Positions 1 to 64,000 of a stretch of DNA of 64,000 nucleotides are shown piece by piece (within the stretch, counting starts at the first letter, position 1; each line of letters starts with the position of its first letter). The stretch comes from Nereocystis luetkeana. Taxonomy: Eukaryota > Sar > Phaeophyceae > Laminariales > Laminariaceae. The stretch is from contig JARUPZ010000014.1 in the NCBI GenBank assembly GCA_031213475.1, forward strand, positions 8,011,491-8,075,490, read 5' to 3'. The notes beneath the pieces are model-generated. The model was not told where the DNA came from and did not search any database. It saw nothing but the letters and a program-made list of their open reading frames with translations. The translations under genes were made by a program, and so were the position numbers.

Positions 1-16
1 TGAAGGCGTCCCTTCA

Positions 17-335
17 TGTTTGTGTGTGTTCTTCACATGAAACCTTTCTGTCTCCCCGTCGACATCCAGCGCAATCATTGTCCGTGCCGGTTCTTCAATC
101 ATTCAGAGATACAAGTTCTGTGGTCACAAAGATACGCCACAGAGGGACTACGTTACCACGTACTGGTATGCAGTAAGCACACCAATAGGCAATGCAATGC
201 CATGTCATCATGCTGAAAACGACAGGCACGACATACACATTCTGTAAAAAAAAGAGACGAACGGAAACTAAGAGAAACCAAAACAAAGAAGAGAAATCGA
301 AAGCGAAAGAGAAATGTAGATGGGGAAAAAAGTCA
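17..335 (-). repeat. LINE 3'-end fragment (5'-truncated copy)
   Basis: This matches the 3' end of the LINE at 59.87-64 kb. It has the same order of landmarks: a GTGTGTGTTCTTCACA edge (the AC-type tail on the minus strand), CCGTCGACATCCAGC, TCCGTGCCG, then GATACAAGTTCTGTGGTCACAAAG. Similarity fades into an A-rich stretch near 335. It is more diverged than the 56-kb and 60-kb copies. No coding part is left, as expected for a short, target-primed insertion. Orientation is read from the tail on the left. Confidence 0.75.
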
Positions 336-755
336 AAAATAGGATGGAACAAACTGTCGTGCTATCGTCTCCTACAAGTCGGGGAGCACTCACATCTAAC
401 TTGTAGAAGTATGAATGATACGAGGTAAGTCTCCGGAGAGGTCGGCGGACTACGATGTCGAACACGCTTTTCTCTGACCTGCAATCCAGTCCAATTTCCA
501 TCCTACATGTAAGGATTTTTATATACAATTTCCAATGGCGAATGACCTATATTACTGGCGTCTGTCGTCGTCTGTCCTTTTTTTTTTCGCGGGTTTCGTT
601 GTCACCGCCCTAATGTTGTTTCATACCTCGTATGAGGTACGTATATACGTGTTCACCGTCACTTGACAGCTGAGAGTACACACATCTCCGATGATCGTGT
701 GCCTCAGGAGTCATGATATTCTCGCATCATTATTCTTTTCTTCAGTCCCTGCCCC
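336..755. other. no gene seen
   Basis: There is no recognisable coding region or repeat family here. A run of T (about 578-588) and scattered TATA-like words are the only visible structure. Confidence 0.5.
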
Positions 756-1581
756 GTGGTCACATAAAGCCGAATCTTATGCAAAAAAAAATTTAGGTGA
801 TTATATGACTGTTCACGGAGGCTTCGGGGCCCTGTTTCGTGGTAAAAATGTTCCTTCGAGGTTTTTGCACTCCTTAAAATTCTATGAAATGATTTTTTTG
901 GCAGCCTTTTCTGATCAACTCTGGAAGTGATAAAATTTATCTTTGCACAAGACCTCGGTGGCATTCTACAATTTTGTTTAGGATATAGACTGGGTTCATG
1001 ACGGGTCACGACACCACATGCTTGGTGACGCTTGTACACAGCTGGGCTCCAGACTTGGGCGTCGGCCACCACGGAGAGGGAGGGTATCAGTACCTTGGCC
1101 ACCATCGTGTCCCTTGCGGCCGCCCAACTGCAGCTGCTCTAGGCAAAACAACTTTGGAAAAGAATAGGACGAGACTACAACAGCGAGTACAAAACAATCT
1201 TATGTTCTTTTTTCTGACTACGACCGCCGGAAGCAGCTCATCATGCTCCGCGAGGGCGAGAGCTCCTTGCTGGTCCAGCGACTAGCAAACATCTTACGCA
1301 ACTCCCCAGGGGGTTCCACATTCCGCTGCTTCCTTCGGGGAGCTGGTGGTGAAGATTGATCGCCCAACCCGGCGTGAGCGACTCTCGTTCGTGTCGTGGT
1401 CCACGTGGAGTTCAAAATGTCGGTTATGTTCTGTTATTTTTAGTTCTCCCATGATATAAAACCAAACTCACGATAAGACGGCACATGGTGCACCAATCTG
1501 GTGTGGCTTTTTTTCCGTAGGAAAATCCGACTCCCTGCCTTTGCCAATCACCCAAAAAAAAAGCGTTAGACCCAGCCTAAC
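756..1581. repeat. dispersed ~0.85 kb repeat, copy 1
   Basis: This is homologous to 25,871-26,743 along its whole length, from CTTATGCA near 776 to GACCCAGCCTAAC at the right end. Copy 2 carries an extra ~45 bp near 25,940. Both copies keep a coding-looking patch (LLVQRLAN..., then in another frame ELVVK[VI]DRPTRRERLSFVSW), which suggests a decayed protein-coding element. I do not recognise the family. The shared right edge CCTAAC is exactly where the YR-1 element begins in copy 2. Confidence 0.7.
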
Positions 1582-3554
1582 ATATTGTGACTTAAATACA
1601 TCTCGATGGGCGAACACAAACATTGAAGAAGAAACGATACTACTGACCTGTGATATATTCTATCCCACATCCCCGCGACGGAACGAGACCAGGAACGTAT
1701 TGATGGTCTTACATCGGCACCCGAAAAATGATAACAACAAAGAAAAGAGTGCAACAAAACACGAAACATAAAGTTAAGAAACAGAGACATATGGAACTAA
1801 TGATAATTAATGTTGCAAACAGGACACTACGACTCGGCTTTAAAATAAATCAACTCTTACAGGCACGAATTATTTGGAGCATTCATTCTTTGGTTTTGGC
1901 CTTTTTTGCTCCAAGTGTTGTTTGTTTTTGTCTCCGTCTCATTTCCCTTTCGAACCCTCGTCGTGATCTCCCGCTGTCTCCACTCAATAACCCAAACCCA
2001 GGGTCAATTAGGGGGCGCTTCTTCCGCCTCCCCACTGCCGTAGGTGCCTCAATTTTGGTTCGAGAAGGTCGCGAGAAGAATTCAATACGGTTTTTCTCCG
2101 TCGATTGGCCAAATGAAATACAAACTCTTACTGGCGCTTGCTGCATTTTGTTCAACCAGGAAAACAAAATCCGCGTTGGCTGGACTTGAAGGCGTTACTA
2201 TTAATAGTCACGAGGTCGAAAGCACCCTTTCATCGGCGTCGCGGTCTTGCCTGGTATTTGTTGTTTCACCTTGGGTCGAAAGACGATCGGTTTTTTGTGG
2301 CGATTGACGAACAGAAGACATACCGGCCGGTTCAAACATGTTGAAAAAAGAGTCCGCCCCGAATACCGCGTGTTACTGTAACAGCAGCTACTCGAATTGT
2401 ACTACCCAGATATTTTGTAAAAAATGATGTGTGGTCGGAAATTCGGTCGAAACTCACCTCTTCAAGCGGTGTGTGATTCTTGATCGCGCGTACTAAATAC
2501 ACTGTACGTGGTGTTATATCATAGTGGAACAAAGGACGAACTCGTCATTTTCTATATATATATCGTACCTGGTGCGTTTTAATCGGCCTCATATATGTTT
2601 CACACAGACCTCATGGAACAGTCAAAGTGGGCAACAAAAGCCAGGCGTTTCAGTCGAAATTGACCACATTGTTTGTGATTATCTTTCAAATTTACCCGTT
2701 CCAAGTTTGAGAATAAAGTTCCCAAGTCGGTAAGAACAGGTTGTGCAACTCTGCGAAGAATGGATTGCGTTGGATGAAGTACCTTTTGTGGCTAAAACAA
2801 TGTACATTTTATTTGTTTAGCCGACGTAAATTCGAACATTTGGGTAAATACACACTCGCTGCCCCACATAGGATCTGGCGTTCACCCGTTATGTTTCAAA
2901 TAGACTCTAAACCTTCGCGTGCACCTTCCGTGCCACGGTACCAGCACTGCGAGATTTTGAAGATGTTTCATGATATATGTAAACCTTTCTCTAGATATCC
3001 GGACTCAAAGATAAGCGGATACTAAGACTAGAATAACCGTCAGCCCCAAAATAACGGGCGAAGACGAAATAGAAAACGGCACCGCTTCCATACTCTCGTC
3101 GGCATATATATATATTTACGAAATATGTGTGTGATTTCGATAGGGTCTTGACAACAAAAAACGTACTACATACAGTAGTACTAAAAGTTCGTTGGGAACA
3201 TTTTTTGCTGACGGAATTCTTGAAGCAGCTCCTAGTTGGTTAATCGTAGAGGCAGTCTGTCTGTTCCGACCTTGTCAGTTGAGCGTGACGCATGTTGCAA
3301 GCTGTGGAGCGACGCTGGTTTACCTTTGTTAGCTGTTAGCTGTATACGGAGTTCAGTTCATACCTGGGACGCGTTACTTCAACTCACGTCACGAGTTGGA
3401 GACACTTTTGATCGAATTCTTGTCGTCGTGGGGGGTTTCGTATTTTTTACGGCAACTACCGCAGTGTCACACGGAGCGCACAATACCAGAGTTGTTTTTG
3501 GAGGCCATGTCGTCTGTGAATTGCACGCTTGTGTTCTGGGCTGTTGACCTTTCT
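1582..3554. other. no gene seen
   Basis: This stretch holds short open frames only, with no motif, codon pattern or repeat that I can place. It is AT-leaning, with a TATATATATA run near 3,105. Confidence 0.45.
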
Positions 3555-3900
3555 TCGTACCGGCCGACATCCAGCACAATCAGTTTGCGTACCGATCACT
3601 CGAACCTGCCGACGAGTATATATTTGAAGAACACAGAGATATACGTTGTGTGCTCACAACACTCGCAAGAGAGATACTACTCCTGCACTGCACATCGTTA
3701 GGCATTGGGCAGAGTGGACATTTCAATGGCGTGTGTGTATTGCTGGCTTTGCTGCTTTTATGTGCCCGTCACCGCAAAACCCGTTTTTTCTACCCGTCGA
3801 CATCTAGCCCAACCGGCGTACGTGCCGATTCTTCAATCCTATCAACTATTAGTAGAGAGACACTAGCTCAGTGATCGCAAAACTGAGCTACGGACAAACT
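3555..3900 (-). repeat. diverged LINE 3'-end relics (two)
   Basis: Two short stretches (about 3,563-3,620 and 3,782-3,860) repeat landmarks of the LINE tail: CGACATCCAGCACAA and TTTCTACCCGTCGACATC followed by GTGCCGATTCTTCAATCCT. Both are far more diverged than the copies at 56 and 60 kb, so they are probably old insertions. Confidence 0.55.
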
Positions 3901-3984
3901 ATTAATGCCTGATACACTGACTGTTCTGTTGTATGCAGAGTAGACAATGTGATCCTATGTCACCGCCCTCAATACGCTACTCGT

Positions 3985-4480
3985 ACCGCCAACCGGCTAC
4001 AACTGATTCGAACGTGGTCTTCCTCGGTTTTCCTTTCTTGTGGAATGGATCTTGTGGCGTGAGTGGACGGGGAGCCTGCTCCGCTCCTTTGGTATTGTCT
4101 GACGCATCCTCTCCGCTGGTGGGATATAGTTGGTGAACGCAGGACAGAGACGGCAGACAGTGTAGCAACGTACCAGACCGACTAGTCGGGAACACCTGGC
4201 TATGCTACGGATTCTCGTACCCCGAATCGCTACGGCCACCTGGATTCGTGTTTTTGTTGGTTCGCTTGTTATGTCCCTTTGTTCTTGGTCTCACTCTGTT
4301 TTCTTGTGTCTGTTCTTGTGCCGTGGCGCTGTTTCTTTAGCTCGTTCATTCCAAGTTTCTGTCGTATTTCCCGCGAGGCTAGACAGTTTATGCCATTCGC
4401 TTTGTACGTTTTCTCTGTCGATTCGTATTCCTTGTTTTTTTACTTGCAACTTTCTTCTATTCTCCAACGCTCTTAACAGT
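3985..4480 (+). repeat. diverged LINE 3'-UTR relic
   Basis: This aligns by eye with the 3' UTR of the LINE (55,550-55,960). Shared landmarks in the same order are TTCGAACGTGGTCTTCC, TATTGTCTGACGC, GACGAACGCAGG-like, GGAGACGGCAG-like, ACCTGGCTATGCTAC and a TTTGTTCTTGGTCTCACTCTGTT-like end. It lacks the coding end and the terminal AC tail. Confidence 0.6.
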
Positions 4481-5332
4481 ACGTAATACGTATGTCGTGT
4501 CTCTCGCGTCAAGTCTGTGGCATTTTATTGTCTAATCTACATCCCAGCTACCGCATACCTGGTCTATTTTAACGAGCAACTGTTTTTTTAGGATACTGCG
4601 CCCTTTTTTTGTTTTATTTTTTTCTGATTGCTCAAAAAGTATATTCCAATCAGGCGTTTTTCGCGTTTTGTAGTATTGAAATGAATTAAAAAAAAATCGA
4701 CACGAAATCTTTCGGGGCATCCTTTTGGTCTTGGTGTTATTGGATTTGGGGAGTTTGCCCAGCTCAACGTGGGATGTTCTTGATGCTGACGCAAGCCTCG
4801 CAAACTTGAGCTGTGTCATCGACTCCTTCACGGGTGAAGTCCGCCATTATCGTGTGACAAGGCCACCGGAGCAGCCTTAGCGCGAGGGCGGACGACCGCT
4901 AGCACAGACTATCCGCGGCGCCTCAAACTAATACTGGGCCCTCGCAAATCTAGTTTTACTGGTCTCTTCGCGTTGCCACCTACACGAGCATCGACCAGGT
5001 GACGTCTTCGCCCAAAATTTCGATCGCTTCACCCTCGTCACTGTTGCCTGCGTGGGGATTCGGCACTGCGCCAGCCACGTAAGACCTACCACCAGAGCAA
5101 TAGCCTCCTCGACGGTTCCGGCAGAATCAATGGGCGGCTGACCATGGCGCCCCGGGGAGGACGCGGACCCTCGCTCGCGTCGTTGGTTGCCCTCGGGTGT
5201 TCGTTGACCCTTGTGCGTTAGTTGTTGTTTTTTTCAATACGCTACTTGTCGATAGGACCCAAGAGCAGTTTTTTCACGAAATCATATTAAAAAAAAATCT
5301 ATCATTTTGATCCTGTTCGATTCTATAAAAAG
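4481..5332. other. no gene seen
   Basis: A possible 99-residue minus-strand frame (4,532-4,831) is lysine-rich and unrecognised. I do not support it as a gene. Confidence 0.4.
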
Positions 5333-5351
5333 GCAGGGCTATACGCGGGTC
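5333..5351 (+). repeat. left terminal inverted repeat
   Basis: This 19-bp end beginning CAGGGCT pairs with the end at 6,568-6,586. Confidence 0.7.
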
Positions 5352-6567
5352 AGGTCAAGCCTCACGGGTCGGGTTCGGTCAGCTGACTCGACCCGATCAG
5401 CTAAACCTTTGATGTGTGTTGACCTAACCCGACCCGACCCAGGAGATTTTGAAATCCTCTTAACCCGACCCGACCCGCCACCTTCTGATTGACCCGTGAG
5501 ACACGGGTTTCGTGCCGGTCGGGTCAACTGGACCGGTGACATATCTCACGGCTCAACGACGAAAGCTCACGGGTCCAAAGATGTAAACGTCGGTCGGTTG
5601 GATGGTCCTTGGTTCCTTGTTCTTTTCCGAAACTGTCGTACGTTTGTGTTTGGTCTTTTTCTTAATGTGATTTTTTCGGAGCGTTGTGTGGTGTGCGCTT
5701 CTAAGAGATCATGATGATCATGAAGATGACGTGGAAAAAGGCACACAATCGCACTCTGCCGGGCGGATACCTCCCGGCCCCTGGGTCGTGGTTTCTTCTG
5801 GCTTCCCGGCGAGCGACTTAGCTGTGCAGCCCCCAGCAGCAAGCACTGATGCAGCGGTGGATCTGACAGCGGGGGCCACGATCCGCGAGGATCCGGGGTC
5901 TGCTGCTGCTACTGCTGCCGCCGCTGCTGCTGCTGCGCGACGAGCGCGGGCTTCCTACACTGCTGCCATATCTTGTCTTCATTGTTGCACCCTGCATGAG
6001 AGTGTGGCCGTTTTTTTGTGGAAATGGATGGACGTGAACATGAACACAATATTTTACTACTGTACGGCTTTCATCCGACCCGGGATTCGCGTGTGATTAA
6101 TCTACGCGCTTTGATATGCTCTCGGAGGTCTACGTATCTGCACGAGAGAAGCCTTAGGTGGGAAACGGTGGGCATTCTTTGTTGTACAATGTCGGACCCG
6201 CGGGTCACAAAGGCGGACCTCCGGCTGGTAGCTGCACACCTTAGCAAAAATACTGATCCGGAAGCCACGCCCGCGGGTCGGACATTCGGGTCAGCCGGAA
6301 AAAGATCGCAGGTCATGATGACCTGACCCGCGAATGACCCGTATCTCACGGGTTATGGCCCGACCCGACCCGTGACATTTTAAACACGTGACCCGACCCG
6401 ATCTGACAAGCGAGATTTCAAAACCTCTCGACCGGGCCCGACCCGTGAGATTTCAAAAACCTTTGACCCCACCCGACCTGATCCCTGCGATTTTGAAACC
6501 AAATGACCCGACCGGACCCGACCCGTGAGATTTTGAATCCCCCTGACCGGATCCGCGGGTCGGGTCA

Positions 6568-6586
6568 TGACCCGCGAAAAGCCCTG
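6568..6586 (-). repeat. right terminal inverted repeat
   Basis: This is the reverse complement of the left terminus with two mismatches. GACCCGACCC-type subterminal words lie immediately inside it. Confidence 0.7.
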
Positions 6587-9500
6587 AAAAAAATCCTAAA
6601 GTCTGTTCAGATATCCAGCAGCAGTAAGTATTGCATTTGAGCTATTATAACACGTACGGCTGCCGCACAGGCGTAGGGAGTATAGGGCAGTTCGTAACAG
6701 CGTACGCATGGAGAAATTGGTATCAATGGACTTGTTTGAACGGGCACTTGCGGGGTAGTAGGCACACATGCGGTCCTGCCACAGGGTGATCCGGTACTGC
6801 ACTCTCCCCTGTGAGCGTGCCGCCTTGTTTGGCGCGATCTAGAGCCGCGTCAAAGGAACCGCGCAGAACATCACTTGCCGGCGGGAGAGAAGATTTCCCC
6901 AGCTCTAAAAAGGCATCCATGGTGGTCTGTTGGTGGTGGCGGCACGGGATGGTAGTGGCAGATTCTTACCGAAGCCGTGTTTTCGGACTGAGAACCGATC
7001 CTCGTGATGATATATTGTACCAGGTATATGGATGTATAGGCGTTGAATGAGTTCAAATATATGTAGTACGTCCGTAGTTCACGTTCAATCACCACGCTCG
7101 AGTACAATTGAACGATTAACTAGGTCTGGATGTATTTTCGGGATAGTGCCATTCGAGGCGTGGACACCCGTTCGTTTCTTGCTCGCACCTGGGTCGATCT
7201 AGAGTGCATGTTCCACTATCAAAACGACTCCAACGACGTTGACATTGTTCGCAAGTCGGGAAGACCTTCTCTTCTTGCCATCTCAAGCATCAGCAAATAA
7301 CAGTGCAGTGCAGCAGGTCGGAGGGTACATCCAGAGGTAGTGCGTACGTCATGCGCGTATTTATCGGACAATGGCCATCACTGTTCAAGGTTATTGAGCT
7401 GTTTTGTCTCGCCTTTTTTATCGCTCTTGAGATCAATTCAATCTCTCAATTTTTCCCCACATAGAAAGCAATTACAGTAGTTTTCCAATATTTACCCTCT
7501 TTATCGTGACACCACAGACCCGCTTGGTGCCACCTCTACACCGCTCGTCACCAGAAACAGAGCCCATGCACGATTTTTTTTCGTCAGTGTGGAGATGAAA
7601 CGGCATAAAAAAAACGGGTTTTGAGTGACCATGTTTCTTCGTTTAGGCATAGCCGACAAACTATGTTTCTATCTGCGGAGCCGTGCGGCTGTTGCTTCGG
7701 TCGGTGTTCGCTGATGAATCCCTGGGTCTTCGTCAATGGGTCAGAAGCAGCCGTTGGAACAACCCAACCTGCACCAAACGCATCTCAGCAATGAAATATA
7801 CACCCGACGGTTTTTCATGGCACGGTGAAACCTCTTTGAACTGTTGATTCAAAGAGTGTCAACTGTCGGCAGCCGTACACTCAATCAGGGTGGTACCACC
7901 GCGCACCCTGACGAGTTCACCGTCAGACCTGTCACGGGCTGCGCGACGGCTTTGTAAACGCGGACAACGGCGAAGCTCTCATCAGAGTACCACGAACTAA
8001 TGGTGGCCAACGAACTACGGCAACGTCAACATGTGGATCTCAAATGTCTCGCCGCACGGACGAGCTGTTCTGGGCCGGGAATCGATGACCCACACTTGAG
8101 GTGATGCTTGTACGGCCTTGGGTATGGCGTTGGAATATCACTATACGGTCACGCCAAACGCATTGCCCTCCACGTATGACCCTACGAAACCTCCGCGAAT
8201 GATCAGCAAACGCACCCCAACTTGCTCCGGACCATGCCTACGGCGCTCGCACGAGAAATGTAACGGCACGAGCGCTACATAGGATTTTGTGAACTGAAAT
8301 GTTCACCGCAACGCTCCGCCCCGTGCGATTTCCGACAGAAGCGAGCCCCACCGTGTCCAATCGACGCAGTAAGGTAGGCCATCGAGACTATTGGGTGCAT
8401 GAACTGAACCACATACAATGCTGTGTCACGAAGGAGGTGCACTTGCGATGTTGAGTTGAGACTGCTCGCTTCAGACGCTCGATATCATCGCCCCGAAAAT
8501 GGAACTGAGACAACTGCGCTTAGACCGACGGGCACCCCCATGGCCTACGTGCTCCATATAGCACGACGTCTATATTGAACCAAAACTTGAGCAATCTCAA
8601 AACGAAGTTGGGTGGGCAGTACTGTATCTCGGCCGATATAGACATCATCCGAAACGTTCTACAGCAGTAGTGGTACTCCTACCGTAAGCAAACACCCCTC
8701 ATTCCTGTCTACCCACCGAAATGGTTGACAATACAACATACTAAAGGTGAAATAAACAACGGACAGCACCGTTGGTAATGTCACGCATACCTGGTACTTG
8801 AAGTACAATGTACGGGTAAAGTACAATGCGAGTGAGTATGCCATAAACAAAAACAGCAAAGCACCCACTGCATATTCAATGTGCACCCAAGCCGATCCGA
8901 TGTTTTAAACCGCGATCAATCCGTTATAACTGCGGTGCAGGTATGGGGACAAGCCTCTCAAATTTTACGGAATCTGTCCGAAACACGGCACTGAAATCCT
9001 AGACGGGCCAGGAAAGAAGCATACCCCCCGCAGCGCGCTGTTTGAAGGGGCGCACGTGAGGCTTGCAAGACGATGTTGGAAGACAAGCTGCTGAATGTAG
9101 CGGTGTGGCCTTTTCCCAAAGCAGCAGCTTCAATTCGGGCAGTAGCCACATCAGTAGCTCTCGTTGTCCCCCGTCGATTCTACGTACTCTATGGCAAGTA
9201 GGCGGTAGTTGCGAGACAAGCTGGTCCCTTCGAACATAAAAACATAACGACAGTTGCATTTGTATATTCTGTACGTAGCTGACATGGAAGTTACGATTGC
9301 CCTGCCTCGTCTAACCGTGACAGAAATGCCTGGTGCACGCCGAAGACCAGTACTTCTGTGCCGACGTTTGCGAGCCGAGCCCCTGTGCCGAAGACGAGGT
9401 GTGCTCTTTCCAGGAGACGACGTGCACCCAAGGCCCGTGCCCGCAACCGGCTGTGTGTACATCCTCCTTCCCCTGAGACCGAGACTATATTTCAGGTACA

Positions 9501-12500
9501 GAATGTAACAACCGTACCATCTTAAGTGCGCGCGAGGTACGGAACGCGTACGACCAGGGTACATTCTTTTTTTTTGGGGGTTTGGGGGGGATTCCGGATG
9601 CCATAGCGCCCAGCTCTGTATGTATGTCAGCGCTGCTGCTGGTTGTGGTTCTGACCTATTTTCAGATAAATAACATCGCCACTGTTCACTCTGAACGCGC
9701 ACTCCATGGTATGTACGCGACCAAAACTACTTTTCCGCACCTGACCCAGCACAGCTCACACTTTTACGAAGGTCGGACTCGATACGGTGTCGGAGAATTG
9801 TCGTTCTCTTTGTCGGGCTTTTAGACCATATTAACTTTTCCCTGGCCTGCCGTATCGACGCAAGGACGGCCGCACATGTGACTGCGAGGCAGGCCCGGTG
9901 GCGCAAACGGTCCTCGACCGAGGACCCGGCCACCGAATGTTAGGTTCACAAGCCCACGATGTCATGCCAAACGTGAACAATTCATGACTTAAGTGTCTCG
10001 TACAGTGTTCCGACAATATACTGCACTGCACGACACTTAGTCTGTATTGGACTGGACTGTAATGTACCGTGGTGACTGCACTGTGGCATACTTGCTGACT
10101 GTACTCGTTTCCCGCGCACGTGTTACGCACAGATTACGTCCCGAATAACAGCGGAACGGGACACGGAGCTTCTCCGTTCGCGGCACGGCAACAACATTCC
10201 GCTGCAGAAAATGAAAAATGCGGCTCTCAGGAGAGGCAGCGGGGTCGCAAACTTCGATCGTTTTGGCTGCAACTAAAGTCGCGAAAATATCGAAGAAGAC
10301 GATCGCCGGCTGCCGGTTGAACGTTCTGCAGGAATCATGAGCAAAGTTCACCGTGTTGGACGTTATGACGGTCTAACAACACGTTCATGGACCGGTTGTT
10401 ATATACGACCATTGGCAGCAGTATTTGCGATAATATTTCGCCTCGAAGGAAGGCAGCGAGATCTTTCATGGGGCACCGACCTACAGGGTAGACCAGTATC
10501 CGTGTCGCTACAAAGATACATTTGTTCGCCGCGGTGGTTTCGTATCTGCAATTGACTACACAGAAATGCTTGCGGCGGGGCGCAAGGAGGTATCATCTAC
10601 GAGGGGGCACGAGGGTATTTGGCCGTTATGATATACCAGGTACCGGGTATTTCACTGTGACGTCTGTGTTCCACATCTGGACAACCGCTTTTTAACATGA
10701 AGAATATTTCTAGAAGGCGTTTATTCGGGAGAGAAGATGAAAGGGTCCAGATTGTCGTGGACAGAGGGGGGGAGGGGGGTGTTGTTGGATTTTCCGTGTT
10801 TTCCGACGTAGGCAGCACACCAGAAAATGAAGAAATATAGAAACATAAAACAAGGTCACGCAAGTTAGGACATTACACTGTACTTCTTACTGGGGTGTAT
10901 AGCTGTTGACGGCAATTTGACGGATTATATACGAGGATATGGGGAACGGCGTACATACTACGGCAGCAGTACTGTAGAATGAAGCGCCGACGCGTAAGGG
11001 GGGAAAAACAGAGCTGAGCGTACCAGGAGGGAAATGCGATACTATATATTTATATATGTACACTGATTTGTATGCCAGCAGAAAAAAACTTGGGGGCCTT
11101 CTTCTGTGCGATATGAAAAACGTGGTACTTAGTGTGTGTTTTAGAGATATCCGGTGCTTGAAATGTTTCATATGCTGAACGGTTTCCAACCAGGCGAGCC
11201 GAAGACTATCGCGGGCGTACGGGTCCATCCATTGTCGAAAACCAACGTGGGATCGATCCCTACATGGCGCCAGGCCCTGGATGAATGATAGCAAAAACGG
11301 CGCCGCTGGCGTTTGTGATACCGCTGTTTAATTTATCGCCAGCAACGAGGCAGACGTACGTCAACGTGATATACAGAGTCGGACTGGAAACCAGAACAAG
11401 ACTTTCCGGCAGTAGTGTATTCGACGGGCACGTAATCATCGAGTGATGGAACACGCCCCTATCAGCATATACGTGTCCATGTCGGTCCAGGAAACCTGCC
11501 ATTATTCTGTATGTCCATCTGAACATTTTGTTTCCGGGGGTATCGGGTCAAGAAAGAGTGCAGTAACCGGTGACAGAGGACGAATTTGCAACGACGATGA
11601 ATGAAGCCACGCCATGTCTTACGGCGGGAACGATGGAGCAATGTAGGTAAACCCTCCTGACGAATACCCGGGCCATTTGAAAACGAAGACCAGGCAGATC
11701 CTGACGTCATCGCCACACGTTCGAATTAAAAAAAAAGTATAGTTTCCCGCTCAGTTCTGGTTTAGGTCACCTTAACTCCGGTTCGACGTGTATGATGAAC
11801 AAGAGTGTGCGGAAATACGGCACATTGCAGCGCGCAGCATAGGTACAGAAAATATGGGACACAGGTTCAAAATATGTTGGATTTGTGCAGTACCGAATCG
11901 CTACAATTAGTGAAATCGCGGCAGAGACCTAACAATTCATGTACATTCTCATTTATATCGTTCCAAACATGCTTTTTACTCAAACTCGACTATGCGATGC
12001 CCTCAACCTCGTGTGCTTCGTCACTCGCTATGCCTGCGTTTGGCGGGGATGACCCCCTTCTCGGTTGAGACCCGATACAACCTCCACAGCAGCAGCGATG
12101 GCAAGACCCGATTCCACCGTGGGCTCCCAAGCCATTGGAGGTTGAGGCGACTCTGTCTACCGTGCGCACGGTCTCCCTCCCCGTCTCCCCTCTCTCTCCC
12201 CTTTTTGTTTTTTTTCTCCTCTCCCCTTGGGCTGTTCTGTATGCCCCCTCTGCTCTTTACGTTGTCCATATTTATGGGTTTCAGCTGATTCAAGACACGT
12301 TATTGTAGAACGTACGAAAAAAGTTAAGAGTACTGGCGCCCTGGCAGCCCCTTCAGACAGTACATATTGGACCAGGACCCAGCCCTATGGATAGAAGTAC
12401 TGCGCCTAGGTTGGATTGGTGAATCGTTTCTTCGTACATTTGCGTTTTTCATTACGTTACCAACGATGCTCAGAAATCTTGCTGTTCCATTTTTGCGACA

Positions 12501-13678
12501 CTAGGATGTTGAAGGAGTTGATTGTCAACCTTACCGGACATTGCAGGTCGGCAAATAAGTACAAACACGTCATTTTTGTAGTGCCTGTTGCGGCCACGTC
12601 TCACGCCGTGGCTCTCCTATTATTCACACTAGGTCGGTGCTTCGTTCCCTCGGAAGTATAGCGTGATGTCCTGGCACATACCTGGAGTTGGTGCGACTCC
12701 TGGTTAGCAATATCACGATACTGTCCTCCGTATGCTGCTTGTAGCGACTGGGAGAGCTGTCTATCTTCCCATGCCACTGTAGTGTGGTTTTTGCTTGTCG
12801 CGCGTATAGTAGCAACTCAGAATTGTCGCTGATGTGGGTGCCGATCAAGCCACATGGATATGAGATGATATCAACAAACACTGGTATTCCTTGGATAGCA
12901 CACGGGCTATCGGTAAACCCTTCAGATATGTTGGAGGGCTAAGGAAACGTGTACGGCATAAGCGCTATTTCCGAAATTAATCTGAAAGCCGTACATTCCA
13001 TAGAACGAAAACATCCTCTGGACAGGCCTCTAGCTCCAAGCGTTGCGGACAGACAAATGGTAATATGCGGAATCACGCACAACAATGCTGGTAGCAGTTT
13101 GTTTGAGCATCACCCTGTCGATATATAACATCATCCGACCTCGCCTCTGGCGTGGATCCAATACTTGACCACGTCCGTGTAGAAAGCATCCTCATCTAGG
13201 AAAACAGTAAATGTTCCAACCCAATGAGTAGGAGGGACCACAAATTATCTTGTTCTGTAATCATGCAAGTGCACAAGTATGAGATGGTTCCAACATCAAA
13301 CCGCGGCCCAGATGCAAACCCGCTCCATTTTAGGCCGGTATTCAAAAACCTAGAACCGATATGTAGGTACAGGCGGTGACGGATTTATTCGAGATCTCGG
13401 CCAAAGTCTTCAAAACATATTCCTGGAACGTTTGTGTCAATGAGTATGTTTGCGTTGTTTTAAAGGTTTATGCTTCTGCGCGTCTACTTCATAGTATACA
13501 CCACAGCCCCGGGTCGTGACAGGCTCCATGGGTGGCGAAATACTGCCCTTTATTTGCGAGGTTTGTGGAACTCGAAAAGTGCTTATCCATGTAAGAACGG
13601 CAGGGCTGATATGCAGAAATTGTTCGGGTGGATTATGCATTCCACAACGTTTGACAACGGCATCTCAGGCCGCGTTCA
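6587..13678. other. 7.1-kb stretch with no supported gene
   Basis: I see no domain, LTR, transposase or RNA gene here. From about 7,108 to 8,658 there is not even a modest open frame in any of the six frames, although base composition is not extreme. The rest has short frames without recognisable motifs. Three TACCAGGTA/TACCTGGTA words occur (7,018; 8,788; 10,634). A pyrimidine-rich patch at about 12,165-12,250 vaguely resembles a LINE 3' UTR but cannot be aligned convincingly. Confidence 0.5.
9990..10039. other. imperfect hairpin
   Basis: TAAGTGTCTCGTACAGTG at 9,990 is nearly the reverse complement of CACTGCACGACACTTA at 10,024-10,039, with a ~16-nt loop. No function can be assigned. Confidence 0.4.
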
Positions 13679-13683
13679 TCATG

Positions 13684-13941
13684 TATTGACTGTGCTCAAT
13701 AGACACGACGTAGATGTGTCATCTAGTATCAGGGAGTTCCATATATTGATGTGGGATTATAAGAGCGGGAGATTAATTGTTCCTGCAATGTGATGGATAA
13801 TCGTGTGGATGCGCCGCCGCCTGAGTCACTCGACAGCACTGATACGTAATAATATATATAAGAGAAGTTCCGTGTTATTGTCTGGAGTCAACCACGCGTT
13901 CCCGTGCCAGCTGCGTCTATACCTTTAGAGATCAATCAACA
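13684..13941 (+). repeat. Copia-1 5' LTR
   Basis: Starts TATTGACTGTGC and ends GATCAATCAACA. It is paired with 20,278-20,535. The last ~75 bp (GTTCCGTGTTATTGTCTGGAG to CAACA) are almost identical to the LTR at 22,918, so this part is the family-conserved R/U5 zone. Confidence 0.92.
13853..13864 (+). promoter_or_regulatory. LTR TATA box
   Basis: TATATATAAGAG lies about 80 bp before the LTR end. The 3' LTR has the same word at 20,447, and the second LTR has TATAATATAAG at the matching place. This fits the U3/R promoter of an LTR element, but the start site is not proven. Confidence 0.6.
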
Positions 13942-15040
13942 CGAGTGAACCGGTGATCTTCTATTGGCAAGCGTAGCCGAGGCCAACCTAGAGAGGTGGG
14001 AACCTTCCGACATGTCTGATTCAGATGGCATGTCTAGTCAGGAAACAAGCGTGGCCATGGAAGAGATTCTGAGGATGAAAGAGAAAATCGAGATCCTGGA
14101 GAAGATGATAGAAGAGCAGAAGCTGGCCGCCGAGACGAACGCGCCGCAAGAAGGAATGGAAGGGGGGGCCGGTGGGGGGGAGAGAGGAGAAGCAGCTGCG
14201 AGGGAACCAGCAGCATCGACGGTGACGACACCTGGGCTGGGAGCCCGTCCAGGCATGTCACCAAGCACTTCTTTATACCGCCCTAGTTTGTCCCAGTCGA
14301 GACCCCCCAAACTCGATAACATAGAAGCCCACTTTAGTATGTGGCGTAGCAAGTTCGAAGCGTACCTGTCATCCCTAGGGTGCCTTCTTGTGTAAAGCAC
14401 GTCAACCCCTTTTATGGTTGGTGACGTGAGGGTGTCGGAAGAGGAGCTAGCATCGAGGCATTCTCCTCAGGAGATTAGGGATGCCCGATTAGTTTATGGA
14501 TTGATGATGGAAGCAATGACTGGATACGCAATGGCTGAGTTCAGAATGCAGAAGGCAATGTCGCCAAGTGGTGCAAGGAAGGAATTAAAGGATTACTTCA
14601 TGCCAAGGACAATAGCGGCCACCCATAGACTGAAGAGAGAGTTCACTACAATCAGAATGGTCGAGGACGAAAACCCCGTGCTGTTCCTGGGCAGGGTGGA
14701 TAAGGCAGCAGATGAGCTGGCCATGCTTGGCTGTGGGATGAGTGTGGAAGAGGTTAACCGACATATCGTGACGAACCTCTCGCCTCTATATATGATAAGC
14801 AAGTCCGTTCTTTCCCGCCCGTCCATCCCCCGTTCCGAGATCGATGAGATCATCCGCGATGCGTACGCAAACGATAGGGCAGATAAAGAGATGGTTTCCA
14901 AGGCGTTGGGTGTGCAGGGAGTGGGAAACCAGCATGCTTTGTACGCCGGAGGTGCGCAGCCTGCCAGTGGTGGAGGTGCGGGTCCAGGAAGGGAAAGGAG
15001 GGACAGGAGAGGCGGGAGGTACATGGGTGGGCAGCAGCCG

Positions 15041-15225
15041 TAGCAGCAGCAGCAGTATCAGCAGCAGCAGCAGCAGCAGCATTATCAGCAGCAGCAGCAG
15101 TATCAGCAGCAACCGCAGCTGCAGCGGCAGCAGCAGCAGCGACCCCAGCAGCAGCAGCAGTACCATCAACAGCAGCAGCAGCAACAACCCAAGCAACAGC
15201 AGTACCAGCAGCAGCAGCATCGTCC
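15041..15225 (+). repeat. imperfect CAG tract (poly-glutamine in gag)
   Basis: A run of CAG triplets with TAT, CAT, CGG and CCG interruptions encodes a glutamine-rich tail of Gag. Its first triplet is TAG, one transition from CAG, so the gag stop here is most simply a CAG-to-TAG mutation. Confidence 0.8.
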
Positions 15226-17149
15226 CCGTCGGCATGATGGCAACCGGGGAGGAGCTTCGCCGGGGGGAATTACCGGCCCCAAATGGCGTTGGGATGCCGT
15301 GGCCTGCAGGTACCGTTGGGATAACTCCGGTCCCGACCCCTTCGGTGCGGGTGGGGCGGTCCCGCCCATGGGTTGGGTACCTACCGAGCCACCACCAGGG
15401 GCAATGCTCCCTATGCCCCCGCCGCCCGTAATGACTCCGGCGGGCTGGGGTTTCCCGCCGAACAACACGCAACCGAGGAGCAAGGGGGTCTGTTTTCGGT
15501 GTGGCAAACACGGCCACTACGTCGCAGCTTGCCCGGTAGCCGCCCCGCAGATGAACGTCGCCGTCCCGAGTACTGCTGCCCCTCCCCCTCAACAGATATA
15601 CTACGGAGGTGGCTGGCAGCAGGAGACGCCCTACGGCAGTGGTGGGTATACCTCAGCCGGAGCTTTCCCGTCACAACAACCCTCCTCGAGCACTTTCCCT
15701 TCCCCTGGCCCAGCGAACAACGGCAACCCTACGCCTACGTTCGACCCGCACCTCCTCACCGGGCAGTTTGCGCACCAAGGCAAGAGTATTTTTAGCGACG
15801 ATTTGTTTTGGGCTAGTGGGAGGGAAGAGTGGGTAGCGGATTCGGGAGCAACCTTTCACGTAACTGGTAACCCCTTTGGTATGGTAGGCTGTTACCCCCC
15901 TCCCCCCGGTAAGAGTAGTTTGGTCGTCGGTGACACGAGGTCACTGAAGGTCGAGTACTTCGGACAGATTCCGATGGTAATGCACAGCCCGCAGTGTGAT
16001 GTCCAGGTTAGGCTTTTGGACGTAGCCTACGTGCCCGGTGTTCGGTTCAACCTGTTTTCACTTCACGCAGTAATGCTGAAATGCCCGGTGACTTTAGATT
16101 CCCAGGGAGCTCACCTGTTGGATGGGCAATTGTCTTTTATGCGTAAGGACGCAGGTTCGTACGTAGACGCCACGCGGAATGTAGAGACCCCGATTGCTGC
16201 CGCTGTTTTGGCTCCCGGAAAAAAGCGGAGGATTGATATCAACAACCTTCACGTTTCCCTTGCCCACTCCTATGCTGACACTCTCCGTGAGACGGCACGC
16301 CAGATGGGTATTAAGGTTTTTGGGGAGTTGGTTTCGTGTGCTGGATGTTCTGAGTCGAAGTGGAGGAGGATGGCGGTACCGTGGACGACCGAGTGCCGCT
16401 CCACCAGGCCTCTGGAACGTCTGTTCGTGGATCTGTCGGGACAGCAGTCGACGGGTGCTGGCGGTGCGCAGTACATGATGATGATCGTCGACGACTACTC
16501 GCGACTGGGATGGCCGTATTTCTTGAAGCGGAAGTCCGACGTCCAGAAGGTCTTCGCTGGTTTTCTGGCCGACATCAACGCCAAGGGTGTTCCGTCCATC
16601 GTGGAGTGCCTTCGCTCGGACAACGGCACCGAGTTAACCAAGGCGGAGTTCGTGGAGTTGCTTAACCATCACGGTATCCGCCGCGAGCACACGCCCGTCG
16701 ATTCTCCGAAGCATGACGGCGTGGTCGAGCGGCGGATTGCGATGAAGCTGGAGCTTGGAATGGCCTCCCTCCAGGAGGCCCCCCGCCTGTTCGGCGATGC
16801 AAGGATGCCGGCGACGCAGCCCCTTTGGGCTGAGTCCTGCGTGTACGCGAGCGACGTCATCAACATGACGGCAAGGGTGAGGGACAAACCGGAAATGCAC
16901 TCGCCGTACCGCAAATTTAACGGGAGAGCACCGTTTACGCGGCTGCTCCCATTTTTGAAGCCAGGTTTCCACCACGTCAGGAGGAGCTTGAAGACCGAGC
17001 CGAAGGCGGAGGCTTGTTTCTACCTCAACGGCGGCAACCACCACGCAGCTGACTGCAGCAAGATTCTGCTGGCATCTGGCCGGAGGTCGTTCTCCCGCGA
17101 CGTCACTTGGGAGCACCCGAGGAAGCCGTTCGTGGGGTTACTGTCTTCG

Positions 17150-17475
17150 GAGGAGGAGAGCTCCCCGCCGCCGCCGTTGCCGTCACCACCGCCCCCGGGT
17201 ACGCCGGAGCCTCTGAGCGGCCCTGACGTATGGCCCGAATTACCGTCCCCATTCCCACTACTGCCGACGCTACCGCCGTCATCACCGCCGCTACCGCCGC
17301 CGCCGCCGCCGTCGCCGTCGCCACCGCCCCCGCCGTCACCGTCGCCGTCGCTGCCGCCGTCATCGTCACCGCCGCCGCTACTGCCACCGTCACCGCCACC
17401 GCCGTCGCAGCCGCCGCCGCCGCCGCCGTCGCCGCCGAGATCATCGCCGTCGCCGCCGCAGCAGTCATCGCAGCC
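17150..17475 (+). repeat. CCG/CCGTC low-complexity, proline-rich linker
   Basis: Encodes a run of P and SP units between integrase and reverse transcriptase. The antisense and +1 frames are also open only because of composition. Confidence 0.85.
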
Positions 17476-17533
17476 ACAGCTTTCGCAGCGTGCTGCTCGG
17501 GAACTGGGTTCTTATATCCCGGACCCGGAGGAT

Positions 17534-17805
17534 GGCGACGTACTGAGGGGGCGGACCAGGGGGGAGACTGCACGGCACCAGGAAGTTGGCGGCGGTGTGC
17601 AAGGTGGTCGGACAGTGGGGGAAGCTGGAGGACACCCGGAGGAAGGGGACGTACTGAGGGGGCGGACAAGGGGGGAGACTGCACGGCACCAGGAGGGTGG
17701 TGGCGGTGTGCAGGGTGGTCGGACAGTGGGGGAAGCTGGACGACACCCGGAGGAAGGGGACGTTCTGAGGGGGCGGACAAGAGGGGAGACCGCGCGGAAC
17801 CGCGA
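17534..17805 (+). repeat. 111-bp minisatellite, ~2.5 copies, in frame
   Basis: Units starting at about 17,534, 17,647 and 17,758 each encode 37 residues beginning GDVLRGRTRGETAR and containing GGRTVGEAG. The unit length is a multiple of three, so the reading frame is kept. It lies just after the proline-rich linker and before the reverse transcriptase. Confidence 0.85.
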
Positions 17806-18438
17806 GGCGATGGGGCATGGGCTGCTATCGCTGATGGCAGCACGGGAAGGTATAGGCCATGTACTTTTCCACCAAGCCCCACCGCGCGAGAATCCTCCCC
17901 TTCCCACGCGCCCGGCAAGCGAGCTTTCGACGCCGAACTCGTATGCTGAAGCGTGTGTGGACGAGTATTCGACGATCTGGAGGCAGGCGATGGACAAGGA
18001 ATATCATGGACTGGCGGACGCGGGGACGTTTGGAGCGACGTAGCAACCAGAGGGGCTCAACGTCATCTCGGCGAAGTGGGTGTTCGCCTGGAAGTCCAAC
18101 GAGCATGGTGATGTGGTGCGGGCGAAAGTAAGGCTGGTGGCACGAGGTTTCAAGCAGTGTGAGGGTATTGATTTCTTTGAGACTGTTGCTCCGACCCCTG
18201 CAGCGTCTTGTTTCCGTTTGCTGGGTGCCGTTGCGTGCGAGTTGGGTCTGGATTTGTGTCATTTTGATGCTTAGCAAGCGTTCGTGCAGTCGAGTTTGGA
18301 TGAGGATGTTTTCATGCGACTGCCCCCTGGCTGCGGCGAAATGTCCGGTAGGGTAGTCAGGTTGAACCGCAGTCTCTATGGCTTGAAGCAAGCGTCGAGG
18401 TCGTGGCACAACCACCTTCTCACTCACATGAAGAGTCT

Positions 18439-18478
18439 AGACTTTGAGCAGAGCCCCGAGACTTTGAGCAGAGCCCCG
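18439..18478 (+). repeat. perfect 20-bp tandem duplication causing a frameshift
   Basis: AGACTTTGAGCAGAGCCCCG occurs twice head to tail. Twenty is not a multiple of three, and the pol frame changes exactly here: one copy would read straight from FEQSP into ADACVMRLVE. This is a simple replication-slip inactivation. Confidence 0.93.
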
Positions 18479-20265
18479 CTGATGCGTGTGTCATGAGGTT
18501 GGTCGAGTCGGGCTCTGTCTCCATAGTAACAGTGGTTCATGTGGATGATATTTTTGCTGTAGGGCGCAAGGCTAGGTGCGATCAGTTCTGTGAAGACCTG
18601 AACAGCCTTGTTCCGATCAACAATCTGGGCGAGTTGCGGTGGTATGCTGGTTGTTGTTTTTCGAGGGATTGGGATGCTGGTACTTTGACGATTTCGCAGC
18701 AGGCGTTCGCTGAAAGGACAGCGGCGAGGTTTGGTGTTAGTTCTGGGAGGAATAATCCGCTTTCGACTGGTGTGAAGCTCGAAGAGTTCGACGAGAATGA
18801 ACCCGTGGGGGGTTGGCCTTTCCGCGAGTTGGTGGGGTGCTTGATGTGGCTTGCGAACCAAACACAACCGGATATTGCGAACGCGGTGAGGGCGGTAGCG
18901 AGGTACACGAACAGGCCGAGAGAAGTACACTGGGAGACAGCGGTCGGTATTTTAGAGTATGTTTTTTCTACGAGTGATTTCGGCATTACGTTCCAGAAGG
19001 GTAGCGGGCTTGAACTGGTAGCGTTTGCGGATGCGGACTACGCCAACAAAGCCACTGACAGGAGGTCAGTTTCAGGTGGGGCTATCATGTGTGCTGGGGC
19101 GCGTGTGTGCTGGTTTTCTAGGACGCAGAAATGCGTTACACTCTCGACCACTGAGGCTGAATATGTAGCACTAGCAGACACTATCCAGGAGGCGATGTTC
19201 TTGCGCTACGTTTGGAGTTTCATTTTTCCGGGGTTCGGGGAGCGATGCATTACGGTTTTCGAGGATAACGAGGGGGCAAGGCACCTGGCACAAAACCCAG
19301 TGTGCACGTTGAATTCTAAGCACATCGACGTTCAACACCACTTTTTGCGAGAGCTTATTTCCAAGGGGGAGTTTTTTATTACCCATGTAGAGTCGGAGGA
19401 GCAGCGCGCAGACTTCTTAACAAAACCGCTCAACAACATGGTTTTTCGTTACCACCGGGATTTTCTGATGAACCTTTGACGCCTTGTTTCCGAGATGTTT
19501 TATTTTACTTTTTTGAGTGAAGAATGTGTTTGAACTATAAAATCGTTTTGTTTCTGGTAACGGATTTTAAAAGTTTTTTTGGTGTTTTCCGAGTGGTCAC
19601 AACGTCAAATATATTTCTTGTGGGGAAACCTATGTGCTATCTCGCATTACCGTCGCGATCTGTGTATCTATGGCGGCAGTAGGGGATAAGGGGAGACTCT
19701 TGTCCGGGGGAACGGGGGTCCTCGCGATCTCTGGCATTAAGTTTCTTGACTTGATTTTTTTTTGATTGGCATGACCACTGCTGTGGTATTTTTCTGATGA
19801 TACTTGTGATTTAGGTTTTTGACAAGGCTGAAATGAGACTAGGAAGCGCCTGGGGGCGTGTGCGGTCCAAATGAAAATGTTTTCCGACGAGGGAAGGTCT
19901 GGATAGTATTCGGAAATTGAGAGAGGTCGGTAGAACTGAAGAGACACTGTGATATATTTGAATCAATTCCGCGGAAAATGCCGTTTTACCTGGCTGAATC
20001 CGAGAAGAATGCCGTTTTACCTGGCACTGGATTCGGTATTTTTATATGTTTGCAACGGAGAGAGGCTATGGATTTGAGCATTTGAATACTGGTTTGAGGA
20101 TTTGAGTGTTGATTCGAGAATTTGATTTTTGAGTCACATGTTGGGTGTTTGAGTTTCTGAAGTTCATATGAGTTGGTCATAAAGAAGAGATATATCGACC
20201 CAGCGAAGTCGTACATTGTCCTGTTGCCGACCTGGGGGGATATTGAAGTATGGTCCGTGTATAGT

Positions 20266-20277
20266 GAGCAGGGGGGA
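20266..20277 (+). other. polypurine tract before the 3' LTR
   Basis: GAGCAGGGGGGA directly precedes the LTR and is the expected plus-strand primer site. A near copy (TGGGGGGATATTGA) lies ~38 bp upstream, at about 20,233. Confidence 0.75.
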
Positions 20278-20535
20278 TATTGACTGTGCTCAATAGACAC
20301 GACGTATCTGTGTCATTCAGTATCATGGAGTTCAATATATTGATGTGGGATTATAAGAGCGGGTGATTAATTGTTCCTGCAATGTGATGGATAATAGTGT
20401 GGATGCGCCGCCACCTGAGTCACTCGACAGCACTGATACGTAATAATATATATAAGAGAAGTTCCGTGTTATTGTCTGGAGTCAACCACGCGTTCCCGCG
20501 CCAGCTGCGTCTATACCTTTAGAGATCAATCAACA
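20278..20535 (+). repeat. Copia-1 3' LTR
   Basis: Partner of 13,684-13,941 and the same length. It is followed by the TCATG target duplication. Confidence 0.92.
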
Positions 20536-20540
20536 TCATG

Positions 20541-22917
20541 CTTTGTGGATTTCACCCGAGTGAACACGTTATGGGGGCAGTTTGGCAACGGCACTCGGGG
20601 GATTTCCGAGGGCAGGCGCCTCTCAAGCCCCGGGAGTTCCTCGTGTGAAGATTTGGCTGATATCGCGCTGAGAGTAGAAGACGAAGGGAGGACATGTGCC
20701 GTCAAGCCTTTATCGTGCGGTTCTTGTTTCAGGCGATAGGACTCATCTTCCTGTATCGGTCCTAACTTTGCCTTAACACGTCTACATCGTGGTGAATAGG
20801 TACTAGTCAATCCTGTTGCGAACACAGGACGTTTTTGAGGGTCAAGGTTCTGTTTTGGATTTGCTAGCCAATATATCCTTCATGCTGTACCCGAGACATG
20901 TTGCGTTCTCGCAAGCTCAGCAGCGGCATGCCCAGGATTCAAGCCAGAATAATCAGGGCGGTACCGAGAAGCGGGTTGACTTATCGGCAATGCCGTCCCC
21001 TACCCTACCGCGATTAGCATCACTTGTTTAAAGAATCGCATTGCAGCTGAGTCAACATGACTATCGTTCCATGAAGAACGACGGTCAATGGCACAAAATA
21101 AATCCACATCATAAACGTCAGAAAGGCCCGAACGATCTTCGACCACGACGTGCAATTAGGTGTGCTCTGCAATGCACCTTTAACGTCCCCTCGTTACATC
21201 GATACTGTCCAGGCATGTGCCCTTAGGGAAGCTAGTTTTGGCCGACGTACACTAGTTCTACGGAGGGGGGCGGTCATTTGAAGACCTTGTTTCTCAACCT
21301 CAAGAAAGTATCTAGCGGAGCAACTATCCAGCTTAGTTCCAGTGACTAACTTTGGTGTTTTGGGTTTAGTGATATGGACTAACATGATTTACTCAAGTTC
21401 GCTACGTTTTGTGTGAGGCTCGGAGTCATTGGCTCAAGATGATCAACCGTCTTTGGTAGTGAGAAGAAACACCCGTCAGGTACAACATGTATCCCGTCTC
21501 ATATGACTGGAACCTTCGCGGGTGACGTGAATTTCTCCGACACCCATCAGTTACGTTTGTCGAGCAAATTATGATGAACGAAGTCAAAAGAGCCCCAGCT
21601 ATATGCCCTGGTACGTCTTTTGCATGAAGGCGAGGGTGGGGGCGTGGTGTACTCCATAAAATGTATGGCCGTGTTCGGATGTCAAGAGGGGGCGGCGAGG
21701 GGGGACGTCGTTTCGTCCTCGCTGCTGGCTTCATCGTACTCTGCTGACAGGCCGAAGCTCACCGACATATCGGAATACTTGAATGTTACACTGAGCGCTA
21801 TATACAGAGTTTCGGAAACGATGGATCTCTTGCGTAGCGAGGGGAGGGGGGGTGCCTCAGATTGCCTTGGGAGCTTAAGTACATAGAGCCGTCCGATCAA
21901 CGAAAAAGCTGGGCCCTGAATGGGCACCATTCAAAGTACCTATAATATCGTACGCGTCTCGTATAAGCTCGCAGTCGTATTAAACCACGCTCGGCCGCTT
22001 TGTGGACATACTCGCGCTCTATTGTGTGCCTTACAACGCGATTAACCCTGTACATATACAGTAGGCGTAAAATGTCTTGGTATTGTATATCTTGCGATTT
22101 GCGTCCGTTGACGCTGGCGCCGAAGGTTCAACAAGGCCAACTGAGATTGGTGCTGACTCGACTTCAAAATCGTGGAGCTGCTGTTTAAGCTACCACGGGG
22201 GATGGCCCCTTTATCACTCCCACTCGTTTCAAGCGGGGGGTGACAATTTCTGGTTGCCATCCTTGATGTGGGTCAACCGCTGACCCACCGTCGGGGATGC
22301 TGGCCGGTTCCAATTTTACGGATTGGCAATGTCAAGGCCAGATGTCGCAGGGTCGGGTCAAGATATGGGTGCAAAATGGGCATCATACCTACATACCAGG
22401 TACTACTCGAACAGCCATCCACCCCGCCAGCATCCTTGCTAGTTAATGTTGGCCGGTCTCGATGATGGAAAAACAATCAATCAAAAACACAATATGGGGC
22501 AGCATTCGGCCGATTACATCCACTGTACGTTTTATATTCTTTAGCGGTGACCGTGAATAGTCGGAGGAACACCTTTCGTTTACCCTTGTGGTATTTTCGG
22601 GGACGAAGGATCTTCGTACCAATAGCATTGAAGGAGTAAAGTTAATCTACAGTAGGACGATATTACTCACAGGCTCATTCCCATCTTCTGTAGTATATAC
22701 TCAAAGTAGTAAACGTGGTGAGAGTAGGAGTGATTTAGCCGTCGCAGAAGGGGTATTAGTAGCAGCAGCAGTATTGAAGGAGATATTAGGAGTGCTGTAC
22801 TAGCTGTGTGCACCTCATCAGTAATACGCTCATAGCTTGGTGTAGTAGGCTCTTGCGAAGATGTTGATTAATAACACTACCGCAATCTCGGATGACAACG
22901 TAAGGACCGTTTTGTAC
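20541..22917. other. no supported gene
   Basis: Flanking DNA of Copia-1. Short frames at about 20,526-20,825 (minus) and 20,816-21,031 (plus) have no motif I recognise. Confidence 0.45.
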
Positions 22918-23182
22918 TGTTGACTGTGCTCAAGAAGAACACGATCCGTAGGATCCATCGTAGATTGAGGAGTTCCATGCTGAACAGGGATTCTGGTAGT
23001 AGGGTATTGGGATGTCGGGGTAACGTGTACCCCACCAATACCACTCGTTAGATGTAGCTCCATATGAGGCGAGTCAGCTCGACAGCTCGGATGTATAATA
23101 TAAGATGAGTTCCGTGTTATTGTCTGGAGCAACCACGCGTTCCCGTGCCAGCTGCGTCTATACCTTTAGAGATCAATCAACA
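22918..23182 (+). repeat. Copia-2 LTR (related family)
   Basis: Starts TGTTGACTGTGCTCAA and ends ATCAATCAACA (265 bp). The 3' third is nearly identical to the Copia-1 LTR and the middle is diverged. The leader that follows (ACCGGTGATCTTCTATTGG) is also shared with Copia-1. No matching 3' LTR is seen, so the element is truncated or rearranged. Confidence 0.85.
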
Positions 23183-23257
23183 CACTAGTGAAAGACCGGT
23201 GATCTTCTATTGGCAAGCGTAGCCCAGGCCAACCTAGAGAGGTGGGAACCTTCCGGC

Positions 23258-23425
23258 ATGTCTGGTTTAGATGGCGTGTCTAGTCTGGAAGCCAACGTGG
23301 GAAATGAGAAGAATATTCATATAGGTAAGCTGCGTATGGATATAGATAAGCTGCGTATGCACATAGATAAGCTGCTGCTGCTGATGATCCCGGAGAGGAT
23401 CGAGGTCCTGGTGGAAAGGACGTAA
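23258..23425 (+). pseudogene. Copia-2 gag N-terminal fragment
   Basis: After the same leader as Copia-1, the frame encodes the same N-terminus (ANLERWEPSGMSGLDGVSS against ANLERWEPSDMSDSDGMSS). It then runs through a short duplication (IGKLRMDIDKLRMHIDKL, a heptad-like coiled coil) and stops at 23,425. No protease, integrase or reverse transcriptase follows. Confidence 0.8.
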
Positions 23426-24439
23426 GAGGAGAAGAAGAAGATGCCGCACCAGAAGCAGCAGCGATCCCAGCAGGGCCAAGTTTGAGCCGGACCTGGTAGA
23501 TTCGCTTGGCACTGGTGGCGACGGCTTTGGAGAGCAGCAGTTGCAGGGGCAACAGCACCTCCAGTAGCACCGTCAGCAACAGCAGCAGTCAGAGGATTGC
23601 TGCGCCTCTTTGTTGCGATGATGAAGCGCACGCAGCAACCACCGTCATCGCCGCCGCTGTTACCACCGCCGCCGCAACCGCCGTCTTCGCTACCGCCGCT
23701 TCCGCCGCAGTCGTCTCGACCGCCGCGGAACCGTCGATGCTGGAACACCCCAGGAGAGCCAGGTATCTGCCTGAATCTATGTTTAGGTTCGTTTCGCGCT
23801 GGCGAAGTAGAAGTAGAAAGTAAGAATGTATGAGAGGGTGAAGGACGAGTATGTGTATCGCCGGGAGGAGCAGGGTGGAAGGTGGAGACCGCGAGTGGAA
23901 GCTGAAAGTGTTTTGGGCAAAATCGTTTTCCTGGACCGCCGAAACACAGCGCCCGCAGGTGGTTGATGGAGGGGGGACGTTGCCCCCGAGGAAGGAGATG
24001 AAGGAGAGTGAGGATGGGCGCAGGGGAGGAATCTGCATCTGCTGTTCGGGATCATCAGCGCCCGGGCGCGACAGGATGCACTGCCCCTAGCGAGAGAGGG
24101 TGAAAGAGAAGAGACCGAGGCTCCACCAGCAAGGACTTACGTCCGCAACAGGCACGTTTGACTTTGTTGATTGTTTGCTGTCGGTAATTTCCGTTTTTAG
24201 ATTTATTTTATATCGATTTAAGAGTGGTAGATCATATCCGGACACTGCGATTGAGAATTGAGAATGTTGGAAATTAGAATGAGATGCACAGACAGACGTG
24301 TTCGTATATACCTTCCCTCACTGAAGTTATTATGTAGACGGTTGCAGGACAATGACGTCTGTCTGTTTTATAGTAGACTGGTCGAGGGCTCTGGTTGGGC
24401 ATCGATGCGAGTGCGAGTACGAGATGAAAGAAAAGTATA

Positions 24440-24780
24440 TATGCGAGAGCGTAAAATTCGAGTTGTGGCTGAGGATTCGGGGGAGAATGAAGTATCGAAG
24501 ACAAGTAAGTGCACAAAGTTGGCGCCGAGTCAAGTTGCATTGATGTACTGGGCATGGAAGCCGATACGCGCTGATGCTGGATGTTTTATATTGAGTTGTT
24601 TGCCCAGCACAGTACTATCATGCCCATCGCGTTGCTCGGCCTGCGGAGCACCACAATGTCAAGATGTATCTGGTACAAGCATCTGTAGAGTACTTGGATA
24701 CTTTTTTGCAGATGGAAAACCTGGAGGCTTTCGTCGACGGGGAGAGGAATGCGTGGAACGAACGACGGCCGAGGGAGAGT
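24440..24780 (+). pseudogene. gag-like relic shared with 42.0-42.3 kb
   Basis: The DNA is about three-quarters identical by eye to the reverse complement of 42,130-42,345. One frame keeps the same peptide in both places (VARPAEHHN[VI][KQ]MYLVQASV) and continues here as VEYLDTFLQMENLEAFVDGE. That argues for a decayed coding region, probably the gag part of a Copia-like element, but the family is inferred only from its neighbours. Confidence 0.45.
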
Positions 24781-24899
24781 ACTTGGATACTTTTTATACT
24801 AGTGTATGCATTGATGTCTTTCCGCCTATAGTACGTTGAAGCCCGACCAGTCTTGGTGTAGGTGGCGCTTGCGTATATACTACGCCGACGAGCCCATGA

Positions 24900-25870
24900 C
24901 GTCGTGTGCATCCCAAGAAGTTGTAGTTGTTCCTTGTATTGTTTCTTGTATTGCTTACTGATCTGTGTTGTCGTCCGCGTACAACAGCAGAAGTTTTACC
25001 GAGAGAGAGTGAATGGAAACTGAAAATGAAAAAACAACTTTTCTTGCAATCACTTTTCCCCTCCCTGTCGTCGCTGAGGTATTGATAACCTACTGCAATA
25101 CCCTCGCTAATTTATTGTCCCTCTTGTCCACAATTTCGTGCTGACGCCCGTGGGCCAGAGGGCAGATGGATTACTGTTGTTTTTAGGTCACGTCCTTGTC
25201 TCTGCCCGCGATCCCCCCACCCTCTCGTGTTATTACGCCTCTTCGGCCTGGTCGATTTCGGATCGTGCTGCTCTTGGACCATTTCACAAGCATATCCCAG
25301 GCATCGCCGTGTCGAGAACATGAACGTAGTCCGCTCCCGACTCGGCCTGCGCGCTGATAGCGTCGTATTATTTTTTTGGTTTAAGTTGCAAGTTGTGTCC
25401 GTCTTATTATTTTCTGTACTACTGGTTTTCTTGGGGGGGTACTTGCAGTAGTAGTATGACGTGACTGTGTCCCTGGTGTAGTCCTATGTCGTTGCAAGAG
25501 AGATGGTTTGCCACGGCAAGCTACTGCCTCTACGTTGCTGTAGTGAGCGCTACACACAGTAATGTTAACCTTTACTACGTGTGTAATACATACTTTGGAA
25601 AATATATTGGTGGCCGACGGATATACACCAGGGGGAAACAACTTGAACTAATGAAATCATCAATACCAACAAAACTAGCGAGCATTGCATGCTGTATATA
25701 CATGAAATCTTCCCGCATGGGCGTTGATAAGGCCAGCGTTCACGTTCAGCGTTTGGTGTCGTTGGGACTGTCGCAACAGGAGGAGATGCGTCTAGCCAAG
25801 TGCGTCGAATTACATGATAAACATACATTATGAATGGTCGACATGCTTTACACTGTGAATAAATGATAAG
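24900..25870. other. no gene seen
   Basis: Only short frames, and no repeat shared with the rest of the window that I can see. Confidence 0.4.
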
Positions 25871-26743
25871 GGGTGGCATAAGGCCGGATCTTATGCATTT
25901 TTGTTTGAGGTGATTATATGACTGTTTACGGAGGCTTCGGGGTATCTGGTCCCATATCTGATCAGATTTTATGAAAATCACGTCTTATTGGGCCTGTTTG
26001 GTAGAAAAAATGTTCCTCCGAGATTTTATCACTCCTGAAAATTCCATGAAATGATTTTTTTTGGCAGCCTTTTCTGATCAACTCTGAAAGTAAGTGATAA
26101 AATTTGGCTTTGCACTAGACCTCGGTGGCATTATACAATTTTGTCTAGGTTATAGACTGGGTTCATGACGGGTCACGACGCTACATGCTTGGTTACGCTT
26201 GTACACAGCTGGGCTCCAACACTTGTGTATCGGCCACCACGGAGAGGCAGGGCATCAGTACCTTGGCCACCATCGTGTCCCTTGCGGCTGCCCAACTGCA
26301 GCTGCTGCTCGAGGCAAAACTTTGGAAACGAATAGGACGAGACTACAGCAGCAGTATCGATACAATCAAACGGTATTTTTCTGACTACGACCGCCGCAAG
26401 CAGCTCATGCTCCGCGAAGGCGAGAGCTCCTTGCTGGTCCAGCGACTAGCAAACCCCTTGCGCAGCTCCCCAGGGGGTTCCACATTCCGCTGCTTCTTTC
26501 GAGGAGCTGGTGGTGAAGGTTGATCGCCCAACCCGGCGTGAGCGACTCTCGTTCGTGTCGTGGTCCACGTGGAGTTCAAAATGTCGGTTGTGTTCTGTTT
26601 ATTAGTTATCCCATGAAATAAAACCAAAATCACGATAAGACGGCACATGGCGCACCGATCTGGTGTGGCTTTTTGCCGGTGGAAAATCCGACTTCCCGCC
26701 TTTTTCAATCCCTCAAAAAAATATGCATAAGACCCAGCCTAAC
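25871..26743. repeat. dispersed ~0.85 kb repeat, copy 2
   Basis: Homologous to 756-1,581. A 112-residue frame (26,185-26,523) is more open here than in copy 1 and then shifts frame into FEELVVKVDRPTRRERLSF. The right edge CCTAAC coincides with the left end of YR-1, so YR-1 either landed inside this repeat or at its edge. Confidence 0.7.
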
Positions 26744-27029
26744 GGGTAGATTTGTCCGTAGACGAGGCAACGGCCTCCGCAAACGAAGTAACGGACAAAG
26801 CAGGGTTTATTGGTAGAGAGAATGTGGCATGCCTGTATCGGGAACTGGGATAGTACAAGTTTGGTTGGAAGGGAAGACCGCGCACGCAGTCCTTCCAAGC
26901 AGAGCACCGAGCGTAGGTCAGCATCCCCACGCCGGGCCCGAGCAAGCACGAGGTCCTGTGACGAGCACGGGCAGACGTGAGGTAATCGCTGGTTGTGGAT
27001 CCAAGCCAGGAAGTTGTGCCTGAATTTTC
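26744..27029 (+). repeat. YR-1 split repeat A1
   Basis: Starts GGGTAGATTTGTCCGT and ends CTGAATTTTC, identical by eye to A2. Near its start TTTGTCCGT (26,751) and ACGGACAAA (26,791) form an inverted pair, a candidate recombinase site. Confidence 0.93.
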
Positions 27030-27484
27030 CCTCCCGTCTCGACTCCGGCCCGCTGGGACCACGAACCGAGCGCGGGGACGAGCGGACGCGACTTGGCGAG
27101 CAGGGATCTGCTGCGAGGGCTGGAGAACCACACGGTATGTTCGCGTGTGTAGAGATGGTTGACTGGCGATAAGGTGCTATCTAACGATAGGCGAAGAGAC
27201 GATGAGAACAAAGACGCTATTCGCAACAACGGGAGACGAGGGTAGGCCTCGAGATGCATGCATGCACAACCGCAAAACACGCCTTTGATAGGACATACAT
27301 CCCTGAACGCGGCAGCGGGCGGACGCGTTGTGGCGCCGGTGGTGGCAGATACAATAACAATGAGAAGGCAGGAAGGCGAGGCGTGCTCAATGGTGCCGAT
27401 CAGACTGCACATTATCGAAAGGCAGGAAGGACATAGTAGTAATACTACTAATAACATAACAACAATCGGTCGCCCGCATCACGT

Positions 27485-28680
27485 GGGTCGGTGCGCTGTG
27501 GAGACAGTACTGCCGTGCGCGCGAAAAACAGAAATATCGACGCACGACTGACAGGGGGGTGCGGGCCGCTGTGGAGACAGTCTGGTTGCAAGCCCGGGGT
27601 TCGATACTCATAGAATCATGGCGCAGTATTAGCCACTATGATAACTAGCGCCGGTGAGCTGTGGAGACAGTGCGGCGGCGCGCCGTGGAGACATACTATA
27701 ACCGGCGTAGGGCGCTGTGGAGACAGTGCTGCGGCGGGCGATGGAAGTATGTGGGGTGACGGGGACGAAAGAAAGAAAGCGAGAGGGCAAAGAAATCTTG
27801 GCCCGTCCCGAATGAAGAGAGAGAGAAAAAAAAAAACAGAATACGAACAGACAGGCCAGGTATGGACTACATAACAATAATAACAATTGGAGCCGGTCCG
27901 CTGTAGAGACAGCACTGCTGTGTTCGAGGAAGCATAGCTACGCAGGACCGACACGAGTCGCGGGCCGTGGCCGCTATAACCACAAGTAGAGTCGGCGCGC
28001 TGTGGAGACAGGGCTGCTGTGCGCGAGAAAAACATCTCGACGCACGGCCGACACGGTGGCGTGGGCTGTGAAAGAGAAAAAGAGAGAGAGAAGGAGAAAA
28101 AAAAACAGCCCGATGTCAATACTCGGGCAGCTGTGGAGACAGAACTGCCGCGTGTGAGAAAAACAGGTTGGACGACTGCCCGACACGGCGGTGTTGGGTG
28201 GGGAGACACAGTCCGGTTACAAGTTTTCGGCCTGAGAATAATGAAACGAAAGGAAACACATGCCAGGTCTTGACCACTAGGACAATCATAATAATAATAA
28301 TAACTTGAGTCGGTCGTGGTGGGGACAGTACCACTGCGCGCGAAGAGGCCTATCCACGCACGACCGAAACGGGGGGGCCGGCCGGGGCCACTATAACAAT
28401 AATTGGAGTCGGTGCGCTGTGGAGACAGTGCTGCTGTGCGCGACGAAAACAAATCGACGCACGACCGACACGGTGGGGGGGCCTGAGAAGAGAAAGAGAA
28501 AAAATAGCCTCGTGTCAATCCTGGGGCAGCTGTGGAGACAGAACTACTGTGCGGGAGGCAAACATGTGGACGAACGCACGACACGGTGCGGTGGGGTGCG
28601 GAGGCACAGTCCGGTTACAATTTCTCGGCCTGATATTAGTGAGAGAGAAAAATACACACACACAACCGAGGAGACGAAAA
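27485..28680. repeat. degenerate ~65-bp repeats in the YR-1 leader
   Basis: About ten units begin GCTGTGGAGACAG and continue with CTGCTGTGCGCGA...AAAACA...CGACGCACGACCGACACGG. They are spaced roughly 65-190 bp apart with variable filler. They occupy the 2.4-kb gap between A1 and gag. The repeat composition alone keeps a 322-residue minus frame open, and I do not regard that frame as a gene. Confidence 0.8.
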
Positions 28681-28989
28681 GGGGCGGGCTCGCTGTCGAA
28701 GCAGGGCGGGCCCACCCAGGGGGAAAGGCACGAGGGAATTATTTCGGAACGACCACATGGGTCGACACAAAGAGAGTAAGGAAAGACAGACAGCGAGAGC
28801 GAGAAAAAAAAAAAACAAGAAGAGGGCACGAAGAACCGGGGGGGCTGGAAGCCTGGATTCTCCCATTTGCCCAGTTGGTTTGTTTCTCCCTCCTTTCCGG
28901 GGAGCGCTACTTATTCGGCGTCCATTTATTTTATTGTATTTTTTTTTCCCCAAGAAGGAGCAAACCAATCACGCGCCTGGCACTGGTCG

Positions 28990-29120
28990 CGGTAAGAGAA
29001 AAACGGAAAAAAAACAAAGGAGAAAGAAAGAAAAGGAGAGAGAAGGAAAAAAAACACAGGAGAGAGAGGAAAAAAAAAGGAGAGAGAGAAAAAAAAGAGA
29101 AAACAAGAAAAGAGAGAGAA
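28990..29120 (+). repeat. polypurine tract
   Basis: About 130 bases of almost only A and G (GAGAGAGAAAAAA-type). It lies inside the YR-1 leader, upstream of gag. Confidence 0.85.
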
Positions 29121-29559
29121 CCGAGCGAGTGACGTAGACACGGATTGAGACAGACATAGTCAAACAACGCCGGGTGAGGTAACTGCCCTGCTGCCGGTGG
29201 CCCTGTTTCCAGAATTCGTGTTGGGCGGGGGGAGTATCCCTCGTCGCGGGACGCACGGCCCACGCCGTCCGGCGTGAGTCGTGCGCCCCGTCTGATAAGC
29301 ACGTTTTGGACAGGGCGGTGGTATTCGCAGAAGCAACTATCTCAAATCAGAGGCGGTGAACATGGGGGGGGGGAAGAGCATCGCGCTGGGAAGCCCCCCC
29401 CACCGTCCCCACGTTGTTTGTTTGTTCGTTTGTCGCTCGGGATGCGGGGCTGGCGCCCTCGGGCTCTGAGTCACCCGCCAGGGGCGGGTGGAAGAAGCTA
29501 CACGTACGTATGAGTGCAGGGAAGGCGCGAAAAGGGGAGGAATATATCTTCACCCCATA

Positions 29560-29584
29560 ACCCCCCCCCCCCCCCCCCCCCCCC
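29560..29584 (+). repeat. poly-C run upstream of YR-1 gag
   Basis: A homopolymer of about 24 C, ~50 bp before the likely gag start. Length is likely to vary between copies or assemblies. Confidence 0.9.
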
Positions 29585-29631
29585 TACCAACCTCCCGCCG
29601 CGCTCTCCCGTATGCGCAGCGACGCAACCAG

Positions 29632-31041
29632 ATGCCGTCGGCAACGCGGAATGGCGGTAGGCGGGGACCGAGGGCAACGGACCGGGACGGAAACGCCCCG
29701 GCCGCGAGGGGCGGGGCGGCGACACCGGCGCCCTCGGCGCGAGTGTCACTCGCGTCGCTGGCCGAGCTTATCCGCCAGCTCCAAACGGAGCGCGACTCGG
29801 ACGCGCTGGTGGCGGCGATCGGCGAGATACGGGAGGACATCCGGGCAATCCGTGAGCAACTCTCCGCGACGCAGGAGGAGGTCGCCGCTCTGACCGAGGA
29901 CCGGGGAGCTGTGGCCGCCATGTGCGAGCAGATGCAGCTCTCCATCGCGGGGTCCCAGCAGCCGGGGGCCTACGGGGACGGGTCTATCGCACCGGGGCGA
30001 CGAGCCGAGGACAAGGAGTTTTTCGCGGCGTGGCGTATCCTCGGCGTCCGGAAGATGTGGATCACCACCGGGGAAAAACCGGCGGTGTACAACCTGAAAC
30101 GGGCAGAGATGCAGGCATTACTGGGGGATGTGGCGCTCGCGTCGGACGAGACGACCGCCCAGCTGAACACTTTCACCGGGTTCCGGGTCGGAGCGTATAT
30201 GGCCGAGGACGACACCGCTCGGCTGGCGGCGGCCATGTTCCTGCCGGAGCAGCTGGAAATCATGGTGGAGGCCATCATGGCGGTCATGGGGAACGGGGTG
30301 GTCTCGGAGGACGGCGGGGACAGGCTCAGCACGCTGGAGGACGGACTACGGCGGGGTCTTTCCGATCTCCGGATCCACTGCCGGAAGCACCGGCCCAAGG
30401 CTGTCATACCGGAGAACAAGGCGCTCATGGCCACCTTGATCGACGCTGATATGAAGGAATACTGCCAGCGCCTGTTCTCCGCAGCGGTGGACGTCGCAAA
30501 GGGTCCACCCCCGATGATCGAGAACATGCCGGGCGTGGTGTACCCGACGTGGCCAGCCCTAACCAACTACATACGGGGAGGGGGGCTCCTAGGCGCGGGG
30601 CTCTCCCCGAAGCCAGCCGCGGGACGCGCGGAGAAGCGCGACCGCCAGATCTCGGGGGGGGGCAGCCGGTTCGGCGACTGCTTCGCGTGGGAAGAGGCAC
30701 GCGGGTGCCGGTTCGGCGAAAAGTGTGTGTACGCTCACCCCGCCCACAAGAAGTACCGGGCGAGCAACGGCCGCGGCGGGGCCGGTGGAAGTGCACACAA
30801 CGACAGCAGCGGCGCCGGCGGAGGCGGCGGCCCGCCATCGGGCGGGCGTGGACGAGAGGGCCGCCCCAAACCGAACGGGGCCGCCAGCGCCTCCAGGAAC
30901 AGCGGGGGGGGGGGGTACCGCCGCCCGGGGCGGGGCCGCCTCGGGGGCAGCGGCGCCCGGGCGCGGATAGGGAGACGGGCCTCGTCACATGACGACGGGG
31001 CCAGCGGCAGGTGGGCTGGCCCTTGGCCGCGCGTGCGTTGA
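29632..31041 (+). CDS. YR-1 Gag-like protein with CCCH zinc finger
   Basis: The frame is open from 29,488, but the first ATG in frame is at 29,632, after the poly-C run (469 residues). The N-terminal third is charged and coiled-coil-like (LIRQLQTERD, IREDIRAIREQL). The middle has no family I recognise. Near the C-terminus a C-x8-C-x5-C-x3-H finger (CFAWEEARGCRFGEKCVYAH, 30,678-30,738) is followed by a glycine/arginine-rich tail with RG pairs, suited to RNA binding. Its position before the reverse transcriptase, and the matching finger in YR-2, support a nucleocapsid-like role. The exact start is not certain. Confidence 0.8.
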   Translation: MPSATRNGGRRGPRATDRDGNAPAARGGAATPAPSARVSLASLAELIRQLQTERDSDALVAAIGEIREDIRAIREQLSATQEEVAALTEDRGAVAAMCEQMQLSIAGSQQPGAYGDGSIAPGRRAEDKEFFAAWRILGVRKMWITTGEKPAVYNLKRAEMQALLGDVALASDETTAQLNTFTGFRVGAYMAEDDTARLAAAMFLPEQLEIMVEAIMAVMGNGVVSEDGGDRLSTLEDGLRRGLSDLRIHCRKHRPKAVIPENKALMATLIDADMKEYCQRLFSAAVDVAKGPPPMIENMPGVVYPTWPALTNYIRGGGLLGAGLSPKPAAGRAEKRDRQISGGGSRFGDCFAWEEARGCRFGEKCVYAHPAHKKYRASNGRGGAGGSAHNDSSGAGGGGGPPSGGRGREGRPKPNGAASASRNSGGGGYRRPGRGRLGGSGARARIGRRASSHDDGASGRWAGPWPRVR

Positions 31042-31167
31042 GTCGGTACATGAACTGAGGGCAGTGGCCGGAACCGGGGGGGTAGAACAGGCGCTTGAGC
31101 GCGTAGCGAGCCACTATTCCCATTTTTTTTTTTTTTTTTGTCGGTCCACGGGGGGGAATTCGCGTGC

Positions 31168-33216
31168 ATGCGGGCCCTCGAAAACTTGCTACACGTCCCC
31201 CGCGTACAGGCAGGTCGGGTGTCGGCCTGGTTTGGGTATACTAAGCGTTTTCCGCAGATTGACCTGTTGGTGAGAATAATCACGCACGGGGTGCCGGTTG
31301 TGGTCAACGGCGTCGGGGATTTGGGTGCCGCCCTGCAGTATGGTAATCATAGATCGATCGTCCCGTACGAGGGTAACATACTGTGTAAAATAGCGGAAGA
31401 CGTGAGGCTTGGGCGGGCATTCGTCTTCCCGCGGGACACGGTAGAGCGTATCCCCGGTCTCCGTCTGTCACCTCTAGGGGTGACGGTGTCTCCCGCGAAG
31501 ATCCGAATCATTCACGATCTTACCTTTGAGACATCTGTACCGAGCGTCAACTCCGGAACAGATTTTTCGTCCGCCCCCCCCTGTAAACTGGGCCACGTAC
31601 TACGTGGTATTATTTGGCGTATTTTACACTTGCGTCGCCCGTCGGCCCCACTCACCCGCATCTTGCTGAGTAAGATGGACGTGAAGGACGCCTTCCGCCA
31701 GATCCCTGTGGAATGGGCACAGTGCCCCCTGTTCGGGTACGCCTTCCGCGACCTGGTCGTAGTCGACCGGCGTCTTCAGTTTGGGTGGCGGAATAGTCCG
31801 GGATTCTGGTGTTTGTTTTCGGCCGCCCTCGAACACGCGCACGTCCACACAACATTCCAGAACGCGGTGGTCACTCCCTTTGGTCAGGCGGTCACGAGTC
31901 ACGTCACCATGAGCGAGCCTGCCGCCGGAGAATGCCCCGTCCGCTTACCCCCGGGGTACCTGGTACCCCCGGGGGACGGGGGGGGGGCGGCCAAGCCGTT
32001 CTTTACTCGAATGTACGTAGATGACGCCGTCTTGGTAGAGCCACAGTGTTCCCCTGTAGGGGACCGGTGCGTGCGGGCGTCCCAAAGTATGGGATCCGAT
32101 CACGGACGCCTCCTAGGTGAACGACGAGCGGGTGACCCGCCCCTGTTAGCACCGGCGAAGGTGTCCTCGTGGCACACGCGGCTCGAGGTATTAGGATGGG
32201 AGCTCGATACAGTAACGATGACGATTTCTTTGCCGCAGGGGAAACTTGACCAGCTCCGTGAGCGGCTCGCGGAGTGGCCGAGCAACCGCCGTAGCGCGCG
32301 GGAATCCGAGTTACGGTCGTTGATGGGGAAACTTATGCACGTATGCGAAGTCGTGCGACCGGGCAAGTTTTTCGTGCGGCGCATGCTTAATCAGTTAGGC
32401 ATGCTCCCCGTACAGGCCTGGCACGAGAAAGTACGGGGCCTGGGGGGGGGCGAGCGGTCGCCGACGAGCCGTTCACACGTCCGCCTTGGGGCCGAGTTCC
32501 ACGACGACCTTTCGTTTTGGCGGTTGATGGTACAAAAAGCGAGGGGCCCGGGGGGGGGCAGCACGTTTTCCGCCCCACTGTTGAGTTTTTATCTGCAGCC
32601 CCATTCGCGTACGCTTATCAGCGACGCCTCCGGGGACGCGATGGGGGGTTTTTGTTTGGAGACCGGGCGGTGGTGGCGGTGGGATTTCGACGACGATACC
32701 CAGGACCGCCTCCGGTCGCAAGGTCAGGGGAGGGATGACCTGTCTATTAACGTGTTGGAGTTGCTGGCCATGGTAGTTACGGCATGGGCGTTTACGGTAG
32801 CGGCCCAGACGGCGCCCCAATACGTCGGCGAGAGTATCCTAATGCGGGGCGACAATATGTCGGCCATCCACTGGGTTAGTCGATGTCGGGGGGGGCGCGA
32901 GCCGCGAGCGGGCGCACTAATGCGGATACTCGGCTGCCTTGAAATGCGCAGCGGATGGTGTTTTAGAGCCAAACATGTGCGCGGCGTGGCGAATGTTTTG
33001 GCGGATGGTGTTTCACGGTGGGATCGTCCCACCATCGCTCCCCGCCTCCACGCGCTGCGTCCCGACACCAATTGGCAGGAGCAGCGCCTGGGGGAGGCGG
33101 GGGCGGATCTCTGTACCGACATCTTGGCCTCCAGTACGTCGGGGGCTCAGTTGCGAGCTCGACTAGGCGTACGTACGAGTCTGGTCGCCGATCTTGGAGT
33201 ACGTTTCGCAGGTTGA
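31168..33216 (+). CDS. YR-1 reverse transcriptase / RNase H
   Basis: A 683-residue frame starting at the first ATG (31,168) after a run of T (31,122-31,139). It copies the element RNA into DNA. Reverse transcriptase motifs in order are RIIHDLTF (~residue 111), KMDVKDAFRQ (~168, first catalytic Asp), FGWRNSPGFW, and YVDDA (~282, catalytic DD). RNase H follows with ISDASGDAMGGF (~483), MRGDNMSAIHW (~558) and AKHVRGVANVLADGVSRWD (~600). These are features of DIRS-order polymerases rather than Copia. No aspartic protease or integrase is present. Its 3' end overlaps the recombinase frame by about 200 bp. Confidence 0.93.
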   Translation: MRALENLLHVPRVQAGRVSAWFGYTKRFPQIDLLVRIITHGVPVVVNGVGDLGAALQYGNHRSIVPYEGNILCKIAEDVRLGRAFVFPRDTVERIPGLRLSPLGVTVSPAKIRIIHDLTFETSVPSVNSGTDFSSAPPCKLGHVLRGIIWRILHLRRPSAPLTRILLSKMDVKDAFRQIPVEWAQCPLFGYAFRDLVVVDRRLQFGWRNSPGFWCLFSAALEHAHVHTTFQNAVVTPFGQAVTSHVTMSEPAAGECPVRLPPGYLVPPGDGGGAAKPFFTRMYVDDAVLVEPQCSPVGDRCVRASQSMGSDHGRLLGERRAGDPPLLAPAKVSSWHTRLEVLGWELDTVTMTISLPQGKLDQLRERLAEWPSNRRSARESELRSLMGKLMHVCEVVRPGKFFVRRMLNQLGMLPVQAWHEKVRGLGGGERSPTSRSHVRLGAEFHDDLSFWRLMVQKARGPGGGSTFSAPLLSFYLQPHSRTLISDASGDAMGGFCLETGRWWRWDFDDDTQDRLRSQGQGRDDLSINVLELLAMVVTAWAFTVAAQTAPQYVGESILMRGDNMSAIHWVSRCRGGREPRAGALMRILGCLEMRSGWCFRAKHVRGVANVLADGVSRWDRPTIAPRLHALRPDTNWQEQRLGEAGADLCTDILASSTSGAQLRARLGVRTSLVADLGVRFAG

Positions 33217-34214
33217 TGGGTTGTCAGGAGTTTTTGGCGGCGAACGAGTCGGAGAGTCTGAAGGCCTGGGCGTTGATCGAGTTCGCATCGTGGTGTTGCG
33301 CGTCGGAAGGTAACTTGGCGAATACGATAGCGGGAAAATTTGCGGCGGTGCAGTATTTCCATCGATTGAAGGTTGGAGTGGAGCTGCCGGTCACGGCTCC
33401 CGTAGTCCAGTGTGCACTCAGGGGTATTGCACGGGCCCACGTGACGGCAGGGACGCCGCGCCGCGTCCGTTTACCGGTGTCGTTCGGCATGCTGCTTGCG
33501 GGGGAAACCCTCATCCCCACGTGGGGCCCCGAGGGGAAAGTGTTGTGGTTGTGTCTGTGTCTGAGTTACTTCCTGTTGACGCGTTCGGACGAAATGTTTG
33601 CCGCGGATTCGGGGGCGGTGCACCCGGTGCACTGCCTGACTCGGGGGGACGTGGCGTTTTTCGCCGAGGGCACTCAGTTGGGAGAGAGGCGAGCGCAGGA
33701 ACCGGACAGGGTAGAAGTGCGGTTTAAGGGGCATAAGGGGGATCAGGAACAGACGGGCAGTGTGCGCGCGCGGACCCGAAGTGAGGTTCGCGGGCCACGG
33801 TCGTCCTTTAGGGCAGACGGCGGGGCCGTTGCCCTTATGTTGGAGTTGATGTCATGCTTCCCTGGTTTGCCCGACCGTGCCCCCCTTTCCTCGTATCGGT
33901 GTGGCAAGGCCGTAAGAGTGGTAAGGTATGGCCGGGCTCTTAGAGCAATCAAAGAGGTGGTGGCGAAGTCTGGTCGGAATCCCGACGAGTTCGCCTTGCA
34001 CTCGTTGCGTATAGGGGCCGCGACCACGCTCGCGGCGGGGGGTGACATAGCGGAACGAGTTATCCAGAGAGAAGGGAGGTGGAGGTCGGACGCGTACAAG
34101 GCGTACACGCGTAATAACATAGAAGATTCCACGAGGGTGTCATGTAAGCTGGCGAGGGCAAAGGTGGCAAGGGAGAGACAGCCGGGGGAAGGAACGGCGT
34201 GGGGTACGAAGTAA
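33018..34214 (+). CDS. YR-1 tyrosine recombinase
   Basis: The open frame is 398 residues. The core-binding part (SVASSTRRTYESGRRSW) lies upstream of the first ATG at about 33,216, so a non-ATG start or a frameshift from the polymerase frame is likely. Catalytic residues are all visible: Arg in LTRSDEMFA (33,582), Lys candidates in VRFKGHKGDQ, HSLR (33,999-34,010), Trp in EGRWRSDAY, and the nucleophile Tyr in KAYTR (about 34,104). The enzyme would integrate a circular DNA copy by strand exchange and so leave no target duplication. It replaces the DDE integrase of ordinary LTR elements. Confidence 0.92.
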   Translation: MGSSHHRSPPPRAASRHQLAGAAPGGGGGGSLYRHLGLQYVGGSVASSTRRTYESGRRSWSTFRRLMGCQEFLAANESESLKAWALIEFASWCCASEGNLANTIAGKFAAVQYFHRLKVGVELPVTAPVVQCALRGIARAHVTAGTPRRVRLPVSFGMLLAGETLIPTWGPEGKVLWLCLCLSYFLLTRSDEMFAADSGAVHPVHCLTRGDVAFFAEGTQLGERRAQEPDRVEVRFKGHKGDQEQTGSVRARTRSEVRGPRSSFRADGGAVALMLELMSCFPGLPDRAPLSSYRCGKAVRVVRYGRALRAIKEVVAKSGRNPDEFALHSLRIGAATTLAAGGDIAERVIQREGRWRSDAYKAYTRNNIEDSTRVSCKLARAKVARERQPGEGTAWGTK

Positions 34215-34258
34215 CTATGAGTACGGCAAACAGTAGCCTCACATCACCTCGGTGTTGG

Positions 34259-34498
34259 AGGAGTCGAATGGTACCGTACCATTCGGAGGCTTGGTCATCC
34301 GAGACAACTGTAAGCCGTACTAGTTAGGAACCCGGCCGGTATAATAGGAGGGAGAGAGAGACGTAGAATTAGGGTGGTCGAGATATCCAGGGTATTGCAG
34401 GAAGCTGCGATACAGGTGTCTGGCCGAGGGGAGGAACCTCTCTCTCCCTCGACTCAGGAAACGATAATGATAATGCAATTCGAAAGATATACAATAAA
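34259..34498 (+). repeat. YR-1 split repeat B1
   Basis: 240 bp, ending ATACAATAAA and joined without a gap to A2. It contains a palindrome, CGAATGGTAC-C-GTACCATTCG, at 34,265-34,285. Confidence 0.93.
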
Positions 34499-34784
34499 GG
34501 GTAGATTTGTCCGTAGACGAGGCAACGGCCTCCGCAAACGAAGTAACGGACAAAGCAGGGTTTATTGGTAGAGAGAATGTGGCATGCCTGTATCGGGAAC
34601 TGGGATAGTACAAGTTTGGTTGGAAGGGAAGACCGCGCACGCAGTCCTTCCAAGCAGAGCACCGAGCGTAGGTCAGCATCCCCACGCCGGGCCCGAGCAA
34701 GCACGAGGTCCTGTGACGAGCACGGGCAGACGTGAGGTAATCGCTGGTTGTGGATCCAAGCCAGGAAGTTGTGCCTGAATTTTC
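34499..34784 (+). repeat. YR-1 split repeat A2
   Basis: 286 bp, matching A1 exactly in length and by eye in sequence. The B1-A2 joint is what a circularised element would contain. Confidence 0.93.
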
Positions 34785-34842
34785 GCCGCCCCACCCCCCC
34801 CTATTTTTTCTTTCGAAGGGGGGGGGGGGGGGGGGCACGAGT
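34785..34842. other. A2-B2 spacer with C-run/G-run hairpin
   Basis: The 58-bp gap holds a short C run, a T-rich loop ending TTTCGAA, and ~19 consecutive G. The C and G runs can pair. G-quadruplex formation is also possible. Confidence 0.7.
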
Positions 34843-35082
34843 AGGAGTCGAATGGTACCGTACCATTCGGAGGCTTGGTCATCCGAGACAACTGTAAGCC
34901 GTACTAGTTAGGAACCCGGCCGGTATAATAGGAGGGAGAGAGAGACGTAGAATTAGGGTGGTCGAGATATCCAGGGTATTGCAGGAAGCTGCGATACAGG
35001 TGTCTGGCCGAGGGGAGGAACCTCTCTCTCCCTCGACTCAGGAAACGATAATGATAATGCAATTCGAAAGATATACAATAAA
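34843..35082 (+). repeat. YR-1 split repeat B2 (right end)
   Basis: 240 bp, the same as B1. It is followed by AACTGTGGACG, the right flank. Confidence 0.93.
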
Positions 35083-37361
35083 ACTGTGGACGTAGTGCCG
35101 TTTCTCACGGGACGACTACGATGCACGCGAGGTGTTTTCACGGTTATTTTCCTATCGTTTCCCTTGTTTGACGATGACGGGCTAGATTGCGGGGAAAATA
35201 TGTCATTTGAAAACTTACACATGACACGGGGTCGTCGATCGAAACGGTAACGTAGTATTAAGAAATGAAAGGTGGGCTGTTACGCAGGGAGCACGTTGAC
35301 ATTACACGACCGAAAATTATTCGCGTTTACCTGCTTGGGATTGTCGCAGCAGTAGGTGCGATCAACGAAGCAGATGTTCAAAATACTTTGGCAACATGTA
35401 CAACGACATTTGTTTTTGCTGGTCTGGCCTAGCTACAGCAAGACTACGAGCTGGTTCTACGTCGCAGACAAATGAATTGACGATAACGAATGACGCTTGT
35501 AATACACATTTGGGTGATAGATTTTTGGTGTCAGGCTGACCGCCACAAGAAAACAGACGGGGACATAAGACAGCATAATATATATAGGCCCTAGTGCGGG
35601 CGTTAGCGGCCAAGGTGTGCCCCGATTTGCGGCGGGCTAAGTTACGGACGGTACCACCGCCGTGCGTCTCAGAGGGAAGCCGACAATTTATTGTATTCTT
35701 GTTAAAAAATGCTCGCAAACATTCGAAGCGATACGGACCCTTACGAAACATGAACGTGGAAGTGTGGTGAGCTTAAACTTAATTATTACCAATCCGCCGG
35801 AGGATGATAAAAAAAAAAAAAAATCAAAACTCGGACCGTGTATCTGGGGATCACAAGGCAACATAGCACAATGTACATGACATATTTTTCGACGCGCAAA
35901 ATTCACAACGGCCACGCTGTCTTTGGGAGAATGTTCTTCAAATAAATGTTAGTCGATCGCTAGGAAATTAATGGAAGACGCGCGATCGGTTCACGCAGCT
36001 GCTGGCAAAGTTGAGTACCGATCGATCTGCCGATCGGTTGAACTTACAGCTGACGTACTCTTTTAGTTTCCTATATAATGTTGTTCACAACTTATGTAGG
36101 GCCCTGCCGACCCGTCGACGAGTGGAGTAGGGTCTGTTCATTTCTATTCCCGAGTGAATATTAAACACCCGCCCCAAGTTACGCTAAACACCCAAAATAA
36201 TTGCCAAGTTTTATGGCCAACTCTTCTTTACCAAAAAAACGCCGCAGTTCACGGGTTGGCAGGCCCTCACAGAACCCGTGGGTAACGTTTCAAGACCTCA
36301 CTGAAAATACGGGGGGTTCTTCCAACGTTCCGTTCAAGTCTAGCCGTGGGGGCTATCATCCGACACTAATAACGCAAAAATAGGTAGGGAGTACAGCCCC
36401 CTCTGATAACTGGGAAAAAACGCACCTGGCCCCCTTCCACCCCCCCACCTTCACGCCCCGAAACGGGACTCGAGTGGTTCCGGAGCAAAGGAAGGTTGTG
36501 CTTCATACATGCCATTCCTACACGTTTGGGTACTGTATTATCGTGCTCTGTGTTTCTCTAAAGAAAATATAGTGGGCCCATGATATGCGACCAATCAATT
36601 CAGATACGCATTCCCGCATTGACAACTGATTACACCCTGTCGAAGGAAGAAATACGTGCTGTAAAGTATTGGTGAGTGGCAGGTACGTCAACTCGTGTTG
36701 GGGGTCTCCGCCATGTTCATTGTCTAGTATACTGATGACCAGATAACACACGAACGAGGATGAGGACGTCACCAAGAAGTGGGGCAGTCCAACAGCAGTA
36801 GCCTCAAAAGAAACTGGTACATACGTCGTACGGAACGAAACACTGACCTTACACACAAAAAGCGTGTCACACTCTCACCCGAACTAAACCTTGCTACATT
36901 GTCACACAAAAGCCTAGAAACAGAACATTGTGGAGGGGGTGCGGGGGTTGACAAACGCTCCACACCGCCCGAGTAGAGCACAGCACGCTACGGTTGACCA
37001 AAACAGGAGGCGTCATCAACTAATACAACAAGGGCGCCTAAAGGGACACCCTCACCGCTCGCAAATTTTGGCTGCGGTGCCCATTTGTTGGGCCCATTCT
37101 TTCGCCAGTGATACCGAGTATATGGAGGGAGGGAGGGAGTATGGGGGGAGTGGGGTGAGGAAGGCCGCGAGCGATGGGATGACGTACGGTAGAAGACTGT
37201 TTAAAACCCAAACACTCCTACAGCAGGCTCGTACGTCAAGGTATGGGTAGACATCTCAATCACCACCCCATTGCAGCACCCCGCCGAGACCTCAAAGTCA
37301 ACCAAGCGTCATTGATTCATGCACGTAAAAAGAGTCAGAACCCAACCCCACGTACACTCGG
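35083..37361. other. no gene seen
   Basis: AT-leaning flank of YR-1. No domain or repeat recognised. Confidence 0.45.
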
Positions 37362-38509
37362 TTATGATTTGCTCGCGAAAAGCTGACGCGTCATGTTTAC
37401 AAGGCTTCCGCAAATTTCGTGGCATGAACTAATGAGGTCAAACTGCTGAGAGTCGAACTTCTTATGAAGGATGGTCCACTGCTTCATTGCCCCGATCGCT
37501 CGTGCTACGTGAATGCGTAGGTTCGCAACATCTCGAGTAACAGCCGCGTCTTCCTTCCTGAACTGTTCCTCGTCCTTGCGCGTACTGGGGGGTGCGACGT
37601 AGTGGATGTTGTTCTTCAACAACAACGGTGCTACGGTGTTAAAACCTCTGTCTGCCATAACATGCATGCCCTTACCAGGTAGCCCCATCTCAATCAACTT
37701 GTCCATGAGTCCAGACTCTTTCACCAAGTTCTCGTCACTCACGCGCCCGGCGAACGCTTTCGATATAAAACGGATGGACCCCCCTGGCGTAATTTAATGC
37801 CAATCAATACTTTACAGGTTGACTTCCCCTTGTAGTTTGACCATGTTGCCCAAGCGGCGTCGGTCTGCCACACCTTGTCTACAGGGGTCTGTGTGGCATC
37901 TAGGACTATGGCCACTTTGGAAAGGCCCTTGTCGATGAAGTTTGGTAGGGCGGTGGCCTCAACTTCGTTCAGAAGCGGTAGACGCACCATAGGTCGCAGG
38001 GCCCCACGCAGGAAATTTATCCGGGTTGTAAATGCCCTTCCTCCAGTCGACTCGCTTACACCGAATAGTGTCGACGTAACCCGTAACGATGACGCCGCCC
38101 GCAACACGAAGAGGGTCATAAAGAGGCCGTTCAACCCCCCAAGCTTTTTCTTGCATATTTGCGGCCTAGTTCCATTGGCATTCACGCCCCCAAACCTTGT
38201 ATCGGCCCCGCGATAGTAAACGAGGTTATCCGCGCCCCCCCCGTGGTTGACGAACACATACAACCGCTTTTGTCGCACAAGAAAAAAAATGTGGATGCAA
38301 TAAGGAAGACAAGGAGAAGTGGATCGATCAGTAAAATACCGCCGGATATAAAAGAGGGTCGATGCAGAAGCAAGGAAGACAACGGAAGGTGTACCAAACA
38401 GGAAAATGCGACAGATTCTGATAATGTCGGCCCCAACCGTAGCCAATTGTTCGTCGCGGGCTTTCCAAAACGTCATGTCATGTGACAGCTGTACTAAATG
38501 GGTTGACAT
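37362..38509 (-). pseudogene. DDE_Tnp_4-type transposase, frameshifted
   Basis: Two frames meet at a run of six C (37,779-37,784). Reading through a one-base shift there gives continuous similarity to the DDE_Tnp_4 family (PIF/Harbinger- and ISL2EU-like). Recognisable motifs are FGVSESTGGRAFTT, VAIVLDATQTP (first Asp, 37,898), TWSNYKGKSTCKVLIGI, VSDENLVKESG, MADRGF (second Asp, 37,650), and LRIHVARAIG. The last motif normally reads HVERAIG. Here the Glu is Ala (GCA at 37,503-37,505), one base from a Glu codon. The family-like part begins near 38,130, and residues upstream are not recognised. Terminal repeats were not found. Confidence 0.85.
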
Positions 38510-40198
38510 CCCAAAGCGTGGTGGAATATAGCACGTGTTGGACCAACAGGTGCATACATTTTCGTATTTATATCCCTGGTGTACATATAGGATGTTACCG
38601 GCACAAATCGTACATACTACTCTACCTTGACGCTAGGTAGGTACTGGTATATGTCAAATATTTTCACAGCAAACACTCTGCGGTTTCGGTGTTGTATTAA
38701 CGACCCACACCGTCGTACCTCACTGGCCTCGTCTACTTTACACGAAGATATTCACTCCGCACCGCGCCGTTGGAAATGCACAAATCATTAAACGCACCGG
38801 ACAGCACCGTACGATTCGAACACCGACGATCCACAACGACCCGCTCCGTTGGGCCAGGGTATACAAAAATATATATTTTACAACGGAGAAGATAGGGTAC
38901 GTTAAAGATGGTAGCAGTTTCTGATGAACAACCTCGAATCACGTGGAACCGTGCAATACACAACAAACGAAAAAATTACAGTTTCGAGCTCGTCGCACAG
39001 CGGTACACCGCCGCGACGGACCGCACCGCATACAATGGCACCGCACTGCACTGCACCGTATGCTTCCAGAACTCGGAAAAGAAGCAGCCGCGCCGGAAAA
39101 TAATAATCTGACCTTTTGTCCGGTGTTACACCGACAAGATACTCCCGTGTACTTTCGACATTTTGTTTGTCACACCTCGTGCCTCGTACACCGTGCGTGT
39201 GTAATCAATCGTGACTGGTGCGTGCTCGACCATTAATATGACATCCTGTTTTTGATGGTCTCAGGTAGGCCGTACATTTACTTGGTTACTGGCGTGTGTA
39301 GTTATGTTTGCCGTACACATAGTGTGTACAGCGAAGGCCTGTCATTTTAGAAGTTATACTTACGATACAGAAACACCTGGTATGATACTTGTACTCAAAC
39401 TTGACGGGTCCTGTGTGTCGGATATCGACGGGTAAAAAGGACAGCATACACCTGTGGGTATAATAGTGAGGATGGATGAAAAGACAACTCGTGTACGCTC
39501 ACCACGAAAGAACTTAAGCTTTTGAGCCCACAGAGACTCTTTGCTGTGACGTCCGACAATCCGTCCAGGATGGTGAAGTCAACTGCATTCCTTGCAGGAG
39601 ACTGCACTCCCTCCTCCTTTGCGGTCTCAGCGCGTGCCCTCTCCTCAAACTCCTCAACTCTCTCCTGAAGATGGTGACATTTGACGTCAAGCTCCCGTCT
39701 CATGCCGTGTGCCTCCAACAGGTTTGCGCGAAGACATTTATTTGTTCTCGGCCTGGGCTCGCAGCAAACGTACAGAAGCCCCTTTGGCTTCGTCCTCCAT
39801 CTGCGAGCTACTCACCGAGGGGCTTGCATAGGGTGCGGGTCGCACTACAACACTAGTCACTGTGCATATCCCAGACCCTTCAAATGCTGCCGACAAGGTT
39901 GTCCGCGGTGAAGTGTGCCAAAGACATCCCGGGATCCTTCGTACTGCATGCCTCGCCATCTAGTCCAAGCCCGGTTAGCCATTTCTCTCGTTTGCTTTCT
40001 GGCACTCTCACAGTAGCTTCTCCACCGCTGGCCTGGCAGAATGGCAATCTACAGATGCAGCGATGCTTACTGCGGGGCATCGTACATAAACAAGCCCTTG
40101 TCGTTTGCTACTAGCTATTTGCTGCCCCATGCCAGACAAAAAGGATAATAATATACATGTCCGGAACTATTACATACAGTTGAAACGTGAAAAGTATA
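38510..40198. other. no firmly supported gene
   Basis: Mostly AT-leaning DNA, with GCACCGCA-type short repeats near 39,000-39,060. See the weak coiled-coil fragment at 39,395-39,815. Confidence 0.4.
39395..39815 (-). pseudogene. possible coiled-coil protein fragment
   Basis: On the minus strand MEDEAKGASVRLLRAQAEN is followed, after a stop and a frame change, by NLLEAHGMRRELDVKCHHLQ and VEEFEERARAETAKEEG, all typical coiled-coil composition. The frame runs to KSLCGLKS near a GTGAGC that could be a splice donor, and CGCAG just before the first Met could be an acceptor. It might be one exon of a decayed host gene. The family is unknown. Confidence 0.25.
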
Positions 40199-40203
40199 CC
40201 AAC

Positions 40204-40567
40204 TAATAGGTAAATCATGAATGGCGCTGTCGGCCCAGTTGACGGGGCTCTCAGAATAAAGGCAGGCGGCCTAGACGGGCCTGTTAGTTCATGTGTATTA
40301 TCGTGCACGTTGAGGAGAAGAAGAAGTAGTTCTCGAAGTAGTTGGGGAGGAAGTGGAAGGGGGCTCGGCGCGAGCCCATACCAACACGAAAAGGGAACCA
40401 CCTTGGTCAAGTGAAACCATAACTCAAAGCCGAATTCCCACACGTATCTCCCAATGTTCCCGCATTGTCCCGCCAGATCTCCGTACCAGATCCAAATCTC
40501 CGTACCAAATCTCCGAATAAGTACTACTGCTGTCACAAGGATAGTGATGTCATGAGTACATCTTTCA
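40204..40567 (-). repeat. LTR-364 3' LTR (intact)
   Basis: 364 bp, reading TGAAAGATGTACTCATGACA to TTTACCTATTA on the minus strand. It ends TA rather than CA. Flanked on the left by CCAAC. Confidence 0.87.
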
Positions 40568-41436
40568 CTCCCCCTACTCGTGCCATCACTTTCCGCTATC
40601 TCAATGCAATAACAGGAAAAAGTCCATAGTATATCCTCCGTGCAATACTCTTGATAAAATCATGCATTCTCACAACTACTATTATAGCCAACAGGCTAGA
40701 TACACCACAAAATACAATAGTCCGTAGACTAGATAAAGTGTAAACTCAAACTATAGCCTCAGCTAGATCCCCGATCACTTTTTATACGAGGTCAAACTTC
40801 TCAACACAACCTGTCTCTATCATATCGGTCATCCTCAAAAAAATCACAAACCACTCAATTCGAATTAGATATAATGTCGCCAAATAATGGGTGATCAATC
40901 CGTTATCGTCTCCATCAGTCTCAATTTCAAACACAAATTGTTCAATCATCAAACACACCCACAAAGCAACGCCAAGTTATCATACAGAGAAAATGTTCGG
41001 TCCAACACTCCTCTATATGTCTTTCCTTCTCTATGATCTCTTAATTCCTCCCCATAAAATCCACTATCGAGCACATACTACTGCAGTGTCCTCGACACAA
41101 GTTTCCGCCTCACGAATCCAAGTGAAATATCAAACATATAATTCCTCCTCACGAATATCATCACATAAAAATAGGAATCAAGAAATCCCCAAGACTCTGA
41201 AAACCAAACACGTTAGATACGGTGGCGAATACCGCACCAGCAATAATAATCAAATCATCACACAATTAAGTCGGAATCCAAAACGACATGGCACTACTTG
41301 CAATTAGATACCACAATTTCAAGACTCTTTATGATCCAAAATATCACCACAAAAACATGTTCAATCAGTCTTCCAACACACAGTAGTCCTTTCCAAAAAG
41401 AACACAGAAAACACTATCCCTCACGCCAAATATTCA

Positions 41437-41882
41437 TGACAATGCCCCTGTGGAATTCAAACGCCTCCCTGGTTAGTGCCTTTGTGAGAAAATCAGCATG
41501 CTGATACGCCGACGGCACTAGAATCACCTTGAACTCGTCCCTCTCCAACAATTCCTTCAGAAAGTGGTGGCGCACATCGATATGTTTAGAGTACGAGCTA
41601 GTGACAGGGTGTTGCGAGCAAGAGAAATAGCCCCCTCATTATCCTCAACAATATCACCACTGAAATTATAACCAAGTAGTACAATATCCCCCCTTCTATC
41701 TCGGTGGTCGAAAGCGTGACACGTATCTGCGTCCTCGAGTACCAGCACACGCAGGCACCTGCGCATGTGATAACTCCACCTGAGATGGGCTTCCTGTCCG
41801 TGGCTTGCCTGGTATCGCTCGCGTCAGCAAACGCTACCACCTCATAACCACTGCCTTTCTGAAAAGTAATACAGAAATCACT
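41437..41882 (-). pseudogene. Copia RNase H / Pol C-terminus relic
   Basis: Minus-strand frames give FQKGSGYEVVAFADA, SGGVITCAGACVCWYSRTQ, TLSTTE, then after a rearrangement VEDNEGAISLARN, and after another shift SKHIDVRHHFLKELLERDEF and HADFLTKAL. This is the same order as the RNase H end of Copia-1. Part of the domain after TLSTTE is missing and replaced by a GGGGGGATATTG-containing segment. It cannot encode an active enzyme. Confidence 0.88.
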
Positions 41883-41989
41883 CCAGAGTTACTAGTAACA
41901 TAATATCCCCCCAGTTTGAAGTACAATAACATTCATAGAAGTAATGCTATGTATCCCCGTACGTTTCTTCTCAATAATCAAGCTACCCT

Positions 41990-42345
41990 TCAGGGGTATC
42001 TAATACGAGGTACTGAGCTTTCGATGGAGAACTTCAGCCGCAGACACACAGCAGTATGGATAACGAAAACTTCACATAAAGTTTCACTGTTCGTCCTTCT
42101 TCTATAATTAATTGCATAAAATACAGATGCTTGTACCAGGTACATTTGGATATTATGGTGCTCCGCTGGCCGAGCAACGCAATAGAAAAACATCCAGCAT
42201 CAGGGTATATCTGCGGTCCGTGTCCAGTACAACGCCAACGCAACTCCACTCGGCACCAACTTTGCGCACTTGACTTCGATACCACATCCTTACCCGAATC
42301 CTCAGTCACTATTCGAATTATCCTGCGCTTATGATGCGTATAGAA
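41990..42345 (-). pseudogene. gag-like relic shared with 24.4-24.8 kb
   Basis: Homologous to the plus strand at 24,440-24,690, including the peptide VARPAEHHNIQMYLVQASV. It lacks ~36 bp present in the other copy. It lies between the gag-like and pol relics of LTR-364. Confidence 0.45.
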
Positions 42346-42417
42346 TGCCAAAAGGAACAATGAAGAATCACCAGACCTACTCGTATGTCACGTACACGTA
42401 AAGAAAGCACACAAGCG

Positions 42418-42984
42418 CTAATCATCGTGACCTACAGCAAAGCAGTAAATAGCGCTTCGCATCCCGAGAATTGGGAGTAGGCCAACGAAACCTGTATTAA
42501 TCTGGTGCAAAAGAAGCGAAGCCTTCTCCACCCCAGTTCCAGCGCCCTCCAGCGTCCGTGTCCATGTTCGCCCCACAACCACCTTGCTGCTCCACTCTCC
42601 TTCATGGCCTTTTCCTGCGTTAGCCCCTCGCATCATTGCTCGGGCCAGCTGGTGTGCCAGACCTTGTCCACCGGATGTCAGCCGCGGTTCACCTCGTGCA
42701 TTCGCTGCCGATGACTCTGCTCGCGTGTCTGCCTCGTGTGGTAAGCCTGCGTTGGCCCCGAGCGTCATTGCTCGGCCCAGCTGTTGTGCCAGATCTTGTC
42801 CATCGGATGTCAACCGCGGTTCATCTCGTGCATGCGCTGCCGATGACTCTTCTCGCGTGTCCGCCCCGTGTAGGAAGCCTGACGCAGGAATGTCGGACCG
42901 CGCTGACGCGGCTGCCTCCTGCTGCTCTTGTTCCTTTTCATGTTGTACATTGAGAAGCTTCGCCTCCGCTGCTTCCCTGGCCAA
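42418..42984 (-). pseudogene. gag-like frame with internal duplication
   Basis: This is the first sizeable sense frame after the LTR-364 5' LTR. It begins with a coiled-coil (AREAAEAKLLNVQHEKEQEQQ) and then has two ~44-residue copies of a unit of the form ADTR-ESSAA-AR-EPRLTS-GQ-LA-QL-RAM. The position suggests a Gag remnant, and no zinc knuckle is present. The likely original start lies upstream, beyond an in-frame stop. Confidence 0.45.
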
Positions 42985-43143
42985 GTGCGCCTCCCTGATC
43001 TACTGCTGTGCCGAGGAGGGAATGGCGTCCCATCGCGCATACTAAGGGGAGAAGTCTTATGTAGAAGACATGTATCACTGCCAACCGCCAAACTCAGGCT
43101 GTAGTTTCGCACAACACTCACCCACGATCACGAGACACTAGTG

Positions 43144-43494
43144 TAATAGGTAAATCATGAATGGTGCTGTCGGCCCAGTTGACGGGGCTCTCAGAATGAA
43201 GGCAGGCGGCCTAGACCGGCCTGTTAGTTCATGTGTATTATCGTGCACGTTGAGGAGAAGAAGAAGTAGTTCTCGAAGTAGTTGGGGAGGAAGTGGAAGG
43301 GGGCTCGGCGCGAGCCCATACCAACACGAAAAGGGAACCACCTTGGTCAAGTGAAACCATAACTCAAAGCCAAATTCCCACACGTATCTCCCAATATTCC
43401 CGCATTGTCCCGCCAGATCTCCGTACCAGATCCAAATCTCCGTACCAAATCTCCGAATAAGTACTACTGCTGTCACAAGGATAGTGATGTCATG
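43144..43494 (-). repeat. LTR-364 5' LTR, larger part
   Basis: Matches 40,204-40,554 with five differences noted. It is cut at GTCAT-G, where YR-2 begins. The missing end is at 58,566-58,578. Confidence 0.87.
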
Positions 43495-43705
43495 CAGAGT
43501 ATTCTCGGAAGAAAGAGAGAATGTGAGTTTTGTACGTACGTAAGTATGTAGCCAATCAGAGGAATGCGATGTTTCACGGTAGCATGAATCGTAGCCCTTG
43601 GTACATACACCTTGTCTGGTACGTAGCCGCAGCCTACACGCAACAGCGCAGTGAAGCAGAGGCAACGCTACAGGTTCAAGGTGTGATACAGACTAGTTTG
43701 AGTTC
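43494..43705 (+). repeat. YR-2 split repeat A1
   Basis: Matches 57,685-57,897 with small indels near 43,540. Its start contains ATTCTC...GAGAAT, a short inverted pair. Confidence 0.88.
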
Positions 43706-43708
43706 GGG

Positions 43709-45229
43709 ATGTCCGACGAGAGCAAGTCGCCGGAGGCCGGTGCCAACGCGGGTACTGCGGCACGAGGTGTGCAGGTTGCGTTGTTTGCTGCGCAAACACA
43801 AGCCGAGGCGAATGCTCATGCTGCTGTAGCTGCTGTGCAAGCGGAGGTCGACGCACGCCGTGCCGGACGAGCCGAAGCCGAGGCTCGCCAGGCCACCGAC
43901 GCTGCTGTGGCCTCTCGCCAGGCCAACGATGCTGCTGCTACTGCTGCTGCGACTGCTACTCCTGCTGCTACGGCTAGTCCACCATCTATGTCGGCAGCCT
44001 CGGGGGGAGTGGTATCGACAGCTGACGTGCGGCATTGGCAAAACCAGGTGTTCTCCGAGTTTTCCCGCATGGATACGGAGATCCTCGGCGTCAAGTCATC
44101 TCTGGACAACGTGCTCCTGTCTGTTGCGAGCCTTCGGGACGCCGTCGCCGGCGGCGCATCCAAGACCGCCGACGTCGAGGTCCTGATTCAGCAGTTTGTG
44201 GACAACTTTGCCGACCGTGAGCCTTCCGTGCGAGACGGCGGGGGTGCGAGGGAGCGGCACGTCCTGAAATCACAGTTGACTGACGACACGGCCCTTTGAA
44301 AGCAAATTTCGTCACTCAAACACTGGCTGCTTCGGCGACGCTTGCCTCCGAACCTCGGCGAGTCGGCCGCAGATATTCAGTCATTTGTGGGTGAGAGCGT
44401 CGACGTTACGGCGGGGGTGGCGGCTCCGCTTCGCGCTGTCAGCAACTTTGACGTGAGCATTTATGGGCCACGTGCCGACCACCCTGTCGACCACCTGGTG
44501 TTTGTCGCTGACCGCCTGGACCCCTTGCGCCAGGCTCTTATGGCGGTTCTTGCAGTTGGACTCTCGGCTGACGTCGCCGACGACCGCGCGTGCCTGGACC
44601 GGCTGGCACCCGTCGACGTCTTGTTCACATCCGCGGCGGCCGGTCTTCGCCGGCATACTCTAAGCAACATCCTTTTGCTTTCCGGCTCCGCGGCGCGGGC
44701 TGTTATGAGCGACATGGCAAACGACGACCTGCGCCTGTGGGTGAACGACCTCATGAGGTTGGCCCAGCAAGTTCGTCCGTTGACTGTTCCCCCTCAGTTC
44801 AACGCCGTGTCTGACGCGCCGCCTGTCCCAGCGTTTGGTGGTACACGCAACTTTTGCTCGTCCGGTGGCGACGTCCTGAAGCTCGTGGAAGGTCTCCAAG
44901 TTCCACGCGACAGCAGGGATGGGACACCCAAGCGGGGCCGAAGCCTCGCCCCTGCCAAGACGGGTCCGGCCAGAAAGAAGAGCGCCGCGCTGTGCAGGAT
45001 GTTCGCTTCCACGGGCCTATGCCGGTATTCAGACTGCAAGTTCGTGCATGCGAATACCCCGGCCAACTCTTCCTCTCCTGCACCTCTTCTCGGCGGCGGA
45101 TCGGCGGCTCCAGCTGGGGGAACGCGAGGTGGAGCGGCGGCGCAAGCTAGCGGGACGCGGGCTCTGGTGCTCCGCCCAGATAATGGTCGCGGGGGGGGCG
45201 GGGGTGGTGGTGGATCGGGTTCGGGATGA
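43709..45229 (+). pseudogene. YR-2 Gag-like protein with CCCH finger
   Basis: The frame starts at ATG 43,709, three bases after repeat A1, and is interrupted by an in-frame TGA at 44,297. Beyond it the same frame stays open to 45,229. The N-terminal part is alanine-rich and coiled-coil-like (AQTQAEANAHAAV, EAEARQATDAAVASRQANDA). A finger of the form C-x8-C-x4-C-x3-H (CRMFASTGLCRYSDCKFVH) lies at 44,992-45,050, followed by a glycine-rich tail, as in YR-1. Apart from the finger and layout there is little residue identity with YR-1 Gag. Confidence 0.8.
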
Positions 45230-45747
45230 AGACACGGGCCCTTCCTGTCGGTTGGACCAACACCTGGGGGGGCGGCGGCGGTGCGGGCCGGTGGCGGAGC
45301 GGCGACGGCGCACGTCGCCAGTTGTGGAACGGGCACTCGGCCGGCCACCCGCGAAGGAGCGGGGGGGTTGCGTAGGCGTGCGTTAGGAGCTCTGGCTGGC
45401 GATGGCGGCGTCGGGCGTGATCACGTCGCTGTGACTCCGGGTTCGGTTCCCTTCTCAGAGGAAGGTACGGGTGTGGGCGTGCGTGCGAGTTATTCGCCAG
45501 TTGACACGGCGTACGTGCAAGGTGCGGTCGGCGACGTGCGTCTGGATGCGTTGCGAGTAGATGAGGTAGATGCGTGGCTTGCCGCTCGGGAGGTAGTGGT
45601 GCAAGCGGTGTCTGCGCGAGGCTCAGCGAGCCTCGATCAGGTCGCGTCACTCAGCTCCTCACTCTTGCGACAGTGTCAAGGCAGTGTAAGGCAGTGTTCA
45701 CCTTTTTCTGTCCACCATCGGCTCCTCAATTTTCTCTCCGCATATTA

Positions 45748-47721
45748 ACGTTGCTGTCGTACAGCACTGGTTTGGTGAGATCAAGAAATTCCCTCGTATT
45801 TCTTTGTTGCTTCGTGTGCTGGCGCCGGGCGCGCCTGTCGGCGTCGCACGGGGGGGGGATTTGACCACAGAACTCGCGTATGGTAATCACCCGGTCGTCG
45901 CCACGCATGCGGGGGATATCCACAATAAGATATGCGCCGACCTGGTGCACGGCCGAGCGGTGGTGTTTGATTTGCGATATGCAGACGAGATTCAGGGTGT
46001 TCGCCTTTCACCGCTGAGTGTCGTTCTCGAACCCAAATTAAGGATTATTCACGATCTTACGTTTGCGCGCGAGGGCGGTCGGACTAGCGTTAATGGTGAC
46101 ACTGACTTTGACTCCGCACCATCGTGCGAGCTCGGCCATGTGCTTCGTGATGTGCTGTTACGGGTGCTGTTTTTGCGACAGACGCATGGTAGTCGCGCTC
46201 GAATCCTGTTGTGCCGTGTGGATGTCAAAGACGCTTTTCGGCAGGTTTTGGTTGATTCGGCAGGCGCGCCGAATTTTGGATACGTTTTCGGTGATCACGT
46301 TGTTGCGCTTGCAGTTTGGTTGGCGCAATAGTCCTGGGTTTTGGGGGTTAATGGCATCTGCGCTCGAGCATGCTCATACCCACTCTAACTTTCAAGGCGC
46401 AGACGTTTTACAACAAGGGGCTGCCGCCGTTGCGCACGTTGAACTCTCCCCGCCGCGGGGAGTTCGGGTCGTTGATATCCCGCGTGATTGTGGGCCCGTT
46501 CCTGGTTCAGGGGGCAACACCGGGAGCAATTGTTTTGCGAGGTACTACGTGGACGATGGCATTCTTGCCGAGTTGCAATGGTGGCCGGACGGCCGCCGTT
46601 GCTTGCGTGCTGTACAGTCACTGGCGTCGGACAACTTTCGCTTGTTGGGCGAACGTGGTGTTTCCGATCCGCCCCTCCTGTCAGCCAAGGAAATTACTAA
46701 TTGGGACACGTAACTGGAAGTTTGGGGATGGATCATTGATACTGAGGCGCTTACGGTCACGTTGCCGCCCCATAAGCGCCTCAAGCTGCACAATATCCTC
46801 AAGGAGTGGCCCTCGTCTCGTGCATCTGCTTCTGCGAAGCAGGTGTCGCAGCTCGTTGGCTTTCTCATGCATATTTCCTTTGCTGTACGTCCGGGGCGTT
46901 TTTTCGTTAACCGCTTGTTAGCTTCAGTTGGTATGCCGCGCATTGCCGCCGGAGCTAATTTTTATTGCCGTATAGCAAACCCCGGGCGGCGTCTCGCCCT
47001 GGGACCCGAGTTCCATGGTGACCTCGAGTTCTGGCGGGGGTTCGTTGAGGAAATGTGGGACGCGCGCGGAGGAACCTTATCGGCTCCGATGTATAATTTG
47101 CTTGAGCGCCCCCCTAGACGTACTCTTTTTTTGGACGCATCTAAAACCGCTGTCGGGGTTTTTTGCTTGGAAACTGGGGTGTATTGGCGATACGAGCTTG
47201 ACGCAGGAGAGCGGTCTCGATTTTGTGGATCGAGTAAGTCCGTTGCAGATGAGAACGATATATCAATTAACGTTCTAGAATTGCTGGGCATGGTAGTTTC
47301 TGCATGAGTTATCGTATCTGCGTGTGATGAACGTCCGTTCGCCATGGGGGACTGTGTGTTGTTACGTGGCGACAACGAATCAGCCGTCAAGTGGGTGCGG
47401 CGTTGTCGAGGGAGAAAGGAGCCGAGATCTGGCGCATTAATGCGTCTCCTCGGGGAGCTCGAGTTGTCCTCTGGTTGGCACTTCGACGCAAAACACGTAC
47501 GTGGAATTTTTAACGTGGCCGCTGATGGTATCTCACGGTGGGATTGTGCCTCCGTCCTCGTTAATTTGCGTGCTGTTCGACCCGACATTCCGTGGCAGGA
47601 GCAGGACCTGGGGGGTGCGGGTACATCCCTCTGTACTTCGGTGTTGGCCTCGAACTCATGCGAAACGCCATTGCGACCTCGTCTGAACGCACTTATCAGG
47701 GGCATTTTGGCGCATTGGTAG
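45748..47721 (+). pseudogene. YR-2 reverse transcriptase / RNase H
   Basis: Homologous to YR-1 along its length: HWFGEIKKFPRI, RIIHDLTF, RVDVKDAFRQ, FGWRNSPGFW, YYVDDGILAE, LFLDASKTAVGVFCLETG, LRGDNESAVKW and AKHVRGIFNVAADGISRWD. Breaks are a one-base frame change near 46,305 (frame 3 to frame 1), TAA at 46,711 where YR-1 has Arg (WHTRLEV), and TGA at 47,305 where YR-1 has Trp. Catalytic YVDD and RNase H residues remain visible. The start is uncertain; a frame at 45,281-45,748 may be a decayed N-terminal extension. Confidence 0.9.
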
Positions 47722-48647
47722 ACTTTCGGGTACGTTGTGACATGCCTGTATTCCTAGAGCGTGGCGGAGACAGCATGACTAACGTGTGGCATTTGTTCGA
47801 GTACGTAGCGTACGCCTTTGCCACTAAGAAATTGCGGTCGGCAACTATCGAGAGCCATTTGTCAGCGATCAAGTATTTCCATCGAATTTCACGAGGGTTC
47901 GAACTGGACACTACCCATCGTGTTTTGGGTAATGCCCTCAAAGGAGCCGCTCGTTCGCATGCCGACGCTGGTAACCAAGCAACCGTTCGTCGGCCTGTTT
48001 CGTGAGAAATGTTGATCGCGGGCGAAAAATTGATCTCCACATGGCAGACGGGGGGTCGTGTCTTGTGGCTTGCCCTCTGCGCTTCCTTTTGTTTTTTGAC
48101 TCGGGCGTCAGAAGTGTTTGCGGAAACTCGGTCGCGTGTGCATGAAACTTATTGCTTGCGACGGGCTGATGTAGCGTTTTTTCGCGAGAATATTCAGCTT
48201 ACCGCGTCGCAGTGGTCTGCTGCCGACCGCGTTGAGGTTAGGTTTCGTGGGTCGAAAGGGGACCAACTGCGGAAAGGATCGGTTTTGACGCGCGTACGTT
48301 GTGGTCCGGCGTTGCGCGTGGGCGACGGTGGCGGTGCTGTCGATCTCATGATCGAATTGATGTCTTGCTATTTGTTTCTTCCCTCGTCGGCCCCACTTGC
48401 CGCTTTTGGTGTTGGTAATGGCAGATTGTCCATGTGGACACAGCAGCAAGCGGCGACAGCTCTGCGAAAAATGGTTGCGTTGGCGGGCGTGCGTGCGGAG
48501 GAGTACACTTTGCACTCTCTGAGGATTGGAGGCGCAACTCACTTGTCGGCGGCGGGGGCAACACCAGAGGTGTTGCAGCGTCAGGGCCGATGGGCGTCCG
48601 ATGCGTACAAGACGTATGTTCACAGTCATGGAAAGGATGCCAGTTAA
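47592..48647 (+). pseudogene. YR-2 tyrosine recombinase
   Basis: The frame overlaps the end of the polymerase frame, as in YR-1. It is broken by TGA at 48,006, just before EMLIAGEKLISTW (YR-1 has FGMLLAGETLIPTW). Catalytic residues remain: Arg in LTRASEVFA, HSLR in LHSLRIGGATHL, Trp in QGRWASDAY and Tyr in KTYVHS. It ends 165 bp before the LTR-542 insertion. Confidence 0.9.
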
Positions 48648-48814
48648 GTAGCCGACGTGATGGCCCAGGAAGGAATTAGCGGTGGGATTCAGCCGGGCCA
48701 GGGCATAGAGTGGGGGCGGGTTAACTCACTCTTAGATTTGACTAGGCAGAAGTGAAACTATGAAGAAGTGTGTTATTACATGCGTTCCCTATGATATTGC
48801 AAGTCAGGGGGAAA

Positions 48815-49355
48815 TGTTACAGCTGCCTCCTCCTGTGTACCGCTATCGGCTCGGTCTCACCTCGATAGCCAGCTGTTGTCGTTCGTTGAGAGAGTCCTTC
48901 TGGGGGTTTCCTCCTTTCCTCGGTCCTGAATCCTCTCTGGCCACGGGGTGGCCAGACGCCACGCGGGTTGAGTGTTGGTATTACTCAGCAGGTGCGACGC
49001 GTGGTTAACAGACAGGCACGTGATAGGCGATAATCATGCACGGTGTGTGAACAGGATATGGTTTGACTTGTTTCTTTCGTTCTTTGGTGGGATTGACTAA
49101 CCCCAGGTAGGGCCAGAGAGCACCCGCATCGACCATTACAGCCGATACGGGGTTTCCATGACCCAGACAATGGCCTCCCCCGCCGGGGACACTCCATTGT
49201 ATACCTACATCGATATGACAGCGAGCCATCCTACGGCTTTATCGCTGCCTTACACGATGCACCCTCCGTGCGTCACTGGTCAGGTCAGTCAACGTACATC
49301 ACAGAATACCCTGTCGCCCACCTGGGCGACTCCTGAAGCCCGTAGCGCTGCAACA
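48815..49355 (-). repeat. LTR-542 left LTR (3' LTR if minus)
   Basis: Starts TGTTACAGCTGCC and ends GCGCTGCAACA on the plus strand. Identical by eye to the right copy. Confidence 0.9.
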
Positions 49356-49367
49356 CCCCCCCTGCCC
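49356..49367 (-). other. LTR-542 polypurine tract
   Basis: On the minus strand GGGCAGGGGGG abuts the LTR. It resembles the Copia-1 tract GAGCAGGGGGGA. Confidence 0.6.
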
Positions 49368-49540
49368 GACGCATAACTATCGTCGGTGCACAGCGGGTAT
49401 CCCGGCCACTACCCGGTAACAGCGTGGGCAACTCCTCCTCCATATCCCCGACGAACCGGCTGCCGCGTCCTTCCTTATCCATTCGACGATTAACGAGCTT
49501 CGGCCACGTACGGACATCCCCGATGCTCGTGACGAGGCTC

Positions 49541-50341
49541 CTACGCCTTCCGCTTTTCCTTCTGACGGTCGCTGCTGCTGTTTCGGCTTCTGCGGCGGCT
49601 GCAGTTGCTGCTGCTGCTGATGATGACACAGTTGCTGCGCCTGACGCTGTTCCACCTCTTCCTCCTTCTCCTGCTGGGCCGGCCGTTTGCGCTCCCTCCG
49701 CGGCGGCGGAGGTGGTGGACCTGATTGCCCCCCCGTCCTGCCGGTTCCCGTTGCCGTGCTCGGTTGCTGCTACTGCGGTTGCGCTCCTGCGTGGCACTCC
49801 TGCTACGGCGGTGGTGGCAGCTACGGCGGTCACGACTGCGACTGCGGCTCCGTGCATCTAACTTGAAAATGGTACAATGCTTTAGCATCCTTTGCCGCTT
49901 ATGTAACGGGGTACACACAAACCTACCCGACCCCTGATCCGGCGTCCTCTCATAGACGCTTGATAGCTCAGACCGGGCTGCTCGACGGAAGTGATTCGCT
50001 ACCCCCCGGTCCAATGCTCGTGCGCCCGATTCGCGTGGATGCGTTCCCTTCCGCGTTTGCTGGCCGCCTCCTTGATCAAGACCCTGTTGACCCCCAGCTT
50101 CTGCTCTCCCGAGGAACTCCTCTGAGTTGCCGCGTCGTCCCGCGCTCTTCTGGGGCTCTTTTTCCCCTGCCGTCTCTTGAGTATCCCTCTCAGCCTCCAG
50201 AACATCTGCTGCCTCTCCGCCAAGAAATTGGACGAATTCACATTCGAGCCTCATGTGGTTCGGCCGCTCATGGAAGACCTTGAGTTTGGCTGCCAATACC
50301 CCAACACCAGCTGTGCAATCGAGGATTTCGTCGAAACTCAT
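49541..50341 (-). CDS. unrecognised Arg/Ser-rich frame inside LTR-542
   Basis: 266 residues, starting at ATG (MSFDEILDCTAGVGVLAAKL), with open frame extending a little upstream (FHTELAK). The first 70 residues look like a folded, possibly helical domain (PNHMRLECEFVQFLGGEAADVLEAE). The rest turns into Arg/Ser- and Gln-rich low complexity (DARSRSRSRDRRS). It is in the sense direction of LTR-542, close to its 3' LTR. It could be an accessory or captured gene, or composition-driven openness. No family recognised. Confidence 0.3.
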   Translation of the reverse strand: MSFDEILDCTAGVGVLAAKLKVFHERPNHMRLECEFVQFLGGEAADVLEAERDTQETAGEKEPQKSAGRRGNSEEFLGRAEAGGQQGLDQGGGQQTRKGTHPRESGARALDRGVANHFRRAARSELSSVYERTPDQGSGRFVCTPLHKRQRMLKHCTIFKLDARSRSRSRDRRSCHHRRSRSATQERNRSSSNRARQREPAGRGGNQVHHLRRRGGSANGRPSRRRRKRWNSVRRSNCVIISSSSNCSRRRSRNSSSDRQKEKRKA

Positions 50342-50409
50342 CTTTGCAAGCTCTGTGTGAAACTTCGCTCGGGAACGTTTGGTGCACCCCTAGTGTGGTC
50401 TTTTGAAGA

Positions 50410-50870
50410 TACTGACGTTTGACTCCAAGAAAGTAAGTCGTTTGAAGGTTCAGAAGTTCACGCCACCCCCTCAAGTACTGACGTGACTCCGAGTAAGCAG
50501 ATCGGTTGAGGGCCCTGACATTCACGCCACGTTAGAAGGTACTGACGTGACTCCGAGTAAGTAAGTCGTTTGAAGGCACTGACGCGCCTCCGAGTAAGTA
50601 AGTCGTTTGAAGGCACTGACGTTCACGCCACGTTTGAAGGTACTGACATGACTCCGAGTAAGTAAGTCGTTTGAGGGCACTGACGTTCACGCCACCTTCA
50701 CTGACGTGCCTCCGAGTAAGTAAGTCGTTTGAAGGCACTGACGCGCCTCCGAGTAAGTAAGTCGTTTAAGGCACTGACGTTCACGCCACGTTTGAAGGTA
50801 CTGACATGACTCCGAGTAACTAAGTCGTTTGAAGGCACTGACGTTCACGCCACCTTCACGCGACCCCCCC
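50410..50870. repeat. minisatellite (TCCGAGTAAGTAAGTCGTTTGAAGG-type)
   Basis: At least seven irregular units combine CTCCGAGTAAGTAAGTCG, TTTGAAGGCACTGACG and TTCACGCCACGTTTGAAGG blocks. Some units are short (~37 bp) and some long (~64 bp). It lies inside LTR-542. Confidence 0.85.
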
Positions 50871-50908
50871 AGCCCGAACAGTGTCCACTGGTGAGACCCT
50901 TTCGTTCT

Positions 50909-51128
50909 AAAACTAATTCATGAGTCCTCAAACGTCATTCATCCACCACCACTTCAAGATCGTAACCCTTGTATAACGGTTTTCGTGAAAGTAGTTGTAG
51001 AAAGGTGGTGACAAACACAAAACTAATTCATGAGTCCTCAAACGTCATTCATCCACCACCACTTCAAGATCGTAACCCTTGTATAACGGTTTTCGTGAAA
51101 GTAGTTGTAGAAAGGTGGTGACAAACAC
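50909..51128. repeat. perfect 110-bp tandem duplication
   Basis: Two identical units begin AAAACTAATTCATGAG and end GGTGACAAACAC. No difference is visible, so the duplication is recent or conserved. Confidence 0.93.
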
Positions 51129-52271
51129 CCCCCCAGCACGGAAACTACCTACTGCTTATTGGCATCCCAATCCCACCTTTCGCTTCGTGTTTCCAACACT
51201 GGGCCACTAATCTTGGAGAGTCAAATAGGAAGGTATCCTGCTCGGTTACACCATGCCTACATCATGTTTTCCAGCATTAGTCATGCAATCTAGAATTCCT
51301 ACAACCGTTCTTTTCCGATCAGGCGGATCGCTCGATTCTTGGAGACGGACGACACAACAGGTGCGTGGTACGCCCAACCACTTCACGATCGCGTTCGCAA
51401 ATGAAGGGAACCTTTAGTTTGGGCATTGGGCATATGTGGCCTCGCCTTCATAGAACTGCCCTCCCCATGCGGGGACGAAGCACTTGAAAATTAGGGTCAA
51501 CCTTATGTGCATGTACAGCAGTGCAGTACTCAAACGGTGAAGATGCCCAATCGTCATTGGGAACCATGTCAAATACTTGAACAAAGTCAAGCTCGTTTGA
51601 TTCTCCGTTCACTGCGTCAGCGACTAAGACGGCGCGTGAGTATGCGCGCTGGGGAGGGGCTTTGTTTTCCTATCGGAAACTACCAGGTTTTCTCTCCTCA
51701 GTTTGATTTGCCTTGTGTATCTCGTATCCACTGCTTAGGATGCATGTATTTGCTCTGGAAGAGCAGACACCCTTGCTACAGGCAAAGCGCTCCGGATAGA
51801 GGCCAGCGCTCCGAGGTCTTTTCAGTACGAATGTAAAACAAACGCCTGTTTTCACGGTTTTCAAATATTCGTGCATGATACTATCAAGTAACTGTTCACG
51901 CATCCCCCAGTATTCGGGCGCTGTGATCACGGGATTGCAACTATTTATGTGTGTGATCCCCGATTCGGTGACACAAACTGCTGTGTCGACATCCTGGTAG
52001 TCGATAATCTAGTGCCGGGTGGTTTGTAACTACCTGTACTAATATGCCCGGTGCCACTAGGTTGATAGGTTTTATTTATTCGTTGGTGTCGCACTGCTAT
52101 ATCTCTCTGCTCTTGGACGGAATGCGTGCGTCGTGCCTGCCGTATCCAGTGTGATGTGATACCAGCTCGGTATGCTGAATAAAGTTAATATACATACTTT
52201 ACAGCAGTCGGGATGAACAAGGTAATGCGGCCGTATGTGTTCGACCCGTACTCTGCACGTATTGCGTATGT

Positions 52272-52400
52272 GTTCTTCATCTTACACCATTCTTTCTACC
52301 CGTCGACATCCAGCACAACCAGTGTCCGTGCCCTTTATTTGATCCTAGAGAGAGATTTTTCCTGTGGTCACAAACTACACCACAGTCATCACAACATACG
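52272..52400 (-). repeat. LINE 3'-end relic
   Basis: GTGTTCTTCAT, TTTCTACCCGTCGACATCC, AGTGTCCGTGCC and CTGTGGTCACAAA follow in the order of the LINE tail. No coding part. Confidence 0.65.
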
Positions 52401-52910
52401 TGGATTTCTAGTAAGTTCCATGTTTGCCAGCCGACAATGCACGTTGTTGTCCAGGGGTTCATCGTTCTAAAGGGTGGTTATTTACGCCCAAACGGCGTAA
52501 GGCTCGACCTTGTTAGTTTCCGTTATCACCTAACCGAGCAACCGGTCCACGAGAGCATGCGTGTATTAGTACGTACGGCACCTTTGGCTTGTATCGACAC
52601 CTGTCGGTTGCATTTGGTTTTGAAGACATTATGTGGTCAATCGCATGCAGACATTTATTAACGAACATGCATGTGTGTGCGATCATGAAAAACGAGCGAA
52701 CATACGAGCACGAGCAACAGGCAAACGGAGCACGAGCAACGAGTATGCCTGCATGCATTGACCAGACAAGCATCTTCAAAGCCTTACGAAACAACAGGCA
52801 GAGCACCATCGGCAGCGTGAATACATAACAGCATATCACACGAATCACCCTCCTACAAGGCAGGCAACCCCGAAAACATGTGGATATATGCATATAACGA
52901 GTATCCCATA

Positions 52911-53192
52911 ACATAGTATGCAAGATGGAACGTGGGATTATAGAAAGAACACGATCACCTCATATCACAGTTTTGCAAACATTCCCATCGCCCGGGTTGT
53001 CCGTTCTTATTTCCTATAATTGACGGACTAATTATGTGCGCGGAAGCTAGAACATAGTATGCAAAATAGAGCTTGGGATTATACAAAGAGCACGATCACC
53101 TCATATCACAGTTTTGCAAACGTTCCCATCGCCTGGGTTCTCCGTTCTTCTTTCTTATAATTGACGGACTAATTATGTGCGCGAAAGCTAAT
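52911..53192. repeat. 141-bp tandem duplication, diverged
   Basis: Units beginning ACATAGTATGCAA at 52,911 and 53,052 share CACGATCACCTCATATCAC and TAATTGACGGACTAATTATG and differ at roughly one base in twelve. Confidence 0.85.
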
Positions 53193-53634
53193 GAGTATGG
53201 TTGTTTCCTATGGCCACGTACCGGGTCAAAAGACCAGGGAAAGCCAGTGAAATGCCAACGTACCGGGTGTGAAGACCCGAACGGGTGAAACAAGTGGAAT
53301 TCCAGCGTATCGGGTACTTGGAGACCATAACAACCCGCTATGACTCTCGTTGTGTGCCCTCAGTTGTTTCAACATAGCTTTCATCTACCCCCGAATAGTA
53401 ACATGCCGTACACTGCACAGCTGAACAGCTTCCCAACAACGTTACTTTGCTCCGGTAGTAGGGGACACTCATCCCGTACGTGTGTAGGGATGTGTGGGGC
53501 CAAAGTTAAACGTCTCCACGCTTGTGAAAGAAAGAGGAGCGATGGACCCAAGGATCTAGAGAGCTTTTGCCGTGCGACCTTCAGTCCCATGAACGGTCAT
53601 ATTGATAGTGGTATGAATACTGTATACCTGGTAT

Positions 53635-54224
53635 ACTGTGGATACATCCTCCACGTATGATATGTGGCCTTCGACTAAAACTCGTCATTTCTACCGAGCT
53701 TCATCACCGTAGTATGCCCCGTATGAATCCCAGATACCTGGTACTCGTGTGCATACGGTGTGTGTGGTACATCCTGATATGTCGCTTTTCAACGCGTTAT
53801 CATGACTCGAAAAGATGGGAAGAGAGATGTACGAAATGGTCCCTAAGGATTTTGCCATACGGCCTACCAGGTACCTGGTACAGTTTTACGGGAGTGTGTA
53901 GTATTATATATAGCCCATAAACGCCCTTTATTGATGTTGTCAAAAGCATACATACTGCGAGCCACCCCCCCTGTATGCTTAACCGTGTATCAAGAGCTCA
54001 CCCTGTTCGGGGTAGAAAAAAAAAAAAAAAAAAAAACTCCAGGTACAGAGTAGAGCAGTAGTAGTAGGAGTATGGTTTCCTATCTTTTGTCCACATTACA
54101 TGTACTATCGTTGATATTCATATTATTAGTCGTGTACGTAAGGTAATGCAACTCGTCGTATAATATACCCTGGTATACCATCTTCTCATCTTTTTGAGCA
54201 TCGTGTGAAACTGCGTACCAGGTA
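53635..54224. repeat. cluster of TACCAGGTA / TACCTGGTA words
   Basis: Six exact 9-mers at 53,635, 53,735, 53,865, 53,872, 54,216 and 54,224-adjacent context (the last counted once), including the perfect palindrome TACCAGGTACCTGGTA at 53,865-53,880. TATACCCTGGTATACCA at about 54,164 is a further near match. Confidence 0.75.
54015..54037 (+). repeat. poly-A run
   Basis: About 23 consecutive A after GGGGTAG. It could be a retroposon tail but has no recognisable body. Confidence 0.9.
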
Positions 54225-54672
54225 GTGTATAGACTACTGATGGTATTGTAGACGGGGATGCGGCTTTTCTGTGTAATTTTCAAGTTGAGGCGCCTTTGCT
54301 CCAGGCAGCTATTACTCAGTGCTCGGGGCATGGTAGGTTATCGGTTCCTGCGTACAACTTCAAACTTAGAACCATCTACGGAAAGCGCTCCTCCCGCAAC
54401 GATATTCAAAAGTACTCCCTGTTTCGATACCAGCAGCGAGGTATACTTCAACAAACAGCAGTTACATGTGACATGTGACCACGAAAATACTGCTGTCGCT
54501 CAGGTTGGGCTGATTATTAGAGTTGTACGCATACGTATTGCCATGGTCGTCTAAATGAATACAGCCGACCCCCCCCATTTTTTTCCTCGAGGAGTACCGC
54601 ACAGCAAGAAAAAAAACCGGCCGCACCAAAAAAACACAGACGAGATGTGCGGGGCCGAAAACAAAAAAAATC

Positions 54673-54750
54673 GAGAGTGACGCCTGAGGCGGAGAACGGC
54701 CGCAAAAAAACGAGAGTTACACCTGAGGCGAAGGCCGGCTGCAAACAATC
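54673..54750. repeat. ~39-bp duplication
   Basis: CGAGAGTGACGCCTGAGGCG and CGAGAGTTACACCTGAGGCG begin two adjacent units, each followed by GGCCG-type text and A runs. Confidence 0.7.
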
Positions 54751-54902
54751 GTCAAGGCGTGCGCGGGAACAAAAAACAAATCGAGGGTCAGGACGGAGAG
54801 ATTCGTGGCCTTCTTTTTTTTTGGTGCTGCCTTATCGCGAGTATGCGATGGTGGCTACCTGTCGTGACTACTGTTTCCTGATACGTTATGCATGGTTACT
54901 GC

Positions 54903-54941
54903 TATTTTTTTTTTTTTGTTTTTTTTTTTTTTTTTTTATTT
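54903..54941 (+). repeat. poly-T tract
   Basis: Nearly pure T interrupted by single G and A. Confidence 0.9.
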
Positions 54942-55132
54942 TGTTTTTCCATCCCATTCATTATCTTCGCACATCTTCTTCTCTGTCTCCTTCCAACTCG
55001 TAACTCAGATCCGGGGTCACATAGCAGGCTCTTCTCCCCCCTTCCCGCTACGGTACGTGCCTTCATTTTTATCGCGAGAAGATTTCAGCCTTTTTCTTTC
55101 CCTCGTCGACTCGCATCGAATTGTGCCTACCC

Positions 55133-56374
55133 AGATGCATAGTCGAAGACCTTAGGGAGTTCCGAGCCACCGAAGGGTCAACGGAAGTTGCCCCCTTGGT
55201 GTTTGGAGTTGAGACCGCGTTGTGGTCCACAGCAGCCAAAAAGGCGGGGAAGTGGTACCGGGGGATCCTTGAAGCAGCCGAACGGTTCATGGTGAGGTGG
55301 CACGAGGCTGAGGCTGAGATGAGTAGACAGCGCCGCGCATCCGCCGTGGATGGTGCCCAAAGGAACGGGGGGGGAGGGGGCAACAGGAGAAGTGGCATAA
55401 AGCCCGACCGAGTGAATGCGGAGAGGGGGGGGAACAGGAGGGGTAGAAGGGAAACGGCGGTAGACGAAAGTAGGAAGGAGATGGCAGACAGGGTAGCAAG
55501 GCACCAAGTCGACTAGGAAGTAGAATATGACCATACTACTAGTGCTACCAACTGGTGCAGCTGGCTCGAACGTGGTCTTCCCTTGTCTTCTCTTTTAGTT
55601 GCGCTGACTCTCCGTGATTTTCATTTCATTTTTTCTCTTCCTCTTCCTTTTCTGATTGATAAGCCGTACTCAAGGAGCCGTGTGGCGTGGTTGGAAGACG
55701 AACCTGCTCTGCTCGGCTCGTATTGTCTGACGCCAAGGGGCTGGGCATAGTTGACGAACGCAGGGCGGAGACGGCAGTCTGGGTAGCAAGGTACCAGGCG
55801 GATTAGCAGGGAGAACCTGGCTATACTACTCGTACCACAAGCTGCTGCCGCCACCTAGAAGGTGCTTTGGGCTTTGGTCTGCCTGTTATTTCCCCTTTGT
55901 TATTTTTCCTTGTTACTTTCTCCTTGGTTCTTTGTCTTACTCTGTTCACAAGCAGTGGTGTCTTTTGTTATTTCTTCTTTTTTCCAGCTCGTTCTTTTTC
56001 AAGTGTAGGCCACCTCGCCTGCGGGGGGGGGGGCACGACAGATTGTTTCTCTTAGATTTTGCTTTCATTTTTCTTCTTTTTCTTTTTCGACTTGTCTACC
56101 TTGTTTTGTTTTCTCTTTGATTGTTTCTTTTCGTTTCACTATTTCATAGATTGCGTATGTCGTGCCTGTCGTATCTAGTATGATGACATGGCTTTGCATT
56201 GCCCACTGCAGTTCACACTGCACACGTGGCAACGTAGTATCTCTGTGGCGTAGCTTTGTGACCACAGAACTTGTATCTCTTCTAGGATGGAAGAATCGGC
56301 ACGGACACTGGTTGTGCTGGATGTCGACGGGTAGAAAGAACGGTTTAATGTGAAGAACACACACACACACACAC
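55133..56374 (+). mobile_element. 5'-truncated LINE copy
   Basis: A near-perfect inverted copy of 59,866-61,090. It starts inside the last ~125 codons of the LINE protein (VEDLREFRATEG to RVARHQVD, stop at 55,516), continues through the whole 3' UTR and ends in an (AC)n tail (about 56,357-56,374). Loss of the 5' end with an intact 3' end is the mark of target-primed reverse transcription. Target duplications were not identified. It lies inside LTR-542. Confidence 0.9.
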
Positions 56375-56427
56375 GCTGCAAGGCGCTCTCAACAATTGAA
56401 TCCCTTTTTTTATTTTTGCAAATAAAG

Positions 56428-56510
56428 TCAAAGTCCGACCCTCCTAGGGCTCGAACCCAGGACTCAAACAAGTAGAATTCGAGGTTAACCACTTGAACCA
56501 CCGGGGCGAC
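56428..56510 (-). ncRNA. tRNA-like element (pseudo-tRNA or SINE head)
   Basis: On the minus strand TGGTTCAAGTGG resembles a polymerase III A box, and GGTTCGAGCCC is a good B box about 35 nt later. A T arm (CTGGG-TTCGAGC-CCTAG) and an anticodon arm (CGAAT-TCTACTT-GTTTG) can form, with TAC at the anticodon place. The acceptor stem pairs poorly and position 33 is C, so a working tRNA is unlikely. A tRNA-derived SINE start or a tRNA pseudogene fits better. Confidence 0.5.
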
Positions 56511-56599
56511 AACAGCAGTAGTGCTACCCGAATACGAAGTATATGTACTCTATCGTAGTTTTTACGTGTATCCCTCGCCGCTGGTACCCATCAGACTCC

Positions 56600-56810
56600 A
56601 TCATCCCGGACAGAACTCGGGGCTCGACACTTGGCCACCCATCAGATTCCATCCCGGAAAAGCTCGGGCAGAGACACTGATCCCACCCAAGGAAAACTCG
56701 GGCCCCGATGTTTGGGCCTCATTCCGCCCAGGAGGACTCTCGGGCCCAGTTATTCGGGCCCTCGTTCCGCCCGGGAGAAAACTCGGGCCCAGGTGCTCGG
56801 GGCCGAACAA
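56600..56810. repeat. GC-rich minisatellite
   Basis: Three to four units of ~60 bp with ACTCGGGCCC and TTCCGCCC(A/G)GGAG cores, adjacent to the right LTR of LTR-542. Confidence 0.7.
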
Positions 56811-56903
56811 ATTCCCTGGGTACGGATCTCTCGTGTCCCCGCCAGAGCTCATGACCTTGCGCTCCAATCTCCCCCTCTCTCTGTCATCGGCCTGGGTTCA
56901 TCA

Positions 56904-57444
56904 TGTTACAGCTGCCTCCTCCTGTGTACCGCTATCGGCTCGGTCTCACCTCGATAGCCAGCTGTTGTCGTTCGTTGAGAGAGTCCTTCTGGGGGTTTCC
57001 TCCTTTCCTCGGTCCTGAATCCTCTCTGGCCACGGGGTGGCCAGACGCCACGCGGGTTGAGTGTTGGTATTACTCAGCAGGTGCGACGCGTGGTTAACAG
57101 ACAGGCACGTGATAGGCGATAATCATGCACGGTGTGTGAACAGGATATGGTTTGACTTGTTTCTTTCGTTCTTTGGTGGGATTGACTAACCCCAGGTAGG
57201 GCCAGAGAGCACCCGCATCGACCATTACAGCCGATACGGGGTTTCCATGACCCAGACAATGGCCTCCCCCGCCGGGGACACTCCATTGTATACCTACATC
57301 GATATGACAGCGAGCCATCCTACGGCTTTATCGCTGCCTTACACGATGCACCCTCCGTGCGTCACTGGTCAGGTCAGTCAACGTACATCACAGAATACCC
57401 TGTCGCCCACCTGGGCGACTCCTGAAGCCCGTAGCGCTGCAACA
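56904..57444 (-). repeat. LTR-542 right LTR (5' LTR if minus)
   Basis: 541 bp, identical by eye to 48,815-49,355 and followed by the GAAA target duplication. Confidence 0.9.
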
Positions 57445-57503
57445 GAAAGGGGTCGTGAGAGTACATCCGTAACTAAAAGGGTCGACTCCCATTTGGGTCG
57501 ATG

Positions 57504-57692
57504 GAAGCTGGCGTCGAGAGTTCTATGCCGCCAGTTGGGTTGGGAGTTGACTCGAGTATACGGATGTTAGCGTGGGGTTGCTGTTGGGGCAGCCCCGGGG
57601 GATCACCCCTTCTCCAAGCCCCCTTCTCCGGGCGGGGGGTTGCGCATTAATATAAAACAACTAACTTCGAGAGCAAAGTACAAAGCAGAGTA
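57504..57692 (+). repeat. YR-2 split repeat B1
   Basis: Starts GAAGCTGGCGTCGAG and ends AAGCAGAGTA. It overlaps A2 by the shared octamer GCAGAGTA. Confidence 0.87.
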
Positions 57693-57897
57693 TTCTCGGA
57701 AGAATGAGAGAATGTGAGTTTTGTACGTACATAAGAAGTTTATTCAATCAGATGAATGCGATGTTTCACGGTAGCATGAATCGTAGCCCTTGGTACATAC
57801 ACCTTGTCTGGTACGTAGCCGCAGCCTACACGCAACAGCGCAGTGAAGCAGAGGCAACGCTACAGGTTCAAGGTGTGATACAGACTAGTTTGAGTTC
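57685..57897 (+). repeat. YR-2 split repeat A2
   Basis: Partner of 43,494-43,705, ending GACTAGTTTGAGTTC. Confidence 0.88.
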
Positions 57898-58384
57898 CCA
57901 CCCACCCGCCCGTGCTTTTTTTGAGGGAGTCAGAGGGGGGGGAGTTAAATGGTCGCAGTGACTTGTGTGTTTGTTGCTGTTTGTTTGACGTACCCGTTAT
58001 GTTCGCTGATTGTGCGACCGGGTGTCGTAGATTGCGCAAGTGGCGGCGGGGGCTAGTCGCATTGTTTGGCGTTTGTTTGTTCGATGCAAGTGGGATATCT
58101 TTTTATCATAATATGATGGTGTTTTTTTTTTCATATCATGATATGAGAGTGATAAAAACGTGGTGGTGCATTCGCTCGGATTTGCGCGCAATCTGAAAGT
58201 TTAGGAGAAGGGGGTTATCCGCATATTAACACTGAAGTGCATTGTGAGTTAAATGCATTTGTGTTATTTGTGTATGCCTGGTACGAGTTGTGTGTAGATT
58301 TATATGCACATGGTCGTGAGGTTACCATGTACCTGGTATGTTTTCTCGAGTTATGTGTCAGGAACTGTTTGTCTGACTGGCGTT
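57898..58384. other. YR-2 A2-B2 spacer
   Basis: 487 bp without a gene. Contains an imperfect AT hairpin (TTTTATCA at 58,101 with TGATAAAA at 58,150) around a poly-T loop, and one TACCTGGTA (58,330). Confidence 0.6.
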
Positions 58385-58569
58385 GAAGCTGGCGTCGAGA
58401 GTTCTATGCCGCCAGTTGTGTTGGGAGTTGACTCGAGTATACGGATGTTAGCGTGGGGTTGCTGTTGGGGCAGCCCCGCGGGATCACCCCTTCTCCAACC
58501 CCCCTTCTCCGGGCGGGGGGTTGCGCATATATATATTACAACTTCGAAAGCAAAGTACAAAGCAGAGTA
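58385..58569 (+). repeat. YR-2 split repeat B2 (right end)
   Basis: Matches B1 with several substitutions and indels and ends GCAGAGTA, followed by CATCTTTCA of the interrupted LTR-364. Confidence 0.87.
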
Positions 58570-58583
58570 CATCTTTCACCAAC

Positions 58584-59488
58584 CTCAACTTATATTTTCG
58601 GCCATAGGGAATATTTGGGAAAGTTTTCCATAATGCTTGTCGGGATGCTTGCTGAAGGGGGCGGTTGGTTGAGTAGATGGGAGAAATCAACACCTGCAGC
58701 AGTGGCACACACGTTGGGTTTTGTTCTATAGCAGCTGGAGCCCTGGAGGAAATACTTGCCACAGAAGGAAGTTCGCTTGGTCCGCCACATCGAGTGCCAT
58801 TTCAATACACGTCACGAGTCAGAGCACGATCGTACCGACAGGTGTGTACTGTGAATGCTCGTATTTCTTTCCACACGAGAGATGCGGCACCTTGTCTTGC
58901 AGCGGTAGTAGTCCAGGCTGAGCGTCGTGGACGATGCGCTACAAGCTGTGCTGCTGCCCTCGTCCTCGTGTTGACCGGCGACAGATCACGTGATGCCGCG
59001 AAGGTACTGGTAGCTTATCTGGACTAAGTACTGGCCTCACGTGGGGCCGTAGCACGTCGATGTCTAACGGCGCCATCTCGCACGGACTTGCAAACGACCC
59101 CAACTTACAGTTTACTATATTTGTGTATTGTTTATCGCTACAGCAGTAGCAGACAACGACTGTCAGACTCCAGGTGCAAGACGCAAGATGTCTACTGCTG
59201 TAGGGTGGTGAGGATGATATGACGGTGTCAGCCAGGCAGGCATGTGACGTAGTGAGTCCCTGTTGGCATTGTCTACTTGTAAAGCGGTTGTCGAAGAGGT
59301 AACGGGACTGCGAACTTGGGAGAGGACTCTCGATCGTGCAAAGAAAATACAAGAAAAAAACACGAATAAAAAATACCGTATGTATCGAAAAATCACCCTT
59401 TTGCACACTGAAATACCATCAAAATCGCCCCCCCCCCCACACGCTTTTTTTTTTACCAGTGCTATTGCAAGTGGTCTATTTACTCTGT
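58584..59488. other. no gene seen
   Basis: Right flank of LTR-364. Short frames only. Confidence 0.45.
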
Positions 59489-59797
59489 GTGTGTTCTTCA
59501 CGTTCTTTCTACCCGTCGACATCCAGCACAACCAGTGTCCGTGCCGATTCTTTAATCCTAGAAGAGATACAAGTTCTGTGGTCACAAAGCTACGCCACAG
59601 AGATACTACGTTGCCACGTGTTCAGTATGCACTGCAGTGGGCAATGCAAAGCCATGTCATCATACGACAGGCACGACATACGCAATCTATGAAATAGTGA
59701 AACGAAAAGAAACAATCAAAGAGAAAACAAAAACAAGGTAGACAAATTGATAGAGAGAAAAAAATTAAAATGAAAGCAAAATCTAGGAGAAACAATC
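59489..59797 (-). repeat. LINE 3'-end fragment
   Basis: Same landmarks as the tail of the LINE that follows, starting TGTGTGTTCTTCAC and reaching AAAATCTAGGAGAAACAATCTG. It is in the same orientation as, and only ~65 bp from, the end of the next LINE. Confidence 0.85.
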
Positions 59798-59865
59798 TGA
59801 TGTTCTAATACGTATTTCATTTGTTTTTGTGACGTATTTCATTCATAGTAGCATATGTGTGTGGT

Positions 59866-62800
59866 AGTGTGTGTGTGTGTGTGTTCTTCACATTAAACCG
59901 TTCTTTCTACCCGTCGACATCCAGCACAACCAGTGTCCGTGCCGATTCTTCCATCCTAGAAGAGATACAAGTTCTGTGGTCACAAAGCTACGCCACAGAG
60001 ATACTACGTTGCCACGTGTGCAGTGTGAACTGCAGTGGGCAATGCAAAGCCATGTCATCATACTAGATACGACAGGCACGACATACGCAATCTATGAAAT
60101 AGTGAAACGAAAAGAAACAATCAAAGAGAAAACAAAACAAGGTAGACAAGTCGAAAAAGAAAAAGAAGAAAAATGAAAGCAAAATCTAAGAGAAACAATC
60201 TGTCGTGCCCCCCCCCCCGCAGGCGAGGTGGCCTACACTTGAAAAAGAACGAGCTGGAAAAAAGAAGAAATAACAAAAGACACCACTGCTTGTGAACAGA
60301 GTAAGACAAAGAACCAAGGAGAAAGTAACAAGGAAAAATAACAAAGGGGAAATAACAGGCAGACCAAAGCCCAAAGCACCTTCTAGGTGGCGGCAGCAGC
60401 TTGTGGTACGAGTAGTATAGCCAGGTTCTCCCTGCTAATCCGCCTGGTACCTTGCTACCCAGACTGCCGTCTCCGCCCTGCGTTCGTCAACTATGCCCAG
60501 CCCCTTGGCGTCAGACAATACGAGCCGAGCAGAGCAGGTTCGTCTTCCAACCACGCCACACGGCTCCTTGAGTACGGCTTATCAATCAGAAAAGGAAGAG
60601 GAAGAGAAAAAATGAAATGAAAATCACGGAGAGAAGACAAGGGAAGACCACGTTCGAGCCAGCTGCACCAGTTGGTAGCACTAGTAGTATGGTCATATTC
60701 TACTTCCTAGTCGACTTGGTGCCTTGCTACCCTGTCTGCCATCTCCTTCCTACTTTCGTCTACCGCCGTTTCCCTTCTACCCCTCCTGTTCCCCCCCCTC
60801 TCCGCATTCACTCGGTCGGGCTTTATGCCACTTCTCCTGTTGCCCCCTCCCCCCCCGTTCCTTTGGGCACCATCCACGGCGGATGCGCGGCGCTGTCTAC
60901 TCATCTCAGCCTCAGCCTCGTGCCACCTCACCATGAACCGTTCGGCTGCTTCAAGGATCCCCCGGTACCACTTCCCCGCCTTTTTGGCTGCTGTGGACCA
61001 CAACGCGGTCTCAACTCCAAACACCAAGGGGGCAACTTCCGTTGACCCTTCGGTTGCTCGGAACTCCCTAAGGTCTTCGACTATGCATCTATGCCAAGTC
61101 TTACACTGTCCGCCTGGTCTCGGGTTCTCCCCACCAGCTATCGTCCCGAGCATTACCCGATTGGGTAATCGCTCCTTGCTTTGCCGTGCCACGCCCCCCG
61201 CAAAGAAGAGCCGCCGTTTGCGAATGGTCGTTTCGATGCTCTCGCAACGTGTCATCTTGAGGGCCTTCGCGTACGAGAGGGTGGCATGGTCAGTACGAAG
61301 TCGGCGCTGGAAGCCAATGACTCGCAACAGGACTTGGTGGTGAGCCGTTCGAAGCTTGGCAAAGTGTTCCGCTCTGAGGGTCCACGTCACACACCCGTAC
61401 AGCAGGGTCTCAATCACCTCGGCCTTCAGCATTCGGACTTTAAGGCTAAGGGGGGCGGTCGTCCTATCATACAACTCCGGGCCGAACCGTTTGAAGCATG
61501 CTCGCATGAGGCGGATCCGTCGGTCGATTTCGAGCGAGAGGTCAGCGTTTTCGTGGATAACGCCGCCTAGGTATAAGAACTGGGTCGTCTGCTTATACCT
61601 CTGACCTGCCGCTTCGATGACGAGCGGTGGTGCGAGGGTTGTCCGGTCTGGTGTTTGTAGGACCATTGTCTCAGTCTTCTTTTCCGACACCGTGAGGCCT
61701 GCTGCTTCGAAGACAGTCACGATGACTGTCATCATTTTTGCGAGCCCTTCAGCCGACTTCGAGACAATTCCTGCATCGTCGGCGTACAACATGCCCCATA
61801 CAGACCTTCGCACGCACGCCAATGGCTCCTCCTTCCCTGTTCGAACTACTCCAGCTTCCAAGAGTTGGACCAAATCCCTTACAATGGCTTCGTCTTGGCT
61901 GAAGCGTACTAGTACGACGTGTAACGCAGCAGCGAAGAACACGTTGAACAGTAACGGTGACAGTACACAGCCTTGCCGCAGCCCCTGCGTGACATCAAAC
62001 CATTCCGAGAGCTCGCCGTCATCAGTACGCACGCGAGCCCGCATGCCATCGTGGAAATTACGGATAATTCTCAGCATCTTGGTTGGTACGCCAAAGTGTG
62101 TGAGTACCTTCCATAACAGCTCTCGGTCGACAGAGTCGTACGCTTTCTGCAGATCGATGAAGCACACGTATAAGGGGATTTTCCTCTGTCGTCCGAGCTC
62201 TTGCAGCCGGCGCACGACGAACAACATATCAATCGTTGATCGTGCGGGGCGGAAGCCGCACTGTTCCTCGGGGAGTAGTTCCTCGGTCTCGCAGTAGTTG
62301 CTGAGGCGGGACGCGACGATTTTCAACAACACTTTGCCTGCGTGGGCAACAAGCGAGATCCCTCTATAGTTGTTGCAGTCAGTTCGATCCTTCTTTTTGT
62401 GAAGGACCTTGATGATCGCATCTTTCCATTGCTGAGGGACTTCTCCTGTTAACCAAACATTGACAAGGATGTTGTGAAAGCGCTGGGCGAATGCCGGGTG
62501 GTCGATTTTTAGGAGTTCGACCGGGAGACCATCTGGCCCGACAGCTTTCCAATTCGACATCCCCTTCAGTGCTTCGGTCATCTCGTCTATGGATGGTTCA
62601 TCTTCAAGCGACAGTTTAGGCGGTCGCGGTGGCAAGAGGTCGATGATCGTGGGATCGAGTTTCAGCGACTTCGTGTTCAAGAGTTTGTGATAAAACCCCG
62701 CCCATCGTTCACGAATTCGCACCTTATCCCGTAGGATCGTGCCATCCTCGTCCCTAATGAACTGTTCGCTCCTCGCTTTAGTCCCTTCCAATCCTACCGT

Positions 62801-64000
62801 ACTCTTAAGGTGCTTGTAAAAGCCTCTTTGGTCGTTGTTCGCTAGGAGTCGTTCGGTTTCGGCAAGGTACGCTTCGAAGTACGCATGCAGTCCTGCGGCA
62901 ATCACCTTCTGCAGGTTCGCACACGCAGATCTCAGGGTCTTCCACGCGGTTCTGTCCCGGGGGTGGGCACGCAAGAATTGTCGTGCATCCTCCCTCGCTG
63001 TCCATGCTGGCATGAATGCGGCCAAGGTTTCGGCAGACTCACACCATCCATGTCTGCGGTGGCGACGTGCAGGGGGTGGTACCTCTTTTTCGACCGCATC
63101 AATAACAGCCGCAGTGAAAATCTCAACCATACCAGACGTATTACGGGGCTGGATAGGCTGGTTGAGAGTGGAGATGATCCTGGAGACTACTCGTTCACGA
63201 CAATTTCCATCGGACATAAAAAGCTGCCTGTCGAACTCTCGGCGTTTCGTCGGTCTACGTATTTGTCTGTTGGGCGCAAAACGACCACCGAGTCGGACTT
63301 TAATATACAAGATGTTGTGGTCTGAGTCAGCCTTAGCTGGGGCAGGAGGCTGTGGGACGACTTTCGCATCTTGTACTCTAGGTCGATGGACTTGACGGGT
63401 TAGGATGTAGTCAATCCGCTTACGGTCATTCGGGCCGGTGCCGTTGTAAGTATGCGATATCCCACCCTTGCGCGTGCTGAAAAACGTGTTGGTGAGAGCC
63501 AACTTGCAATTGGTGGCGAACGACAGGAGCCGTCTGCCATTATCGTTACGAACATCACGTCCATACGCTCCCAGCACTCTGCTTTCATCATCACCGCACC
63601 CTTCCTTCCTCTGTCCAGTTCGCGCGTTGGCATCCATCAGTACAAACAGACACTCTTTCGTCGGGATTTTTTTCACCAAGTACTCCAGCTTCTGCCAGAA
63701 GATACCTTTCAGTTCGGCGTCCTTGGTACAATCAGTTGGAGCATACGCAACGACGAAATTGACTGCCTCGCATTTGCCAGCCAGCTCAAAGCGCATAGAC
63801 ATTAGCCGCTCGTCAACGAACTGATGAGTATACACAGACTTACTGCACAACGATTCCTTGACAGCTAGGCCTACTCCGTACAGCCCTTGCCTGGTGGCTG
63901 TTGTTTCCTGTCCTGAACAGAAAACACGATACCCTGCCGCACGGAACGTCGTGCTGCCGGACCTCCGAGTTTCTTGCAGGCCAATGAAGTCACAGCCGAG
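59866..64000 (-). mobile_element. near-complete LINE (5' end beyond window)
   Basis: Reads leftward. The coding frame is open from the window edge to 60,707, followed by ~0.84 kb of 3' UTR ending in an (AC)n tail at about 59,866-59,883. It is the apparent source type for at least five 5'-truncated fragments in this window. Confidence 0.9.
60707..64000 (-). CDS. LINE endonuclease-reverse transcriptase (5' partial)
   Basis: 1,097 residues are visible and open throughout; the start lies outside the window. An apurinic-type (EEP) endonuclease comes first: FIGLQETR at the edge with its catalytic Glu, then LMDANARTG (~residue 122), KRIDYILTR (~195) and DSDHN (~226). This enzyme nicks the target. 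The reverse transcriptase spans about residues 480-760, with WKAVGPDGLPVELLK, NNYRGISLV, CGFRPARSTIDM, FIDLQKAYDSVDRE, VTQGLRQGCVLSPLLFN and YADD (61,775-61,786). The C-terminal part lacks a recognised RNase H and ends in an Arg-rich tail. The frame is intact, so the element may be functional. It resembles RTE/CR1-like LINEs, but I do not assign a clade. Confidence 0.93.
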   Translation of the reverse strand, partial: LGCDFIGLQETRRSGSTTFRAAGYRVFCSGQETTATRQGLYGVGLAVKESLCSKSVYTHQFVDERLMSMRFELAGKCEAVNFVVAYAPTDCTKDAELKGIFWQKLEYLVKKIPTKECLFVLMDANARTGQRKEGCGDDESRVLGAYGRDVRNDNGRRLLSFATNCKLALTNTFFSTRKGGISHTYNGTGPNDRKRIDYILTRQVHRPRVQDAKVVPQPPAPAKADSDHNILYIKVRLGGRFAPNRQIRRPTKRREFDRQLFMSDGNCRERVVSRIISTLNQPIQPRNTSGMVEIFTAAVIDAVEKEVPPPARRHRRHGWCESAETLAAFMPAWTAREDARQFLRAHPRDRTAWKTLRSACANLQKVIAAGLHAYFEAYLAETERLLANNDQRGFYKHLKSTVGLEGTKARSEQFIRDEDGTILRDKVRIRERWAGFYHKLLNTKSLKLDPTIIDLLPPRPPKLSLEDEPSIDEMTEALKGMSNWKAVGPDGLPVELLKIDHPAFAQRFHNILVNVWLTGEVPQQWKDAIIKVLHKKKDRTDCNNYRGISLVAHAGKVLLKIVASRLSNYCETEELLPEEQCGFRPARSTIDMLFVVRRLQELGRQRKIPLYVCFIDLQKAYDSVDRELLWKVLTHFGVPTKMLRIIRNFHDGMRARVRTDDGELSEWFDVTQGLRQGCVLSPLLFNVFFAAALHVVLVRFSQDEAIVRDLVQLLEAGVVRTGKEEPLACVRRSVWGMLYADDAGIVSKSAEGLAKMMTVIVTVFEAAGLTVSEKKTETMVLQTPDRTTLAPPLVIEAAGQRYKQTTQFLYLGGVIHENADLSLEIDRRIRLMRACFKRFGPELYDRTTAPLSLKVRMLKAEVIETLLYGCVTWTLRAEHFAKLRTAHHQVLLRVIGFQRRLRTDHATLSYAKALKMTRCESIETTIRKRRLFFAGGVARQSKERLPNRVMLGTIAGGENPRPGGQCKTWHRCIVEDLREFRATEGSTEVAPLVFGVETALWSTAAKKAGKWYRGILEAAERFMVRWHEAEAEMSRQRRASAVDGAQRNGGGGGNRRSGIKPDRVNAERGGNRRGRRETAVDESRKEMADRVARHQVD

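Follow-up and report, generated by a model that had tools for sequence, protein, structure and literature searches.

Architecture of the nest

The window, a stretch of 64,000 nucleotides from Nereocystis luetkeana, contains a nest of mobile elements six layers deep, as determined by sequence comparison of the window with copies in the same 465-Mb genome. From the outside inward, the layers are a low-copy repeat that carries a transposase (layer 0), the LTR retrotransposon LTR-364, the tyrosine-recombinase (YR) retrotransposon YR-2, a second LTR element (LTR-542), a SINE-like element and a 5'-truncated LINE (Table 1).

Table 1. Features of the nest in window coordinates.
Feature	Position	Strand	Evidence
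Layer 0, left part; low-copy repeat, target of LTR-364	35078-40203		38099-40203 continuous with right part in paralog C1:6564300-6566700 (L063), one CCAAC; 35078-38198 collinear in L068
Layer 0, transposase region, two reading frames	37365-38632	-	PF13613 and PF13359 matches
CCAAC target duplication, left	40199-40203		Single CCAAC at empty site of L063
LTR-364, whole	40204-58578	-	CCAAC on both sides
LTR-364, left LTR (364 bp)	40204-40567	-	LTR alignment
LTR-364, interior	40568-43143	-	Collinear with L033, L035; ends in common with 8-kb copies
LTR-364, right LTR, first 351 bp; last base common to YR-2 end	43144-43494	-	LTR alignment
YR-2 (~6.4 kb without its insert; ends ambiguous by 1-2 bases)	43495-58564	+	Split direct repeats; PF00589
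YR-2, repeat A1	43494-43705	+	Repeat comparison
YR-2, gag-like region	43709-45229	+	In-frame stop near 44299; weak CCCH zinc finger
YR-2, presumed RT/RNase H region, several broken frames	45804-47307	+	ORFs; named by position (between gag-like and recombinase ORFs) and eye
YR-2, tyrosine recombinase ORF	48009-48647	+	PF00589
GAAA target duplication, left	48811-48814		Single GAAA in 10/10 YR-2 relatives
LTR-542, whole, in YR-2	48815-57444		GAAA on both sides
LTR-542, first LTR (541 bp)	48815-49355		Identical to second LTR
LTR-542, interior	49356-56903		No Pfam domain in minus-strand ORFs tested
SINE-like element, whole, in LTR-542	54906-56510	-	Encloses LINE
SINE-like body and poly(A) tail	54906-55132	-	Absent from 11/12 LTR-542 copies
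5'-truncated LINE, (CA)n end, innermost	55133-56374	+	Similarity to neighbouring copy; single-place LINE/SINE junction
SINE-like head	56375-56510	-	A and B boxes of tRNA-like type, compared by eye with the consensus
LTR-542, second LTR (541 bp)	56904-57444		0 differences from first LTR
GAAA target duplication, right	57445-57448		Sequence
YR-2, repeat B1	57504-57692	+	Repeat comparison
YR-2, repeat A2	57685-57897	+	Repeat comparison
YR-2, repeat B2	58385-58569	+	Repeat comparison
LTR-364, right LTR, last 14 bp (approximate)	58565-58578	-	Uninterrupted in 7/7 relatives
CCAAC target duplication, right	58579-58583		Sequence
Layer 0, right part, end ...GGTCTAT at 59479	58584-59479		Outer edge matching within 3 bases at 4 other loci (L067, L069, L070, L071)

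Identity of the layers

The outermost layer carries a DDE-type transposase, with matches to PF13613 (HTH_Tnp_4; E=1.4e-6 at 37742-38632) and PF13359 (DDE_Tnp_4; E=2.8e-22 at 37365-37793). One could envision, as a possible if less favored scenario, that layer 0 is a segmental duplication with an old transposase gene and not a transposon, which would leave the order of the other layers unaffected. Its copy number is low (five loci, one of them in the window, match the left flank), and inspection by eye of the flanks beyond the inverted C1 and C5 copies showed no matching target duplications. Arguing against a segmental duplication are the HTH_Tnp_4/DDE_Tnp_4 transposase itself, the outer edge near 59479, which is common to five loci (again counting the window), and the inverted arrangement of copies 17-21 kb apart at both C1 and C5. 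A KDZ identity was also considered; none was detected in this genome, and the 14 of 14 controls were silent too, so the result is uninformative.

LTR-364 has the features of a Copia-type element, and a short one, namely LTRs, a 5-bp target duplication and, in its longer relatives, Copia-type gag and integrase. A single ORF of the 8-kb relative L037 matched the rve integrase domain (E=3.1e-9) and, below the Pfam cut-off, Retrotran_gag_2 (E=7.5e-5); reverse transcriptase (RT) was absent among the domain matches of that ORF. The interior of the window copy is taken as non-autonomous. Each of the six other complete copies fetched (6/6) is flanked by its own exact 5-bp duplication, and a seventh, on C9, which forms the outside of another nest, has a duplication with one base mismatch.

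YR-2 possesses the tyrosine recombinase expected of an Ngaro-like YR retrotransposon, with a PF00589 match (E=1.1e-5, 25.7 bits) slightly below the cut-off of 27.1, and split direct repeats in the order A1..B1-A2-B2 downstream of the recombinase. The fragments of its presumed RT/RNase H region gave no Pfam match; in YR-1, a weak match to RVT_1 (E=0.0013) fell under the cut-off. A methyltransferase domain, a feature of DIRS and PAT elements, was not found by Pfam in the YR-2 ORFs scanned, the frames of which are broken. Ngaro and PAT elements have been described (PMC4157794), and Ngaro and PAT-like families occur in Ectocarpus (PMC12477816). Set against the description of the former, the gag-like ORF of YR-2 shows a weak CCCH finger, and A1/A2 and B1/B2 differ in this copy, whereas the repeats are described there as identical (PMC4157794).

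LTR-542 has matching direct LTRs with TG..CA ends (TGTTACAG..GCAACA) and a target duplication, as is typical of an LTR retrotransposon. The GAAA duplication given in the original prediction was confirmed, with the correction that the LTR is 541 bp in length and the 542 of the name is off by one. All 12 of the other copies fetched have their own exact 4-bp duplication, and in nine of the 12 the LTRs are identical. Three ORFs scanned for gag-pol (49285-49857 and 49541-50341, both on the minus strand, and 775-1344, minus strand, of copy L024) had no Pfam match, and we therefore call LTR-542 non-autonomous.

The SINE-like element belongs to a family of five insertions (counting the one in the window) that have A-rich tails. 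Neither ARAGORN nor Rfam matched its head to a tRNA, and the window copy has no target duplication (empty site GCTATAAACAGC versus GCTAT[..]AACAGC). The LINE within it is 98.5% identical over 1242 columns to the end part of a longer neighbouring copy (59867-61090, other strand), and this copy encodes a reverse transcriptase (RVT_1, E=2.1e-35); family reverse transcriptase and 5' truncation together mark the nested copy as a LINE. A target duplication distinguishable from its CA tail was not found. The truncated LINE that had been placed in LTR-542 is present, but its direct host is the SINE-like element within LTR-542.

Order of insertion

Uninterrupted counterparts of every host layer were found within the same genome. 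Layer 0 is free of LTR-364 at both of the fetched loci that have both flanks (L063, L064), a count from which L065 and L066, which hold the right part only, were left out. The right LTR of LTR-364 lacks YR-2 in 7/7 relatives (L033-L038, L042), and YR-2 lacks LTR-542 in 10/10 fetched relatives, each with a single GAAA. LTR-542 runs continuously from 54905 to about 56511, with neither SINE nor LINE, in 11 of the 12 other copies, the remaining one (L023) being deleted there, and the SINE-like element is free of the LINE in the four other insertions that have both parts (L001, L004, L007, L025/L017). Chance repeats are ruled out by the short duplications at independent copies. Four junctions (LTR-542/YR-2, YR-2/LTR-364, LINE/SINE and SINE/LTR-542) were searched assembly-wide, and each was found at one exact place. 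The SINE/LTR-542 search also returned one match with two mismatches, on C40; the control for the search gave one as well.

We conclude with high confidence that the insertions occurred in the order layer 0, LTR-364, YR-2, LTR-542, SINE-like element and LINE. The predicted order of LTR-364, YR-2 and LTR-542 is borne out, since the flanks of each layer are continuous in relatives, and the proposed check, that each outer element be continuous in other genomic copies, was passed layer by layer. The predicted four-level nest is real but deeper, the SINE-like layer and the outer transposase-bearing repeat having been missed. The claim that the nest can be dated applies to relative order and not to ages from repeat divergence.

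The most probable explanation, by a wide margin of confidence, is a serial nest built by ordinary transposition. We infer the mechanisms of integration, as distinct from the order and the empty sites themselves, from the class of each element. LTR-364, a non-autonomous Copia-type element, would have entered an older DDE_Tnp_4-bearing repeat with duplication of CCAAC. YR-2 would then have integrated by recombination 14 bp from the end of the right LTR without target duplication; Ngaro and PAT YR retrotransposons likewise are not known to duplicate their targets. Subsequently, LTR-542 would have entered YR-2 downstream of the recombinase gene with duplication of GAAA. A SINE-like element with a poly(A) tail would have been copied into LTR-542 and would in turn have received the 5'-truncated LINE.

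Two other scenarios were weighed. In the first, the SINE and LINE already resided within the LTR-542 copy that transposed, and the inner three layers arrived jointly. The LTRs of LTR-542 are identical and its arrival is therefore recent, and a source copy might no longer exist or might be absent from the assembled sequence. Nevertheless, the site is empty in 11/12 other copies, and in the assembly the SINE/LTR-542 junction and the LINE/SINE junction each occur exactly at a single place; joint arrival is thus very improbable. The original prediction had left it undecided whether the LINE came last or was carried in with LTR-542, and for these reasons it almost certainly came last. In the second scenario, to which we assign hardly any probability, the nest is an assembly artefact in which similar repeats were wrongly joined. 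Every part is indeed multi-copy; however, the two LTR elements have kept matched duplications, all junctions fall at element ends, four of them are single-place, and there is an empty paralogous locus (L063), bearing a single CCAAC, to which the outer flanks correspond.

Repeat divergence and related nests

Several observations count against serial nesting. They include the lack of a target duplication at the SINE-like element, the lack of one distinguishable from the CA tail at the LINE, and the mismatched duplication of the C9 copy of LTR-364. In addition, the paired repeats of YR-2 differ at 15 of 393 positions (3.8%) and the LTRs of the older LTR-364 at 5 of 364 (1.4%; Fisher p=0.042), opposite to the expectation under nesting. 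The YR-2 differences are private to the window copy and clustered. This inversion does not, in our view, contradict the order, since the junctions settle it and since a published survey of plant LTR retrotransposons reports such inversions, about a quarter of its nested elements being more diverged than their hosts, as YR-2 is here (PMC7251063). Repeat divergence is no clean clock at this locus, and the nest cautions against dating elements by means of paired repeats. One interpretation, which we consider rather unlikely, is that the nest serves as a natural control and that YR split repeats do not keep time as LTRs do. If this is true, then the repeats left by YR replication are patchy and imperfectly templated, or else homogenisation has acted on the older LTR pair.

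Each part of the nest belongs to a known kind, and large genomes commonly contain such nesting; here it is well preserved. Element-in-element insertion has been used to fix relative age among plant LTR retrotransposons, with 1491 and 4126 nested pairs analysed (PMC6911290, PMC7251063). Unlike these surveys, which concern pairs of LTR elements, the present nest stacks LTR, YR, SINE-like and LINE elements with a transposase-bearing repeat. As in the giant Ectocarpus DNA transposons with nested elements, a transposase-bearing element has collected unrelated insertions; in that account the nested elements are generally fixed among multiple copies, whereas the window nest is missing from the other copies seen (PMC12477816). 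For several element families of a single genome, the nest establishes an unambiguous relative chronology in which every layer is matched by an empty site. The analysis also reveals a family of SINE-like elements and an LTR family that is non-coding in this genome.

Successive insertions into LTR-364

The window (C14:8011491-8075490) belongs to an assembly of 465,085,209 bases in 1987 contigs, from which related loci (L numbers, on contigs with C numbers) were fetched. LTR-364 is bordered by CCAAC at both ends. An exact 5-bp duplication of its own was found in each of the six complete relatives fetched, and a seventh copy, which forms the outermost layer of a C9 nest (L039, L042), shows AAACG/AGACG, with one mismatch. 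Of the six complete relatives, L033 and L035 align collinearly with the window copy along its full length, as does L036 apart from a gap from 41953 to 42353; the other three (L034, L037, L038) are 8-kb copies that have only two end regions in common with it. We read LTR-364 as a putative short, non-autonomous member, on the minus strand, related to a Copia family, because the 8-kb copies share its ends and a 1603-aa ORF of L037 matches both an integrase domain and, at a score under the curated cut-off, Copia-type gag.

Coordinates of the features that make up or resemble the nest
Feature	Position	Strand	Remark
LTR-364 left LTR	40204-40567		
LTR-364 right LTR	43144-43494 + about 58565-58578		
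LINE	55133-56374		
HTH_Tnp_4 + DDE_Tnp_4 domains of the enclosing repeat	37365-38632	minus	
C9 nest (L039-L042)	C9:8259528-8284552		independent nest; its LTR-364 has 8-kb-type ends

The original prediction held that LTR-364 was split by YR-2, a tyrosine-recombinase retrotransposon, and YR-2 in turn by LTR-542, and both steps were borne out by empty sites. The LTR is uninterrupted at the YR-2 insertion point in all seven LTR-364 relatives. Similarly, position 48814 runs directly into 57449, with a single GAAA, in 10 of 10 YR-2 relatives, whose ends were fetched from among 39 other listed matches. The YR-2/LTR-364 and LTR-542/YR-2 junctions each occur at a single place in the assembly when up to two mismatches are allowed.

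The split direct repeats of YR-2 are arranged A1..B1-A2-B2, and its recombinase ORF matches PF00589 (E=1.1e-5, slightly under the curated cut-off). The gag-like region is interrupted by an in-frame stop, and the middle region is split among several frames. The ends are uncertain by one or two bases; no target duplication was seen at them in the window, an absence that is usual for YR elements.

LTR-542 has identical LTRs of 541 bp and GAAA at both sides. Twelve other copies were picked from 40 scored matches (726 candidates) by the presence of both LTRs within 10 kb; all twelve carry their own 4-bp duplication, and nine have substitution-free LTR pairs. A third, internal LTR is present in L026 (whole) and L032 (partial). 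Because 731 bp of the interior (52531-53261) are missing from L021 and L028, the family has two interior forms. The L025 copy sits in a SINE-like copy and also holds a LINE copy at another point of its interior, and the L028 copy sits in a LINE copy.

The SINE-like element and the LINE

A 5'-truncated LINE had been placed directly in LTR-542. The insertion itself is absent from 11 of the 12 other LTR-542 copies, in which the sequence passes from 54905 straight to about 56511; the twelfth (L023) is deleted across the insertion point and so uninformative. These joins, however, define an insertion of 1605 bp (54906-56510), more than the LINE, which lies within a SINE-like element. On the minus strand, the remainder flanking the LINE joins up into a single short element: its head is tRNA-like, and a body and a poly(A) tail follow. 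The A and B boxes of the head were judged by eye against the consensus, and neither ARAGORN nor Rfam found a tRNA in it.

Four other SINE-like insertions have both parts, all without the LINE (L001, L004, L007 and L025/L017, the last a single insertion in two overlapping loci, counted once), and the empty LINE site of L025 reads GTGCCTACCCACGCTGCAAGG. L012 and L019 are two weak partial matches. The SINE/LTR-542 junction occurs at one exact place in the assembly, with a second match at two mismatches, and the control pattern also has one match; the LINE/SINE junction occurs at one place at up to two mismatches, and its control matches none. Given the empty sites and these single-place junctions, the LINE is, as judged from the assembly, the last insertion, as had been predicted unless LTR-542 had brought it in, and such carriage is unlikely. 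An approximately 100-base hairpin in L004 (2371-2467) is probably a small inverted-repeat insertion; Rfam microRNA matches to it were far under curated scores.

Repeat divergence and insertion order

Between paired repeats, substitutions number 5/364 aligned columns in LTR-364, 15/393 in YR-2 (A and B together, which also differ by a 1-bp and a 4-bp indel) and 0/541 in LTR-542. By Fisher tests, LTR-364 differs from YR-2 (p=0.042, which may be too generous because several YR-2 differences are clustered and may represent fewer events), YR-2 from LTR-542 (p=2e-6) and LTR-364 from LTR-542 (p=0.010). YR-2 is necessarily younger than LTR-364 by nesting, yet looks older by repeat divergence. Its differences are almost all private to the window copy, and YR-2 relatives have few or none between paired repeats (A pairs, n=8; B pairs, n=7). 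According to the excerpted text of PMC7251063, about a quarter of 4126 nested pairs surveyed showed the same age inversion, for which gene conversion was proposed. We treat the inversion as a warning on clocks, not on insertion order.

The enclosing repeat and other nests

LTR-364 itself lies in a transposase-bearing repeat. A nest-free C1 locus (L063) matches both LTR-364 flanks and reads ...AAAGTATACCAACCTCAACTT..., with one CCAAC only; substitution divergence from the window is 3.95% on the left (2076 columns) and 4.1% on the right (314 columns). L064, on C39, is likewise without interruption at this site, and adjoining listed matches (C39:853689-854710, C1:8205313-8206783) suggest further uninterrupted sites. 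L065 and L066 have only the right part, starting at 58614. The outer edge at 59479 is common to five loci, the window among them, within 3 bases. C1 and C5 carry inverted copies spaced 17-21 kb apart, at which no matching target duplication was seen. The repeat is probably a large DNA transposon.

On C9 there is a further nest, in which LTR-364 has been entered by LTR-542 (GCGA duplication); this LTR-542 in turn encloses another element, roughly 9 kb long, whose ORFs measure 592 and 782 aa. Nesting is described as common in the excerpted text of PMC6911290, and the window nest is a clean instance of this known phenomenon.

The Copia and YR elements, LINEs and transposase-bearing repeats of this genome resemble the Ectocarpus repertoire as described in an excerpt of PMC12477816. 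Another LTR element (13684-20535) has 258-bp direct repeats, 96% identical, enclosing long ORFs of Copia-like appearance on visual inspection. YR-1, a second YR element (26740-35082), has split repeats that are 99.7% (A1/A2) and 100% (B1/B2) identical; a C1 paralog of the enclosing repeat joins 25881 to 35078, so that 25882-35077 (YR-1 and an adjoining 0.9 kb) is missing there. Weak CCCH zinc-finger matches, under Pfam cut-offs, lie in gag-like ORFs of YR-2 (44342-45229) and YR-1 (29488-31041). A longer minus-strand LINE (59480-63850) has a duplicated 3' tail that starts a few bases from the 59479 edge, and in L069 a LINE tail also begins close to this edge, at a distance of about 20 bases.
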